Below, piece by piece: positions 1 through 64,000 of a stretch of 64,000 nt of DNA. A program made the position numbers and the translations under genes. The stretch comes from Medakamo hakoo (Eukaryota > Chlorophyta > Trebouxiophyceae > Coccomyxaceae). The DNA is taken from contig CP089454.1 in assembly GCA_026636295.1 (NCBI GenBank), forward strand, positions 558,001 to 622,000. Reading direction: 5' to 3'. Under the pieces are notes generated by a model. That model worked only from the letters and a program-made list of their open reading frames with translations. It did no database searches and had not been told where the DNA came from. Positions within the stretch are counted from its first letter, which is position 1; each line of letters starts with the position of its first letter.

Positions 1-2
1 AG

Positions 3-359
3 TCCGGCGCGTCCACGCCCTTCACGTCCCCGGGCTCCAACCCGTCGGCTGCAGGCGACTCCGTCTACGACGACGCGGACGACGGCACGCTCGGCGGCGG
101 CGGCGGCGGCGGGCACGTGGACGAGGAGGCGCTGCTGGTCGACCCGCACGCCGCGTTTGTCCTGCCGCGCCGCCTGTTGACGGACGCGGCCCGCCACTAC
201 GTCCAAGCTCCCCGGCCCTACCACTCCGCCGCGCCTGGTGTGTCCCTGCTGGACCGCATCGAAGCCTGCTGCCGCGGGTCGGTCGCGCTGCCGCCGGCGC
301 TGCGGTCCCGGCCGGACTTTGCGTTTTTGCTCGGGACGGCCGCGGCGGGGCGGCGGTGA
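3..359 (+). CDS. 3' end of an unidentified gene (partial)
   Basis: An open frame enters from the left edge and runs 118 codons to a TGA at 357-359. The first part is Ser/Pro/Gly-rich, with an acidic patch and a seven-Gly run (about residues 14-37). A better-ordered tail follows, rich in Leu, Arg and Ala, that looks like a folded C-terminus. I do not recognise the family. The next gene (Ski8-like) converges on it, with about 190 bp between the two stops. Codon use is as GC-rich as its neighbours. The 5' part lies outside the window, so neither start nor domain content can be judged. Confidence 0.55.
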   Translation, partial: SGASTPFTSPGSNPSAAGDSVYDDADDGTLGGGGGGGHVDEEALLVDPHAAFVLPRRLLTDAARHYVQAPRPYHSAAPGVSLLDRIEACCRGSVALPPALRSRPDFAFLLGTAAAGRR

Positions 360-549
360 AAAAGCGAGAGAGGGGGATGGGGTGGGGTGGGGAGGGGGAG
401 GTTGTGTGTGTGTGTTTCTTCTTCGGCGTGGGCGCGTGGGAGAGGCTGTGCTCGCACAGGGCGTGCGTGTGACCCGAGAAACGAGCGTTGATACGGAAAC
501 AAACCAACACGAAAAAAAAAACGCGCACAAAACAGCCCTACACGCCCTC

Positions 550-1874
550 TCACCCGCCCCCGCTGTACACCAGCACGGACTTGTCGTCCGACACGGCCGC
601 CAGCCGTGCCCCGGCCGGATCCCATGCCACGCCCCACACCTGGTCGGCCGCATCCCTGCACACCTGCAGGGCGGAACCGCGGGACCGCAAGTCCCACGCC
701 CGCACGGACGCGTCGGCCGAGCACGTCGCCAGGTGGGCGCCGCCCGGGTGCGGCGCGACGCCCAACACCCACGACTCGTGGCCGGACAGGGCGTCGACGA
801 GCGTGCCGCCCTCCACGTCGTACAGGTGGACCAGCATGTCATCGCAGCCCGTGACCAGCGTCCGGCCGTCGGGCGCCCAGGCCAGGGTGCGCACGGGCTT
901 GAAGTGCCCGGGGAGCGAGTGGAGGAGCGCGCCCGTCCCGGCGTCGAAGACGGCCACGCCGCCGTCCATGGACCCGCACGCCAGGCGGCGGCCGTCCGGG
1001 GAGTAGGCCACGGACAGGACAAACCGGTCCGGGCGGCGCGGCTGGGCAGCGCCGGACGTGGTGGCGGCCGCGGCCGCGGCGTCGGCGGCGTCTCCGCCGT
1101 CGGCGCCTTCGGCTTCCGGCAGTAAAAATTCCGCCACTTTCTCCGCGTCGTCCGTCGACCAAATTACCACCCGGTTGGACGCGCCGCCCGCCGCTGCGAG
1201 CAACACGTCATCCCCACGCTGCTGGGCGGCGGGCGGGGCGAACGTGATCTGCCACGTCTCGCCGGGCGGGGTTTCGATGACGGCCTTGGTGCTGGTGTGG
1301 ATGGATGGAGTCGGAGCGGGGTGGGTGGGTGAGGGCGGCCGTCAGGGGGAGAAAGACGGGCCGTCGCCGAGCGAGCCGGCCTTCTGTCCATCTCCACTCC
1401 ATTTGCCCAGGCGTGCGCCGATGCCTGCACTTCCCTGCAGACCCGTGATCGTGGCCAGGCACGCTCGTCCTGGCCCCGCGTTCCGCGCGCACTTTCTCCA
1501 CCCCATCGCCATCGCCCAGAACCGCAACAAAACAAAAACACTCACGTCGCGTCCGCCAGGCTCCACACGCGGACAAAGGAGTCCAGGGAAGCCGACGCGC
1601 CGTACGTGCCACTGCCGTCCACGGCCACGGACACGGCTCCCAGCGTGTGGCCGACGTACGTGTGCAGCGGCTCGAGCGGGGCGGGCGCGGCGTCGGCCGC
1701 GCTCGCACCGTCACCTCCGCCGCCCGCGGCGGGGGGCCGCCACACTTTGACCGACTCGTCGACCGAGCCTGTGATCAGGTCGCCGCCATGGGGGCCGGTC
1801 CCAGGCACCCAGGCGCAGCACCAGACCGCGTCGTCGTGCGCGTCGTCGACCTTGACCGTGCGCGTCAGGCGCAT
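550..1874 (-). CDS. SKI8: Ski8/WDR61/VIP3-type WD40 repeat protein
   Basis: Exons on the minus strand are 1874-1546 and 1291-550. The intron (1545-1292) is GTGAGT...CAG in phase 2, and the joined frame gives 356 aa. WD40 blades are plain: one early repeat reads HDDAVWCCAWVPG...SVDESVKVW, and later ones read SVAYSPDGRRLACGSMDGGVAVFD, TLAWAPDGRTLVTGCDD, HESWVLGVAPHPGG and WGVAWDPAGARLAAVSDDKSV. Length, repeat order and the C-terminal blade fit Ski8 (human WDR61, plant VIP3). That protein scaffolds the cytoplasmic SKI RNA-decay complex and also sits in the Paf1 transcription complex. An Ala-rich insert near the exon 2 start is lineage-specific. Another seven-blade WD40 protein cannot be fully excluded. 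Confidence 0.75.
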
Positions 1875-2121
1875 TTTTTTGTGCCAGCGGCGAGGAGCGG
1901 GTTGCAGAAGCTTCGGCGGGGGGAGAGGGGTGCAGGTGTCGGGCTAGGCGGCGAGAGTGGGGCGCGGTCGCGTGCCCGGGAAGCGCCCGAAGATGATGGA
2001 CGAAACACAATAGGAGTCTGGCCTGCAGGAGAGAGAGAGTGGGGCGGACAGGGACTGCGCTCATTCGCCGACGTGAGCGCGCTCGTTTCGCGTTCCTCCT
2101 CTCTCTCGCACACGTGCAGCC

Positions 2122-2764
2122 ATGGCCACGGCCGGCACGTCCGCGCCGCCGGCCCCTCAGCCACCCAACGACGCCGTGTACGGTGAGAGCCGAGGCCGCG
2201 GGCCTGGGAGCGAGAGGCGCGCGTGCGCGCCTTCCGCAAAAAAAAACAAAGCAAAACAACTCGGCACGATGCGCTTCCTCACCACCTCCGTCCACACCTA
2301 CAAAAACAGGCTCGTCCGACGGGTCCTTCCGTGTCGAGATCACGCACTGGCATGGCGTCGCATCCTGGACGTGGGGTGCGGGAGACGATGTGTGCGGCAT
2401 CTGCCGAGCGCCTTACGACGGCGCGCCGCCGGAAGCGAGGGGCCCCGGCGACGACGCGCCGGTCGTGTGGGGCGCGTGCGGCCACGCCTTCCACATCCAG
2501 TGCATCACGCGGTGGTTGCAGGGCCAGTCCCAGGCCGATGCACGGTGTCCGTACTGCCGGCGGGTGTGGGAGTTTAAAGCCGCGGACGAAGAAGGCGGCA
2601 GTGGCGGAGGGGTCGAAGACGGCGGTGGCGAGGGCAGCCCTTCGCCCGGCCGGCCACCGGCGCGGCGGGCGCGGCCGGACCCGGAAGCTGCAGTGGCCGC
2701 GGCGGCGGCGGCGGCGGCTGCGGCGGCGGCGGAAGCCGTGGAGGACATGGAGGCGGAAGGGTAG
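2122..2764 (+). CDS. APC11: Anaphase-promoting complex RING-H2 subunit APC11
   Basis: Exons 2122-2182 and 2310-2764 join through a GTGAG...ACAG intron in phase 1 to give 171 aa. The core (about residues 28-95) follows the Apc11 pattern: ITHWHGVASWTW, CGIC, PGDDAPVVWG, CGHAFHIQC, then CPYCRRVWEF. This is the catalytic RING subunit of the APC/C ubiquitin ligase that drives mitotic exit. The core is flanked by an N-terminal Pro/Ala leader and a long Gly/Ala-rich acidic tail that the family (about 85 aa) usually lacks. The eight RING-H2 ligands are present, but the extra Cys/His positions forming the third zinc site in animal Apc11 are replaced by non-ligands. The PGDD and WEF signatures make this Apc11 rather than Rbx1. 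Confidence 0.88.
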
Positions 2765-2866
2765 GGGCACGCTGTGTAGACGGGGAGGCGAAAACTTTTT
2801 TCAGAGGGTTGGTTCATGTGCCTGGAGGGGGGGGGGGGTCGGCGGCATTGCTCCGAACGAAAAGCC

Positions 2867-4522
2867 ATGGCCCGCGCAGGCGACGCAGCCGCCGCCGGGC
2901 TGGTCCTCCTCCTGCTGGCCTGGCTGGGTGTCGGCCTCAGCCACCCGCTGGCGCCGGCGGTGGAAGCCCTGGACGCCGCCGCGCGGGTCCTCCTCCTGCG
3001 CACGACCCCGCTCGCCCGCCTGGCCGACCTCGCGGCCGCGACGGACGCCGACGGACGCACCGCCATCACCCGTCCTTACTTGAGCCCGGCCCACGCCCGG
3101 GCGGCGGCCTTGCTGGCACGCTGGATGAGGGATGCGGGGCTGGGCGATGTGTGGATCGACGGCGTGGGCAACGTGCGTGGCCGAGCTGGTGGCACTCCAC
3201 CCACCACCTCCACCCTCCTCCTCGGCTCGCATTTCGACTCCGTGCCCGACGCGGGCCGGTTTGACGGGTGCCTGGGCTTAGTGGCAGCTCTGGCCGCTGT
3301 GGAAGCCTCCAAAACAGCCGCGGCCGCACTCGGAACCCCCTGGCCCCCGCCCGGGAAAGCGGTGGAGGTCGTGGCGTTTGCGGATGAGGAAGGCAGCCGG
3401 TTCGGCACGACGTTCCTCGGGTCGGCTGCCCTGGCGGGGACGCTGGCGGGGTCGGGCGCCCTGGACACTGCAGTGGATGCGGGCGGCGTGAGTTTAGGGG
3501 AGGCGATCGCGGCCGCGGCGGCGGAGCGGGCGGCCGGCGGCGTGCTGGCGGGCGTGCCGGCTCCAGCCTGGGATGGCGTCGCGGCCGCGCCGCCCGCGTC
3601 CCGCCGGGCCGCCGTCGCGGCCGCCGTCGCGGCCGCGGCTCTTGGCGCGTCCAACGCCTCGTACGTCGAAGCCCACATGGAACAAGGCCCGGTTTTGGAG
3701 CGCCTGCACGCCCGGGCGGCTGCCGTCTCTGCCATTGCGGCCCAGGCGCGTTTCACCGTGGAGGTTGTCGGCACGGCCGGCCACGCGGGCACGGTGCCGA
3801 TGCGGGACCGGGCGGACGCCGGTGCTGCTGCTGCAGAGGCTGTGTCTGCCATTGAGCGCGTCTGCCGGCAGGCTGGCCGGGCGCGGGACTGGGCGCGGCC
3901 GGTGCGGGCGGCCGCCGCGGCGCTTGTCGAGCGGACGCACGCCCACCGCCTGGCCGCCTGGCTCGCGGCCGCCGCCCTCGTCCCGCCTCCACCCTCGCCC
4001 GCGTTGGTGTGCACGGTGGGCACGATGACCTTTCGTCCCGGCGCGCCGAACGTCATCCCCGGCAGCGCGGCCTTTTCCGTCGACGTCCGCGACAGCACCG
4101 ACGCGGGGCGGGATGGCGCGGCGGCCGCCGCGCGCGCCGCCGTCGCTGCGCTGTGCGCGCGGCGACGCGTGGCCTGCACCTGGACCCGGACGCACGCGTC
4201 ATCGGCGGTGGCTGCTGATGAACGGTTGACACGGCTGGTGGAGGGCGGCGCGGCCGCGGCGGCGGGCCTGATGGCGGAGGTGGGCGGCGGGGAGGGCGGA
4301 CCCGCGGGTCCGCCAGCCGCACCGCTCGCGCGGCGGCGCTTGGTCTCCGGCGCCGGCCACGACGCGGCGGCCTTGGCGGCGGGCCGCATTCCCTGGGCCA
4401 TGGTGTTTGTGCGTGACAGGGGCGGCGTGTCGCACACCCCACTGGAAGACGTGCGGGACGGGGACGTGGGCGCGGCTGGGGCGGTGGTGTGGGGCGCACT
4501 GGAAGGGTGGTTGCATGGATAG
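2867..4522 (+). CDS. AAH: Allantoate amidohydrolase (M20 family), secretory
   Basis: A single exon of 551 aa, started at the ATG that opens a clear signal peptide (MARAGD..., hydrophobic residues 9-24). An M20-family metallohydrolase core follows. GSHFDSVPDAGRFDGCLG (about 120-137) carries the first metal-binding His/Asp pair. FADEEGSRFG (about 171-180) carries the acidic catalytic pair. EAHMEQGPVLE and AGHAGTVPM fit the dimerisation and lid part. The motif set is that of allantoate amidohydrolase, N-carbamoyl-amino-acid hydrolase and ureidoglycolate amidohydrolase. The plant-type signal peptide favours ER-located allantoate breakdown in purine nitrogen recycling. Which ureide is the substrate cannot be settled from sequence alone. 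The start lies about 100 bp after the APC11 stop, on the same strand. Confidence 0.82.
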   Translation: MARAGDAAAAGLVLLLLAWLGVGLSHPLAPAVEALDAAARVLLLRTTPLARLADLAAATDADGRTAITRPYLSPAHARAAALLARWMRDAGLGDVWIDGVGNVRGRAGGTPPTTSTLLLGSHFDSVPDAGRFDGCLGLVAALAAVEASKTAAAALGTPWPPPGKAVEVVAFADEEGSRFGTTFLGSAALAGTLAGSGALDTAVDAGGVSLGEAIAAAAAERAAGGVLAGVPAPAWDGVAAAPPASRRAAVAAAVAAAALGASNASYVEAHMEQGPVLERLHARAAAVSAIAAQARFTVEVVGTAGHAGTVPMRDRADAGAAAAEAVSAIERVCRQAGRARDWARPVRAAAAALVERTHAHRLAAWLAAAALVPPPPSPALVCTVGTMTFRPGAPNVIPGSAAFSVDVRDSTDAGRDGAAAAARAAVAALCARRRVACTWTRTHASSAVAADERLTRLVEGGAAAAAGLMAEVGGGEGGPAGPPAAPLARRRLVSGAGHDAAALAAGRIPWAMVFVRDRGGVSHTPLEDVRDGDVGAAGAVVWGALEGWLHG

Positions 4523-4844
4523 AGAGGCATAGAGCACCCATTGCCACGATTTTTCTCCACCGCGCCACCGGCGAAAGCGCGCCCGCACTGGCCGGCCGCA
4601 ACCCACCGTGTGGCTGACACGCCAGAGACCCCGCCCCGCCTGTCAGTTCTAGTAAAAACAAGATGGACAGCCCGCCACGGCGCGCGTGAAAGGAGAGCGA
4701 CACAGCGAGAAACGCGCCGTCGCTTCCATCGGCTCGCGCCCCTCGCGGTCCGGGCGGGACCGGCACAGCACGGGCATCTGGACTCCCAGCCTGTGCGGCG
4801 TTGACGCCTGAGCCTGAGCTGAGCAGGGGTCGCACATCGCTCCG
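4523..4844. promoter_or_regulatory. Intergenic region upstream of ATE1
   Basis: About 320 bp between the AAH stop and the ATE1 start, clearly less GC-rich than the genes. It holds a CTAGTAAAA motif at about 4649-4657 that recurs upstream of UTP18 and, inverted, upstream of the S4 gene. No other conserved element or ORF stands out. Confidence 0.4.
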
Positions 4845-7370
4845 ATGCCGGACACGACGGTGGAGCGAGGCGGCGGCGGCGGCACCGCGACAGCGGTCGC
4901 GCCGCCACCGCCCGCGCCTCGCCCCCAACCTCACCCTCCACCGCCGTCCACCCTGTCCATCGTCGACAACGTCCACTCCTACACCTCCCACTGCGGCTAC
5001 TGCGAGACGCCTGGAGAAACCTCGGCGTCCGTGGGCATGTGGGCGCACGCGCTGTCGGCGGCGACCTACAATGCCCTGGTCGACGCGGGGTGGCGCCGGT
5101 CTGGCCGCTGGGTCTACCGCCCGCTGCCCACGGCGGCCGTGCGGGGGGGTGGGGGCGGGGGAGGTGGCGCCGACGCGTCCTCCACGCGCCCGCCCTGCTG
5201 CGTCGCCCACACCATCCGCCTGGACGTGCGGCACGCGGCGCGGAGCCGGGCCCAGCGCCGGTGCCTCGCGCGGGTGGCGGCCTTTCTGGACGGTGGGCCC
5301 TTGCCACCGCCGACGGCGGCGGCGGCGCCAGCAGCCCGGCCGGCGAGCGCTGCCAACGGCGCATCGCCGGCCACGGCAGGCGCGGCGTGGGCGGCCGGCC
5401 CCCCGCCGGGACGCGACGGCCCGCCCGCGCTGGTCCTTCCGCTGCCCCGCGCGGCCGCGACGGACGCCGGCCCGCCGTCGTCGCCGCCGCGCTGCCCGTC
5501 CCCGCGCGGCGTGTCGCCCGTCGTGGGCGGTGGCGGCCCGCTGCGGCCGCCGCCCGCCTTTGCGTGGCCGCCCACGACCCGGCGCCGGGCGACGGAGGAG
5601 GGCGGCGGCGCTGCTGCCGCGCCGGCCGCTGCCCCGCCGCCGCCACCCACCGGCGCCGAGGGCGGCGGCCCCGTCGACGCGGCCGCGCTGGCGGCCCGCC
5701 TGCTGCGGGAGGCCGTCCCTGCGACTGGAGCCGACCGCAAGCGCAAGGCGGGCGACCTGCCCGTGCGGTCGCCGGGCGGCAGCCCGGCGCCGGGTGCAAG
5801 CCCAGCCCGCGCGGCCGTCGCGGCCGCGCTGGCGTCCGCCGCAGCGGCGCTGTTGAGCGGCTCGGCCGACCCGTCGGCCTTGCCCGTGGCCCCACCCAAG
5901 CCCGGACCTGCCCGGCGGCTGCCCCCCACCGTCGCGCTCACCTCCCCGGCCGGCCTGGTGCTGGCCGCGCGCCTCAAGCGTGCCAGCGGCAGCGCGCACA
6001 AGCCGCCCGCAGCCCTGGCGACCGCTCTGGCGACCGCCCTCACCGGCGGTGGAGGCTTGCCGCCCGGCTGGTCTGTCAGGGCTGAGGGCGGCCACCTCAA
6101 CTTCCACGCGCCGTCGGCGGAGGCGGCGGCGGCGGAGCGGGGTGGTGGTGGGGGCCTGCCCGCGCCACCGACGACGACGTCCACCGCCCAGCCGCCGCTG
6201 CGCGCTGTGCGGTCCCGCCGGTCGTGGCCATCGCTAGCCGACGCGGCGGCGGTGCCGCCCTCGTCTGTCTCGCCCCCACGGCGCGCGCCCGCGGCGGCGG
6301 CGGCAGGCCCGCCCGCCCCACCGGTCACCACCGACCCGCCCCGGCGCCGGTCGCTCGAAATCCGCACCGTCCCCGTCCCCTGCGCCACGCCCGCGGAAAC
6401 GGACGCCCTGATCGCCGCCGAATTCCCGTTGTTCGTCCGGTACCAGACGGCCCAGCACGGCGACGACCCGGCGGGCTTGAGCACCGCGGCGTTCAGGAGG
6501 TTCCTCGTCGACACCCCGCTGCTGGCGGGCGGCGGCGGCGACGACGGCCGACCAGGCTCGCTGCCCTACGGCTCCGCCCACCAGCAGTACTGGCTGGACG
6601 GCTCGTTGATTGCCGTGGGCGTCGTCGACGTCCTGCCCCGCGGCCTGTCGTCCGTATACTTCTTCTGGGAGCCGGGGCTGGGCGGGCTGGGCCTCGGGCG
6701 GTGGTCGGCCCTGCAGGAGATCGAGTGGGTGAAGGACGCCGCGGCCGCCCACCCGGCCGTCGCCGACGCCTTCCGGTTCTACTACATGGGCTACTACATC
6801 CACACCTGCCCCAAAATGCGGTACAAAGCCGAATTCGCGCCGTCGGAGCTGCTGGCGGTCGCGGACGGGGAAGTGGCCGGGCATGGTGAGGGCGGTGGCG
6901 ATGGTGGTGGTGGTGGTGGTGGAAGCGGGCCGGCCGACCCGGCTGCCTGGCCGCCGCCGCCGCTGGTGTGGGTGCCCGCGGCTGACGGGGTGCGCCTACT
7001 GGACGCGGACGCGCGCGCGGACTTGCGCGTGCTGGCGGGTGCCGGTGGTCGTGCGAGTGGTGGTGGAGGTGGTGGTGGCACGCCGCCCCCACCTCCGCCC
7101 ACGCTCCCGTTTGCCGGCCCTCCGCTCGCCCCACTGCCCGCCGTGCTGCAAACCCTGGTCTTTGCGGGGAGCGAGCGTGGAGGCGGCAACGACGCGGCCG
7201 CGGCTGCCGGCCGGCCGCGCGCGCCTACGACCGTCACGCGCCTAGGCCGCCTGGCCGCGTCGGGCGGCCTGTCCCGCCCTGCGCTGGCGGGCCTGGTGGA
7301 CCGGCTGCGGCCCTGGGTGGCGGCGATTGTCGCGGCGGGTGTCCAGGACGAGGTCGTGGTGCTTGTCTGA
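4845..7370 (+). CDS. ATE1: Arginyl-tRNA--protein transferase ATE1
   Basis: A single exon of 841 aa. The N-terminal ATE domain has the Cys cluster HCGYC (about residues 49-53) and CC (118-119), followed by HTIRLDV, as in plant ATE1; the segment DAGWRRSGRWVYRP is almost canonical. The C-terminal catalytic half (about 505-680) includes FPLFVRYQ, HQQYWLDGSLIAVGVVDVLP, SSVYFFWEP and FYYMGYYIHTCPKMRYKAEFAPSELL. ATE1 adds arginine from Arg-tRNA to proteins with N-terminal Asp, Glu or oxidised Cys, marking them for N-degron turnover. The two conserved halves are separated by a long Ala/Pro/Gly-rich linker (about 150-480), which makes the protein longer than the usual 500-630 aa. A second low-complexity insert follows the catalytic block. 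Confidence 0.93.
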   Translation: MPDTTVERGGGGGTATAVAPPPPAPRPQPHPPPPSTLSIVDNVHSYTSHCGYCETPGETSASVGMWAHALSAATYNALVDAGWRRSGRWVYRPLPTAAVRGGGGGGGGADASSTRPPCCVAHTIRLDVRHAARSRAQRRCLARVAAFLDGGPLPPPTAAAAPAARPASAANGASPATAGAAWAAGPPPGRDGPPALVLPLPRAAATDAGPPSSPPRCPSPRGVSPVVGGGGPLRPPPAFAWPPTTRRRATEEGGGAAAAPAAAPPPPPTGAEGGGPVDAAALAARLLREAVPATGADRKRKAGDLPVRSPGGSPAPGASPARAAVAAALASAAAALLSGSADPSALPVAPPKPGPARRLPPTVALTSPAGLVLAARLKRASGSAHKPPAALATALATALTGGGGLPPGWSVRAEGGHLNFHAPSAEAAAAERGGGGGLPAPPTTTSTAQPPLRAVRSRRSWPSLADAAAVPPSSVSPPRRAPAAAAAGPPAPPVTTDPPRRRSLEIRTVPVPCATPAETDALIAAEFPLFVRYQTAQHGDDPAGLSTAAFRRFLVDTPLLAGGGGDDGRPGSLPYGSAHQQYWLDGSLIAVGVVDVLPRGLSSVYFFWEPGLGGLGLGRWSALQEIEWVKDAAAAHPAVADAFRFYYMGYYIHTCPKMRYKAEFAPSELLAVADGEVAGHGEGGGDGGGGGGGSGPADPAAWPPPPLVWVPAADGVRLLDADARADLRVLAGAGGRASGGGGGGGTPPPPPPTLPFAGPPLAPLPAVLQTLVFAGSERGGGNDAAAAAGRPRAPTTVTRLGRLAASGGLSRPALAGLVDRLRPWVAAIVAAGVQDEVVVLV

Positions 7371-8277
7371 GTCGGGTGTGTGTGTGTGTGTGTGTGCTCG
7401 CGCGGGTCGGGTCGGGTCGGACACAGAAAAGAAAAACACTGTAGAAAAATGAGAGTTGACTGCTGCCGTGTGCCCTGCTTTCCCTTTCATGTTGGTGCGT
7501 CCCGCCTCCAATTTGGTTCTCACTCGATCGGTATGCGTACAGACTTTACACATAGGGACGTGAGGTAAAACGAAGACAAAACACACAAAAAGGTTTTGGA
7601 CCCGTAAAAAGTTCCGCCTCCCGCGCGCTGTGGATGGGGCCGCGCGTGAGCACGCGCGCGCCGTTGCCTTGTTCCGCGAATGGGTGGCAAACGGCGCGCA
7701 CACGCAAACGCGTGTCCCTTTTGCTGCGTGGCGCCGTACACAGGGGAGGGGTGGGCCATGTCGTATCTCTCTCTCTTTCTCGGCTGGCGTATGGGGAGGA
7801 AAAAAAGGGGTGGGGTGGGGGGAAGGGGTGCTGTCGCTCTCTCTCTCTCCATGCCTCGCTCCGCCGGCGTGCCGTGGAGGGGGATGGTATGTCTCTCTTG
7901 CGGTCAAAAAACGGGGTGTCGTCGCTGGCGCATGGTTGCTTTCCTCAGGCCGCGGCGGCGCAACGAAGGGAAGGGGGTGGAGGGAGGGAGAAGGGGCGGG
8001 CGGGCGGGTCGGCCGACAGCGGGGATGGGGAAACCTCGGCGAGGGTGCGGACAGGAAAAAGCCGCGGAGGGGGGGGACGCCCTCCGCGCGCAAAAAAAAA
8101 TCCGCCCTCGCACCCGTGTCACGACTGCAAGGCCGCCGCCCAAAAATCAGATCAAGTCTTGGAAAAGGAAAAAAGAGGAGAAACCGTCGGTCAGGGTGGG
8201 GGGGAGGAAAAAAAAGCTGTCGAAGAAACACAACGGGGGCGTCGGGAGACGGACTTGGAGTCCGCGCGCGCAGCTGT
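7371..8277. other. Convergent intergenic region with GT microsatellite
   Basis: About 900 bp between two converging stops. A perfect GT repeat occupies about 7376-7396. Positions 7440-7640 are AT-richer than the surroundings. The rest is G- and purine-rich, with short homopolymers. ORFs here are compositional and none looks coding. I see no known RNA in it. Confidence 0.5.
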
Positions 8278-9538
8278 TCACAGGCTGGACGCACGGATCA
8301 GCTCGACGTACTCGTAGTAGTCCAGGCCGTCAATCTTGCCCGGGGTCTTGGGCGGGCGGCGGGCCGGCGTGGCGGCCGCGCGCGGCCGCGCGGGTTCAGC
8401 CGCGCCCGCGGCCAGCGGCGTCGTCGGGCCGGCGGGCGGCGACATGGCGCCGCCGCCGGTCCCGTGGACGGGCGTGCCGACGGCGAGGGCGGCCGCGGCC
8501 AAGGCCGCCTTGGTGGCAGCGCCGGAGGGTGGGGGGATGTTGATGGCGGGCGTGCGGGTTGGGCCGTAGGCTGGAGCGAGGGGGTGGGTGGGTGTGGGGG
8601 TGGGTGAGGGGAGAGGGGGTGAGGAGGTGGGAGAGACGGGGGGGCTCCCGAGGCTGACTAGGAGGGTGGGGGGTGAGTCGACTCGACCCGCACCCCACCC
8701 CGCACCCCGCGCGGCGCGGTCGCGGCCGCCCACCCTCCTCTTTCTGCCTCCAGCCAATGAGGGATGGAAGCGGTGCGTCCAATGGAGTGGGTGTGGAGGG
8801 CGGGCGGCGCCCGGCAGGCTGCGCGGCCGGCCCCGAAAGCACGGCCCGCGCGGCGCGGCGCGTCTTCCTTGTCCGTCCAGACGCAAACCCAATCCTCGTC
8901 GTTGGAACGGCCAAAGAAGGGGGGAGGCGCCTTTCGGCAGCGCGCGCGCGGCGTCGGCCCGCGATCCGCACCCCGCTCCCGGCCACGATGGATCGCCCAC
9001 ATCACCCTCCATCCTCACCTGGCGGCACAGAGCCCGTGGACGACCGCCACAGGACGGCGCGGATGTCGGCGCTCGCGCCACCGCCCGCGCTCCCGCTCGT
9101 CGGCAGGGAGCCGACGTGGAAGGGCGCAGCTTCCATGGACGACCGCCCGGACGACAGGCACGAGTCCAGGGACCGGCGACCATCCCGGCCCAGGCAGGCG
9201 GCGGGGGAGGGGATGGTGGAGGGCGGCGTGTCTGTGTGTTTGGGGGAGCGGGGGAGGTGGCGGTCGTGAATGCTGGGATAGGGCGGGCGGGAGAGAGGGA
9301 GGGCGGAGAGCACACACACGCCCCGCGCGGGCCGCCCAAACCCAGCACCCCGACACCCGCCCACCCCAGCCAGGCACGCACCAAGCTCGGCCGCGTCCAG
9401 GGCGGCGCCCATGGAGAAGTCGGAGAGGGAGACGGCGGAGACCATGCGGGGCGTGCCGACGGGCGTGCCCGCCGCATCGTCGGCGCGCCCGCCGTTGTTG
9501 CCAGTCCCGGACAGCAGGCGGCGGAGGGTGGACGTCAT
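8278..9538 (-). CDS. Unidentified 220-aa protein, three exons
   Basis: My model joins minus-strand exons 9538-9382, 9231-9019 and 8570-8278. Both introns are GT...AG in phase 1, and the sum is an exact multiple of three. The product starts MTSTLRRLLSGTG and is rich in Ser, Thr, Pro and Ala (probably largely disordered). It ends in a conserved-looking tail, PGKIDGLDYYEYVELIRASSL. Threonine-proline motifs recur (GTPVGTPRM, RTPAINIPPP), as in many kinase-regulated proteins. I do not recognise a family. The 448-nt second intron could hide a further exon, because its middle encodes a short ordered-looking stretch (NDEDWVCVWTDKEDA) on the same strand. Upstream lies a 690-bp divergent region shared with the isomerase gene. 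Confidence 0.5.
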
Positions 9539-10227
9539 TTTTGCGAGGGTGGGTGGGTGGCAGGGGTTGGAGAGCGCTGTCCCGGCACGCGGGTTGTCCG
9601 CGGCCGGGTGGCTGGAGGCGGGGAGTGGTGGCGGAAGGGGAGCGGCAGAGAGAAACTTCTCCCAGCGGGGAATGGGCAGTGAGCGCGCGCGGGAAGCGCG
9701 TGCTCGGCGTGCCCCTGCTTTCACTCGGCTTTTTTTTTCTCACGGTCGGAGAGGAGAGGGGGGGAGTTCCAACCTCCACCAACTCACTCCCGCGCACCGC
9801 AGCGCGCGCGCGCGTCGTTGCTCCTGCCCCCGCTCGCGCATGCTGTGGCGGTCCCTGCCGGCAGGTGTGGAGAGGGAAAGCCGCGCGCGCGAGAGAGAGA
9901 ACTCGGCGTGGCCGCACACGAAGCGGCGCGTCGCGCTGCCGATCCCGGCGGTGCGACGGCTGGATTCTAGCACCTCCGTGTGCGCATGCATGTCCGCTTG
10001 GCCTGGACAGCAGTGGAAACAGCGTCGTTGGCGGGCGCGAGTGAGAAAACGGCGCGCTCCTTTGTCTCCTGACTGTCAGACCATCCTCCCCAACCCTCAT
10101 CCTCTCAGGCTCCCTCCTCCGCCGGCCGCCCACGCAGCACACCGCTTCCACACGCCTCGCCTGGCCGCGCCGGGGGACGAGCCCTCCTGTCGTGTCTGCG
10201 TCTGCGTCGCCGCCGTCGCCGCCCACC
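9539..10227. promoter_or_regulatory. Divergent promoter region
   Basis: About 690 bp between the divergent starts of the 220-aa gene and the isopentenyl-diphosphate isomerase gene. It holds CG-alternating tracts and GA repeats near 9890. No TATA box or ORF is convincing. It presumably carries both promoters. Confidence 0.4.
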
Positions 10228-11318
10228 ATGGCGAGCGCTGCCGCCGCCGCCGCGCCCGCGGGCATCAAGCCCAAGACCTGGAAAGGTGAGAAGAAGGCGA
10301 TGGGATGGATGGGGGGATGGCGGGCGTTGGGTTGGGGGGTCACGCGCGCGGGCTGGCGCCCAGGCGCGTGCTGCCGGCGCGCTCCGCTGCTGGGAGAGGC
10401 GTGGGGAGTGGGTGCGAGAAGCGCTCGTGCGTCTCCCATTCTGCATCCGCTCTCACCCCACACACCCCATCCAAAAAAAAAAAAACGCGCGCGTCAGGCA
10501 CGGGCTCCCAGGCCGACCTCATGCTGACGGACCAGGTCATCACCGTGGATGAAAAGGACGTCCCCACCGGCGGCGCGTCCAAGGCGGCCGCCCACCGCTT
10601 CATCCCCGGCTCGCCCACGTCGGCCCACGGCCGCCTGCACCGCGCGTTCTCCGTGTTTTTGTTCGACGCGTCCGGCCGCCTGCTCCTGCAGCGCCGGGCC
10701 GACTCCAAGATCACGTTTCCGGGCGTGTGGACCAACACGTGCTGTTCGCACCAGCTGCACGGCCAGGACCCGCCGGAAGTGGACGAGTTGAGCGAGGTGG
10801 AGGCGGGCAGGGCGCCGGGCGCGGCGGCCGCGGCCGTGCGCAAGCTCGAGCACGAGCTCGGCATCCCGCGGGGCGCCATCCCGGCGGGCGCCTTCAAATT
10901 CCTGACCCGGCTGCACTACTGCGCGCCCGACCCGGCATCGGGCGAGCGCGGCAAGGACGTGGTGGAAGGAGGCGGGGACGGCGTCGCGGCGGGCGCGGCG
11001 GACGACGCACCCACGCCCGGCGGCGACGGCGGCGTGTGGGGCGAGCACGAGATTGACTACGTGCTGCTGGCCCGCCTGTCCACGCCGGGCGAGGCCCTGG
11101 CCATGGCGCCCAACCCGGACGAAGTGTCCGACACGGCGTGGGTGGACCGGGACGCGCTCGAAGCCATGATGGACCCGGCCTCGGGCTTGGCCTGGTCGCC
11201 CTGGTTCCGCATCATCGCGCGGACGTGGCTGCTGCCGACCTGGTGGGCGGACCTGGAGGCGGCGGTGGGGACGGACGCGCACGTGGACGCGGGGTCCGTG
11301 CACCGGGTGGACTGTTGA
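10228..11318 (+). CDS. IDI1: Isopentenyl-diphosphate delta-isomerase
   Basis: Exons 10228-10285 and 10498-11318 (GTGAG...TCAG, phase 1) give 292 aa. This is the Nudix-fold type I isomerase that interconverts isopentenyl and dimethylallyl diphosphate. Visible signatures are LMLTDQVITVDEKD near the start, the catalytic cysteine in TNTCCSH (about 98-104), the His-rich FIPGSPTSAHGRLHRAFSVF, and WGEHEIDYVLL with the catalytic Glu. A Gly/Ala/Asp-rich insert of about 30 residues sits just before the WGEHEIDY block. There is no clear N-terminal transit peptide, only a short Ala-rich leader, so compartment is open. The last 50 or so bases and the 3' flank are partly duplicated near 12050-12110. Confidence 0.93.
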
Positions 11319-11841
11319 GCGGCGGCGGGGTGTGTGAAGAGAGAGAGAGACAGAGGGAGCCACACACGCACACGCCCCATCCCATGCGCGCCCTCCTGGC
11401 CCACCACCCGCCGCGCCCGCGCTCGCCGGCCCGGAGCCCGGCCCAGCGTCGTCCCCAGCCGTGCGCGCTCGTCGTGGCCAGCGCTGCGCGCACGCGCCGC
11501 TCGCCCATTTCCGCCGGCGCGCCCCACACCCTCCGTCCGCGACCCGCCCAGGCTCGGCTGGTGCCGGCCCGCCGGGATCCCGGCCTGAGTGAGGAGGCAA
11601 GGGCCGGCGGGACAAGGTGCACGTCCCGGCGCGCCCCTCCCACCTCTCCCAACGCTCGCCGCGAATGCCGCGCCGCCGCACGTTGTGCCTCTCCGCCGAG
11701 CCGTCGGCACACCTTACTGCGTCTCCTCCGCCGGCGGCCAAGCCGGCGTGGCGGGTACCGCCCATTCGGTGCGTCGGACTGGAGAGGGAGAGGGTGGGCC
11801 GTGGCGTGGCGCGCCTCCCCCGCCGAAAAAAGACTGCACCG

Positions 11842-11848
11842 TAAGCCC
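11842..11848 (+). promoter_or_regulatory. snRNA upstream element (TAAGCCC), U2 copy A
   Basis: TAAGCCC starts 71 nt before the inferred U2 start. The same motif sits at the same distance upstream of U2 copy B and U5, and a close variant precedes U4. Confidence 0.6.
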
Positions 11849-11912
11849 TTTTCTGCGTGCGTTGCGTCGCGACTACTCACTTGAACCGCTGACCGCCTGT
11901 CGGTTGCGGGTA

Positions 11913-12035
11913 ACTATCTCGCCTTTCTGGCTAAGATCAAGTTGTAGTAAACTGTTCTGTATCGTCTGACAACGATACCGCGCACGCATGTCGTGCGCGT
12001 AACTGTCAGTCCAATTTCTCCAGGGGCGGCGGGCA
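11913..12035 (+). pseudogene. U2 snRNA gene copy A, truncated at the 3' end
   Basis: The first 123 nt are identical to U2 copy B: stem I (CTCGCC...GGCTAAGATCAAG), the branch-site-pairing GTAGTA, stem IIa, stem IIb and the Sm site AATTTCTC. After GGGCAC the sequence changes abruptly to a partial copy of the isomerase gene's 3' end, so stem-loops III and IV (the SL IV that binds U2-B'') are missing. The upstream element and promoter region are intact. It may be transcribed, but a normal U2 snRNP from it is unlikely. Confidence 0.8.
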
Positions 12036-12046
12036 CGCTGGACTGG

Positions 12047-12110
12047 CGGCTGGACGCGGGAGCCGTGCGCCGGGTGGACTGTTGAGCAGCGGGGTGTGGC
12101 GGCGCGCGTG
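12047..12110 (+). repeat. Partial duplication of the isomerase gene 3' end
   Basis: The stretch around 12052-12100 resembles 11281-11340, the last codons and 3' flank of the isomerase gene. Both contain GGGTGGACTGTTGAGC, followed by a GTGTGTGAAGA-type tail. It begins just after U2 copy A breaks off. Confidence 0.75.
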
Positions 12111-12259
12111 TGTGAAGAAGAGACAGAGGAGGGTGGTGGTCACACCCACCCACCACCTGCGGCACTCAAGACGCCTCCCTCTTACTGCCAGGACACGGCA
12201 CGTTCACTCGCTCTACACACACACACGCTCTCCACGCCACCCCGCCCTCCCTCTCCCAC

Positions 12260-13189
12260 TCACTGCTGTTTCGGCGGCCGGGCCGCCTTTTCCACGACGC
12301 CCGACACCCCAAACCGGCCGCGCAGCTGGGCCAGCACGTCCTCGACCTGCACGCCCGCCGCCCGCAGCAGGACGACGGCGTGGTACGCCAGGTCGGCCGC
12401 CTCGGACGCGACGCGGTCCGGTCCCTCGTCGTCCTCCAGGGCGCGCGCCAGTTCGTCCGCCTCCTCCCGCACCTTGGAGACCAGCAGCGCCGGGTTGGCC
12501 AGCAGCCGCGCGGTCCACGACGGCTTGGCGCCGTCGTCCGGGGGCGGCGCGGTCGCCCGTTCCGCGACGGTGCGCTCCAGCGCCAGCAGGGTGGGCAGCG
12601 CCGCGCCCGCCGGACCAGTCGCCGTGCCCACGCCCCCGCCGGCCGCCGGGTACGCCGCCGAAAACCAGCAGGTCGGCGCGCCAGTGTGGCAGGCCGGGCC
12701 GATGGGGTCGCACAGAAACACGACGGAATCGCCGTCACAGTCAGCGTGCGCGGACAGGACGCGCAGGTAGTGGCCAGAAGTCTCGCCCTTGCACCACCGC
12801 TCGGCCCGGGAGCGGGAGTAGAAGGTGGCCAGCCCCGTTTGCAGGGACTCGCTCACCCCCGCCCGGTCGGCAAACGCCTGCATCAAGATTTCGCCCGTGT
12901 CCGCGTGCTGGGCGATGGCGACCAGCAGCCCGTCCCGCTTGTCGAACTTGAGGGTGTCCAGGAACGCCGACAGGCCTGGGACGTCGGCCTCTGGGCGCAG
13001 CGGTGGCGGCGGGCCGCCTGGCGGCGGGACAATGGTCGCGGCCAGTGGTGGTGGGAGGCGGAGGAGGTGGCAGCCGCGGCGGCGGCGGTGAGGAAACGGC
13101 GCGCGGGCGAGCGGCGTGCGCCTTGCACCACTCGACACGCGTGCCAGGGGTAGCCTGGATGGTAGAGCGTGCGGCGGCGGCGGCGTCAT
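12260..13189 (-). CDS. HISN2: HISN2: phosphoribosyl-AMP cyclohydrolase / phosphoribosyl-ATP pyrophosphohydrolase
   Basis: A single exon of 309 aa, started at the first real ATG in frame. The first ~60 residues are Arg/Pro/Ala/Ser-rich with almost no acids, typical of a plastid transit peptide. The HisI part follows: LKFDKRDGLLVAIAQH, then TFYSRSRAERWCKGETSGH, DCDGDSVVFLCDP and CHTG, including the zinc cysteines. The HisE part has SWTARLLANPALLVSKVREEADELARALE and SEAADLAYHAVVLL. The fused enzyme performs the second and third steps of histidine synthesis. Domain order HisI-HisE matches the bifunctional plant enzyme. The gene is flanked on both sides by U2-bearing repeats, so the U2 duplication spans or brackets it. 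Confidence 0.93.
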   Translation of the reverse strand: MTPPPPHALPSRLPLARVSSGARRTPLARAPFPHRRRRGCHLLRLPPPLAATIVPPPGGPPPPLRPEADVPGLSAFLDTLKFDKRDGLLVAIAQHADTGEILMQAFADRAGVSESLQTGLATFYSRSRAERWCKGETSGHYLRVLSAHADCDGDSVVFLCDPIGPACHTGAPTCWFSAAYPAAGGGVGTATGPAGAALPTLLALERTVAERATAPPPDDGAKPSWTARLLANPALLVSKVREEADELARALEDDEGPDRVASEAADLAYHAVVLLRAAGVQVEDVLAQLRGRFGVSGVVEKAARPPKQQ

Positions 13190-13354
13190 TGTTGTGGGAG
13201 GGCGCACGCGGGGGTGTGGCCGACGACGGGGCGCGACCAAAGGTCAATCGGCTGCCCACTTCGGGAACGGGAGTGTGGAGAGACCTGGGTTTCGGCCGAG
13301 TGTTCATCACATCTCTCTCGGGGCGTGTGCGCGCGTGGACTGCCAACCCGGCCC

Positions 13355-14025
13355 GCCACACACGCACACGCTCCATCCATGCGCCCTCCTGGCCCACCAC
13401 CCGCCGCGCCCGCGCTCGCCGGCCCGGAGCCCGGCCCAGCGTCGTCCCCAGCCGTGCGCGCTCGTCGTGGCCAGCGCTGCGCGCACGCGCCGCTCGCCCA
13501 TTTCCGCCGGCGCGCCCCACACCCTCCGTCCGCGACCCGCCCAGGCTCGGCTGGTGCCGGCCTGCCGTCCAGGCCTGAGTGAGGCGGTGGGAGGGGCGCG
13601 CCGGGACGTGCGCCTTGTCCCGCCGGCCCTTGCCTTGGCGCACGCTCGCCGCGAATGCCGCGCCGCCGCACGTTGTGCCTCTCCGCCGAGCCGTCGGCAC
13701 ACCTTACTGCGTCTCCTCCGCCGGCGGCCAAGCCGGCGTGGCGGGTACCGCCCATTCGGTGCGTCGGACTGGAGAGGGAGAGGGTGGGCCGTGGCGTGGC
13801 GCGCCTCCCCCGCCGAAAAAAGACTGCACCGTAAGCCCTTTTCTGCGTGCGTTGCGTCGCGACTACTCACTTGAACCGCTGACCGCCTGTCGGTTGCGGG
13901 TAACTATCTCGCCTTTCTGGCTAAGATCAAGTTGTAGTAAACTGTTCTGTATCGTCTGACAACGATACCGCGCACGCATGTCGTGCGCGTAACTGTCAGT
14001 CCAATTTCTCCAGGGGCGGCGGGCA
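13355..14025 (+). repeat. U2-bearing direct repeat, copy B
   Basis: Near-identical to 11359-12035 over most of its length. The exception is 13586-13635, which reads as the reverse complement of 11594-11644 with only about two mismatches. Past 14025 copy B continues into the complete U2 3' half, so B looks ancestral or better preserved. Confidence 0.9.
13832..13838 (+). promoter_or_regulatory. snRNA upstream element (TAAGCCC), U2 copy B
   Basis: TAAGCCC starts 71 nt before the inferred U2 start at 13903. Position resembles the plant USE (about -70), but the sequence differs from the plant consensus. No clear TATA box is seen at -30. Confidence 0.65.
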
Positions 14026-14099
14026 CCAGGCGGAGCTTGCTCCGCCCGCCCGCCGCGCGCGTGCTGAGGGCATGGCACTCCCCGCCCTCGGCGCGCACC
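13903..14099 (+). ncRNA. U2: U2 spliceosomal snRNA (complete copy B)
   Basis: About 197 nt. Landmarks in order are stem I with CTCGCC/GGCTAAGA, then ATCAAGTTGTAGTAAACTG containing the GUAGUA that pairs with the intron branch site, then stem IIa GTATCGT/ACGATAC. Stem IIb GCGCACG/CGTGCGC comes next, followed by the Sm site AATTTCTC at 14003-14010, stem-loop III with the conserved GGAGCTTGCTCC, and stem-loop IV with GAGGGC/GCCCTC closing a loop ATGGCACTCC. The 3' end CGGCGCGCACC resembles the usual U2 terminus. U2 base-pairs with the branch site and with U6 in the spliceosome core. Exact ends are inferred to within a few bases. Confidence 0.95.
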
Positions 14100-14126
14100 C
14101 GCTCTCCCCCCACCCTCCTTCCGAAA

Positions 14127-14462
14127 CACATGAACACACACAGAGACACTCGGGGTGAGGTGGCTGGGTGGGGTGGGTGCATGGTGTGGGGTGTGGTGGG
14201 CGGGGTGTGGGGGTGGGCGGGGCAGGCGGGCCCGCACACACACACAGCCACGCTGGGCAAGCGGCAACAAATCGACCGCCGCTGAGTATCGACCGCCCCA
14301 CATGAACACGCACACACGCACACATTCGGGGTGTGGTGCCTGGGTGTGGTGGGTGGGGTGTGGTGGGCGGGGTGTGACGGGGTGGGCGGGCCCGCGGGCA
14401 CACAGCCACGCCGGGCACACAGCCACTCTGGGCAAGCGGCAAAAAATCGACCGCCGCTGAAC
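14127..14462. repeat. Two tandem degenerate units of about 172 bp
   Basis: Units start at about 14127 and 14299, each opening with CACATGAAC. Each has a GTGGG-rich tract, then CACACAGCCACG, and closes with GCGGCAA(C/A)AAATCGACCGCCGC, which can fold as a short hairpin. The repeat lies between the U2 terminus and the U5 promoter region. No coding signal. Confidence 0.7.
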
Positions 14463-14606
14463 CGTCTTCGGCCATCTGACTTGTTTCGCCCAATTAAGAC
14501 GGTGACTTAGAATCTCAGGTACACGCGAAAATGGACCGCAGGACGTGAAACGCTCTGACAGCTCCGCCATCATCGATGTAGTAAACATTGCACCGCTCAT
14601 AAGCCC
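14463..14606. other. AT-richer island before U5
   Basis: Markedly less GC-rich than its surroundings. A 7-bp stem CCGTCTT/AAGACGG spans about 14462-14502. On the minus strand, GATGATGG followed some 60 nt later by CCTGAG resembles boxes C and D of a snoRNA, but a terminal stem is weak. It also holds the U5 upstream element at its right end. Identity unknown. Confidence 0.35.
14600..14606 (+). promoter_or_regulatory. snRNA upstream element (TAAGCCC), left U5
   Basis: TAAGCCC starts 71 nt before the inferred U5 start at 14671. It lies just outside the inverted repeat, so the right-hand U5 copy lacks it. Confidence 0.65.
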
Positions 14607-14670
14607 TTGCATTTCGCCTCTCGTCCACCGCCAGGCCATGGTTCCAACAACTGCGCCTGCTGCGCGGCCA

Positions 14671-14783
14671 AGCGGAGCCACGCCCGAGCACAGACACGGT
14701 CGTCGCCTTTTACTACGACCGTCTGGCGGGGCGTGGCACTCACATCCGCATCCACCAATTTTTAAAGTCGTGTAATACGACGC
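14671..14783 (+). ncRNA. U5: U5 spliceosomal snRNA, left copy
   Basis: The invariant U5 loop 1, CGCCTTTTACT, is at 14704-14714. It is closed by GGTCGT/ACGACC, and the outer stem is GCCACGCCC/GGGCGTGGC. An Sm site AATTTTTAA follows at 14757-14765, then a 3' hairpin GTCGTGTAATACGAC. This order and a length of about 113 nt are those of U5, which holds exon ends in the spliceosome and is part of the U4/U6.U5 tri-snRNP. The TAAGCCC element lies 71 nt upstream. Ends are inferred. Confidence 0.93.
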
Positions 14784-15188
14784 CCTCCCTCTCTAGAAAC
14801 TCTGAACACACACTTGTGGTGGGAAAAAAATGGGAGAGACGGAACAAGTGGGGTGAGTGGCTCCGCCAGTCCGTTCCATCCGTCCCTGCACACCGCGCGG
14901 GCCTGGGCCCTCACGATGGGATTGGCAGCGGGGCGGGTGGGCGTGCGTGCGTGAAGAGTCGGGCGGCGGGTGGGCGCAGGGTCAGGGAAGAGACGCGAGA
15001 GTTAGAGACACGGAGCGAACGGGCTGTTGCATTTTTGTGTCACGGCAAGACCGGCCACACGCCTTTCTCTCCCCCCCACACACGAGCGGCGTGCACACAC
15101 CAGCGCTGGCGAGCAAACGGCGGGGCCGTGCGCGGCAGGGCCAGGTCGGACGTGCTGTGTGCGTGTGTTCGAACGTTTTGAGGGGGGT

Positions 15189-15332
15189 GCCGGACGAGGG
15201 TCCGACTGCAGAAATTTCCTGTGCCGCTCCGAAGAGCAGGCGCAGGGGGGAAATCTTGATAGTTTTCAAACAGCAAGTGCACACATCGGTTAGGACCTCA
15301 TTTGTCGTGCAATCGCCCCAAGCGCAAGTGAT
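15189..15332 (-). ncRNA. U4: U4 spliceosomal snRNA, left copy
   Basis: About 144 nt, identical to the right copy at 17088-17231. It begins ATCACTTGCGC, which can pair with the GCGCAAG of U6 (stem II). It continues with the k-turn AAATGAGG...CCGA that binds the 15.5K/Snu13 protein, then TTGCTGTTTGAAAACT (stem I region). A central hairpin with a TTCG loop, an Sm site AAATTTCT and the terminal stem GTCGGAC/GTCCGGC follow. U4 chaperones U6 until spliceosome activation. It is transcribed toward U5. Confidence 0.93.
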
Positions 15333-15397
15333 AAGGTCAGAAACTTCGCGCGCCCGCGCACTATAGCCGCTGGTTGACAATAAGGACAACGTGTTGT

Positions 15398-15403
15398 GGC
15401 TTA
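15398..15403 (-). promoter_or_regulatory. snRNA upstream element (TAAGCC variant), left U4
   Basis: TAAGCCACAACACG on the minus strand starts 71 nt before the U4 start at 15332. The inverted repeat ends at the first base of this element, so both U4 copies retain it. Confidence 0.6.
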
Positions 15404-15925
15404 TGGGCGCACACAAAAAAAAGAGTTTGGTTGGGAGACAAACTCACAGCTTGGGAGCTCCGGGTTTCGCGTCTCACTCCCGCACACTTGACGGCACCGC
15501 CCCGACGGGCGCGCCGCGTCGGGCGCTGCGATGCACAACGCAGACCTCGCCGCGGCATGAGCTCCGACCTTGTCCAAAGGATTGCGCAGGCGCCGCCGCC
15601 TGCGCAGCGGCGCCAGACTGCAGCCCGCGACGCCGATGCCCGTTTCGTCGTCGCGCACCCGCCTCCTCGCACCCTCACCTCATTCCCATGACGTCCGCCT
15701 GGGCGCGGAGTGACTCCGCGTGCCGGACGAGGTGAGCTGGATGGAGTGGACGGGCTTGGAAAGTCGACGCAGCGATCGTGTCGTCCGCCCTGGCGCTCCC
15801 CCCACGTCCTTCAATTTTTTCTGTGCTAGTTTTCATGGAGTGAAACCTGGGATTTTGTTTTGGTTTTCTCCAGTCCGTCTCCCCAACCGTAACAAAACAT
15901 CAAAACGCAAGTATTGCCTGCCCTC
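15404..15925. other. Left part of the inverted-repeat spacer
   Basis: About 520 bp without a convincing gene. It has a GCGCAGGCG/CGCCTGCGC hairpin near 15588-15609 and an AT-rich stretch at 15815-15925 that probably serves as 3' flank of the adjoining minus-strand gene. A 44-codon ORF at 15557 has no supporting feature. Confidence 0.45.
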
Positions 15926-16710
15926 CTATAAAAACATGAAGCTTTCGACAGCAAACAAGTCGGCCAGCTCGTCAAAGGTGGGGTAGACAGACACCCGATT
16001 GTCCTGCCCAGGCGCGCGCGCCGCCACCCACGCCTTTGCCGCGGCCTCCACCGCCTTGCGCACACCGTCCGGCTCGGCGATCTGAACGACCAGGAGAATC
16101 CGCCACAAACCCGTGCGTGTGGTCCGTGGCCACTCATCCGGTTTGGGAGTGGCGTCCAGGGCCATCCACACCCGGTCAGACAGTGGGACGTGAGTTTGGT
16201 CGCACGGCGGCACGCCGCCACTCCCGCAGGCCGAGGCCACTTTGGCCGCGCCCACGTCCGGCCCACCGCCACCACCGCCTCCCTCCGCCTCTTCTTCAGC
16301 CAGGTGCTCCATGTACGCCTTTTCCAACTTCTGGAGCTCCAGTCCGGCAGCAGCCAGCTCCATTTCAGCTTCAGCAGCACAGGTAGCGCACTCGCGCCGC
16401 AAGGCTAGACGAATGTCGCGGCGCTGCTCCGGCGTGGCCGTGTCGGGGTCAAAGCCGACATGAGTCATCTCTGGAGCCGTGGGCGGGCTGCCGTCATGCA
16501 TGGTGGCTTCGCCATCGGACGACCTTTTTAGGGGGTGTGTTATTGGGACGAGGTTCAACGCCCAATGCCGCGCAAGTCGAGGCAAGTGCCTCGAGTCGCC
16601 CGGCATTTTCTCGCCTCGAACCCGCGGCATGCGCGGCACACGCTCTCTCACCCAGACGCGGACGCCTCGTCCTGGTCGAGCTCCGCAACATCGCGTGGGT
16701 TGGAGGCCAT
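15926..16710 (-). CDS. Unidentified 218-aa protein inside the inverted-repeat spacer
   Basis: Exons 16710-16652 and 16523-15926 join through GTGAGAG...AAAAAG (phase 2) into a frame of exactly 219 codons with stop. The N-terminus MASNPRDVAELDQDEASASG is acidic and Ser-rich. A helical stretch follows with regularly spaced Leu, Ala and Glu (QRRDIRLALRRECATCAAEAEMELAAAGLELQ, shown here only as a pattern), likely a coiled coil, at about residues 48-85. Then come a poly-Gly break and a more globular C-terminal half (about 125-218) with WRILLVVQIAEPDG and VSVYPTFDELADLFAVESF. I do not recognise the family. A second copy of exon 1 lies outside the inverted repeat (17821-17943), where the rest of the gene is absent. 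Confidence 0.6.
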
Positions 16711-16772
16711 GGTATTCCCCCCTTGTTTTGGTGGCCGCTGTTCCTTCGTTTCTTGTTCACTGTGAAAAAGCT
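16650..16772 (-). repeat. Exon-1 direct repeat, inner copy
   Basis: About 122 bp covering exon 1 of the 218-aa gene and its 5' flank, about 90% matched by 17821-17943. The outer copy encodes MASNPRDVEEHGQDEASASG and then diverges at the splice donor. Confidence 0.8.
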
Positions 16773-16861
16773 TCCCCACACAGTCGTACTCCCTGGCCAG
16801 TCTCTCTCTCTCTGGCCAGTCTCTCTCCCTTGCCCAGTCTCTTTCTCTCTCTCGCTTCTCT

Positions 16862-16922
16862 CCCGGCCCGCCCGGATCCCTCGCCTGCTTGAGCACGAGG
16901 CAGTCACACCTCAGGTACCTGG
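16862..16922 (-). pseudogene. U1 snRNA 5' fragment
   Basis: About 60 nt matching the 5' part of the U1 gene at 18262-18099: the 5' arm (here altered to GGTACCTG), the 5' side of helix H, stem-loop I and the first side of stem-loop II. The match ends in a CT/GA-rich tract. Upstream similarity continues to about 16975. The later stems and Sm site are absent, so it is a relic. Confidence 0.75.
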
Positions 16923-17016
16923 CGCGGCCGGGGTGGCGAACGCACCAACAGGAGGTCGGAGGGCGCGGCAAGGACGGGGGTTGGGTGGTCAACCAGCGCG
17001 TATGGGGGGTGGTCCC

Positions 17017-17022
17017 TAAGCC
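17017..17022 (+). promoter_or_regulatory. snRNA upstream element (TAAGCC variant), right U4
   Basis: TAAGCCACAACACG starts 71 nt before the right U4 start at 17088. Confidence 0.6.
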
Positions 17023-17087
17023 ACAACACGTTGTCCTTATTGTCAACCAGCGGCTATAGTGCGCGGGCGCGCGAAGTTTCTGACCTT

Positions 17088-17231
17088 ATCACTTGCGCTT
17101 GGGGCGATTGCACGACAAATGAGGTCCTAACCGATGTGTGCACTTGCTGTTTGAAAACTATCAAGATTTCCCCCCTGCGCCTGCTCTTCGGAGCGGCACA
17201 GGAAATTTCTGCAGTCGGACCCTCGTCCGGC
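17088..17231 (+). ncRNA. U4: U4 spliceosomal snRNA, right copy
   Basis: Identical to the left copy on the other strand. Plus-strand landmarks are ATCACTTGCGC at the 5' end, the k-turn AAATGAGG...CCGA near 17115-17130, GTTTGAAAACT, the Sm site AAATTTCT at 17203-17210 and the terminal stem ending GTCCGGC. The upstream element is retained, so this copy should be as active as the left one. Confidence 0.93.
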
Positions 17232-17636
17232 ACCCCCCTCAAAACGTTCGAACACACGCACACAGCACGTCCGACCTGGCCCTGCCGCGCACGGCCCCGC
17301 CGTTTGCTCGCCAGCGCTGGTGTGTGCACGCCGCTCGTGTGTGGGGGGGAGAGAAAGGCGTGTGGCCGGTCTTGCCGTGACACAAAAATGCAACAGCCCG
17401 TTCGCTCCGTGTCTCTAACTCTCGCGTCTCTTCCCTGACCCTGCGCCCACCCGCCGCCCGACTCTTCACGCACGCACGCCCACCCGCCCCGCTGCCAATC
17501 CCATCGTGAGGGCCCAGGCCCGCGCGGTGTGCAGGGACGGATGGAACGGACTGGCGGAGCCACTCACCCCACTTGTTCCGTCTCTCCCATTTTTTTCCCA
17601 CCACAAGTGTGTGTTCAGAGTTTCTAGAGAGGGAGG

Positions 17637-17749
17637 GCGTCGTATTACACGACTTTAAAAATTGGTGGATGCGGATGTGAGTGCCACGCCCCGCCAGACG
17701 GTCGTAGTAAAAGGCGACGACCGTGTCTGTGCTCGGGCGTGGCTCCGCT
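17637..17749 (-). ncRNA. U5: U5 spliceosomal snRNA, right copy
   Basis: Identical in sequence to the left U5, with loop 1 at 17716-17706 on the minus strand. Only about 64 bp of its upstream flank is shared with the left copy: the repeat ends at 17813, and the TAAGCCC element is replaced by unrelated sequence. The RNA gene is whole, but its promoter may be weak or dead. Confidence 0.9.
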
Positions 17750-17820
17750 TGGCCGCGCAGCAGGCGCAGTTGTTGGAACCATGGCCTGGCGGTGGACGAG
17801 AGGCGAAATGCAAACCGCCC

Positions 17821-17943
17821 TCACCCAGACGCGGACGCCTCGTCCTGGCCGTGCTCCTCAACATCGCGTGGGTTGGAGGCCATGATCCCTCTCCCTTTTT
17901 TGTTGGCCGCTGTTTCTTCGTTTCTTCTTTACTGTGAAAAAGC
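17821..17943 (-). repeat. Exon-1 direct repeat, outer copy (gene fragment)
   Basis: Second copy of the first exon and 5' flank of the 218-aa gene. No downstream exon follows, because the sequence runs straight into the right U5 flank. With the U1 gene 160 bp further on, it mirrors the order of the inner exon 1 and the U1 fragment. Confidence 0.75.
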
Positions 17944-18098
17944 CCGTTTCCCCTTCCAGGCCTGCGCCCAGCTCCCCTCCTCGCCCACCCAACACCCCGC
18001 CCCACCCAGGCACGCGCGCGCTGTCCCACCACCGCCAATAAACGTCTCTCCTCTCCAAGCACGTGTGTGTGTTCACAGTCTTTGAAAGGTGGGGGGGC

Positions 18099-18262
18099 GG
18101 ACGGGCGCGCGGACGCGACACCGTCCCTGAAAAAATTGAAGCTGGCTCTCTGGCACTTGACCAGGAGACAGGCGGGCCGGCGTGCGGTGAGTGCGGTGCA
18201 GACCGGCCCGCCCGGACCCCTCGCCTGCTTGAGCGCGAGGCAGTCACAGCTCAGGTAAGTGG
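18099..18262 (-). ncRNA. U1: U1 spliceosomal snRNA
   Basis: About 164 nt, the usual U1 length. ACTTACCTG (18260-18252) is the 5' arm that pairs with splice donors. Helix H is GAGCTG/CAGCTT. Stem-loop I is CCTCGC/GCGAGG with loop GCTCAAGCAG, agreeing at 7 of 10 positions with the U1-70K-binding loop. Stem-loop II is a long GGGCGGGCCGG/CCGGCCCGCC stem with TGCAC in the loop (U1A side). Stem-loop III is CTGG/CCAG. The Sm site AATTTTTTC is at 18137-18129, and stem-loop IV is GGACGG/CCGTCC. The order and four-way junction fit U1. The 5' dinucleotide reads CC rather than AU, so the exact start is uncertain. Confidence 0.9.
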
Positions 18263-18328
18263 CGCGACCGAGATGGCGACCTCACCAACAGGAGGTCGGA
18301 GGGCGCGGCAAGGGCAAGGGTGGGGCGT

Positions 18329-18342
18329 CATGTTGTGACTTG
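18329..18342 (-). promoter_or_regulatory. Possible snRNA upstream element, U1
   Basis: CAAGTCACAACATG matches the U4 element TAAGCCACAACACG at 11 of 14 positions. It lies 80 nt before the inferred U1 start rather than 71; either the spacing differs or U1 begins about 9 nt earlier than assumed. Confidence 0.4.
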
Positions 18343-18621
18343 TTGGCAGGTTTGCACCAGGCAGGGGCCCGCCCGCGCCGCTGTTGGCTGCCTGAGCGCG
18401 CCGAGGACTTTCGTGAATTTAGCACTGACGGCGGAGGCCGAAACATTGGTGGCCTTGGGCGGGAGGCGGCGGGCGCCCGCGTTGAAATGGAACGGCGGGC
18501 GGGGGAGGGGGGGGGGGTCCCACCCTCCCGCTCCCACGCGCGCGGGCGGCCTCGGACACTCTCTCAAAGCTCGAGGGGGCTTTGGGGCCCTCGCTCGCGC
18601 CCCACCACCTTTTGCACGCAC

Positions 18622-19266
18622 ATGCGCCCCCGCCCCGCCCCACCCTTCCTGGTCTTGCTGACCATCGTCGCCCTGACCGCCGTGACGGCGCTGTGCGGCG
18701 GTCTGCACGCGCGGCTCGGCGGCCGAGGGCCGGCCGCCTCGGGGCGCGCGGGCGCCGCCGCCGTCGCGGCACGACACCGCCGCGCCCTGAAAGGCGGCGG
18801 CCCAGAGTCCGAGACCCGCTACACGTTCGGGTCGGGCGACGGCGCGGCGGGCGGCATCGACGCGTCCGCGGGCGAGGGCGTGGACACGTCCATGGACTCG
18901 GCCGTCGGCGCGGGCGCGTCCGCGGCCCAGTCGGTCTCCGCGTCGGAAGGGACCAAGGCGGGCGGCGGCGGCCTGGTCGCCCGCCCGTTCCGCCGGTCCG
19001 GGGGCGGCCGCCGGGCGGGCGCGTCCGTCTCCTCAGCGCTGGCCCTGTACGGCGGGCCCTGCTCGACGGGCAACAACAACTTCCCGCCCATCCCGTCCAT
19101 CGACGTCCGGTCGAAGAGCAAGGGCAGCGGGGATGGCGGCGGCGGAGGGAGCGGCGGGAGCGGCGGCGGCGGTGGAGGGGGCGGCGGCGCCGCCGCGCCT
19201 CCTAGCCCGTCCAACTCCACCAACAGCAGCCCGGGCAACCGACGCCTGCTGTGCAGCGGGCGGTGA
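18622..19266 (+). CDS. Small secreted or membrane-anchored Gly-rich protein, unidentified
   Basis: A single exon of 214 aa starting at an ATG followed by MRPRPAPPFLVLLTIVALTA, a basic lead plus hydrophobic residues about 9-24. This is a signal peptide or signal anchor. The rest is low-complexity Gly/Ala/Ser, with a conserved-looking island YGGPCSTGNNNFPPIPSIDV (about 138-157), poly-Gly, then Asn/Ser-rich sequence and an LLCSGR C-terminus. Only a few cysteines. The PCSTG...FPPIP patch suggests a processed extracellular segment, but no family is recognised. It diverges from U1, with 360 bp between. Confidence 0.55.
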   Translation: MRPRPAPPFLVLLTIVALTAVTALCGGLHARLGGRGPAASGRAGAAAVAARHRRALKGGGPESETRYTFGSGDGAAGGIDASAGEGVDTSMDSAVGAGASAAQSVSASEGTKAGGGGLVARPFRRSGGGRRAGASVSSALALYGGPCSTGNNNFPPIPSIDVRSKSKGSGDGGGGGSGGSGGGGGGGGGAAAPPSPSNSTNSSPGNRRLLCSGR

Positions 19267-19568
19267 CAGAGGTGGGTGGGAGTGGGTGGGCAGGGAGAGA
19301 AGAGAGAACGGTTTGCAAACCCCAACCCCCTCCCGGGGGGTCGAGAGGAGGGTCTGTCCCATCCATCCCAGCCTCGCCGTCGTCGCAAGCCCACACGCAC
19401 ACGCGCTCTCACCATCCCCTCCGTCCCTCGGCTGGGGTCGCTCACACGCCTGCCTGTCCCTCATGGGAAGCGGCGGGCTACACCCACCCACCCACCCATT
19501 TCTCCCCCTCGTGTGCAGATGCTGCCGTCCCCCTGCTGATACTCACACCGCCAAACAAAAAAAAAGAC

Positions 19569-20915
19569 ATGGACGACCCACCATCCATCGACGCGGCCGG
19601 CCCGGACCCGTATGAAGTCCTGGGCCTGCCCTCGCCCGCGTCAGGCGCCGCCCCACCAAGCGACGCCGACATCCGCCGCGCCTTCCGCCGGCTGGCCCTC
19701 GTCAAGCACCCGGACAAGGCGCGCGGCGTGAGCGCGGCCGTCGCCGCCGCCGAGTTTGACGCCCTGCAAAAGGCGTACGACGCGCTGACGGATGCTGGCG
19801 CGCGCGCGGCGTGGGATGACGTGTTGAAGTACGTGTGTGCGTGCGTGTGTGTGAGGGGAGGGCAGCACCCTGGGTGGGCCGGCCGGCGTGTGTCTCGGCC
19901 GACGCATGGGGGGAGAGCGCTCTCGCGTGCGCTCACCCCCCCTGCCCCCTCGACCCCAACTCCACACCACAACAGGGCCCGCGCCGCCCGGGCCGCCCGG
20001 GACGCCGCCCGCGGCGCCGCCCGCGCCGCCATGATGGCCGACCTGGCGGCGCGTGAGCGCGGTGAGAGCGCGGCGTCAGGCGGCCCGCCGTCGGCTGAGG
20101 CGGCGGCCGCGGCGCGGTTGCAGGCCGAGCTCGCGCGCGTGCGTGCCGCGGCCAAAGCCGCGAGAGCGGCGGCGGCTCCACCACCACCTCCACGCCCTGC
20201 GCCTCCGGCCGTCCCGTCTGCGTCCGACCGGGAAGAACTCGCCCGCAGCTTGAAGGTGACGTGGGCGCCGGCCGACGGCGAGGTGTCACCGGCCGACTTG
20301 AAGGCCGCGCTGGAAAGCATCGCGCCGGTGGCGGAGGTCGTGATGCGCCCGCCGCCGCCGCCCGGGTCCAAGCGGTCGCGCAAGGCAACAGCCGCGGCTG
20401 TGGTCGTCATGACCAGCCGGGCGGGTGCCGAAGCCGCGGCCGCCGCGCCCGTGGCGGGCCCGCACGGGCCGCTGCTGGTGGTGCCGCTCGCGCGCGCGCG
20501 CACGGTGGGGGAAGCGGCGGCGGGCCTGGCGGCGGACGACGGCTTGGCCAGTGCGGCGGCGGCGGCCAAACGCGCAGCAGCGGCGGCCGGGCCTGAGGGC
20601 AACGGCGCCCCGGCCGCGCCTAGAGCGCGCGCGCCACCACCCCCACCCACCCGCCCGCTCTTTGCAGCGTATGGTGGTGGAGGTGGCGCGAGCGCTCCAC
20701 CGTCGCAACCGCCCGCCATGCCGCGGGCGACGTCCTTCCCGGGCCTGGGCCGCGGCCGTGGCGGCGGCGGCGGCGGTGCGTCGTCGTTTCCAGGCGGCGG
20801 CCGTGGTGGGAGTGTGGCGGCCGCCGTCCGCCCTCCAGGCGCGGCCGCGGCGGCCGCGCGCGCGGCCCTGGCCGCCAAGCTGGCCGCGGAGGAGGAGGAG
20901 GCCGAGGAGGCGTAG
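19569..20915 (+). CDS. DNAJC17: DNAJC17/Cwc23-like J-domain protein with RRM
   Basis: Exons 19569-19828 and 19976-20915 (GTACGTG...ACAG, phase 2) give 399 aa. The J domain (about residues 13-87) has DPYEVLGLP, an RRAFRRLALVKHPDK block with the HPD triad, and FDALQKAYDALTD. A charged Ala/Arg helix follows, then a degenerate RRM (about 195-260) including LKVTWAPADGEVSPADLKAALE. The tail is Gly/Pro-rich with RG repeats. J domain plus C-terminal RRM is the architecture of DNAJC17 and yeast Cwc23, which act in spliceosome assembly and disassembly. An Ala-rich linker is species-specific. It lies 1.3 kb from the U1 gene. Confidence 0.82.
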   Translation: MDDPPSIDAAGPDPYEVLGLPSPASGAAPPSDADIRRAFRRLALVKHPDKARGVSAAVAAAEFDALQKAYDALTDAGARAAWDDVLKYVCACVCVRGGQHPGWAGRRVSRPTHGGRALSRALTPPAPSTPTPHHNRARAARAARDAARGAARAAMMADLAARERGESAASGGPPSAEAAAAARLQAELARVRAAAKAARAAAAPPPPPRPAPPAVPSASDREELARSLKVTWAPADGEVSPADLKAALESIAPVAEVVMRPPPPPGSKRSRKATAAAVVVMTSRAGAEAAAAAPVAGPHGPLLVVPLARARTVGEAAAGLAADDGLASAAAAAKRAAAAAGPEGNGAPAAPRARAPPPPPTRPLFAAYGGGGGASAPPSQPPAMPRATSFPGLGRGRGGGGGGASSFPGGGRGGSVAAAVRPPGAAAAAARAALAAKLAAEEEEAEEA

Positions 20916-21108
20916 AGACTGTCGTAGTGTGTAGTGCAGAACTGTGTAGCAAGCTGTGCGTGTGCACGCGCCCTCCCTCTCGTCCCCCCCTTCCATCACT
21001 CCACCCTGGCCTCACTCTGCGGAACCAAGCCACGGCCCGCGCGCCGTCGCCGACAAAAGAAAATGCCGGGCCGGGCCTAGTCTCTTTGCTGGCCTCTTTC
21101 CCCGCAGC

Positions 21109-22524
21109 ATGTCCGCCGTCGGCGAGGCCGTGCCGGACCCCGCCGGTGCAGCCTCAGAAGGCGCGGGCGAGCATTCCGAGCCGTCGTACGGCGCGAGTCC
21201 GGTGCGTTTTTTTTTCTTTTTGTGTGGCAACGGATGTCTCGCCCGCAACGCCGCCCTTGCTCCATGCCGCAGCCCTGTTCCGCCGCTCCACGCGATGCCA
21301 GCATGGACTCTAGTACACGCTGGGAGAGCGAGTGGCGGTGCCGCAATTGGTTTTCCGCGGGCGGGCGGGTGGAGGGCGCCGAGCCGCCATTGGCTGGGCC
21401 ACGACATCGGCCCGCGACCCCCGCGCGTCCCTCACCCTCTCCATCCCCATTCATCCCCCCGTCGTCGTCGTCCCACCACCTCCCCTCAGCGCATCGCCCG
21501 GTCCCAGATTTCGACGGCCCTGTCCTTTGGGGAAGCTCACCCCGTGGCAGTCCTGGCTGCGGCGTCGGCGGCTGTGGGGTCACGCGGCGCGTCAGCCGGC
21601 GAGTCGTCGGCCCAGTCTGCGGCCGACGACGCGGAAGAGGGCGGCGAGGGCGAGGCCGGCGCGCCTGCCGTCGTGGCCACGACGGGCGGTGGCGCCGCCG
21701 CCGCCGCACCAGCCACAGGCCCGTCCAGGGCGCCATCCCGGTCTCGACGGCCCGGGCGTGGAGGCGGCGGCGGAGGCCGGGCCACGCCCGGCCGTGGGCG
21801 GGGCGGCGGCGGCAGCCGGGGCTCTGCGGCCGTGGTCGAGGCCGCGGCTGCGGCCGCGGCCGCCGTGGGCGGCACACCCGCCGGCCCTGGGCCGGCTCAA
21901 GCGACAACCGGCCCGCCTGCAACCGCCGCCGACCCGTCCCCACGCCCGGCGGACGAGCCGGCCGCCGCCACCGCGCCGGCCGCGCCCGCTGCAGCCGTGC
22001 CGCTGCCACCGCCCGCGCCGCCGTCGGCCTTTGCCCGCCCGGCCGCGGACGCCGTCGGCCCAGGTCCAGCCCTGCCGCCCATCGCGACAGCGACAGCAGG
22101 CCAGCAACAACCGCACCACCCACCGCTGCCCTTGCCACCACGCGGCGGCGGCGGTGGAGGCGGCGGCGGCGTCCCTCCCCCTCCCCGGGCTGCCTCCCTC
22201 CTCTCGTCCGCCTGGCGCCCGCCCGCCTCGCCGCCGCCGCGGTACCCGCCCTCGCCCTCCGCCGCACGCGCGGCGGGGAGTGGCGCGTCCCACACACGGG
22301 CGGGCGCGGCCCGGGCCGCGGCTGCCGCGGCTGCGGCTGGAGGTGGAGGTGGTGGTGGAGGCGGCGGCGGCGGCGGCGGCTCGGCCGCGCGCGCTGCCTT
22401 GGCCGCGGGCGCGGCCGTCGCTGCTGCCCGCCGTGCTGCTGCCGCCACGTCCGGCGTTGGTGGGGCTGGTGGGGCAGGCGCTCCACCCCCGCCTCTCCAC
22501 CCCAGCCGCCTCCTTGGCGGGCCA

Positions 22525-22556
<32 letters not shown>

Positions 22557-23445
22557 GCACGCCCCGCTCAGCCACCACCCCCTGCCGCCCGCCGTCAACA
22601 TCTCCCGCCGGGGGTCGGGCGGTGGGCTGGCCGGCGCGGGTGGCAGTGGGCTCCAGCACCTGGGTGGGGGTGGCGGTGCGGCGGCGTCGCCTGTCGCAGT
22701 GCTGACGCCCACCACCGCTGCCGCCGCGGCCGCTGCTGCCGCGGCCGCGGCCGCCTTTGCCGCCGCCCCGCTCCCGCCCACCCACCTCCTGCCCGGCACG
22801 CCCACGACGCCCGGCATGCCGCCACTGGCCGCGGCCGTCCCTCCGTACCACGCTTCGCCCGCGCCCGCCGCCGCCGCTGTGGCCGCGGCTGCTGCTGCTG
22901 CTGCCCTTCCAGCCCAACCCCCCCCGCCCCCAGCCGAAGCGGCGGAAGCTCGCATCGACGACGGCGGCGGGCCCGCGCCCTCCGACGGCGTGGGCGGCGG
23001 TCCCACCGGTGGCGGCGGCGGCGGGGTTGGTGGCTACCCGCCTGACAGAGGCGTGGACGGGCGCGCGCCTGGCCCGGGCGCGTCTGGCGCCGCCCTGTCG
23101 GCCGTGGGCGCGCCGCCGCTGCACCGCCAGGCCACGGGCGCGAGCCCGGTCGTGACGGGCGGCGCCGGCGCCGCGCTGGGCTGGGACGGAGCGGCCGGGC
23201 CGCCTGCGTTGCCGGGCGCACACGCGCCGCCCGCCCCGCCCGCCGATGCGCCGTCCGCCCAGCAGCAGCAGCCCCGGCAGGCGGCGGGCTGGCACCCGCA
23301 CCTGCACCATCCCCACCCCGCCCACCTCCACAACACGCACAGCCCGTCCGCCGCCAACAGCGACGCCGGCCTGCCGCCGCTGGCGCCGGCCCAGGGCATG
23401 CAGGCGGCTGCTCCCATTGCGGCACCCCTGCCCTGGACAAGCGTC

Positions 23446-23492
<47 letters not shown>

Positions 23493-26400
23493 GACTCCGG
23501 CCCACGGCAGCGCGGCCGGCCCGCTCCCGCCGCACCACCACCACCACCAGCCGGCGGCTGCGCCCGTCGCCTTCCCAGCCGCGGCTGCCATGACGGCCGC
23601 CGCGTCTGCTGTTCTAGGCGGCGGCGGCGGCGGCCTGGACGGCGGGGGCTGGGCGCCGCCCGCCCGCCCGCCGCGCGCGTCTGGCGAGGGCGAGGCGGGT
23701 GGGGGTGGTGGCCTGCCCGGCCGCACGCCCGGGCCCGGCACTGGTGGAGGCGGTGGGGGCAGCGGCTTCCTCCCACGCCACGCCCACGCGTCCAACGCCC
23801 CGCCAGCCGACGCGAGCGCGGCGGGCGAAGCCGCCCCCCCGGCGGTGGCCGGCGGTGGCCGGGCTGGAGGTGGCGGCGGCAGCGGGCCGGACCGCCCGCT
23901 CCCGCCTGGCCTGCCCGCAGCGGCCGCGTCGGGCGCGGGCCCGCGGGCCGGCCCCCTGCCCGGCACGCCCGGCGTGGTCGGCGGCCTGGGTGCCGGCTCT
24001 GTCCCGCCCGGGCCCGCGGCCGACGCGGCGCCCGCGCCCCTCCCGCCCCCACCCCCGCCGTACGCCCCCGTCCCCGTCGCGCCGCCGCCCCAGCACGCGG
24101 CCGCGTCCGTGCACGCGACCGTGCTGTCCGAGGACGACGGCGGGTCCAGTGGGCCGGAGACGGACTCGTCGTCCATGCGTGGCGCGGGCAGCGGGTCTGG
24201 GTCCGGCGGCGCCGCGGCCGGCAGCCGGGGCCGCCGTGGCCGTGGCGGTGCAGGCAGCGGCGCGGCGGGCGGAGGGATGGACGCGCCGGCCGCGGGCGCC
24301 GCCCAACCCCCGCCACCGCCGCCCAACCTGGTCCAAGCCCGCGAATCGCTGACAGGCGACCCGGCGGCCAGCGCCATTCTGGCTGGGCCACCGCCGGCCG
24401 GTGGCGGCCGGGCGGCGACGAGCGTGGGCGGCGCGGCTGCTGAAGCGAGTGCGGCGGCCGCACCAGCGCAGCAGGTGCGGCAGCCCTTCCGCGCCGCCTC
24501 CGCCAGCCCGCCGCCCGGCGCTGGCGGCCCCATCCCGGAAGCCGCGTCCGACGGCCTGCGCCTGCCTGTTGACGCCCAGCCAGCCGTGCCCCAGGAAGCC
24601 GTGTTTGTGGCCGTGGGTGGCGGCGGGCGTGGAGAGGGAGGCCAGCGGGCGGGCGGGTCGGCTGCACCCGGCGCCGGCCGCGGCGACCGCCACTCCGCCG
24701 GGCCGTCGGTGGAAGTGGCGGCCGCGCCCGCCCCTGCTGAGCCTGCCAATGCTGAGCTGGTTGTGGCTCCCGCGGCGGGTGACGATGACGACCTGGACGG
24801 CGGCGGGACGGGTGGAGGCGGCGGGCGGGAAGGCGGCCATGCGACGACCACCGCTGACGGCAGCCACCAACCCGCCGAACCCAGCGGCGTGCGCGGCAGC
24901 GGCATTGCCGAGCCGGCTGGCCGGCACACGGGTCCGACGGGCACGGGTCCGTCGCCGTCCATGGCCGGTGCGGGTGACGGTGGCGGTGGCGGCGGCGGCG
25001 GCGGCGGCGGTGGCGGCGGTGTGGCGCGGCCCCCGCCGCCGCCAGCTGTCAACCTCTCGGCCGCGGGCGAGGGCGGCGCCACGCTGGGCGGCGGGCCCGT
25101 CGTCGTCGCGCCCGCCGCGTCCGCCCGGGGCGCGGGCCCCCCTCCCGCACCACCACCACCTCCCTTGGCAGCAGCTCCCGCTGTTTTAGCCACCGCGCCC
25201 AGCGCGGCCGCCGCCCTGTCGGTCGCGGCGGGTGGGCCGCCTGGTGGCGGCGGCCACCCGGGCCGCCGCCGCCTCGGTTCGGTCACGGCCAGCCCGCCGC
25301 CCGCCCTGCCCGCCGCTGCCGCGTCGCCGGTGGCCATGCCTCCAGCACCAGCAGCGGGCGCTCCCCTGCCCCACCACCAACAAGCTGCGGCCTTCCACTA
25401 CCACCGCCGGGCCGTGGGCGGGGGCGGCGAGTTTGGTGGCGCGGGCGGCGCCGACACGCCGCGCGCGGCGTCCACGGCCGCGCCGCTGCCCGCGCCTGCC
25501 GGTGCGGTCGTCACTTCTCCGCTGATGGAACCGCGGCGCTACCCTTCGTTGACTGGTGACGCGCCTGGGCCCGCGGCTGTCGAGGGCGCGGCCGCGCCTG
25601 CGGCGGGCAGCGAGCTCGTGGCGGGGGGCGCGGGTGGTGGTGGAGGTGGCGGCCCGCTGGCCACCGACGAGCCGGCAGCCGGGGAGCCCCCCGCTCCCAC
25701 GCCCGCCGCCGCCACCGTCGCCCACTCGGGCGCCGCGCCTATCGCGGCCGTCGACGAAAACGACGCGGACGCGGGCGCTGGTGGTCAGGGGAATGGCGGC
25801 AGTGGGCACGACGCGCCCGGCACGACGACGGCCGGCCGCACGCCCACGACCGCGCCTGCCACCGCCGCGGCCGCCGGCTCGGACGCGGTGGCTGTGGTTG
25901 CAGATGAAAACCGACCAGGTGGGGGGCGGGGCAGCGCGGCCGCTCCCCGGGCAAGCGGCCGGCCCGGCGGCCGCCGCGGGTCGGGCGTGGCCGGGTCGAC
26001 CGCGGCGCCTATCACCGCCGCCGCCGCCAGCACGGTCGCCGGTGCGGTGGCCAGCGCGGACACGGGACCCGCGGTGGCGGTGCCTGCTGCTGGTGCTGCT
26101 GGTGCTGCGGCAGCACCAGCCGCTGCCAGCCCGCCTGCACGCCGGCCGGCCCGGCCGCCCCGGTCTGCGCCTGCCCAAGCAACGCCCACGCCCGCGCGGC
26201 GCACGCTGCGCCCGCGGGTGTCGGGGCGCGTCGTCGCCGCGACGCCCGCGGCGGCCGCGCCCGCTGCTCCACCTCCCACGACGCGCAGTGGCGGCCCGCG
26301 TGGCCCACGGCCCGCACTTACTGTCGTCATGGCCGGCGGCGGCCTGCCGGGCGGGCCTGAGGACGGCGGCGACTCGCGCGCGCCTGGGCGGCGGGGTGGC

Positions 26401-26535
26401 GGCGGGCGGGCCGGGCGGGCAGGCCCGCCTGCGCCGCCTCCGCCACCGCCACCGCCCACGGGCCGCCGCACGCGCGCCGCTGCGCCTGCACCCCCTCCAC
26501 CCCCGCCTCCCAAGCGGCGCCGGGCGGCCAAGTGA
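21109..26535 (+). CDS. 1712-aa low-complexity Gly/Ala/Pro-rich protein
   Basis: Exons 21109-21201 and 21490-26535 (GTGCGT...TCAG, phase 0). Exon 1 encodes an acidic start ending GEHSEPSYGASP. Exon 2 opens with RIARSQISTALSFGEAHPVA, the only segment that looks folded (about residues 32-62). Everything else is Gly, Ala and Pro runs with short His, Gln and Arg-Gly patches, and it ends in a basic PPPKRRRAAK tail that could be a nuclear signal. Long open frames also exist on the opposite strand, but they are compositional. The spliced start and uninterrupted 5-kb frame make this the likely coding strand. Function unknown; a disordered nuclear scaffold is a guess. Confidence 0.6.
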
Positions 26536-26677
26536 GGTTTTGTTTTGACGCTGTGCGCGTGTCTCTCTTTTTTGTCAAGGTTTTTGTAGCGATGATTGTT
26601 GTTCGTCCTTCTAAACACTGCCCTCTCACCTCTTCCCCTCTCCCCACCTCTCCCCCCCCCCCCCCCCGCCTCCCGCG

Positions 26678-27175
26678 TCACCCTCGCGTCCCGTACTGTG
26701 CCGTCCACGCGTCCAGCGCCGCCGCGTCCGCGCTGCTGGCCGACGCTTTCACCACGTGCAACGCGTCCGCGAAATCGGCCGCCGTCACGCCGCGCACCGC
26801 CGCCGCGGGGACGCGCGCCAAGTCCCGCTCGCCCAGCTCGCGCAGCGGCGCCATCGCGGCCTCGGCCCCCGCCGCGGTCAGGTCGGCGTGCGAGTACCCC
26901 TGCGTCGCGGCCGCCAGCATGTCCAGCTCTTCTGGGCGCGGGCGCCCACCGCCGGCGTCCAACAGCCGGCCGATGAGGGTGCGCCGGGTGGGGCCGTCGG
27001 GCAGGGGCACAAGGATGCGGCGGCTCAGGCGGCGGCGCACCGCGTCGTCCAGGTCGGCGGGGCGGTTGGTCGCGCAAATGACGGTCACGGCCGGGCCCGG
27101 CCCGCCGTCGGCGGCCGCGGCCAGGCGGTCAAAGCAGGTGAGAAACTCCGTCTTCATCCGCCGCGATGCTTCGTG

Positions 27176-27207
<32 letters not shown>

Positions 27208-28120
27208 GGGCGCTCAACAGCGCGTCGGCTTCATCAATGAAAACGATGGCGGGCGCGACGCCCGCCGCGGCGACAAACAGGGCGCGCATGAGCTTCTCGC
27301 CCTCGCCGTGCCAGCGCGAGGTCAGGGACGCGGACGAGACGGACATGAGCGCCGCCCCGGCCTCGCCGGCCAGCGCGCGGACCAGCAGCGTCTTGCCGTT
27401 GCCGGGCGGGCCGTACAACAAAATGCCGCGCGCGGGCGACCGCAGGCCCCGGAACAGGTCGGGGCGTGACGCGGGCAGGACGACCGCCTCCCGCAGCGCG
27501 GCCTTGGCGGCGTCCAAGCCCACGACCGAGGCCCAGGGCGGCGGGGGCCGCGTGTCGAGCGTGTCTGCCAGGACGTCCGCGGCCAGGCGGTCGCCTTCGG
27601 CCGCGGCGGGGGTGGGCGCGGCCGTGGCCGCCGCCCGGCCGCGCGAGGGTGCCCGCGGCGGCGGCGACGGCCCTCGCCGCGGTGGCACAGCAGCCTGCGT
27701 CCTGGGAGGCGCCGGCACCGCACCCACCGCCGGCCCCCGTCCCGCTGCCGCGGCGGCCGCGGCGGCCGCCCACGCGTGGAGGTCGGCGCGGTGGGCGGCC
27801 GGCGTGGAGGCCACGGGCCCCAGGCCGTTGGTCGGGACGCGCAGGGCCAGGCCTTCTCCCGCCACGCGCACCGCCAGGGCGTAGAGCTGTGATGCGCCCT
27901 GTGTGTCGCCCGCTGCGGCGCGGGAGGCTGCCCGGTCCATGGCATCCTGTTTTTTTTTTTTTGGGGCGTGCAGGGGGGTTGAGCAAGACAGCGCGGACAG
28001 GGCAAAAAGAGGCTGCCACTGCCGCCACAGCTGCGCGCGCACCTTGGCCAGTTCATGGTACCCGGCCAGCTTGGTGGCCGGGTCGGCCGGAGCCTCGGGC
28101 TTGGGCCGGAGCCAATGCAT
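26678..28120 (-). CDS. Spastin-like MIT-domain AAA ATPase
   Basis: Exons 28120-28043 and 27946-26678 (GTGCGC...ACAG, phase 0) give 448 aa. Splicing restores an N-terminal MIT domain (about residues 17-62: KLAGYHELAK joined to DAMDRAASRAAAGD). The AAA domain follows a Pro/Ala linker: WASVVGLDAAKAAL, Walker A GPPGNGKT (205-212), pore-loop RWHGEGEKL, Walker B VFIDEAD, CATNRP sensor and the arginine region RRRLSRRI. MIT plus this meiotic-clade AAA cassette fits spastin-type ATPases, which sever microtubules or remodel ESCRT-III. Vps4, katanin and fidgetin-like proteins are alternatives; the short linker and N-terminal MIT favour spastin or a Vps4 relative. A poly-Gly insert follows Walker B. Confidence 0.8.
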
Positions 28121-28425
28121 GGTGCGGGAGCGCGCCGCGCGGGCGGCGGTGCGGCCACACTCACGCCCGCTCCCAATGTTTGCTGCAGTGAGACGCGCGG
28201 CGGCCTCGCCCGCACGTCTCACTGCTTCTTTCGTCCCAGAGTCTCGGCGCCACGAGCCCCACTGTCCCAAGCCCGCGCACCTCCCTGTCCGCGAGACCTC
28301 TCATCCGCACGCCCCGCCACACAGCACGTGCGGGCCGAACCCACCGTCCTCCCTCCGCACCTTGTTTTTTGCTCGCAAAGCAAGACGGCTGGCCAAATCG
28401 ACACAGGGCCTCAACTCATCTCCCC

Positions 28426-28916
28426 ATGGCCCGCCGCGGCGTGTGGCAGCTGCAGAAGCTGACGCTGTCCTACTGCGAGTTCAGCGGCAGTTCCGCCGGG
28501 GCGCGGTGAGTTTTTTTGGATGTTGGAGCAGGCGGAGGCGGCCGGCCCCCTTCCCGCGTCGCTCGTTCTCACGCTCCCCCCCCGTGCCTGGTTCTTCCCA
28601 CGCTCCAACCTCCACCCACAGCGACTTTCTCTCGTCCGTCCTCCCCTCCTTCAAAGCCGCCAACCCGCAGCTGGCCGTGGAGACGCTCGTCCGCCCCGGG
28701 CAACACCCCACACTGGCAGGCGCGTACCTGAACGGAACGCGGCGAGTCGTCCCCGTGCGCAACGCGCCGGGCACGGTCGTTGCGGCCGCGGCCGCTGAGC
28801 TGCGCGACAGCGCCGGCCGCAAAGCCAGCGTGCGTGTGCCTGGCAGGCGGCACGTCCCCGCCGTGCCGTCGAAGCGTGTGAAGGGAGAGGCGGCCGGCGT
28901 GCAGGGTGGGTGGTAG
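28426..28916 (+). CDS. MRPL43: Mitochondrial ribosomal protein mL43 (L51/S25/CI-B8 domain)
   Basis: Exons 28426-28505 and 28622-28916 (GTGAGT...ACAG, phase 2) give 124 aa. GVWQLQKLTLSYCEFSGSS at the N-terminus and DFLSSVLPSFKAANPQLAVET after the splice are hallmarks of the thioredoxin-like L51/S25/CI-B8 fold in mL43. The length fits. The protein belongs to the large subunit of the mitochondrial ribosome. The C-terminal ~30 residues are basic. It shares a 305-bp divergent promoter region with the AAA ATPase gene. Confidence 0.88.
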
Positions 28917-29010
28917 ACGCGTTCGCGGCGAGGTCGCGGCGCCCGTGTGTGGGTGGAGTGGGGCCCGGTAGTCTCTCTGTAAAAAAAGTCTCGCGCGTTT
29001 CCCCCCGGTT

Positions 29011-31281
29011 CTACAGCTCTCCCTCTTCCTCGTCGGACTCTGCGCGCCGCGACGAGCCGCCACGCCGGTCGCGTTCCCCGTCCCGACGCCGCCGCGAGCC
29101 CCGGTGGTGGCGGTCGCCCGACCTGTCGGAGGAGGGCGACCGGCCGCGGCGGCGGCGGCGCCGCCGGTCGCCCTCTCCCTCGCTCTCGCCTCCGGCGGGG
29201 GGGTCCTCCCCCAGCACCAGCGCTTCGCCCGCGGCCGCCTTGCCCACGACTTCGGCCCACACCAGGTCTCGGACGGCGGCGCTCGCCGCACTGGCCGGAC
29301 CGCCCGCCATTTCGGCGGCGTCGTCAAAGGCGACGCGCAGGGCGGCCAGGTCGCCGGCCGCGGTGGGTGAGGTCCCGCCTGCGACGGCCTGGGGGACGGA
29401 CAGGCCCGCGCCACGGACGGCCGCCTCCAGCAGGGCGGCGCGCTCCGTCGCAAACTTGGCCTCCACGTCCAGCAGCGCGTCCACAAACAGGTCGCGTGGC
29501 GTGGGTCCGGCGGGCGCGGCTTCCAGCGCCTCCAGCGCGGCCCCCGCGGCGGGCGGGCCGTCTGCTGCGCCCGCAAACGACGCCGGCCGGCCGCCAAAGC
29601 CGCCAAAGCCGGCCTCGCCGCCGGCCAGCAGCTTGGCCCGGAACTCCCGCCACCGGGTGCGTGGGGCCAGGGAGCCGGAGGCCGCCGCCGCCGCCAGGAC
29701 CGCCCGGAACGCGTCCCGGGCCCGGCGCTCCGCCCGCGCGCGGGCTGCCTCGGCCCGGGCGCGCTCCCCGTCCTCCGCCGCCCACAGCCGCCGGACCAGC
29801 TTGGAGAAGGCGGCCAAGCGGGTCGGCCTGTCCGCGGCGGCGTGCGGGTTGTGCTCGGCGGGGTCGCCCGCTGCTTCAGCGTCCAGGCGGGGCTCGGCAT
29901 CCCGCCACCGGGTGGTCGAGGTCACCCAGCCGCGCCGCTCGTACCAGGCCGACAGCTCCTCCGCCGCCGCGTCGCGCGCGGCGCGGGCCGCGTCCCGGGC
30001 CGCCCGCTGCGCGCCCCGGACCCAGTCCGCAAACAGGCCTTCCTTTTCTCGGCGGGCGGCGGAGGACACGGCGTCGACTGAGGGCGCGCCGGTCGCGGCC
30101 GCGATGGCGGCGTCCAACAACCTCCACCGCGGGTCGGCGCCCAGGCCGCGTTCGGCGTCGGAAAACTTGGCCGTCGACGCGTCCAGCCCCGCCGACGCCA
30201 AGAACGCTGTGAAAGCATCCCGGGCCGCCTCCCGCGCCGCCCGCGCCGCCGCCGCCTCTTTCTTCGCCGCCGCCGCCTGGAACTCTGTGAAACAGGCCTT
30301 GCGCTCGCCATTGGATTTCAGGGCGGCAAACCGCGGGTCGGCCTGGATGGACGGGAGCACGGCCTCCCAGGCGTCCGTCGACCGCGCGCCCACCGCCGTC
30401 AACAGCTCACAAAACGCGGCCTTGGCGTCGGCTTTCGTGGCGTACATGAAGCGGCCCTCCCGCGCAGCGGTCGCAGCGAGCGCCGCCGCTTCGGCCGCGC
30501 CCGGCAGGACGCTGCCCGGTGGCGCGAGTCCGCCCGCAGGCCCGGCGGGGCGGGACGCCGCCGCGGCCGCGGCCGCCGCTTCCCGCGCCGCCTTCAGCTC
30601 GGGCGGGCACACCCACACCGATTTTTTGGTGTCGCGGTTGTAAAAGTAGGGGCGGCCGTCGGGGGCTTTGACTTCGCGCCAGGGCGTGGCGGCCAGCGCC
30701 GCCGCGGCCGCGGAGCTGACGGAGGCGTCGCCACCGCCCGGGCCAGCGCCATCCACGCCCACGCCCGCCGACCCGCCCAGGGCTTCCGGCTTTTCCCAGC
30801 TCGACTTGCGCGTGGCCCGGTTGAACCAGTACGTCCGCCCGTCCTTGGCGCGGTGCTCCGTCCACAGCGGGTGTTGTTGCGGGGCGGGCGGAGGGTGTGC
30901 GGTGGGCGGAGGAGGGAAAGGGGGCGGCCCGCCGCCGGCCGTGAAGGGCCCTGGCGGGCCGCCGCCGTGCCAGTGTGGCGGCGGCGGTGGCGGGAGCTGG
31001 GTGGGTTGGGGGGTGGAGGGATGGAGAGGGGTGGTCGAGACTGGTGGCGCGGTGGTGGGGTGGATGACCCAGGTTTGGCGGCCGGTTTTTCCCTTGTGGC
31101 ACTTACCTGCCCACCTGGGGGAGCCCCGTACCCGCCTGGGCGGTCGCCTAGATTGCGTGTGGATGGGATGCGTGGTGGAGAGTGGGGGCGGGCCGTGAGT
31201 TTGTGTGAGGCAAGAGGCATGCGGGCTGTGGCCCGAGGGACGCCAAACCATCGCTACCCGCCGCGACGACGGACCTGGCAT
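29011..31281 (-). CDS. PRP40: PRP40: WW/FF-domain U1 snRNP splicing factor
   Basis: The last exon (30996-29011) is secure. A small exon 31147-31107 (RPGGYGAPPGGQ) precedes it across a GTAAGT intron. Exon 1 (31281-31275, only MP plus one base) is tentative, because its donor GTCCGT is weak. The product is about 677 aa. Two WW domains lie near the N-terminus (HPLWTEHRAKDGRTYWFNRATRKSSWEKPEA and ATPWREVKAPDGRPYFYNRDTKKSVW, given as patterns). Several FF-type helical modules follow (AKAAFCELLTAVGA..., DAFTAFLASAGLDAST..., LSAWYERRGWVTSTTRW). The end is Arg/Ser/Asp-rich. PRP40 bridges U1 snRNP at the 5' splice site to branch-site factors. The FF modules are inflated with Ala/Arg. Confidence 0.87.
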   Translation of the reverse strand: MPGPSSRRVAMVWRPSGHSPHASCLTQTHGPPPLSTTHPIHTQSRRPPRRVRGSPRWAGKCHKGKTGRQTWVIHPTTAPPVSTTPLHPSTPQPTQLPPPPPPHWHGGGPPGPFTAGGGPPPFPPPPTAHPPPAPQQHPLWTEHRAKDGRTYWFNRATRKSSWEKPEALGGSAGVGVDGAGPGGGDASVSSAAAAALAATPWREVKAPDGRPYFYNRDTKKSVWVCPPELKAAREAAAAAAAASRPAGPAGGLAPPGSVLPGAAEAAALAATAAREGRFMYATKADAKAAFCELLTAVGARSTDAWEAVLPSIQADPRFAALKSNGERKACFTEFQAAAAKKEAAAARAAREAARDAFTAFLASAGLDASTAKFSDAERGLGADPRWRLLDAAIAAATGAPSVDAVSSAARREKEGLFADWVRGAQRAARDAARAARDAAAEELSAWYERRGWVTSTTRWRDAEPRLDAEAAGDPAEHNPHAAADRPTRLAAFSKLVRRLWAAEDGERARAEAARARAERRARDAFRAVLAAAAASGSLAPRTRWREFRAKLLAGGEAGFGGFGGRPASFAGAADGPPAAGAALEALEAAPAGPTPRDLFVDALLDVEAKFATERAALLEAAVRGAGLSVPQAVAGGTSPTAAGDLAALRVAFDDAAEMAGGPASAASAAVRDLVWAEVVGKAAAGEALVLGEDPPAGGESEGEGDRRRRRRRGRSPSSDRSGDRHHRGSRRRRDGERDRRGGSSRRAESDEEEGEL

Positions 31282-31528
31282 GGGGGAAGGAGCAGGGGGG
31301 CTGCGGGCGTGCGTGGACGGCCCTCGCCGAGCAGAAAGAGAGAAGCCCCCTCCCACGGGACGCCCTGTCCTCTCGGGCTGTTGTTGGGGCAGTGATGAGC
31401 GAGCGAGCGAAAAAACAACGCTCGGCTCCCCTCTCCCCCACACTGCACAGCGACGAAGAAAAAACGGTGCGTCCCTCCGCGCGACCAGGCCGCCAGCCGC
31501 AGGCCGCCCTCCTGCCGTCCTCTCCGGA

Positions 31529-31912
31529 CGCTTCTGTGTGTCATGGAAGCGACCAGATGCCCGCGTGGGCGTTGCTGTGCCCCGGCGGTCGCCGCCGGCG
31601 GCCGGCTCTCGCATCAGCCTGACGGCAGCCTTGCAAGGCTGCCGTCGTCGAGCCCTGGCCGCCGCGCTGCCGGTCGGATCCGGCGCCCGCAGCGCCTGGC
31701 TGATGCGCAAAAGAGGGCGCGCCCGCGCAGCTTGACACTGGCTGCGTGCGGCGCGTGGGCGGGGCCCCTGGCCCGCCGTCCAGGCCGCGGCGGCTTCGAT
31801 CGCTCGTGCGAGCGCGCCGGCTCCCGGGCCGGGGCCGCCTCCAGGCCATGCACGGCTCCTCCTGTCCCGCCTGGACGCACCGCCAGGGGTTGGTGGACCT
31901 GACCAACCGGCG
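31529..31912 (+). ncRNA. Highly structured non-coding region, candidate RNA gene of unknown type
   Basis: A run of strong hairpins. GCATCAGCC (31611-31619) pairs exactly with GGCTGATGC (31698-31706). This encloses a perfect 26-bp palindrome (31621-31646) and a GCGCTGC/GCAGCGC hairpin (31664-31670 with 31689-31695). Downstream are CGCAGC/GCTGCG (about 31725-31745), CGCTCG/CGAGCG (about 31801-31812), CCTGG/CCAGG and GGTTGGT/ACCAACC (about 31889-31909). AAAAGA follows the first domain, like an H box, but no ACA box is found. No codon bias is seen. I could not match it to SRP, RNase P/MRP, U3, U6 or telomerase RNA. Confidence 0.4.
31621..31646. repeat. Perfect 26-bp palindrome
   Basis: Two 13-base halves, GACGGCAGCCTTG and CAAGGCTGCCGTC, abut with no spacer. 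It sits inside the larger stem described for 31529-31912. Confidence 0.9.
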
Positions 31913-32130
31913 GGCATGAGGGCCTGGGCGCGTGGGACCCGTGCCGCCAGCGGCGCCTCGAAGCCAGAACACGCGCCGCGCGCCTCTCCCCCCCTCTCGG
32001 CCCCCATCCCACTCCCTCTCCACTCCGCCGTCCCCAGCTCACACGCGCGCGCATCCCACTCCCGCCTTCACCCCAACGCACAGGCGTCTGAGACCCCCAC
32101 CGCCGCCCCAGCAGCAGCAGCAGCACAGCC
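31913..32130. promoter_or_regulatory. Promoter/5' leader of the eL43 gene
   Basis: C-rich, pyrimidine-heavy leader before the ribosomal protein start. It ends in CAGCAGCAGCAGCACAGCC before the ATG. Ribosomal protein mRNAs commonly have pyrimidine-rich leaders; no other element is evident. Confidence 0.35.
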
Positions 32131-32409
32131 ATGTCCAAGCGCACCAAGAAGGTCGGCATCGTCGGCAAGTACGGCACGCGGTACGGCGCGTCGCTGCGCA
32201 AGCAGGTCAAGAAGATCGAGGTCGCCCAGCACTCCAAGTACCTGTGCTCCTTCTGCGGCAAGTACGCGGTCAAGCGCGCGGCGGTCGGCATCTGGTCCTG
32301 CAAGGCCTGCCGCAAGACGCAGGCCGGCGGCGCGTACACGCTCAACACCGGGTCGGCCGTGACCGTGCGCTCCACCATCCGCCGCCTGCGCGAGCAGATC
32401 GAGGCGTGA
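32131..32409 (+). CDS. RPL37A: Ribosomal protein eL43 (L37a)
   Basis: A single exon of 92 aa, the exact family length. It begins [24 protein letters not shown], almost identical to animal and plant eL43. The zinc ribbon is CSFC (about residues 39-42) and CKAC (about 57-60), followed by [21 protein letters not shown]. It is a structural component of the cytosolic 60S subunit. Unlike most genes in the window it has no intron and no low-complexity insert, as expected for a highly expressed gene. Confidence 0.97.
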
Positions 32410-32521
32410 AACGGTGGTGGTGGGGCAGGCGGTGTGAGGGGGGCGGGGTCTGGTGTGTTGTGTGGTGTTACAACTCCTTCTGTTTTTGCTCCTTGAAAAG
32501 GGCGGCGGCGCACCGCCGCCG

Positions 32522-34339
32522 TCACGCGAGCAGTGGGTCGGGCGTGAAGACGAAGCAGCCAGCCGGCGGGGGCGGGCCGACCCAGGCCCGCGCGGGCGGC
32601 GCGTGCGGCACGGCCGACGGATTGACGGCGGTGACGCGGGCCAGGCCATCCCCACCCACGCCGCCGTCCACGCTGCAGCCGCCGGGCCCAAAGCTGAGCG
32701 CCGCCCCGCCGTCGGCGAGCAGGGCAAAGGTGGAGGACGAGGACAGGGCGGTGCCGTGGCCGCCGTCCACGTGCACGGCCGTGCCGCGCCCCCACGCCCA
32801 CAGCCCCCCGCCGTCCGGTCCGTCCAGCCGTGTGGCGGGGCCGATGAGGGCGGACGCGCCGGCGGACGCGTCCAGGGCCGGGCCGGCGCACCGGGCGACG
32901 GCGCTGTCCCGGACCTCCAGGCGGGACCCGGCCCCAGTCACGACCAGGCCGCCCCCGCCGCACCGCTCCACGCGCGTCCCGCCGCCCAGGTCCGCGCGCC
33001 CACGCCCCTGGACGACCAGGCCGGGACCGGTGCACTCGTGAATGACGCACCCCACCAGGCGGACGGCGGCGCCGCCCCCCCGCACGCGCAGGCCGGCGCG
33101 GCGGGCCGGGCCGAGCGTGCAGCGCACCAGGCTCGGCGTCCAGGGGCGGGCGGGCGCCGGTTTGCCGGGCGGTGCCAGGACCGCGACGCCATCATCCCCA
33201 CTGGCCCGCACCACACAATCCACCAGGAGCGGGGCGGGCGTGGGCGGGAGGGAGGGGCGGGGCGAGTCGCCTCGCACGTCCGCCACGCCCCACCCGCCCG
33301 GTTCCACCCGCACGCCCTCCCGGAAGCCGGACGCGTCGACCGTGAGGCCGTGAATGACGGCCGCCCGCCCAAGCCGCATGGCAGGCACATTGCCACGGCC
33401 GTCCAGGGTGGCGGACCGGAGCGGGTTGGCCGACCCGGGCAGGCCGCCGCCGGAAATCAGCACCCGGCGGGCGACGACGACCGACGCACCCAGGCTGTTG
33501 TGCGTGCCCGGCAGCAGCAGGACCGTGTCGCCGTCCTGGGCGGCGGCCAGGGCGGCGTGCAGGCTGCGGAAGGAGCGGCCGGGTGGGGTCGGGGCGCTGG
33601 CCTGGTCGGGCACCGGGCCGGGCGGCGGGGGCAGGGCGCGGCGGGCGGGCGCCCCACCCCCTCCCCCACCCTCGTCGCCGTCGTCGTCCTCGCCCGCGAC
33701 CGGTGGGGCGGGCAGGCCCAACCATTCCTCGCCCTCCGCGGCGGGGCGCACTTCCAGGACGGCGCCGTCAAAGGCGGAGTAGTCGCCGTCGCCTGCTGCC
33801 CGCACAGCGATGGCGTCCATGGCCGCGCGGATGGCGGCCGCGGTCGCCGCCGCGCCGGCCGCGCTCGCGGCGGCCGCGCCGCCTGCCGCCCGGCCGGCTT
33901 GCTGGACGGCCGCCGCGGCCGCCATGCCGGACCGGGCCGCTTTCGCCGCGCCGCCCGCATCCTGCACCGCCCCACACGCGTTCACCAGGCGCAGCCAGGC
34001 CTTGGGCCAGGCCGGCGCGGCGGCCGTGGCGGAGCGGGCAGACGCGAGGGCGGTGTGCGGCTCGCCCGCTGCCAGCGCTGCCACGCTCTTGTTGGCGTGC
34101 AGCACGGCGGCCAGGGGTGGGGTGGTGCGGGCGACGCTGCCTTCATCGCAGCCTCGTAACGCGCGCAACGCGGCGTCGTAGTGGGCGAGGGCGGCCGCGG
34201 CGTCGCCGGCCGCGAGGGCGGCGTTGCCGGCGGTTTTGAGCGAGAGCGCGGTGGCGGCGGTAGCCGGTGACGCTGGCGGCTGCGCGCCACCACCGTCTGC
34301 CGGCTCGGCTGAAGGCACGTCTGCCCCGGCGTCAAGCAT
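32522..34339 (-). CDS. TPR plus right-handed beta-helix repeat protein
   Basis: A single exon of 605 aa, started at the ATG giving MLDAGADVPSAEP. The N-terminal part (about residues 28-105) looks like two TPR motifs: LKTAGNAALAAGDAAAALAHYDAALRAL (pattern), then VLHANKSVAALAAGEPHTALASARSATAAAPAWPKAWLRL. An Ala-rich spacer follows. The C-terminal half (about 240-560) has parallel beta-helix repeats (RSATLDGRGNVPAMRLGRAAVIHGLTV; VADVRGDS; LLVDCVVRASGDDGVAVL; VRLVGCVIHECTGPGLVVQG). Such helices occur in carbohydrate-acting enzymes and FBXO11-like proteins. The TPR co-chaperone plus beta-helix pairing is unusual, and I assign no function. Confidence 0.72.
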   Translation of the reverse strand: MLDAGADVPSAEPADGGGAQPPASPATAATALSLKTAGNAALAAGDAAAALAHYDAALRALRGCDEGSVARTTPPLAAVLHANKSVAALAAGEPHTALASARSATAAAPAWPKAWLRLVNACGAVQDAGGAAKAARSGMAAAAAVQQAGRAAGGAAAASAAGAAATAAAIRAAMDAIAVRAAGDGDYSAFDGAVLEVRPAAEGEEWLGLPAPPVAGEDDDGDEGGGGGGAPARRALPPPPGPVPDQASAPTPPGRSFRSLHAALAAAQDGDTVLLLPGTHNSLGASVVVARRVLISGGGLPGSANPLRSATLDGRGNVPAMRLGRAAVIHGLTVDASGFREGVRVEPGGWGVADVRGDSPRPSLPPTPAPLLVDCVVRASGDDGVAVLAPPGKPAPARPWTPSLVRCTLGPARRAGLRVRGGGAAVRLVGCVIHECTGPGLVVQGRGRADLGGGTRVERCGGGGLVVTGAGSRLEVRDSAVARCAGPALDASAGASALIGPATRLDGPDGGGLWAWGRGTAVHVDGGHGTALSSSSTFALLADGGAALSFGPGGCSVDGGVGGDGLARVTAVNPSAVPHAPPARAWVGPPPPAGCFVFTPDPLLA

Positions 34340-34494
34340 GGGTGTGAGCGGGGAGGCCGCGGCTGCGGCGGCGGAAGGCGGGCGGCGGGGGTGGGACGGC
34401 CGTGGTTGCCGGCCGTAACTGAAAAGAAAGGGGGGAGTGGGTCGCAGGAACGTGTGCACCGCCCAGCCACACCTGGAAAAAAAAGCTTGCGGCC

Positions 34495-35330
34495 ATGTTC
34501 AAGAACAGCTATCAGGCCGGCCTGCTCTCCGTCCTCAACGCCACGGGGAGCAAACCGCTGCAGCTGTGGAGCGTGGAGGGTGAGTCTTTAACCCGCCCCG
34601 CCGCGCGCCGCACGCCGCGCAGCCGCACGGTGTGGGGCGGCGGGAGCAATTGCTCCGCCGCCTCTTCATCTTCCCGCGTATCCCCTCTCTCCAACCTTGA
34701 CCTTGGTGCACCCCGCTCCCCGCCCACCCCCGCCCGCCCACCCCACCCCCCACCCACACAGCCGGCAAGGACGGGTCCGTCACAAGAGTGACCGACGCGT
34801 CCACGGGCGTCGCCGCCCTGGACGTCGCCGGCCCCAGCACGGCGACCACGTGGATCGCGTGCCCGCCGGACCGGGCGGGCGGCCTGTCCGTCCGCCTGCC
34901 GTTCCTGGACCTGGTGCTGAAGCGCATTCCGGGCGACACCCGCGGGGACACGTCCATCGAGGTGACAGTGCGCGACGGCGCCGGGGGGCTGCGCCGCCTG
35001 CGCGCGTCGACGTTCCAGGCGTCCCCGCGCGTCACGCCCGCCCTCGCGTCCCTGCCCCTGCGCCTGGAGGACGGCGGCCCGTCGTCCGGCGGGTGGGTCC
35101 GCGTCCGCCTGGACCTGCCGGCCCTCCTGGCCCGCGCCTACTCGGGCTCCCCGCCCTTTGCCGAAGTCGTCCGCCTGCGCCTGCACGCGTCCGTCCGCCT
35201 GCGGTGCGTGTACTTTGCGGACAAGGCGTACGGCGAGGCGTCGCTGCCGGCCGAGTTTCGGCTGTTTGTGCGCGGGGGGGCCGGGGAGCGCCAGTCGCCG
35301 CCCGACGGCGCGGCCGTCGCCGTCGCGTGA
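34495..35330 (+). CDS. CFAP20: CFAP20/BUG22 ciliary-basal body protein
   Basis: Exons 34495-34579 and 34762-35330 (GTGAGT...ACAG, phase 1) give 217 aa. The start MFKNSYQAGLLSVLNATGSKPLQLW is the CFAP20 signature. LPFLDLVLKRI, LRASTFQASPRVTPALASLPLRLEDG, LRLHASVRLRCVYFADKAYGEASLPAEF follow in family order. In ciliates, algae and animals it is an inner-junction protein of axonemal doublets; land plants without cilia keep it too, so motility is not proven. It has a Gly/Ala tail beyond the usual ~193 aa. Confidence 0.94.
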
Positions 35331-35570
35331 GGGTGAGGGTGGGCGGTGTTAGAGAGATGCATTGTTGAAACTGCGCACTTGAAGAAAAGCATCCACACAC
35401 ACGCACACACGCACATGCACACACACACGTCCCTCAACTCCACAAAACGCGACGCGCACCTCTCCGCCGCCTCTCTCCCCCCGCATCTCTCTCCATCCAT
35501 CCCATCCCCATCCCCATCCCTTGCCCTCTTTTTTTTTGCGGTGGGCGCCCTTTCCCTCCCTCTATTTGCT

Positions 35571-38500
35571 TCAATACCCGTAGCCCTGCTGCGCGTACGG
35601 GTACTGTTGCGGGTGCGGCGGCGGCGGCGGCGGGGCCTGCTGGGCAGGTGCGCCCCACCCGCCGTACTCTTCGTGCGGCGGCGGGGCGGGCCCGCCCCCA
35701 CCCCCACCGCTGCGCCAAAACTCGTCGGCCGCGCGCGCGGCGTCCGCCGCTTCCGCCGCCTGCCTCTCCGCCGCCGCCCGGTTGGTCGGGTCCCGCTTGA
35801 AGATGGCCAGGACGCGCTCGACGCCGCCCCGCCGGACCTCGCCCCGGTAGTAAATGCCGTCGGGCGTCAGGTTGAAGTACTCGCGGTGCGGCGTCGCGCG
35901 CGCGGTCGGCAGGACAAAGCCCAGGAAGTACGTGCCCGGCCGGGTCGGGCCGTAGTCCGGGCAGATGCAGTAGGCGGCGGCGCGGCGCCCGCCCGCCGCG
36001 AATTCGGACGACAGGCGGGCCTTGACCCGGCCCCAGTCGTTGTCGTCCACAAACTTGCGGTGGGCCGCCAGGTCGGACGCGAGGGCCGCGAGCGGTTCGG
36101 CGTGGCGGGCCAGCAGCTCGTCCAGGTCGTCGTACGTTTCCTTGAGCCCGGCCGCGCCCAGGCCCACGGACAGGGGCAGGCCGAGCGCCAGGTGGCCCGG
36201 CGCGGACGGCGCGGCCGCCGCGCCCTTGCCGCCGCGCACCTTGCCGGCCTCCAGGACGTCGCGGTGGAGGATGATGGGGCCGTGCGCGCCCGCGTGCAGC
36301 TTGAGCGACAGGCGCAGCTTGTGCGGGCCGGCCGGGTGCGGGCGCAGCAGGGCCTCGCCGACGGGGGCTTCGGGCGCGGCCAGGCGGGCGACCGCCTCCT
36401 CTTCCGTGATGTTGTCAAAGTGCGGGTGGGCGATGGGCCGCTTGACCAGGGCGGCCTTGCGGCGGGCGGCGCCGCCGCCCGCCGCGCGCTCGGCCAGCGC
36501 CGACCGCTCGGCCGGCGTCAGCGGCGCGTAATGCACGTCCACGTCGCCGCAGTACCGCATCTCCCACGTGCCCGCGTCGTTGAGGACGGCGGACGCCGTC
36601 GCGACGCGGACCTCGCACGCCTCGGGCGACAGGTCCAGCACGCGCGCGGCGACGACGTCGCCCGGGCGGAAGTAGTCGCGCGGGTCGACGGCGCCGCCGC
36701 CGCCAAAGCCGCCGCCGCCGCTCGACGTGATTTGGTCGGCGGGGATGACGGCTTCCACGCCACCGCAGGCCGGCAGGGTGCCCCGGGCTTCGTGCGGGCC
36801 CGCCCACCGAATGACCAGGTCGACGGGCAGGCCGGGCCGCAGCGTGTCCGGGCGCTGGCCGGTCGCCAACCAAAACTCGTCGGCCGGCGTCGGAGGGGCG
36901 TCGGGGCGGACCTCGCCATAGGGCGCGACCAGCTCAAACGACGCGTCGACGAGCGGGGGCAGGGCCGACGCCAGGGCGGGCGGGGGGAGGGGCGCCGGCC
37001 CGGCCGCCGCGGCCGCGGCCGCCGCGCGCCCCGGGTCCAGGTCCGGGTAGTAGCCCGTCCCCGCGCGCCCCGTCCCGTACACGTAGCCGGGGCGGTGGCC
37101 CTCAAAGGCCGGCGCGGCCTGGAAGGCCGGGCGCGGCGGCGGGGGCGGGGCGCCGTCGCCTCCTTCCCCCGCCTCCTGTTCCGCGTCTACCGGCTCCGCG
37201 TCGGTGGACATGGGAGCGGCCGCGGCGGGCGTGCCGTCCCGCGCGCCCCGCGCGCCCCCCAGGCCCGCGGCGACGGCCGCCAAGTCGACCGCCTCCACGT
37301 CGGCCGGGCGGTCGGAGCCGAGCACCGCTTTTAAGACCGCCGCGTCCCACTCGTCGTCGGTGCCGCCGCCGCCGCCGCCGCCGCCGCCTTCGCCGTCGGA
37401 CTCGCTGCCGCCGCAGCGGTCACGGCGGCGGCGGCGGCGGCGGGACGGCAGGCGGTCTGCGCCGGTCAGGGCCGCGACAGCGATGGCCCGCGCGGCCTTG
37501 TAGGTGTCGGGGTGGACGCGGCTGTCGTCCAGCGGGTGTCGCGCGCCCCGCCCGCCGCCGCCGCCGTCGTCGTCGTCGCTGTCGTACTCGTCGGGAGCGA
37601 CGATGCCGTCGGTCGGCGGTCGGCGCACGCGCAGGAAGGAGGCCGCGTTGCGCCAGACGGACGGGCCCAGGCCGTTGGGTCCGCCCCGCAGGGCGGACCG
37701 CGACCTCGCGCGGCCGCCCAGCCCCGCCACGCACTTGAGCAGGGCCGCGGCCTTGCGCGGGCCCAGGCCGGCCACGTACGCCAGCGGCGGCGCGCGCCAG
37801 GGGCAGGCGGCCGCCGCGTTCAAGTCGACGCCGACCTGGGCGACGGCCGTGACGAGCGTGCGGCGCGCGGCGGCGAGCACCGCGTCGTGCCCCAGGTCCG
37901 CCTGCAGCTCCGTCAACGGCAGGGCCGCCAGCTCGCGCCCCCGCCCCGCCAGGGCTGCCAGGACGGCCAACGGGTCCAGGCCCAACCGCCCGACCGCCAC
38001 CGCCCGCCGCACGGACAGCGGCTGGTCGGGCAGCTCGGCCGCCGCGTCGTCGCTGCCCGCCCACAGCTCGGCCAGGCGCTCGTCGACCAGGCGCACGTGG
38101 ACGTCGCCCGTCTCGTGCCGGGTCAGGAACTGGGGGTCGTGCTCCAGGATGTGGTCGCGCACGCCCGTGACGACGTCGCGCAGCGCCCGGCCGTCGGGGC
38201 CCGAGCACCCGACCAGGACGCCGTGCGGGGCGTGGGCCATGATGAAGGACCGCAGCGCGCGCGCGTCGGGCGCGGCCCGCCCGTCGCTCAGCGGGGAGTA
38301 GGACGATGCCATGGCCTGGCCGCCCGGGCCCAGCCGCGGGCGGGGGGGCGGGCGCACCCGCCCGGACAGGTGGGCGCAGTACAGCACGTCGGCCAGGCCG
38401 CCCCGCTCGTCCAGGGCCACAAACGCGGTCGCGGGCGCGCCCGGGCCGTGCGAGCCGGCGATGAAGCGGGGGCGGATCGGCGGGGACGAGTCGTCGTCGT

Positions 38501-41500
38501 CGGCGCGGCGCACTTCGACGGGGGCGCGCGTCGCCACCCGCCACAGGGCGTCGCAGTAGTCGGCCGCGGCCACGCCGCGCGCGGCGCTGAGGGCCGACCG
38601 CGACGCCGCGTCGGCGACCGACCGGATGATGAGCGAGACAGCTTCCGACACGACGGCCGTGCGCTGGTCGGCCCAGGCGGCCGCGAGGGCGTCGCCGTCG
38701 GCCGCGGCGCCCGCGTTCGACGATTCCGCCAGGTCGGCCACGAGCGCGGCGTGCTTGTCGGGCGGCAGGGCGACCGTGACGGACAGCAGGCCCGCCCGCG
38801 CGGCGCCGTCGATCCGCAGGAACAGGTCGGTGCCCTCAAAGTCGCGCAGCGGCTTGTCGACCAGGCGGCGGACGCGGCCGTACGGGTGGAAGGGGTCCAA
38901 CCGGTCGGACAGCTCGCCGCGCGGGGTGGGGGCCGTGCACACCGTGCCGTGGCGGTCGAATTCCGTGCGGATGAGCGAGCGCAGCGCGGGTTCGGCCGCG
39001 ACTTCGGCGGCCAGGACGGCGCGCGCGCCGCGCAGGGCGGCTTCCGGATTCGTGAAGGGCGGGGACAGGGACGGCGCGAGCGCGGCCGCCGCGGCGTCCG
39101 GGCTGACGCCGCCGTGCGCGCCTGGGATGGGCGGCGTGCGGGCGTAACCCACCACAGCATTGTCCGCCATGGCCGCCGCGGACAGGCCAAACTTGTCGAT
39201 GAGCGGGTCGAGGCCGGCCCGCTTGCAGGTGGCGTACGCGCTCATGCGCACGGGGCGGCGCAGGCCTGCCGCCGACGGGGGTTTGCGGGCGGGGGGGCGG
39301 GGGGCGACGGTGGGTGCGGCGGCGCCGCCCTCTTCCATCGCGGCCGGGTCGGCGGGTGCGTCGCCGCCCTCTTCTTCGCCCGCGGGAGCGGCCGGCGGCG
39401 CGCCGCCCGCCGACGCGTCGCCGCCGCCACCACCGCCGCCGCCGCCACCACCACTCCCAAGGTTGAGCCGGCCCAGCTCAGCTTCAGCCAACGCCGCCGC
39501 CGCCGCGGCGGCGCGGGCCAGCTCGAAGCGGGCGTCGATGTCGGCGACGTCGTCGACCGTCGCCGCGCCCTCCAGCGCGCCCGCCGCTTCGGCCGCCGCG
39601 TCCCGCTCGGGCGCGGGCGCGGCCTCGTCGGCCGCGATGCGCGCGTACGCCCTGCCGCGCGCGGCCTTGCGCCGGGCCAGGGCCGCGTACGCGTCGGCCG
39701 CGTCCGCGACGGCCCAGAGCGCGTCCCAGCGGCGGGGCTTGCGCCCGGCCGCTTGGACGGTGCCCGCGGCGAAGGCCGGCTTGCCGGACCGGGACCGCTC
39801 CGCCTCTTCGCGCGCCGACGTCAGGACGGGCACGTCCGCGTCGCGCAGGGCGAGCAGGTCGCCCACGCCCGCCGGGCCTTTGGCGTGCGTCGCCAGCCAG
39901 GGCACTTCCAGCCGGTCGACCCACAGACCGCGCAGCGCGGCCCGGATGGACGCCACCAGCGAGGCGCGGCACCCCTCGTCCTTGCGCCACGCCCGGCGGG
40001 CGTCCTTGTCCCGGCGCCTGGCGATGGCGCGGCGGCCGAGCGACAGGTCCGTCACCCCGCCCTCCAACTCGTCCGGGCCGTACGCGGGGCGGCCGTCCGC
40101 GGGCGGGCCGTCGACTTCGCGGATGCCGTCCAGCACGAGGTCGCGGGGCAGCGAGGTCGGCGCGCCGTCGCCAAAGACGCGGTCGGCGACCCAGGCCGCC
40201 GCAGCGTCGAGGGCGTCATCGCCCACGTCCGGGGGCGGGCGGTGCGCGGCTTCTTGCAGCCGTTCCGGCACGTCCGCCGCGCGCACCGCATCGTCTTCGG
40301 GGCGGAGCATGTGGCGTTCGAGCGCCCCCGGCTCGACCGCGTCCGCGATGCGGGCGGCCCGCCGCGCGCGCGCCTTTTCAGACCGCTCCGCCACGTACGC
40401 TTCATACGCTTCCGCGTCGCCGTCAAAGGCGTCGGCGCGCAGCGCGTGGTCCTCCTCCTCGTCAGACGAGCCGCCCGGCCCGGGCTCACCGCGCTCCCCG
40501 CCCGGCGCGCCGGACGCGGCGGCCGCCCGGGCGTACCGCGCCAGCATCGTCTCCAGTTCCTCCTCCTCGCCAAACAAGTCCGCGAGTTCCTGGGCGACCG
40601 CGCCGACGGCGCCGCCCGCCGCCCGGCCCGCCCGGCGCGCGGCCTTGCGCTTCGCCTTCAGGGACCGGCGGTACGCGTCGCGCTCCTCGGGCGCCATGGC
40701 CGCGAGCGCGTCCTCGTCCAGCTCGTCCTCGTCCGCGATAAAGTCCGCCATCTCGTCGTCCTCGTCCGAGGACGAGTCGGACATGAAGATGTCGGAGTCG
40801 GCGGGCGCGGCGGGCACCGGCGCGTCTTCGGCTTCGTCGGCGGCGGGCGCGGAGGCCGGCGCTTCGTCCGGCGCTTCGTCCGGCGCCGCGTGCGTGGCGA
40901 CCTCGGCCGCTGGAGGCGGCGCGGGTGCAGCAGCCAGCGCGGCCGCGGGCGCCGGCGCCACGGGAGCAGCACCAGCGGCTTCTTCTTCCTCGTCGTCCGA
41001 CACGACGGCCCCGCCCGCCCGTGCGACGACGGGCGCGGCGGGCGCGGGCGCGGGCGGCACAGCCGTCGACGGCTCACCACCACCGCCCGCGCCACCGCCC
41101 ACCTCGCCCTTCTTGCGGATGCGGCGCCGCTGGGCGGGCGCGGGCCGCCGCACGCCCGGCACCTGGTTTTCTTCCAGCAGGTCGTAGTCTTCGTCGTCCA
41201 GGCGCAAGGCTTGGAGGCGCCTTTTCTTGCGGCGCCGCTCCCGGCGGCGGGCGGCTTCCGAGTCGTCAGAGGCATCGGCCCCGGGTTGGGCCGCAGCGCC
41301 GCCGTCGTCTTCCTCTTCTTCTTCCTCGTCGTCGTTGGCCAAGAAGCTGTCGGCGCCGCCTTCCTCCTCGTCGCCGTCCTCGTCCTCATCGTCCTCATCC
41401 GATGACTTCAGGACGGGCGTTTTAGACTGCGGGTTGAGTTGGGGGCGGGGGCGCGTGTTGTTTGGTGAGAGGCATTGGCAGCGGTCGCGTTTCCTCTCCC

Positions 41501-41886
41501 TCTCTCCCGCCCCTACCCTCCACGAACATCCAGCTCACCTTGCGCCGGCCGCGGGGGACGGGCTCCTCATCCGACTCTTCTGCAGCGTCGTCGACCATGG
41601 GCTGTTGTTTCGGTGGAAGGGGAGTTTTGGTGAGTCGATCGGCGCAGGAGCGGAGCGCGCTGGCGGCAAGCCGAAGGCAGCGCGCCGTGTTTGTTGTCGC
41701 GGCGTCCCACGGGCCGTTTCCTCGCCCGCACTGCGCAAGCGAGCAGCGCGCACGCAACCAGACTCCACGTACCTCAGCGGCCACCGGATCTGCGGCGGCG
41801 GGCGACGGCGGGTCGCTGGACGGCGCAGGCGCGTCGGCTGCAGCGCGGCCGTCGCTGCCGCTGCGAGCGGGCTCGTCGTCCGCCAT
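35571..41886 (-). CDS. SPT6: Transcription elongation factor SPT6
   Basis: My model is exons 41886-41773, 41601-41539 and 41426-35571. Both introns are phase 0 (GTACGT...ACAG and GTGAGC...GCAG), giving 2010 aa. The very acidic N-terminus (Glu/Asp runs, residues ~40-270) is typical. Further on come the helix-turn-helix and tex-like core, a YqgF/RNase H-like fold (VGCSGPDGRALRDVVTGVRDHI), the HhH region (YVAGLGPRKAAALLKCVAGLGG), an S1 domain, and a tandem SH2 tail (VKRPIAHPHFDNITEEEAVARLA; GEALLRPHPAGPHKLRLSLKLHAG; YFLGFVLP). Spt6 is a histone chaperone travelling with RNA polymerase II. A Pro/Gln/Tyr-rich end (YPYAQQGYGY) closes it. Inserts of Gly/Asp make it longer than animal Spt6. Confidence 0.93.
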
Positions 41887-42066
41887 CGCGACCGGCGGCA
41901 GCCTGCAGGCGCTAGGCGTGCAGGGTGGGGCGAGCGTCTACGCGTGTGTGAGGGGCGCAGCCAGGCCACACACAAGCGAACGCGCCCTTGCCGGCGGGCC
42001 AATGGCCTTGAAGTGTGTGTGTGCAGAGACAAAGACACGAACGGTGCTCCCCCTCACTCTTTTTTT

Positions 42067-45000
42067 TCACTCGACCGCGACCCCCGCGTCCGCCACCGTC
42101 ACCAGGAACGTGCGAACCTGCATCGGCCCCAGCTCCACCGTCAGTGGCCGGTCTCCACAGTCGACTGCGCACTCCAGGACCGGCTGCACAGGTGGCTTGA
42201 ACACAGCGCTCGCGCCGGCGTCCTCCCCACGACGCATCGGGCGCCCGACCCTCCAGGCCAGGCGGGGCGGCGCGTCCGCGGCCGCCCGGGCGCCGGACAG
42301 GCTGAGTTCCACGACAGCCGACGCCCGTGCGCCTCCCGGCAGGAGATCATGCAAGTCCACAGACGCTGGTTGAGAAAGGTCCGGGTGTTCGCCCGCACCG
42401 AACAGGTGGGCGACGCGGACGAGCAGCTGGCCGCCCCCGCCGTCGGCCGGCGCGAGCGTGAGCAAGTGGAGGTTGGGCGGCAGGGGCGGGGGAGGCGTCG
42501 GCGGCGGCGTGGTCGGCCCGCCCTGTGCCAGGGCCTCCACGGCGTCCGCCTGCGTCACCACGCCGACCAGCAGCGGGCGGGAGGCGGGCAAAGCCGCCGT
42601 CCGCCAGGCGGCGGTGAGCGGGGGACCCGCGCCGCCCGCGACGAGCGTGTGCGCCCCGGACGCGACCAGGCCGCCGCAGCCGCACTCCCTGCACCCGCAC
42701 GCCGTCTCGTTCAGGTGTTCCCCCACGCCCCGGGCGTCGTCGTGGGCCAGGCGGCGGTGGACCATGACTTCGACGGCGCCGTCGATGAGCGACGCCGCGC
42801 CTTGGGCCCGGTCGGTGACCAGGCCAAAGCCGCGCCCGCCGCCCCCTCCGTCCACTTCCTCCAACAGCGCGCCGGCCGTGATGGGGTAGTAATTGCCGGC
42901 GACGGGCGACGTCACGTTGAGGGCCCAGGTGGGGCGGGCGTCCCGCATGCGGGTCAGCAGGCGGCGGCCATTGGAGTCGGTCGCCAGCGACCCGCGGGTG
43001 TCCAGGTCGGTCGCGTACTCGAGCACGACCTCGCGCCCCGTCCCATCCGCCGGCAGCGGGCCCGCCGTCCACTCCACTTCCAGGCCGCCGTCTTCGATGG
43101 CCAGGCCCGCCCACGTCCGCACGACGGCCGCCGCCCAGGGCCCGAAATCCAGGCGGACTTCAGCCAGGACAGGGCCGGACAGGGCGGTGGTGGGCGCGCC
43201 TTCATCACCCGCCGTGCGCAGGTCGTGGCGCGAGTGGGGGCGGAAAATGTACGCCCCGGACGGCGAGCCCCACTCTCCGTCGGGCGTGCCGGGCGCGGCG
43301 TGGGATGCGGGACTGCCATCCGACGCGTTGTACCAGGCCATGGACAGCTGGAGGGCCATGTCGGCGCCGGCGGGGGTGGAGAGGGACGCCGGCGCGCCGG
43401 TCGCGGGGTCGAGGTGGAGGACCGCGGCGGACGCGGCGGACGACGCGCCCGCGCCGGCCGGGCGGAGGGCGACACGCGCCGCGGACGGTGACGCCGCCGC
43501 CCCGCCACCACCAGGCCACCGCCCCACCACGCCAGCCATGGCAGCAGCGCCGTCGTCGCCAGCCGCGGCCGGGGAAATGACAAACGCGGCGGTCAACAGG
43601 GGGGGCAGGCCGTCCGCGACCCAGACCAGCTCGGCGCCGGGCGCGTCGTCGGCCGCCGCGCCGCCCGCAGCGATGAGCGACGCCGCCGCGCGGCCGGCGC
43701 CAGTGCCGACGGCCTGGATCTGGGACGGGATGGCTTCGCCGCCCGGCCCCGTCACCTTCCAGGACTCGCCCGCCGCTGGTGGCGCGACCGGCACGCGCAC
43801 GCCCGCGCTCCGGCGCCGGGCCAGGGAATTGTACACCAGCACCGCAAAGGGGGTGCGGGCGCGGGACGACGCCGCCGTCGGCGCGCAGACAGACGCGTTC
43901 AGGGACCGGCACCACTGGACGTGCGGGACGGACGGGCGCGGCGGCGGCGGAGCAGCGCTGCTGCCGCCACCGCCCGCCGCCTGGCGCAGCATGGCCTGGC
44001 CGACCAGCGCCTGCAGCGCGTCCCGCCCGGCCTCGATCCGCGCCGCGTAATCGCACGCCACGTGCTGTTGGGACGTCCCAGACACGGCATCGTGGTGCTG
44101 ACCCAACGCCGCGGCTTCGGACAGCGTATCCAGGGGGCCCGCCCACGCGTCGCCCGCCTCGCCACCGCCGGCCACCACCGCGGCCGCGGCCATCTGACGG
44201 GCCGCCGCCAGCTCCGCGCCCGCCAGTCGAATGTTGCGTTTCAACGCAGGACGCGAGGCAAAGTAACCCGTCCAGTAACAGGTCGGGCAGTCGGCGTACG
44301 GGAAAAAGTCGTCCGTTTTCAGCGGCCAGGAGGCCGGGCCGGCGCCGGCGCGGGCGCGCACGTACGCGGCGGGCGTGGAGTAGAACGCGTTGACGCGGCC
44401 GTCCGCGTTGACGTAATGGATCAGCCTGTCCAGGCTTTTGAACGAAATGGCGGCGGACGCGTACTGGAAGTCGGAGCCTTGCGGGACGATGACGTCGACC
44501 GTGGGCGGGTCCGGCCCGCCGCCGTCCTGGACCGCGGTCGACGCAGCGAGGTCGAGCGCGCCTTGCACAAACGCGTCCACTTTCGAGGCCACGTTCCAGC
44601 CGTCGAACGCGCACACGTTGTCGATGATCGGGTCGTCCGGCTGGCCCCAATCGAAGTTGAAGCCGGGCAGCGGGCCGTAGTTGCCCGACTTGAAGTTGGA
44701 GGCCAGGACGTCGGCGCCGTCCCCGTACGACGGCTCGCCCCGCCACACGTGTTCGAGCGCCTGGTGCGCCGACCGGACGGCCATGTCCTGGTAGTCCGCC
44801 CGCCCAAAGAACAGGGCGTCAAAGCCGAGGGCGCCCGTCAACAGTCCGGCCTGCGTGGCGGAGTGGCCAAACGGGTCGATCTGCCAGCCGATGGTGGGCA
44901 GGGCCGACGGACCAAACGTCTGGGCCAGCCAGGCGTGGCCGCGCGCGGTCTGGTCGACCATGTCCTCCCAGAACGCGGCCGCTTCGTCGTGCTGGACCCA

Positions 45001-45539
45001 GCCGCCGTTGACGAATTGCAGGCGGCCCGAGGAGACGAGGGACCGGACGGACGACCGGGTGGCCTCACCCTGTTCGGCCCACCACCGGGCGAAGAAGGCG
45101 ACCTCGCCGTAGATGAACGTGCGGTCGGGGTTGGCCTGGAGCGCGGCGACGACGGCGTCCAGGACGAACTGGACGCCGGCGACCTGGTGGCCTTGGTTCG
45201 ACCCGAAATAGTACTGGTCGACGGTTTTGAGCCAGCCCGCGTCGTCATGGGTGTGGGGGACGATGTGGACGTTGATGACGCCGGGCCGGCTGTGCGAGGG
45301 GAGGAGGCAGGAGGCAGGAGGGAGGAGGGGAGGGGAGGTCGTGAGTGGTGGGAGCGCGCGCTGTGCCGCCTTCTCGTTTCGTCCCTCACCCACAACGCAC
45401 GCCTCCCACCCACTCACCGTCCAGCCGTCGTGTTGTACGAGCTGGGTACGCACTGGCGGCCGGAAAAGGCGGCGGAGGCGGGCGCAGCCAGCAGGGCGGC
45501 CGCGGCCAGGCAGAGGCATTGGTGCGCGAGCGATGGCAT
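42067..45539 (-). CDS. MAN2B1: Lysosomal/vacuolar-type alpha-mannosidase (GH38), copy 1
   Basis: Exons 45539-45418 and 45289-42067 (GTGAGTGG...ACAG, phase 2) give 1114 aa. Signal peptide in the first ~24 residues (MPSLAHQCLCLAAAALLAAP), then YNTTAGR. The catalytic GH38 domain has INVHIVPHTHDDAGWLKTVDQYY (zinc His/Asp) and GWQIDPFGHSATQ with the nucleophile Asp, plus FVNGGWVQHDEA. The mid and C-terminal beta domains are complete (HQHDAVSGTSQQHV; NETACGCRECGCGG). It removes alpha-mannose from N-glycans in an acidic compartment. The paralogue at 53376-57073 has its first intron at the same codon position. Confidence 0.93.
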
Positions 45540-45992
45540 GGTGTGGTTGAGGGGCGTCGCCGCGGGTGAAGCAGACGGGGACGGGAAGTGCGGTGGCTTT
45601 GTGCGTGGACACCGGTGTGTGTGCACAGCACGGCTGCAAGGTGGGCTCGCGCGCGCCTCCACGCCCTCCCCAGGGCCGTCGGAAGATTTGCTGGAGAAGG
45701 AAGGTTTGGACCGACCCTCTCCCCCCCTTTTTTTGTCACTCTCCCTATACCCGTCCGTCCGGGAAACAACACACCCTCTCGAAAATGGCGGCCGGCGACC
45801 GGTGCACCGCGCCTGCCGGCCCAGGACCGTCCTCCGCCCGACCTCAAAAACGGACCAAGCGGGCATCGTACGCCCAGCGCAAGCGGGTGCGTTTCTCTGC
45901 GAGTCTAGTAAAAGCGCTGCGCAGCCGCCGCCCGCGAGCTCCTCGCCCCCCGCCCGCACACAATCCCTCACTCCCTGTCCACCGCTCACCTC
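45540..45992. promoter_or_regulatory. Divergent promoter of mannosidase 1 and UTP18
   Basis: About 450 bp between divergent starts. A CTAGTAAAA motif lies at about 45903-45911, some 85 bp before the UTP18 ATG. A T-run and CCTATACCC near 45730-45755 are the only other low-GC elements. No gene seen. Confidence 0.4.
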
Positions 45993-47720
45993 ATGGCTCA
46001 CCAGGTCGAGGAACTAGAGGCCAAGCTGTTTGGGCCGGCGAGCTATGAGCCGACGGCCGGCTTTGGCCAGGAACTTTGCGACGGCAGCGACGGCGAGCGC
46101 GACGGCAATGCGCCGCCGCCGCTCCTGTTTTTCGAGGACCGGGACGGCGGTGGGGACGGGGCTGCTGGGACTGCCGATGCGCCGTCGTCACCACGCCGTC
46201 CGCGCACCCGGGCCAGAGCGGCGGCGGGTGGCGAGGACGCCGCCGCTGACGCTCCCGCGCCACCTCCGCGCACGCCTGCGACCACCACGACGACGACCAC
46301 CGCCGCACCTGCCTGGCACGACCCGTTCACCGCCGCGTCCACGGTCGACGTGGCGGCCGGCCCGGCCCGCTTGCGCAAACTGCGCGCGCACGAGGGTGAA
46401 GCCCAGCTGGGCGGGGATGACTACGAAGCCCGGCTGCGGGCGCGGTTTGCGTCGACGTACCAGCACACGGGCTGGGCCGCCGCCGCCAAGAAAGCGGCGG
46501 CCAAGGCGGCCAAGGCGGCGGCGGCGGCGGGTGCGGCCGCTGACGCGCCCACATCGGCAGAGGCCCTGCTGGCGTCGGGTGCAGCGTTGCTCGCCCGGCC
46601 CGCGAGCGCGGGCGGCGCCGCCGCCACTGCAGCGCCGCTGGCCCCGGGCCGCCTGGAGATCACGCGCCTCCCGGACGCAAACGCGTCCGCCCCGTCCGAC
46701 GCCGTCGTCCAGGCCGTCGCCTTCCACCCGGGCGGCCAGGTGCTACTGACGGCCGGCTTTGACAAAGCCCTCCGCTTTTTCCAGGCGGACGGCTTGGCCG
46801 GCGCGCACTTGCAGACGGTCCACCTGCGGGATTGCCCCATCCATGCCGCGGCCTTTGCACGCGGTGGCGACGCCGTCATCGCGACCGGCCGCCGCCCCTT
46901 TTTCTACGTGCTGGACCTAGCGTCTGGACGGGCGCACCGCGTGGGGCCCCTCCCCGGGCGGGCGGAAAAGTCGTGGGAACGCTTCGCGGCGGCCGACGCG
47001 CCCGGCGCCGACCTGTTGGCCCTGGTCGGCGACCGCGGCACAGTCCCCCTCTTCTCCCTGCGCAGCCGCTCGCCCGTCGGCGAGCTGCGCCACGCCGGGT
47101 CCGTCCGGACGGCCGCCTTTGACCCGGCCGACTCCACGGGCCACACCCTGCTGACGGCCGGCGGCGACGGCGTCGTGCACACGTGGGACCTGCGGACGCG
47201 CACGTGCGTGCGCCGGGACGTGGACGAAGGCTCCCTCTCCGTGTCCGCCCTGGCGCCCTCCGTCACGGGCGCGCTGGCGACGGGCTCCACGTCCGGTGTC
47301 GTCAACGTGTACCGCCGTGGTCAGGACGGCAGCCTGGGCGGTGGCAACGCGTCCGTGGGCGCGTGGGCCGGCGCGGGCGGCGCGCCGTCCGCCGCGACCG
47401 CCTCGCCCGCCGAGCCCGCCACCCCCACCCCCGCCTCCCGCCCGGCACCCGCCCGCGCCCTGATGAACCTGGCGACGACCATCGACACGCTGGCCTGGGC
47501 ACCGTCCGGCGCCGTCCTGGCCGTGGGTTCCCGCCTGGCGGCCGATGGGTTGAGGCTCGTCCACGGCGGGTCGCTGACTGTGTTTCCCAACTGGCCGACG
47601 TCGCGCACGCCGTTGGGGCACGTGCACTGCGCCGCGTTCTCACCTGGAGGTGGCATCCTCGCCGCGGGCACAGCCAAAGGGCGGGTGCTGGCGTACAGGC
47701 TGCACGACCTGCCGATCTGA
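45993..47720 (+). CDS. UTP18: UTP18-like SSU processome WD40 protein
   Basis: A single exon of 575 aa. The N-terminus has EELEAKLFG, typical of Utp18, and WHDPFTA...RKLRAHEGEAQLGGDDYEARLRARFASTYQHTGWAA. That is the conserved Utp18 pre-propeller block. WD40 blades follow: DAVVQAVAFHPGGQVLLTAGFDKALRFFQADG, AAFARGGDAVIATGRRPFFYVLDL, LRHAGSVRTAAFDP, HTLLTAGGDGVVHTWDLRTRTC, and a final FSPGGGILAAGTAKGRVLAYRL. Utp18 is a U3 snoRNP/SSU processome component that recruits the exosome during 18S rRNA maturation. An Ala/Thr/Pro-rich insert separates blades late in the protein. TGTAA follows the stop at 47729-47733. Confidence 0.85.
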   Translation: MAHQVEELEAKLFGPASYEPTAGFGQELCDGSDGERDGNAPPPLLFFEDRDGGGDGAAGTADAPSSPRRPRTRARAAAGGEDAAADAPAPPPRTPATTTTTTTAAPAWHDPFTAASTVDVAAGPARLRKLRAHEGEAQLGGDDYEARLRARFASTYQHTGWAAAAKKAAAKAAKAAAAAGAAADAPTSAEALLASGAALLARPASAGGAAATAAPLAPGRLEITRLPDANASAPSDAVVQAVAFHPGGQVLLTAGFDKALRFFQADGLAGAHLQTVHLRDCPIHAAAFARGGDAVIATGRRPFFYVLDLASGRAHRVGPLPGRAEKSWERFAAADAPGADLLALVGDRGTVPLFSLRSRSPVGELRHAGSVRTAAFDPADSTGHTLLTAGGDGVVHTWDLRTRTCVRRDVDEGSLSVSALAPSVTGALATGSTSGVVNVYRRGQDGSLGGGNASVGAWAGAGGAPSAATASPAEPATPTPASRPAPARALMNLATTIDTLAWAPSGAVLAVGSRLAADGLRLVHGGSLTVFPNWPTSRTPLGHVHCAAFSPGGGILAAGTAKGRVLAYRLHDLPI

Positions 47721-47767
47721 GAGCATTTTGTAAAAAAAAAATTGTGCTGTGTCCTATCTCGTGTGTT

Positions 47768-49132
47768 TCATTTCACGCACTCCGTCTCTGCCGACGCCGC
47801 CAACACCCGTCCATCCACGGCCACGAGCGAGTCGCACACATGCTCCGCCGCGCCCGCGTCTGGGTCCAACCACCGGCACCAACTCCGCGTCACCTGAATG
47901 AGGTTGTGGGCGGCGACGCCGCGCGTGGGTGTGGCGCGGTAGCACACATCCAGCCGGCGCCAGGGCAGCGAACGCAGGCCCTCCAAAATGGCCGCCACCT
48001 CTGTCCGCTCCAAAGGAGAGGCGCCAGGCCCCGCGGGCGCGGCAGCCTCGGCAGCGGGCCCGTCCCTGCGGCGGTCTGGGTGGCTGAACGCGGACTCGAG
48101 CCCGCTGTCCGACACGACGCCCTTGCCGCGCGGCAGGTCGGCCGGCAGTTCGTCAGTGTAGCGCAGCGACGCGTTGGCCCACCCGACGAGGTGGTCGCCG
48201 CCCGAGTTGGCGTACGCGGCCCGCGCCGGGAAGGCGGCCAGCGCCCGCAAAAAGGGCAGGTCCCCGGGCGTGTCCTGGGCCATCCGCACCAACAGCGGCG
48301 GCGCGCCCGCGCCCTCGTCCCCGTCCCGCAAGAAAAACTGGCGCCCTGTCCGGCCCATGGTCGCGGACACGGGACCGTCCAGCGCGGCGGCCAGGGCGCG
48401 CGGCGGGCGCAGCCACGCCACGAGCGGGACCTGGGCGGCGGAGGAGGGCGAGCCCGTGCAGCCCGCGTGTGGCGTCGCGATGCTCGTGAAGGCGACGGGG
48501 CGCAGGCCGGCGATGGTGGGGCGGCCACCACCACCGCCGCCGGTCCCGTCCTCAAACAGGTGGGCGACCGCGTTGCGGGCGACGAGCCCGCCCATGGAGT
48601 GGCCGACGACGGAAATCCTGTCCAGGGGTGGCGCGCCGACCGCCTTTCGCGCCGCCTGCTCCGCTGCGACGGCGGCCCGGACTTCGGCGGCCACGCGCGC
48701 GCCGCACACGTCCACGCCCTCAAACGTCCCGCGCGGCCCGGCCGTCTCCAACGCGTTGGCGGTCGACGCCAGGACGGCCAGGCCGCGGCCATCTGCTCCG
48801 GTGCGGCGGTTCAGGGCGTCAATGATGTACCGCCAGTTGTTGGGCGAGCCGACGATGCCGTGGACGAGGACGACGAGGTGGGACGGGTGCGGGTGGATGG
48901 ATGGGTTGACGGACAGAGGGGTGGTCGGCGGTGGGAGCGGCGGAGGGCGGGTGCTGCTCGTCGAGGCAGAGGCGGTGCCCGCGGACGTCGCCACCGGGCC
49001 ACCAACTCCTTCTTTGCTCACGCCACTGGGGAGGCTTGTAGCGACGCCCATGACGCCCACAGGAAGCGGCTTGGCACGCGCACACAGCCTGGGTGGTGGG
49101 CACGGCGGTGGCCGAACTGGTCGCTGGATCAT
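47768..49132 (-). CDS. DUF676-type serine lipase/esterase (ROG1-like)
   Basis: A single exon of 454 aa from the first ATG. A Ser/Thr/Pro leader (about residues 1-60) precedes an alpha/beta-hydrolase core: HLVVLVHGIVGSPNNWRYI (oxyanion strand), RISVVGHSMGGLVARNAV with the catalytic serine in GHSMGG, VAFTSIATPHAG and, late, a histidine-containing NLIQVTR segment. This is the pattern of DUF676 lipases (yeast Rog1, plant homologues), thought to act on glycerolipids. The exact substrate is unknown. The start may serve as a weak targeting leader. It shares a ~130-bp divergent promoter with MED6. Confidence 0.82.
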   Translation of the reverse strand: MIQRPVRPPPCPPPRLCARAKPLPVGVMGVATSLPSGVSKEGVGGPVATSAGTASASTSSTRPPPLPPPTTPLSVNPSIHPHPSHLVVLVHGIVGSPNNWRYIIDALNRRTGADGRGLAVLASTANALETAGPRGTFEGVDVCGARVAAEVRAAVAAEQAARKAVGAPPLDRISVVGHSMGGLVARNAVAHLFEDGTGGGGGGRPTIAGLRPVAFTSIATPHAGCTGSPSSAAQVPLVAWLRPPRALAAALDGPVSATMGRTGRQFFLRDGDEGAGAPPLLVRMAQDTPGDLPFLRALAAFPARAAYANSGGDHLVGWANASLRYTDELPADLPRGKGVVSDSGLESAFSHPDRRRDGPAAEAAAPAGPGASPLERTEVAAILEGLRSLPWRRLDVCYRATPTRGVAAHNLIQVTRSWCRWLDPDAGAAEHVCDSLVAVDGRVLAASAETECVK

Positions 49133-49259
49133 CGCAGTGACGACCAAACAGAGCGCGCGCTCTGCCCGTCAGTCTCCTTTTCTTTGTCCCGTCCGTGCGG
49201 ACGAGGGGTGGACGACGTGCGACGGGCGCGCTCGCGCCTGCGCCCGGACATCCTCACGC

Positions 49260-50009
49260 ATGGCGACCGACCCGCCACCCGACCTGACTGCCACCCAGTG
49301 GCGGGACGACGCCTGGCTGGCGAGTTTCCCACTCACGCCCGCGACGGCACTCGATTATTTCGCGGGTTCACCCTTTTACGACCGCGGGTGCCTGAACGAA
49401 CAAGCCCGGGTCAGAGGGCTGAGGGTGGACGAGCTGAGCAGGCAAGTTTGTTTGGGGCTGTGGACGTGCCGGCGTCGTGTTTGCCGAGGCATGCGTTTTT
49501 TTTTGGTCACGCGTCCCCCTCCCTCTCCCCATCACTCTCTCTCCTCCAGTCTATCCGGCCCGGAGTACGCCCTCACTGCCGCCGAACCGCCGCACCTGTT
49601 CATCATCGCCCGCCGGTGGCGTACCCCTGGTGCCGCTCCAGCACCGCAAGCCGCGTACTACATCTTGGCCGGCTCCATCTACCAGGCCCCTCCCCTGGGT
49701 TCCATCCTCTCGGCCCGCCTTGACCGGTGCCTGTGGACGATCAAAGCCGCGTTCGCGCGCATGCGGGCGGACTTGGACCCGCTGGCCAGTGCTGAAAGAG
49801 CTGCGGAGGCGGCGGCTGAAGCGGGTGGTGGTGGTGACGACGCACAACCGGCCACGAGGCGGGTGCCGCCGCCCCGGCGCTACACAGACGCAGAGCGGGT
49901 ACGCATGGAGACGGCGGACCGGGTGATTGCGCATGTGCTGGGTTCTTTGGACGGGGAGGCGGCTGGCAAGGAGGCAGCAGCCGATGAGGGCGCCATGGCC
50001 GTGGAATGA
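49260..50009 (+). CDS. MED6: Mediator complex subunit MED6
   Basis: Exons 49260-49441 and 49550-50009 give 213 aa. The donor is AG|GCAAGT, a textbook GC-AG intron (phase 2), ending TCCAG. Joining yields DELS-SLSGPEYALTAAEPPHLFII, which matches the MED6 core. DDAWLASFPLTPATALDYFAGSPFYD near the start and AAYYILAGSIYQAPPLGSILSARLDRCLWTIKAAF further on are diagnostic. MED6 sits in the Mediator head and contacts RNA polymerase II. The intron length is a multiple of three without a stop, so read-through would insert 36 residues into the conserved core, which argues for splicing. TGTAA lies at 50026-50030. Confidence 0.9.
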   Translation: MATDPPPDLTATQWRDDAWLASFPLTPATALDYFAGSPFYDRGCLNEQARVRGLRVDELSRQVCLGLWTCRRRVCRGMRFFLVTRPPPSPHHSLSSSLSGPEYALTAAEPPHLFIIARRWRTPGAAPAPQAAYYILAGSIYQAPPLGSILSARLDRCLWTIKAAFARMRADLDPLASAERAAEAAAEAGGGGDDAQPATRRVPPPRRYTDAERVRMETADRVIAHVLGSLDGEAAGKEAAADEGAMAVE

Positions 50010-50128
50010 GAGATTCTTCTTAGCGTGTAATTGAAAAAAAAAATGTGTAGCTGTTTTGTCTAAAAAATCTACAGGCGGCGGCGAGGCCTGGGCCGCGCCG
50101 CCTGGATTTCAAGCGGGGAGCGGGCCAC

Positions 50129-51127
50129 TCACGCGTGCCGGACCATCTCCACGGCCCACCGCCCCTTTTTCGTCGCGTGGACGGCCACGACCTCCACCCG
50201 CCCCCTCCCCGCACAGGAAATGACGTCGCCCGCCGACACGGGCGCGGACGCCTTTGTCGTCACGACCCAGTTGAGCTTCACGTCGCCGCCCTTGATCGCG
50301 TCCGCCATCTTGGCGCGGGAGGAGCGGAAGCCCGCTGATGCCAGGGCGTCCAGCCTGAGAGACGCTTCGGTCGTTTTCACTTCGGTGGGCGGGCGCGGCG
50401 CCGGCAGGCGGAGGTCGGACAGCGCGTCGACTCGAGTGGTGGTGACGCCCACACCCCGCACGCCCGTCACCCCCACCTCCAACGCTGGGATGACGGCCGG
50501 GACGGCAAACAGGGTCGCCCCACGCTCGCCGTCTAGCAAGATGTCGCCCAACACCCGGCGGTCCAGCCCCGCGCCCCGCAGCGCCGCACCCAAAAAGTCG
50601 CGGTGGCTGGCAGCCTCAAACGTGAAGCGGCCGCGGACCTTGACGGCGGAGACGCCGCCCGTGTCTGGGTCGGCCGCCAGGTCGTCGTCGGTGAGACTTG
50701 CCAGCCGGTCGTGGTCGCCCAGGATGAGGCGGACGCGTTCGGCGCCGGGCCAGCCGCCCCAGGGCCGGGCCGCGACGTCGCCGCGACCGGCCAGGGCGGC
50801 GACCGCAGCGGCGGCGGCGGGCGGGGTCAAAAAGTCGGTGTGTTGCAGCAGCCACGCATTGGAGGCTGTGCGCTCGGCTAGTTCCAAGGCTCGCGTCACG
50901 TCCGGGCGGAGGTCGGGCGGCAGGTGGGCGAGGAGGGCGTTGGCCGGTGTGGACGCGGCCGTGGACACGCCGGCGTGTCTGCGACCGGGCGGGGAGAGGT
51001 GTGGCCGTGGCGCGGCCGTCGGTGCGCCGCGCACTCGCAGACGGCCGCCGCCAGGCCATCGCAGCGCGCCCACGCTCCCCCGCACGCGGGCTACCCGGTG
51101 CGCAACCCTAAGGGCAGCCGGACGCAT
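50129..51127 (-). CDS. YlmH-type S4 RNA-binding protein, probably plastid-targeted
   Basis: A single exon of 332 aa from the ATG that opens a leader rich in Arg, Ala, Gly and Pro without acids (about residues 1-55). YlmH-like sequence follows: SHRDFLGAALRGAGLDRRVLGDILLDGERGATLFAVP (pattern), VGVTTTRVD, and VKTTEASLRLDALASAGFRSSRAKMADAIKGGDVKLNWV, the S4 helix that binds RNA. GDVISCAGRGRVEVVAVHATKKGRWAVEMVR closes it. Cyanobacteria and plant plastids carry this family (land-plant At1g53120 type). Bacterial YlmH is linked to ribosome quality control. It is one reason to think the host has a plastid. Confidence 0.88.
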   Translation of the reverse strand: MRPAALRVAHRVARVRGSVGALRWPGGGRLRVRGAPTAAPRPHLSPPGRRHAGVSTAASTPANALLAHLPPDLRPDVTRALELAERTASNAWLLQHTDFLTPPAAAAAVAALAGRGDVAARPWGGWPGAERVRLILGDHDRLASLTDDDLAADPDTGGVSAVKVRGRFTFEAASHRDFLGAALRGAGLDRRVLGDILLDGERGATLFAVPAVIPALEVGVTGVRGVGVTTTRVDALSDLRLPAPRPPTEVKTTEASLRLDALASAGFRSSRAKMADAIKGGDVKLNWVVTTKASAPVSAGDVISCAGRGRVEVVAVHATKKGRWAVEMVRHA

Positions 51128-51540
51128 CGTCCGACGGGTGCGTGCTGGCGTGCGGAGGGGCGGAGTGTGAGCGGCGCCCACCCGAAACTGTGTCTGCTTT
51201 TACTAGTGTGCGCTAGTGAACAGTGGGAGCGCCGTCTCAACCTCGACCACCCTCTCCCATCCTCACACATCTTTCAAATTTACGCAGCAAAACCCTCCCA
51301 AACTCCGTGCCTCACACTTCTGGCACGGCCGCAGAAGCTCGGCCCGCCCTGGTGCTTTAAAACCAAGAAGTATCGCTCATAACGCACAGCAAATCAGAGA
51401 GATGACTGACTTGGGATGAAGTCGTCTCGGCGTGCCGCGTGCGACTCTACGTTTTTTATGACTTTGTTCCCTCGCCCGTGAAAGACCGGGCACCCCCCTT
51501 GGAGAATCAACACACACACAAAGCAAAGCGCGCAGCCGTC
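51128..51540. promoter_or_regulatory. Divergent promoter region, S4 gene and NAA40
   Basis: About 410 bp, distinctly AT-richer than the genes. It contains TTTTACTAG near 51197-51205 (the inverse of the CTAGTAAAA motif). Short hairpins CTTCTG/CAGAAG and AGTCG...CGACT lie near 51328-51447. CATAACGCACAGCA near 51379 resembles the U4 upstream element at 11 of 14 positions, but no recognisable snRNA starts 71 nt later. Confidence 0.4.
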
Positions 51541-52550
51541 ATGGCCAAAAAGGATGCGGCCGCGGCAGCCGCGCGCAAGGCCCGCAAGCAGGAGGTTTGT
51601 TGGGACGGGTGATGGCATTCAAGTTGCGCGCGCGCTCGGCGCCGATGATGCGTCTCAAAACCTCACGCCACGTGCCGCCTCCCCACGTCCCGCAACACAG
51701 GAATTGGCGCGCGCCCTGGAGGCCCAGGCCGTCCTGAAGAAAATGGAAGAGGTGAGGCGGGAGGGCTGAGAACGGCCGCCGCGCCTGGCCCTTTCGACGC
51801 GCGAGCCAACATACTCACTCCACCCCCACCCCCCACCCCTGCACTCAGTCCGCCTCGACCGACATCCTGGCCGCCCTCCCGCCGAGCTTCCGGTCCTTTG
51901 CCCGACCCGGTGGCCTGGACTTGGCCATCGTCGCCGCCCCAACCCACGCATCGCTACCCGCATCGACGGCCGACGCGGTGTTCGACCTCGTCGCATCAAA
52001 CATGGCGACCCTCTACCAGGCGGCGGGCTTTGGGTGGGACCCCGCGTCCAAAAGACGCGAGCTGGCCGACGGCGCCGCCCGTTTCCTGCTCGCCTACCAC
52101 AAGGCGGACATGCCGGCGGATGGCAGCCTGCCCCCCACCGCGCCGCCCGTCGCCTTTGTCCACTACCGGCTGGAAATGGAGGCCGGGCCCAGCCCCACGC
52201 TCTACATCTACGAAATCCAGTCCTCTCCCGCCGTCCGCCGCCAGGGCCTGGGCAAATTCCTGATGCTGGTCCTGGAGCTGACGGCGAGGAAGGGTGGGCT
52301 CAGCCAACTGATGCTGACGGTGCAGGCCGGGAACGAGGGCGCGGAACGGCTGTACGCCGGGCTGGGCTTCGTGACGGACCCGAGCTCGCCCGGGCCGGGC
52401 GAGGGTCCGGGCGGGCGGGACCCCGGATACACCATTCTTTCGAAGCGGCTGCCGGCCGCTCCGAAAGAGCCGGACGCGGCTGCGACAGTGACGAGTGGTG
52501 GGAGTGTGAAGTCGGCTGGTGGGGCGGCCGTGGCGGCGCAGGCACTGTAG
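51541..52550 (+). CDS. NAA40: N-alpha-acetyltransferase 40 (NatD)
   Basis: Exons 51541-51594, 51701-51751 and 51849-52550 (all phase 0; donors GTTTGT and GTGAGG) give 268 aa. The N-terminal ~35 residues are a Lys/Ala/Glu helix. The GNAT core has LYIYEIQSS, then the acetyl-CoA loop RRQGLGKFLMLVLELTAR, LMLTVQAGNEGAERLYAGLGF and VTDPSSP. These match NatD (human NAA40), which acetylates the N-termini of histones H4 and H2A. A Ser/Gly/Ala tail follows. The frame bridges three exons exactly. Confidence 0.9.
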
Positions 52551-52612
52551 AGCAATGACACACAGAAGTTTTTTCTTTTTGTTTGGTCGCTGTCCCATCC
52601 ACACTCGTGCCA

Positions 52613-53260
52613 ATGCAAGCCCTGTCGTCCGCCCGGCCGCGCGCCTTGGTCTGCGCGTCTGGAATCATCAAATACTCTTGCGTGACGCGCGTCGCGTCTG
52701 GACTATACGCCGCGCCGAAGGCCAGCTCAGCCCACGCCCGCACGCCTCTGCCCCGCCCGTCCGCCTCACAGCGCCGCCCGCCGCCCGCCGCCACCAACCC
52801 CGTCCGCGCCATGGCCGCCTCCCCGACAAAAACCGTGCTCGTCGCGGCCGCCGCCATGCTGGACGACCGGGGTCGCATCTTACTGGCCCAGCGTCCCGCC
52901 GGCAAATCCATGGCCGGCCTGTGGGAGTTTCCGGGCGGCAAAGTCGACGAGGGCGAAAGCCTGGAAGCCGCGCTCGCGCGCGAGCTCAAGGAAGAACTGG
53001 GCGTGGCCGTCGACCCGTCCTCCATGGCGCCGCTGACCTTTGCCTCGCACGCGTACGAGTCCTTCTACCTGATCATGCCGCTGTACCTGGTGACGGCGTG
53101 GAGCGGGACGCCCACGGGCAAGGAAGGCCAGGCCCTGGAGTGGGTGCCGGCCAACAACCTGGCGTCAAAGCCCATGCCGCCCGCGGACGCGCCGTTGTTG
53201 GCGGCGGTGGAGCGGGCGGCGCGCGACCGGGCGGTGCCGGCTGTGACGGATGCGACGTGA
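52613..53260 (+). CDS. MutT-like Nudix hydrolase (8-oxo-dGTP type)
   Basis: From the upstream ATG (52613) the product is 215 aa. From the ATG at 52811 it is 149 aa, close to bacterial MutT (129 aa). The longer form carries a basic, Ser/Ala-rich 66-residue leader that could be an organelle presequence, so two starts may give two locations. The Nudix box reads GLWEFPGGKVDEGESLEAALARELKEELGV with all consensus positions. MutT-like features are ILLAQRPAGKSMAGLWEFPGGK and the late EWVPANNL. Such enzymes remove oxidised nucleotides. A plastid or mitochondrial role is inferred only. TGTAA follows at 53288-53292. Confidence 0.85.
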   Translation: MQALSSARPRALVCASGIIKYSCVTRVASGLYAAPKASSAHARTPLPRPSASQRRPPPAATNPVRAMAASPTKTVLVAAAAMLDDRGRILLAQRPAGKSMAGLWEFPGGKVDEGESLEAALARELKEELGVAVDPSSMAPLTFASHAYESFYLIMPLYLVTAWSGTPTGKEGQALEWVPANNLASKPMPPADAPLLAAVERAARDRAVPAVTDAT

Positions 53261-53375
53261 GGACAGAGTTGTTGTTGGTGTGTCGTGTGTAATAACAAAC
53301 CTGGCGGGGCGCTAGGCAGCCCCTTTTTTTTGCTCCACCCATCCGTCCATCCCCACCACCGCCTCTCCTCCACCT

Positions 53376-56300
53376 TCATGCAGCCGGCGTGACCAGGAAC
53401 GTCCGCACCTGCATGGGCCCCAGCGTCACGGGCAGCGATTTCGACGCACAGCCCGACTCGCAAGACACAGGTTGAGCCGGCACAGCAGGGCCCGCGCCTG
53501 CGGGGACGGCCGCCGCGGCGCTCTTCGCCGCGTCGTCGCCCAGGTCGAGGGCCGGGCCGGCGCGGAAGGTGAGGGGGGCGGGCGCGTCCGCCAGCGGGCG
53601 GGCGGCGGTGAGCGTCGTTTCCGTGACGTCGGCCCAGCCCGCGGGGAAGAGGCCGTTGAGGTCGACCGTCGCGGGCGCGGAAAGGTCGGGGTGCTCGCCC
53701 GCTTCAAACGTGTGGGCCAGGCGGAGGAGGACGCGGCCGTCCGGCGTGCCCGGGCGCCCAGCCGGCGCGAGCGTGGCCAAGTGCACGTTGGGCGGCAGGC
53801 CGCCCGCGTCCACCAGGCCGGCCGCCAGGGCCGACGTCGCGGCCGGAGGCTGGTCCACCACGCCGTCCAAGATGCCGACGAGCAACGGCCGCGCCGCACG
53901 TGCCTGGGCCGCCCGGCGCGCGGCCGCGCCGTCGGGGCCGGCGGGCGCCAGGACGAGCGTGTGCGAGCCCGTCGCGACCACCCCGCCGCACCCGCAGTCG
54001 GTGTAGCCCGTGGAACCGGCCGTGCTCCACGCCGGCGTGCAGCCGCACTCGGTTTCGTTGAGGGGTTCGTTCACGCCCTTCCAATCGTCCTTGAAGAGGC
54101 GGCGGTGCACGAGCAACTGCAGGTTGCCGTCCGCGGCCGACGACGCGGCTTGTGCGCGGTCCGTGACGGCCGTCAGGGCCAGGCGGGGCGTGCTGCTGGA
54201 GGCCGAGTCAGCCGCTTCGATCGTTGCGGCAGAGCTCACGGGGTAATAATTCCCCGCCGTGGCCTGTTGGACGTCCGGCACAAAGGTCGGCCGCTTGCCG
54301 CGGACGCGCTTCATGTTGCGCCGGCCGTTGGCGTCCGTCCACAGCGCTCCCGCGCCCGTGTCGCCCAAGCCGCCAGCAGAGTAGGACACGACCATCTCCC
54401 GGCCCACGCGGTCGTCCGACGGCAGCGGGCCCACCGTCCACTCCACCTCGGCGTCGGGCAGCCCCGCCCACAGGCGCACGGTCGCGGACGCGTACGGCGA
54501 GAAGGAGACGGAGTAGGAGGCCAGGACGGGGCCGGCGTACGCCGAGCGGGCGGGCGGGCCGCCGCCCTTGCCGCCGTCGTCCAGGTCGAAGCCCGTGTAC
54601 AAGGGCGAGGAGTCCGTGCGCATGATGTACGCGCCGCCGGCGATGCCACGGCTGTTGTCGTCCGCGGCTTTGTAGTAGCCCATGGCGATGTCGAAGCCGT
54701 CGACGGACGTGAGGGAGGGAGGAGGAGAGTCTGCGGATGGAGACCCCGCCTCGCGCGCCGACGCCAGGCGGACCAGCTCGCCCGTCGCCGCGTCGACGGT
54801 CAGGGTGGCGGACCGAGGCCCAGCAGCCTTGGCGGAGCCGGGGCCCAGGGTGAGCGTGTCGCCGGGCGTGCGCAGGGAGGTGCCAGCCCGCGGCGGCTTG
54901 GCCGACCAGCCAGCGCCGACGGGCTCAGACGGCGCGGCCGCGCCGGCGCCGCCCGCCGCCGCAGGTGAGACGACGTACGCGGCCGCGCCCAGCGGAGGCA
55001 AGGTCGCCACAAAGGCGAGTTGGGAGTCGGGCGCGTCCCGCGCTTCAGCCCCACCCGCCGCGACCAGGGAGGCGGCGGCCGTGCGGTCGCCCGGAGACGC
55101 TGCGATGACCTGGGACGGGACGGCCTCTCCGCCCGGGCCCGTGACCCGCCAGCCAGCGCCAGAGACGGGCAGGCGCACGCCCTCCGTCCGCGTCGAGCCC
55201 AGGGCGTTGTAGAGCAAGACGGTGAACACACGGCCGGCCGCGGACGCCCGGGCGGTCGGCGCGCACACGGACGCGTTCAGGGCGTGGCACCAGGTCACGG
55301 CGCCGGGCGCGTCACCGCCCAGGCCAGCTGCGGCTTTCAGCGCGTCGCCCAGCAGCGGGTCCAGGCCGCCCCGCGCCCGGCCCAGCCGCGCCAGGTAATT
55401 GTTGGTGACGTGCTGCTTGGACGTGCCCGTGATGGTGTCGTGGTGCGCGCCGTACGCGACTTCGGCTTCATACCGGTCCAGCGCGGCCGACCAGGCGGGC
55501 GCGGACGGCCCGCCGTGCGCGACGGCCAGCTGCCGGGCGGCGGCGAGCGTGCCCGTCGCGGCAGCAATCGCGCGCTTCAGGCCGGGGCGGGACGCAAAGT
55601 AGCCGACCCAGTAGCTGTCAGCGTCGTTCGCAAACGGCATGAAATCATCGGTCTTTAACGCCCAGGACGCGCCTGCCGTCGCGGCCTTGGCGGCCGTGTA
55701 CGCCGCCGGCGTGGAGTAGAAGGCGTTGACCCGGCCGTCGGCGTTCAAGTGGTGGATCAGCTTGTCCAGGTTCTTGGCGTAGATGGCGGCGGCCGCGTGC
55801 TGGAAGTCGGCGCCCGCGTACACGGCGACGTCCTCGCCCTGTGTGGGGATGGGTGAGGCGGGGTTGGGTGAGCGAGGCGGGGCTTCACCCCCAGCCCCGT
55901 AGGCCGGGGGGCTTCACCGGGCTGCGACCACCACCACCACCACCACCACGCCCTCGAATCCACTAGTATTACCCGCGCATACCTGGACGGGCTCCGCCAG
56001 CTCGCGAACCTTCCGCACAAAGAGGTCGATCCGCTCCTGGACGTTGTTCACGCCGGGCGCCGCGCACACGTTGTCGATGATGGGCGGGTCGGCTTGCAAC
56101 CAGTCGAATTGGAAGCCCCACGGCATGGTGTAATTGCCTGACACAATGGTCGCGGCGAACACGTCGGCGGAGTCGCCGTACGACGGCTCACCCCGCCACA
56201 GGTGCTCCATGTCGCGGGACGCGGCGCGGGCTTCCACGTCCTTGAAGTCGGCGCGGGCGAAGAAGACCGCGTCAAAGCCCGCCGCCCTCATCAAGGCTGC

Positions 56301-57073
56301 GTGAGTGGCGGAGTGGCCAAATGGGTCGACCTGCCAGGACGTCGACGGGATGGCGTGCGGCCCAAACGTGGAGTTGAGCCAGCGGTGGCCGCGCGTCCAG
56401 TTGTCGACCATGGCTTCCCAGGTCGGGCACGCTTCGTCGTGCTGCACCCAGCCACCGTTGACAAAGGACAGGCGGCCATCCGAGACTAACGCCCGGGTCC
56501 GGGCGCGCATGGACGGCGGCGCCTCCGCCCACCACATCGAAAAAAACCCTATGTCGCTGTAAACAAAACGCCGATCCGGGTTTGCATACAATGATTCAAC
56601 GATTGAATCGAGCTCATACTGCACGGCGGCCGGCTGGATATACTGCGCATCGCCAAAATAATATTGGTCGATGCTTTTCAGCCAGCCCGCGTCGTCGTGA
56701 GTGTGCGGAATGATGTGGACGTTGAGTCGGCCCTCGACGCTGGAGAGAGGGCGGCGTGATGGTGGGAAGTGAGAGAGAGAGAGAGAGAGAGATCAAGTGG
56801 GGCTGTCGTCCGCGTCCAGGTTTGGACAGGCGCTGCCGTGGCCAGGAGAGAGAGGGCCAGGCAGGAGCGGGCCGTGGTGGTGCGGCCGTGAAGGTCAGCG
56901 TTATGGCGGCGCGCAGCGCAACTAGGCTTTTTCGCCGTCGCCACTCTCGCGCACCGTTTGCCAGTCGTGTTGTACACCTCAGTGGGGGCACAGAAGGCCT
57001 CCTCAGCCGACGCGGCAGAGAAGATGACGGTCAGCGCCCCCGCCAGGCACACCAGAGCCCGTGCGCGAAACAT
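53376..57073 (-). CDS. MAN2B1: Lysosomal/vacuolar-type alpha-mannosidase (GH38), copy 2
   Basis: Exons 57073-56955, 56739-55983 and 55838-53376 (phases 2 and 0) give 1112 aa. Signal peptide MFRARALVCLAGALTVIFSA, then YNTTGK. Catalytic motifs LNVHIIPHTHDDAGWLKSIDQYYFG and WQVDPFGHSATH are intact. FVNGGWVQHDEAC and HHDTITGTSKQHV follow. The C-terminal beta domain ends in KSLPVTLGPMQVRTFLVTPAA, as in copy 1. The first intron lies at the same codon and phase as in copy 1. The second intron (donor GTATGC), with GGGG/ACC-rich filler, is extra. The genes lie in the same orientation about 8 kb apart, a dispersed duplicate pair. Confidence 0.92.
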
Positions 57074-57277
57074 TGGTGGGTGCGAACGTTCACGCGCCCT
57101 GCGGCAGCGGGATGGCAGCGAAGAGCGTTTTCGGGGTTGAGAGCTTGACGGAGCGTGCCTGGAGGTGTGTCACGCTGCTTGAGCGCATGCGAGTGGCAGG
57201 GGTTGGCGAGCGCCGGCGAGCGTGACTGTCGGAGAGAAGAAGAAGGCGCAGTGCGAGCGGTGCGCTCGTTCTTTTTT

Positions 57278-57868
57278 TCACGCGCTCGGCTCTGGCAGCG
57301 GCGGCAGCTCTCCCACCCTCCCCACCTCCCCGCCCACCAACTCGGTCGTGTTCCGGAACTCAAACGCCCCAGCAAAGAGCGGCTCGTCCTCCGCCAGCAG
57401 CAGCGGATACCACAGCGGGTCGTCCGCCCACATCGAGTGGAACGGCAGGCCGGTGACGGTGTTGGTGGCCGGGTCGAGCGCGGCCTGGAAGAATCCCGGC
57501 TCCATTTCGTCGGTCGTGGTGGGGGCGCCGTCCAGCTGGCTGCCGTCAAAGACGTGCACTTCCCACGGCAAGTCCTGGGGCTGGTCCGTCCAGATGAAGG
57601 TCAAAGTGCCGCGCCGGCGCAAGTCCAGGGCGGCCACGCCCGCTTCCTCCCGCAGTTCACGCGCCGCGGCCGCGGGCACGCTCTCTCCTTTTTCGACCTT
57701 GCCGCCGTACCCATTCCAGAAGCCCAGCCCAAAGCCGCGCAGCTTTTTGCCTAGCAGCACTGTCCGGGCGCGCGGGTCGTGGTCGGGCGTGGTGTGGATG
57801 ACGACGAGCGTGTAGAGCTTGCGCGGGCCGGGCGGGCCCAGGAGGGCCGGGTTGACGGCCGGCGGCAT
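57278..57868 (-). CDS. NUDT1: NUDT1/MTH1-like 8-oxo-dGTPase
   Basis: 196 aa from the ATG at 57868; no in-frame ATG lies further upstream before a stop. Family signatures are KLYTLVVIHTT, VLLGKKLRGFGLGFWNGYGGKVEKGES followed by AAARELREEAGV (Nudix box), WEVHVFDGSQLDG, TDEMEPGFF and HSMWADDPLWYPLLL. These match MTH1, which hydrolyses oxidised purine nucleotides. The GFWNGYGGK and MWADD positions separate it from the MutT-like gene at 52613. An Ala/Glu-rich tail extends the family length. Confidence 0.9.
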   Translation of the reverse strand: MPPAVNPALLGPPGPRKLYTLVVIHTTPDHDPRARTVLLGKKLRGFGLGFWNGYGGKVEKGESVPAAAARELREEAGVAALDLRRRGTLTFIWTDQPQDLPWEVHVFDGSQLDGAPTTTDEMEPGFFQAALDPATNTVTGLPFHSMWADDPLWYPLLLAEDEPLFAGAFEFRNTTELVGGEVGRVGELPPLPEPSA

Positions 57869-58196
57869 GAGTGGGGCGGGGCTGAGGCGCGACGCACACA
57901 CAGAGCGCGCGCGTCCAGGCGGGGTTGAACACGTCCAGCAGCCTTCAATTCGCTCGCTCACTGTTCACGAGATGCCAAGGGCGGGACTTGGGGGTGGGCA
58001 CCGCTCGGACGCGGCGGTGCGTGGGCGGGCGCGGCCCGCTATGAAACGCGATGCCCGGACGAACGAAAAAATGGGGAGAGTGTTTTTTCGCGCGCTGCGT
58101 TCACTCCTCCGTCCTTCCCCTCCCTCACGCCCGCCTCCCTTCCGCCCGCCGGCGCACCTCAGGCACAAGGGCGCCGTGCATCCCCTCTCAACAGCC
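57869..58196. promoter_or_regulatory. Divergent promoter region
   Basis: About 330 bp between the divergent NUDT1-like and Ala-rich genes. Some A- and T-runs near 58065-58090 break the GC bias. No other element is recognised. Confidence 0.35.
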
Positions 58197-59925
58197 ATGG
58201 CGGGCGAGCACACAGCCCTCGTCCGCCCTGAACCACCCACCAAACCCTCCCAATCGACGGTCGTCCAAGCCATCGCGACTGCGGCCGGCCCGCCCGCCCG
58301 GCCACCGCCGTCCACCGCATCCAGTCCTGACCGGCCTGGGAGAGGGACGGCCGCGTCGGTGTGGTCGTCCCCCGGCTCGCATGGCGTGTTAGAAGAAGGA
58401 CGTGACGATGCCCGCGGCCTTGCCGCCGCTGCCGACCCGTTCCTTGCGCTGCCCGACGACGACGACCACCTCGCGTCGGCCTGGGGCGCTGCTGCTGAGG
58501 CCGCGGTGGCGGGCCTGGTGCGTCGGTGCACCTTTGGCCCAAATGTCAGCAAGGCTCTCTACTTTCAACGCTGACGCTCACAACCCTTCCCCTTCACCAA
58601 AACAGGCCGACCCGTCCACCGCGCCGGCCGCCCTCGCGTCCCTGGCGGCTGACCCGCACTCCCCTGCCGACATTTGCGACTCGCCGTCCGCGTGGGCTGG
58701 GCTCATGGCCGCGCTGCCGGGGGTGCTAGGACGGGCTGAGACTGCGCAGGCTTCGGCAGCGCTGGTGGTTGCTGTGGCGTCGTCGGCCGCCGCGGAAGCG
58801 CCGGGCTTGCTGCCGCACCTGGCGTCTGCTGCAGTGCGTGGCCTGGCGGGAGGGGAGGCGCCCCCGGCCGCCAGCGGCTGCGTGCTCACGCTCCTGTCGT
58901 CCACCCTGCCGCGAGCCTGGACAGCCTTCCGACCGCCAGAGCTGAAAGCTGCCGCGGACGCTGTGGCTGCGGCCGTCCGGCGGGAGGGAGCAGGCGCGCC
59001 GTCCCCACCCCTCGACACGCTTGCGTCCGCCGACCCGTCCTGGCTGCGGCGGTGGGGCGCCACCTCCCGGCTGGCGGGGCCGCTGTGGGCCGCGGTGGGG
59101 CGGGATCAACTGGCCCTGCACGTGGCGGCGCTGGACGCGGGCGGCGGCGGCACCCCCGCCCGCCGGCTGAGCGCCGTCCTCGTCGGGTCCGCGCTCGGCT
59201 CTGCGGCCGGGCGCTCGGCCTTGGCAGGCCTGGCCCCCGCCGCGGCCACGGCCCTGGCCCGCCTGGCGGTGGGGGGCGACGGCGCAGCCACCGAAGCCTT
59301 GACCCACCTGGCCGGGTCGTGCAGAGAGGACGGCGCCCTCCTGCTGCCGCCGCCCACCCTCGCGCTGCTGGTCCGCGCGCCGACGCCACGCCTGTCGCCC
59401 ATCTTCGGCGCCTTGGCCGCCACTCCTGCGGGTGCGGACGCCCTGTTGCGGGCGGTGCATGGTGGCGCGACTCCCTGGCCTGTCGGCGTACCCATCCAAC
59501 CCCTGCCACCCCTGATTGCCAACGCCTTGGCGGCCGACGCGCTTGGCTCTCTGTGGTGCGGCCGCGCCACCACGCCCGGCGCGCTCGCCGCCGCCGCCGC
59601 CAGCCGTGCCTCGCCACCCGCCCTCACAGCCTTGGCCGCGGTCGGCGTGGACGCGGCAGCCCTAGCGGACGCTTGGCTCAGCACTGGCGCAGCCTGGGTG
59701 CCGGCCCCCCTCCAACCCTCGCCTGCCTGGGGCGTGTGCGCGGCCGCGGCCGCGCTCGCTGCCCTCCACCCGTCGGCTGTCTCCGCGGCTGTCGACGCCG
59801 CCATTGCCGGCGTGCCGCCCTCTTTCACACCTCCCGCCGTCCCATCACCGCCCCCGTCCTTAGCAGCTGTCGCGGCCGTGCACGCCACGCACGGAGAGGC
59901 CATTGCCCGCTTGCTTGTAGAGTAG
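58197..59925 (+). CDS. Ala-rich helical-repeat protein, unidentified
   Basis: Exons 58197-58517 and 58606-59925 give 546 aa if the GTGCGT donor is used; a GTCAGC donor 27 nt later also keeps frame. The acetic start MAGEHTALVRPEPPTKP is followed by Ser/Pro disorder and an acidic LPDDDDHLASAW patch. From about residue 110 on, Leu/Ala-rich segments recur every ~40 residues, as in an ARM/HEAT-like array (AALASLAADP..., LVVAVASSAA..., LHVAALDAGG...). No diagnostic motif allows naming. The end ATHGEAIARLLVE is clean. It could belong to a scaffold or nuclear-transport family, but that is a guess. Confidence 0.55.
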
Positions 59926-60205
59926 AAAAAACCGCACACAGAAGAATAGGATTTTTTTTTTCCACCCGCCCTCTGAACCCCCCGTCCTGGCTTCGCACCG
60001 CCTCTCCCTCCCGCGTGCTGCGACGGAGAGGAGGGGGCCCTGACTCCCTCAGTCTCACTCCCCCCACCGCTCTCTCCCTCTCTCTCTCTCTTGCCTTTGC
60101 CCGCGCCCGCACACACTTGCTTGCTCTCCCTCTTTTGCTCTCCACCGCTCTCTCGCCTCTCACCCTCCCCCATCCACTCTCCTGTTTGCCCTCCCCCTTC
60201 TTTTT

Positions 60206-63200
60206 TCACTCGTGCGCCGCTTCCACATAATCCGGGTTGGGCTTCAGGATGACCACCCCCTCCAACACCGGCGCCACGGCCAGGTACTTGGTCGTCGCCA
60301 GCTCCGCGCGCTCGCCCGCGCTCAACAGCACGGGCGTCGTGTGCGTCTGGAAGCCTGTGATGGTCTTCGGCCGGCCCGCCTGCGCCACCACGTCCACGGC
60401 CTGGCCCACGCGCACGGGCACGGGCAGGGGGTCGCCGGCCTCGTCCACCGTCATCAGCATGCGCGGCCGCAGGGCGGGCGCCAGGAAGAACAGGGCTTGC
60501 GGCGTGCGGCCCGCGACCGTCGCGCGCGCGTCCAGGCCGCAGTGCAGCAGCGCCAGCAGGCCGCCCAGCGCGGGCGTGGACAGCAGGAAGCCGTCCGTGT
60601 GGCGGGGGGACAGGGTCAGCAGGCCCTTGCCCGCGTGGACCAGGCCCTGGGCCACGCGCACCAGGAACAGCAGGGACGGCTCCTTGTTGTGGTAGGAGGC
60701 CAGGCCGCGCAGCAGCCCCGCCAGGCGCGCGTGGTTGGTGCCCGCGCCGACGATGCCCAGGGCCAGGGCCGCCGCCCGGGCCACGTCCGCGTCCGCGTCG
60801 TGGGCCAGGCGGCCCAGCGCGTCGACGGCGCGCGCGTCCGGGTTGGACGCGTTGAGCAGGGCCAGGGCGCAGGGGACGCCCCGGCGCGCGGCCGGCTCGC
60901 CGTACTGGAGGATGTGGTCCAGGGCCCGGTGCGCCATGGCCCCGCCCAGGTCTTCGCCCAGGGCGACGAGGGCGACGCCCAGGACGGCGGCGCCCTGGTG
61001 GGCGGACCGCCACGGCTCGTCTTCGGGCGGGGGTGGAGGGGGGGCGGTGCTGGCCGGGGGCGCGGCGCCGCCGGGCGCGGCGGGCGCCGCGGCAGCGGCA
61101 GCAGCCGGCGCGGCACCCTCGCCCGCGGGCGCGGCCGCCGCGCCGTCTGCCCCCGTCGCCGGCGCGGCGCCGTCGGCGGCGGGCGCGGCGGCGGCGGGCG
61201 CGGGCGCGGCGGCGGGCGCGGCGGCCGCGTCCGCCGGCGGCGGCGGCGGCGCGGGGTGCTCGCCGCACACGGCCAGGAGCTGTTGGACGCGCAGCACGTC
61301 GCCCGTGCCCGCGTACGCGCACCCCTCCAGCGTCGCCAGCGCGTACAGCGAGATGCGCGGGTCCAGGGTGCGGCACACCTCCAGCGTGGCGGCCGCCCCG
61401 CCCTGGCGGCGCAGGAAGAGGAGGCCGAGCGCGAGGGCCATCATCTTGGCCCCGGGCTCGGCCAGCTCGGACGCCGGCCGGCCCATCAGGGCTTGGAGCA
61501 CGGCCTCCACCGCGCCCGCGTGCGCCCGGCCCACGAAGACCAGGCCCAGGGCCAGGGCCGCCTGGCCGGCCAGGGCGATGGGCACGTCCGGGTCGGAGGC
61601 GAGCGGCGCGAGCAGGTCGCACACCTCTTCCTTGGCACCGCCCGCGTACGCGAGGCCGAGGCCCATGATGGCGCCGCCCCTGACGGCCGGCTCCGGGCGG
61701 TCGACGAACTCGTACAGCAGGGCGAACGCCGGGTCGTTTTCGTGGCGGACGCCGCAGCAGGCGATGCCGACGCCCAGCAGCGCGCCGGCGACGACGGCCT
61801 CGTCCGTCGCGTACAGGTACTTGTCGATGAGGGGCAGGCCGCCCTCAACGTCCCACAGCGTGACCAGGCCCAGGGACGCCGCCGCCGCCGTCTTGCCCGC
61901 GTCCTTGTTCTTGAACACCCAGGCCGAGCCCGGGTCGGCGTCGGACGCCGGCGCGGCGCCCTCGCCGCCGCCGCCGCCCTCGGCGGGCGCGGCGCCAGGC
62001 GCGGCGGACGGCGGGACCATCAAGCGGTCGGACCCAAACCCGGCGTTGACAAACGCGTTGACAAACGTCGCCGCCAGGTTGGCGCGCGCGGAGTCGGCGG
62101 CGGCGGCGCCGGCGGGCGGGCGGCCGTCGGCCAGGTGCAGCTTGTACACGTCGTCGGGCGCGCGCGGCTCCAGGACGTCCAGGTCGCGGGCCAGGGCCAG
62201 GTAGCGCTCGGGCGCGCGCGAGTTCGAGGCCGCGACCGTGCACGCGTCCCGCTGGGCCGGGTCGGCGATGGCGGCGGGCCCGTCCTCGAAGTCCAGGGCC
62301 ACGCCCTGGCGGCCCAGCAAGTACGCCAGCTGGACTTGCGTCGCCGGGTCGGCGCAGGCGGCGAAAGTGGCCGCCACCAAATCCATGTCGCCCAGCTGGA
62401 GTGCGACCCGCAGCGCGTCGAAATCCCGGCCGGACTGTTTGTAGCAGGTGGCCGCGCACCGCAGGGCGGCCGCGTCGTCGGGTTCGGGCAGGTACGGCGC
62501 GCACGCGCACAGGTACAGGCAGGTGCGGCCCGCGTTTTTCGCGTCCACGTGCGGCGGGAGCAGGTCCAGGCGGTCGACTTCCAGCAGCAGGTCGACGGCT
62601 TCCGGCTCTGTGGTGGGGGGTGGTTTTTTTTTTTTGGAGGGGGGGGCGTGAGCGGCGGGAAAAAATAAAAAACGGGGACGGGCGCGAGGCGCGCGGAGCC
62701 ACGCTCGACCGTCCTGTCCTCCCCCTCCCCTCACCAGAGTTGTGGGCCATGTGGTACGGCACGATCTGGTTGACGAGTTCCAGCAGGTCGGCGGTCGCGG
62801 GCGGCGGCCCGCCCGCGCCTGCCTCACCCTCCTCCGCCGCGGACCGCCGGGCCGCCCACTCCGCGCCGACTTCGCCGGCCAGGTTGCGGACGTACTCGTG
62901 GCCCCACGCGCCGACGGGGCCCTGGGTGGTGTGTTGGTGGGGAGAGTGGGGGATACGTCGGTGAGAGGGGGGATGGGCGAGGGAGGGTTGGCGCGCGCGC
63001 GCGTTTTGACGAACCGATGGGCGCCCGGGAGAAAAAACGAGGCGGCGACCGCGCACGCCGCCCTTGCCACAGGCACGCGCACGCCCAGGCCATGCACACC
63101 ACACCCCATCACCCACGCAACCCCAAAAAACCCTGCCCCCTCATCGCACCTGCGCCCCCTGCAGGCGGAACTTGAGCGACTCGCGCCCGCCTTCGGCGCC

Positions 63201-63554
63201 CGACGTGATGGCCAGCACGGACAGCACGTCCGCCAGGTCTTTGCCCGCGGGCGTGGCCGCCAGCTTGGCGTGCGAGTCGACTAAGCCAGCGTAGTGCGAG
63301 CGCAAGAACTTGAGAGGTTTGGGCACGGCCGTCATGGACGTGGTCGCGGACCGGACTTCTTCGGCGATGGCCTGCACCGCGGCAGACGCGAGGCCCGGGT
63401 CGCCCTCGGCGATGCGCGTCACGCACAGCTCCAGCTTGTCCTTCAAGTCCTGGTCCTCCGGGCTGAGCTCCGGTTCATCGTCGCCCGGTTTTTTCTTCTT
63501 TTTCTCGGCCGGCGCGGCCGGCGCGGGCGCGGGAACCGGCGCGGCGTTCGTCAT
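60206..63554 (-). CDS. RPN1: 26S proteasome regulatory subunit RPN1 (PSMD2)
   Basis: Exons 63554-63150, 62921-62735 and 62607-60206 (phases 0 and 1) give 997 aa. KKKKKPGDDEPELSPEDQDLKDKLELCVTRI, then PKPLKFLRSHYAGL and, across the splice, FRLQGAQ-GPVGAWGHEYVRNLAGEVG match the N-terminus. LNSSK-type and PC repeats follow (AVRGGAIMGLGLAYAGGAKEEV; VPIALAGQAALALGLVFVG; KMMALALGLLFLRRQGG) and form the toroidal domain. A long Ala/Pro insert interrupts the repeats (about residues 635-715). The tail NPDYVEAAHE ends it. Rpn1 holds the base of the 19S lid and binds ubiquitin receptors and Ubp6. Confidence 0.94.
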
Positions 63555-63827
63555 ATGTTCGAGCGCGCCGATGCCTCCGTGCTTCTGTGTTGGTGGGTGT
63601 GTGGCCGCGGCACGTGCGCACGGCTGGGTTTTGCGCGGGTACGGATGAAGAGCGGGTGCTCCCCTGGTCCTGCCGCGGAGGTGTGTCAGGCGTGTTCGCG
63701 GGCGCTCGTTGGGGAGGGAGCGCGCCGAAGAGAGGTCTGGACACAGGGGCGCGCACTCGACCAACCCCTCCCCGCTCCCCGATTTTTTTGTTTCCAGCCA
63801 TCGCGTCTGTCACTGTCACACACACTG

Positions 63828-64000
63828 TCACTCGTCCATCCCTTCCTCCCACTCCTCCTCCAACTCCTTCAGAAACTGGGCGTGGCTGCGCACCGCCCCG
63901 CACGCATTGCACACGTGGTCGCCCTCGCCCCCGCCCGGAGACAGCGGCGCCATCGTGCCGGAGCACGTCCCGCAACAAAACTTGGCCAGGAACGCGCCGA
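63828..64000 (-). CDS. 3' end of a zinc-ribbon protein (partial)
   Basis: The frame enters from the right edge and stops with TGA at 63828. It reads AFLAKFCCGTCSGTMAPL, then HVCNACGAVRSHAQFLKELEEEWEEGMDE. Paired CxxC motifs (CGTC and CNAC, about 25 residues apart) form a likely zinc ribbon, followed by a very acidic C-terminal helix. The family cannot be named from ~55 residues. It diverges from nothing visible; RPN1 starts 270 bp away on the same strand. Confidence 0.6.
   Translation of the reverse strand, partial: GAFLAKFCCGTCSGTMAPLSPGGGEGDHVCNACGAVRSHAQFLKELEEEWEEGMDE

Follow-up and report, generated by a model that had tools for sequence, protein, structure and literature searches.

Genes of the cluster

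The window (the whole 64-kb stretch of DNA that was analysed) is eukaryotic and probably algal, with few introns and 73.3% GC, and it contains a nuclear cluster of snRNA genes of the classes U1, U2, U4 and U5. Matches to the Rfam covariance models of these four families are packed into 6.5 kb; the six cmscan matches that reach gathering thresholds in the window all fall inside this locus, whose GC content is lower than that of the rest of the window. The original prediction had named eight snRNA copies here, and these identities and coordinates stand:

11910..12036, + strand: truncated U2, the first 127 nt, including the Sm-like site, without stem-loops III and IV
13900..14103, + strand: full U2 snRNA gene (RF00004, 93.0 bits against a gathering threshold of 46, model positions 1-192)
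14671..14781, + strand: full U5 snRNA gene (RF00020, 48.1 bits, gathering threshold 40)
15191..15331, - strand: full U4 snRNA gene (RF00015, 68.7 bits, gathering threshold 46)
16863..16922, - strand: U1 5′ fragment with an altered 5′ end, without body, 3′ element or upstream element
17089..17229, + strand: second U4 snRNA gene (68.7 bits), identical to the first
17639..17749, - strand: second U5 (48.1 bits), its RNA identical to the first, with the upstream TAAGCC absent
18099..18262, - strand: full U1 snRNA gene (RF00003, 58.1 bits, model positions 1-166, window-wide E=7.6e-12)

The limits first given for the cluster are 11842 and 18342; each falls on, or one base away from, an upstream element, that of the first U2 at one end and that of U1 at the other.

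Each of the four RNAs has an Sm-like site. U2 belongs to RF00004 and carries GUAGUA and the Sm-like AATTTCT at nt 104. U5 (RF00020) has the loop CGCCUUUUACU in the Rfam alignment as well as its Sm site, and U4 (RF00015) has the k-turn stem-loop and an Sm-like site, its fold alone being unexceptional (z -1.37; 17 of 200 shuffles as stable). U1 spans its full model and shows the 5′ end ACUUACCUG, the four-way junction in the fold and the Sm site. A covariance-model check over the window had been proposed; it places U2, U4 and U5 above gathering, but U1, at 58.1 bits, falls below the curated cutoff of 69.5 and was detected only under an E-value threshold. U6 had been noted as missing, and the Rfam scan of the 64-kb window indeed gave no match to it, nor to minor-spliceosome snRNAs, at E<=1. 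Weak Rfam matches to mir-1281, mir-253, Guanidine-III, EBv-sisRNA-1 and snoU82P were far below cutoff and were dismissed.

Some of the copies look like broken duplicates. The Rfam match for the truncated U2 covers 11910-12082+ at 50.5 bits but is genuine only to 12036; it was extended across sequence that resembles the 3′ end of a NUDIX (IDI-like) gene, and this copy is likely a pseudogene. The U1 fragment, likewise a likely pseudogene, has AGGTACCTG in place of ACTTACCTG at the end that pairs with the 5′ splice site; its homologous upstream DNA reaches to about 16985, and with this DNA included it is 91.0% identical to the U1 5′ part over 111 columns. The second U5 is probably a broken duplicate. 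This leaves a likely functional set of one U2, one or two U4, one U5 and one U1, and further snRNA copies may lie elsewhere in the genome.

Among the protein genes of the window, the NUDIX gene is a neighbor of the truncated U2, an SPT6-like reading frame runs for 1,987 codons uninterrupted by a stop, and the RPN1 gene has as its top PDB match 8amz_Z, a spinach entry, which does not decide the lineage. In GC content and scarcity of introns the window would fit a haptophyte such as Diacronema lutheri, with 73.25% GC and 45% single-exon genes, better than Raphidocelis subcapitata, which at 72% GC has 5.7 introns per gene and is disfavored by the long SPT6-like frame.

Mixed clusters of snRNA classes were described at the outset as uncommon, which stands, but they are not new. 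According to the available part of a review (PMC4083563), Symbiodinium minutum has all five snRNAs in a single cluster and snRNAs at about 70 further places. That cluster likewise brings U1, U2, U4 and U5 together in an algal nuclear genome; it differs in including U6, which is absent from this window, while the present host has 73.3% GC and few introns, and candidate flanking elements are defined here. Arabidopsis has seven U1-U4 clusters and one U2-U5 cluster, in the portion of the paper at hand (PMC545797); there too different polymerase II snRNA classes are near neighbors that have promoter and 3′ elements in common, though with only two classes per cluster. Nucleomorph and Amoebophrya snRNA literature, as far as the accessible text goes, was without bearing on the cluster.

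Downstream and upstream elements

Just downstream of the snRNAs of all four classes we found the element AAA[CG]N2-4[TC]GAACACAC, which is absent elsewhere in the window. Its six occurrences each lie just 3′ of an snRNA copy:

14124..14139, + strand: 3′ box-like element of U2
14797..14811, + strand: 3′ box-like element of U5
15163..15178, - strand: 3′ box-like element of U4
17242..17257, + strand: 3′ box-like element of the second U4
17609..17623, - strand: 3′ box-like element of the second U5
18067..18083, - strand: 3′ box-like element of U1

The 8-base core GAACACAC occurs seven times in the window, six of them just 3′ of snRNA copies. No set among 5,000 shuffled sets had a downstream 8-mer in common, and one reached 7 nt. 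When quadruples were drawn at random from the rest of the window, where GC is higher than in the locus, any 8-mer at similar downstream positions was found in 1 of 50,000, and 8 nt without a position limit in 17 of 20,000.

The upstream signal is shorter, with the core TAAGCC at about -70:

11842..11847, + strand: PSE-like core TAAGCC upstream of the truncated U2
13832..13837, + strand: PSE-like core TAAGCC at -68 of U2
14600..14605, + strand: PSE-like core TAAGCC at -71 of U5
15398..15403, - strand: PSE-like core TAAGCC at -72 of U4
17017..17022, + strand: TAAGCC of the second U4, at the edge of an inverted repeat, with a different preceding base
18331..18341, - strand: weak U1 upstream element AAGTCACAACA, resembling AAGCCACAACA of U4

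Counting both strands of the 64 kb, TAAGCC occurs seven times, and five of these are upstream of snRNA copies (three independent genes plus duplicates); U1 has AAGTC at -79 instead. An equally rare 6-mer at similar upstream positions was found in 0 of 50,000 random triples, and any 6-mer at such positions in 331 of 50,000, these triples again coming from the GC-richer remainder of the window. With position and rarity ignored, a 6-mer common to the three upstream regions was matched in 80 of 5,000 shuffles and 1,385 of 20,000 random triples. The longest string common to all four upstream regions is 4 nt, a length also attained in 2,571 of 5,000 shuffles.

The two elements look like a candidate lineage-specific 3′ box and a candidate lineage-specific PSE. 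The metazoan 3′ box consensus is GTTTN0-3AAARNNAGA; it was matched in none of the four genes, nor was the plant 3′ box CAN3-10AGTNNAA. The best matches in the snRNA genes of the locus had 3-4 mismatches to the plant USE and 2-4 to the plant TATAAA, and in these consensus elements the locus differs from Arabidopsis. Metazoan snRNA genes, processed by Integrator, are similar in having an upstream element, a 3′ element soon after the RNA and no clear TATA box, in the part of the source that we had (PMC5079582), but the element sequences differ from those here. In Giardia, too, several ncRNA classes carry a short lineage-specific motif at their 3′ ends; RNA end mapping was used to test this 12-nt processing motif (available text of PMC3510501), while the element here is a candidate and differs in sequence context.

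Duplication and inversion

The extra snRNA copies arose by segmental rearrangement, and several of them are without the promoter element or without the 3′ end. The largest repeated unit is an inverted repeat:

14607..15406, unstranded: inverted repeat arm 1 (800 nt), with convergent U5 and U4
17014..17813, unstranded: inverted repeat arm 2, with one mismatch in 800 against arm 1

Copies of a segment with gene X and U1 flank this U5/U4 repeat and are about 90% alike, a figure for the alignable blocks alone (gene X, 89.8% over 127 columns; U1, 91.0% over 111 columns). Global alignment of these copies gives 265 of 364 identical columns, a low figure because the sequence that separates the alignable blocks shows no real similarity.

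Near-identical arms beside flanks of about 90% identity suggest gene conversion. Conversion would be unnecessary if the repeat were an artefact of assembly or had been inserted separately and very recently, and we regard this as a serious possibility though not the probable one: a single mismatch in 800 is unusual next to copies that are about 90% alike, but arm 2 has its own junctions to unique flanks on both sides and sits exactly between the gene X/U1 copies, as a single template-switching event would leave it.

Organization of the locus

Very probably, then, this is a nuclear snRNA cluster of separate units with common PSE-like and 3′ box-like signals, enlarged by local duplication, inversion and conversion. 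U1, U2, U4 and U5 are RNA polymerase II products as a rule, and the genes here would presumably be transcribed by that polymerase. Each intact gene would form a separate transcription unit, in which the PSE-like element about 70 nt upstream would recruit the start machinery and the 3′ box-like element just past the RNA would direct 3′-end formation; local duplication, inversion and conversion would have produced both the larger cluster and its damaged copies. Promoter sharing, as originally proposed, holds in that similar upstream and downstream elements recur with an own copy per gene; one transcription unit is impossible, because the genes are divided between the two strands (U5 and U4 are convergent). 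The description as a coordinated locus fits the linkage and the common signals, and stops short of demonstrated co-regulation.

The locus might instead be mostly a graveyard of segmentally duplicated snRNA pseudogenes, with the functional genes elsewhere in the genome. Damage is plain in the truncated U2, in the U1 fragment and in the second U5, which lacks its upstream element, and U1 and U5 have low covariance scores. Yet each class keeps one full-length copy with an Sm-like site and the 3′ element, TAAGCC stands near -70 in three of the four full-length genes, and elements that stay in register from one unrelated gene to the next point to their being used. We consider the graveyard quite improbable.

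If the cluster of separate units is correctly read, it provides candidate snRNA promoter and 3′-end signals for this lineage, of which we found no description in the open-licence literature searched, and extends multi-class snRNA clusters to one more kind of alga. The U5 without upstream element and the U2 without its 3′ part would then be natural promoter and 3′-end mutants for testing these signals.

Insertions at the U2 branch-site core

In the Rfam alignment the full U2 has one inserted base on either side of GUAGUA relative to the consensus, and its branch-site core therefore departs in length from that of RF00004. Invariance of the core was judged by the Rfam consensus and not by our four comparison U2 sequences; these agree with one another, but the canonical core was the pattern by which they were retrieved, and their agreement is not independent. 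The inserted bases can pair, giving a longer branchpoint-interacting stem-loop whose loop is centred exactly on GUAGUA. The inner stem, with one insertion per side and one changed base, is Watson-Crick, and its energy is -1.9 kcal/mol, against 0.0 (no stem) for the U insertion alone, -0.4 for the A insertion with the changed base, and -1.0 for the U-to-A change without insertions.

In human and yeast U2, nucleotides that flank the branch-site-pairing loop likewise hold it in a short stem, and human U2 simulations have suggested that a Watson-Crick inner stem limits growth of the branch helix; the window U2 differs in its two inserted bases and one changed base, which give a Watson-Crick inner stem in the register that the simulations term slip-stranded (available parts of PMC13167188, PMC8357632, PMC11482624).

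A rather unlikely reading is that the working U2 of this lineage has altered an “invariant” part of the spliceosome through paired insertions that preserve the branchpoint-interacting stem-loop and make it stronger. If so, the double insertion is a natural test of that stem-loop, providing covariation evidence that is otherwise hard to obtain since these bases hardly vary, and a U2 with a Watson-Crick inner stem would be functional despite the human simulations, as far as their available text goes. It is fairly probable that the two extra bases reflect neutral drift, or are tolerated spacers that pair by chance, and that a lengthened stem is not being maintained. Of the 64 possible combinations of bases at the three altered positions, nine produce a stem no less stable than the window form, so the pairing by itself is only suggestive; the 24-mer does not stand out (z -0.67, with 39 of 200 shuffled sequences as stable); and two RPN1 introns have, by eye, ordinary-looking CTCAC branch-site candidates. 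Drift explains less readily that GUAGUA, otherwise unchanged, has an insertion on both sides, and that the new bases can pair and leave the loop centred exactly on it.

A 15-nt U2 pattern hit 99 stretches in viral contigs, taken as chance matches. Longer patterns, inserted or canonical, gave none in viral contigs, which carries little weight as the canonical control was also zero. In prokaryote genome contigs the inserted pattern gave none against four stretches on three contaminating contigs for the canonical control, a weak negative. Selection on the truncated U2, considered from the pattern of mismatches between the duplicates, was rejected: the mismatches fall mostly within a 50-bp microinversion.

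Identification of the snRNA genes

We scanned the window with all Rfam models, once with curated cutoffs and once with an E-value threshold. The curated cutoffs gave six matches in 64 kb, two each to U2, U4 and U5, all inside the region that the original prediction had reported as an snRNA cluster. U1 was found in the E-value threshold scan (58.1 bits, E=7.6e-12); its score is below the 69.5-bit cutoff, yet the match spans the whole model. The predicted list of snRNA genes is right, truncated U2 and U1 fragment included, and U6, which had not been seen from the sequence alone, gave no match at E<=1 in the window. Folds of U2, U5 and U1 each beat 200 of 200 shuffles (z -5.88, -6.07 and -3.07). 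U4 folded alone is not outstanding (z -1.37, with 17/200 shuffles equally stable), as may be expected because U4 is the RNA that pairs with U6.

Gene order in the cluster (window positions, strand)
11910-12036, +, truncated U2
+, U2
14607-15406, arm 1 of the inverted repeat: U5 (+) convergent with U4 (-)
15926-16710, -, gene X, a protein gene (about 200 residues)
16863-16922, -, U1 fragment
17014-17813, arm 2 of the inverted repeat: U4 (+) convergent with U5 (-)
17820-17943, -, copy of the start of gene X
18099-18262, -, U1

Mixed snRNA clusters are already known. Seven U1-U4 clusters and one U2-U5 cluster are described in Arabidopsis (PMC545797). Contig L100, though filed as bacterial, is animal-like eukaryotic contamination. 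A mixed repeat in its positions 1-5648 holds U2, U1 and 5S rRNA together with three histone 3′ stem-loops within 5.6 kb, so mixed snRNA arrays occur elsewhere too. Listings of open-licence literature yielded no paper that deals with snRNA genes of haptophytes or with the promoters of these genes. The present cluster is genuine and moderately unusual; its shared signals are candidates for lineage-specific ones, and its U2 is unusual.

U2 branch-site region

The most interesting aspect of the cluster is the change in U2. In place of the Rfam consensus GAUCAAGUGUAGUAUCUGUUCU, both copies carry GAUCAAGUUGUAGUAAACUGUUCU, with one added base on either side of GUAGUA and one U-to-A change. Four other U2 matches agree with the consensus there, and are no independent proof of invariance because they were retrieved by searching with the canonical core. 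Among the open-licence papers listed (15 of 86 matches), none evidently dealt with insertions beside the U2 GUAGUA. In RNAfold predictions GUAGUA occupies exactly a 6-nt loop, closed by GUU/AAC and CA/UG with a bulged A, at -2.4 kcal/mol for the 24-mer of the window vs 0 for the canonical 22-mer; the three inner pairs have probabilities of 0.73-0.75 in full U2. The stem register corresponds to the slip-stranded pairs G31:C40 and A30:U41 described in simulations of human U2, in which an idealised fully paired stem restricted branch-helix growth (PMC13167188). The 24-mer is unexceptional against shuffles (z -0.67, 39/200 equally stable). Of the 64 base combinations possible at the three altered positions, 9 are equally stable, so selection for pairing is only a suggestion.

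Shared flanking elements

The firmer of the two shared signals is the 3′ box-like element, AAA[CG]N2-4[TC]GAACACAC, all six occurrences of which lie directly 3′ of an snRNA copy, the AAA beginning 12-21 nt past the RNA end; one further copy of the core GAACACAC lies elsewhere in the window. Sharing of 8 nt was reached in 0/5,000 shuffles, and any 8-mer at similar positions in four downstream regions in one of 50,000 random draws from the rest of the window. Counting against this signal, an 8-mer free of position limit was matched in 17/20,000 random quadruples.

Measured from the Rfam 5′ end, the PSE-like core TAAGCC lies upstream at -68 (U2), -71 (U5) and -72 (U4), and U1 has AAGTCACAACA at -79, similar to the AAGCCACAACA of U4. 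Five of the seven TAAGCC in the window, both strands counted, are upstream of snRNA copies. In 50,000 random draws from the rest of the window, a background GC-richer than the snRNA locus, three drawn regions shared a 6-mer of equal rarity at similar positions 0 times, and any 6-mer 331 times. Counting against the signal, a three-way 6-mer was reached by 80/5,000 shuffles and, at any position or rarity, by 1,385/20,000 random triples. All four upstream regions jointly share only 4 nt, which 2,571/5,000 shuffles equal. The plant USE, TATA and 3′ box consensus, and the metazoan 3′ box consensus, matched none of the four snRNA genes.

Repeats and damaged copies

The U5/U4 pair forms an 800-nt inverted repeat with a single mismatch between its arms, close to an edge. 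Arm 2 sits between two direct copies of a gene X/U1 segment, alignable in two blocks with 89.8% (127 columns) and 91.0% (111 columns) identity. If a single rearrangement made all of this, near-perfect arms beside flanks about 10% diverged would imply gene conversion between the arms after duplication; alternatively, arm 2 may be a later, separate insertion, or an assembly fault. The gene X/U1 copies are damaged in complementary fashion: that with the whole gene X has a U1 stripped of body and 3′ element, and that with the whole U1 keeps only the start of gene X, the presumed first exon (MASNPRDVAELDQDEASASG) and leader being duplicated there. Gene X has no Pfam match. The upstream element of the second U5 is missing, lost where the repeat ends. 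The truncated U2 stops at nt 127, followed by DNA resembling the 3′ end of the neighbouring NUDIX gene. A 50-bp segment upstream of U2 (11595-11644 vs 13586-13635) is inverted between otherwise nearly identical copies, by sequence comparison a clean microinversion. The G/T-rich DNA downstream of U2 is a tandem repeat (14127-14285 and 14299-14460, 81% identity).

Genomic setting

GC content of the window is 73.27%. In GC and in scarcity of introns it resembles the haptophyte Diacronema lutheri, described as having 73.25% GC and 45% single-exon genes; the resemblance does not amount to identification. Among the neighbouring frames are matches to a NUDIX protein (by inspection IDI-like), a HisIE-type (PRA-CH/PRA-PH) protein, a WW/FF-domain protein, SPT6 domains, GH38 alpha-mannosidase and proteasome RPN1; this is therefore eukaryotic nuclear DNA. 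Introns are present and seem to be few. Two are readable by eye in RPN1 (62500-63300, minus strand); their 5′ sites are GTGCGA and GTGAGG, and a CTCAC precedes the 3′ site by about 40 nt, so that branch sites look ordinary although U2 is odd. Two GH38 alpha-mannosidase-like genes (42070-45735 and 53379-55913, both minus strand) lie about 8 kb apart and are apparently a paralogous pair.
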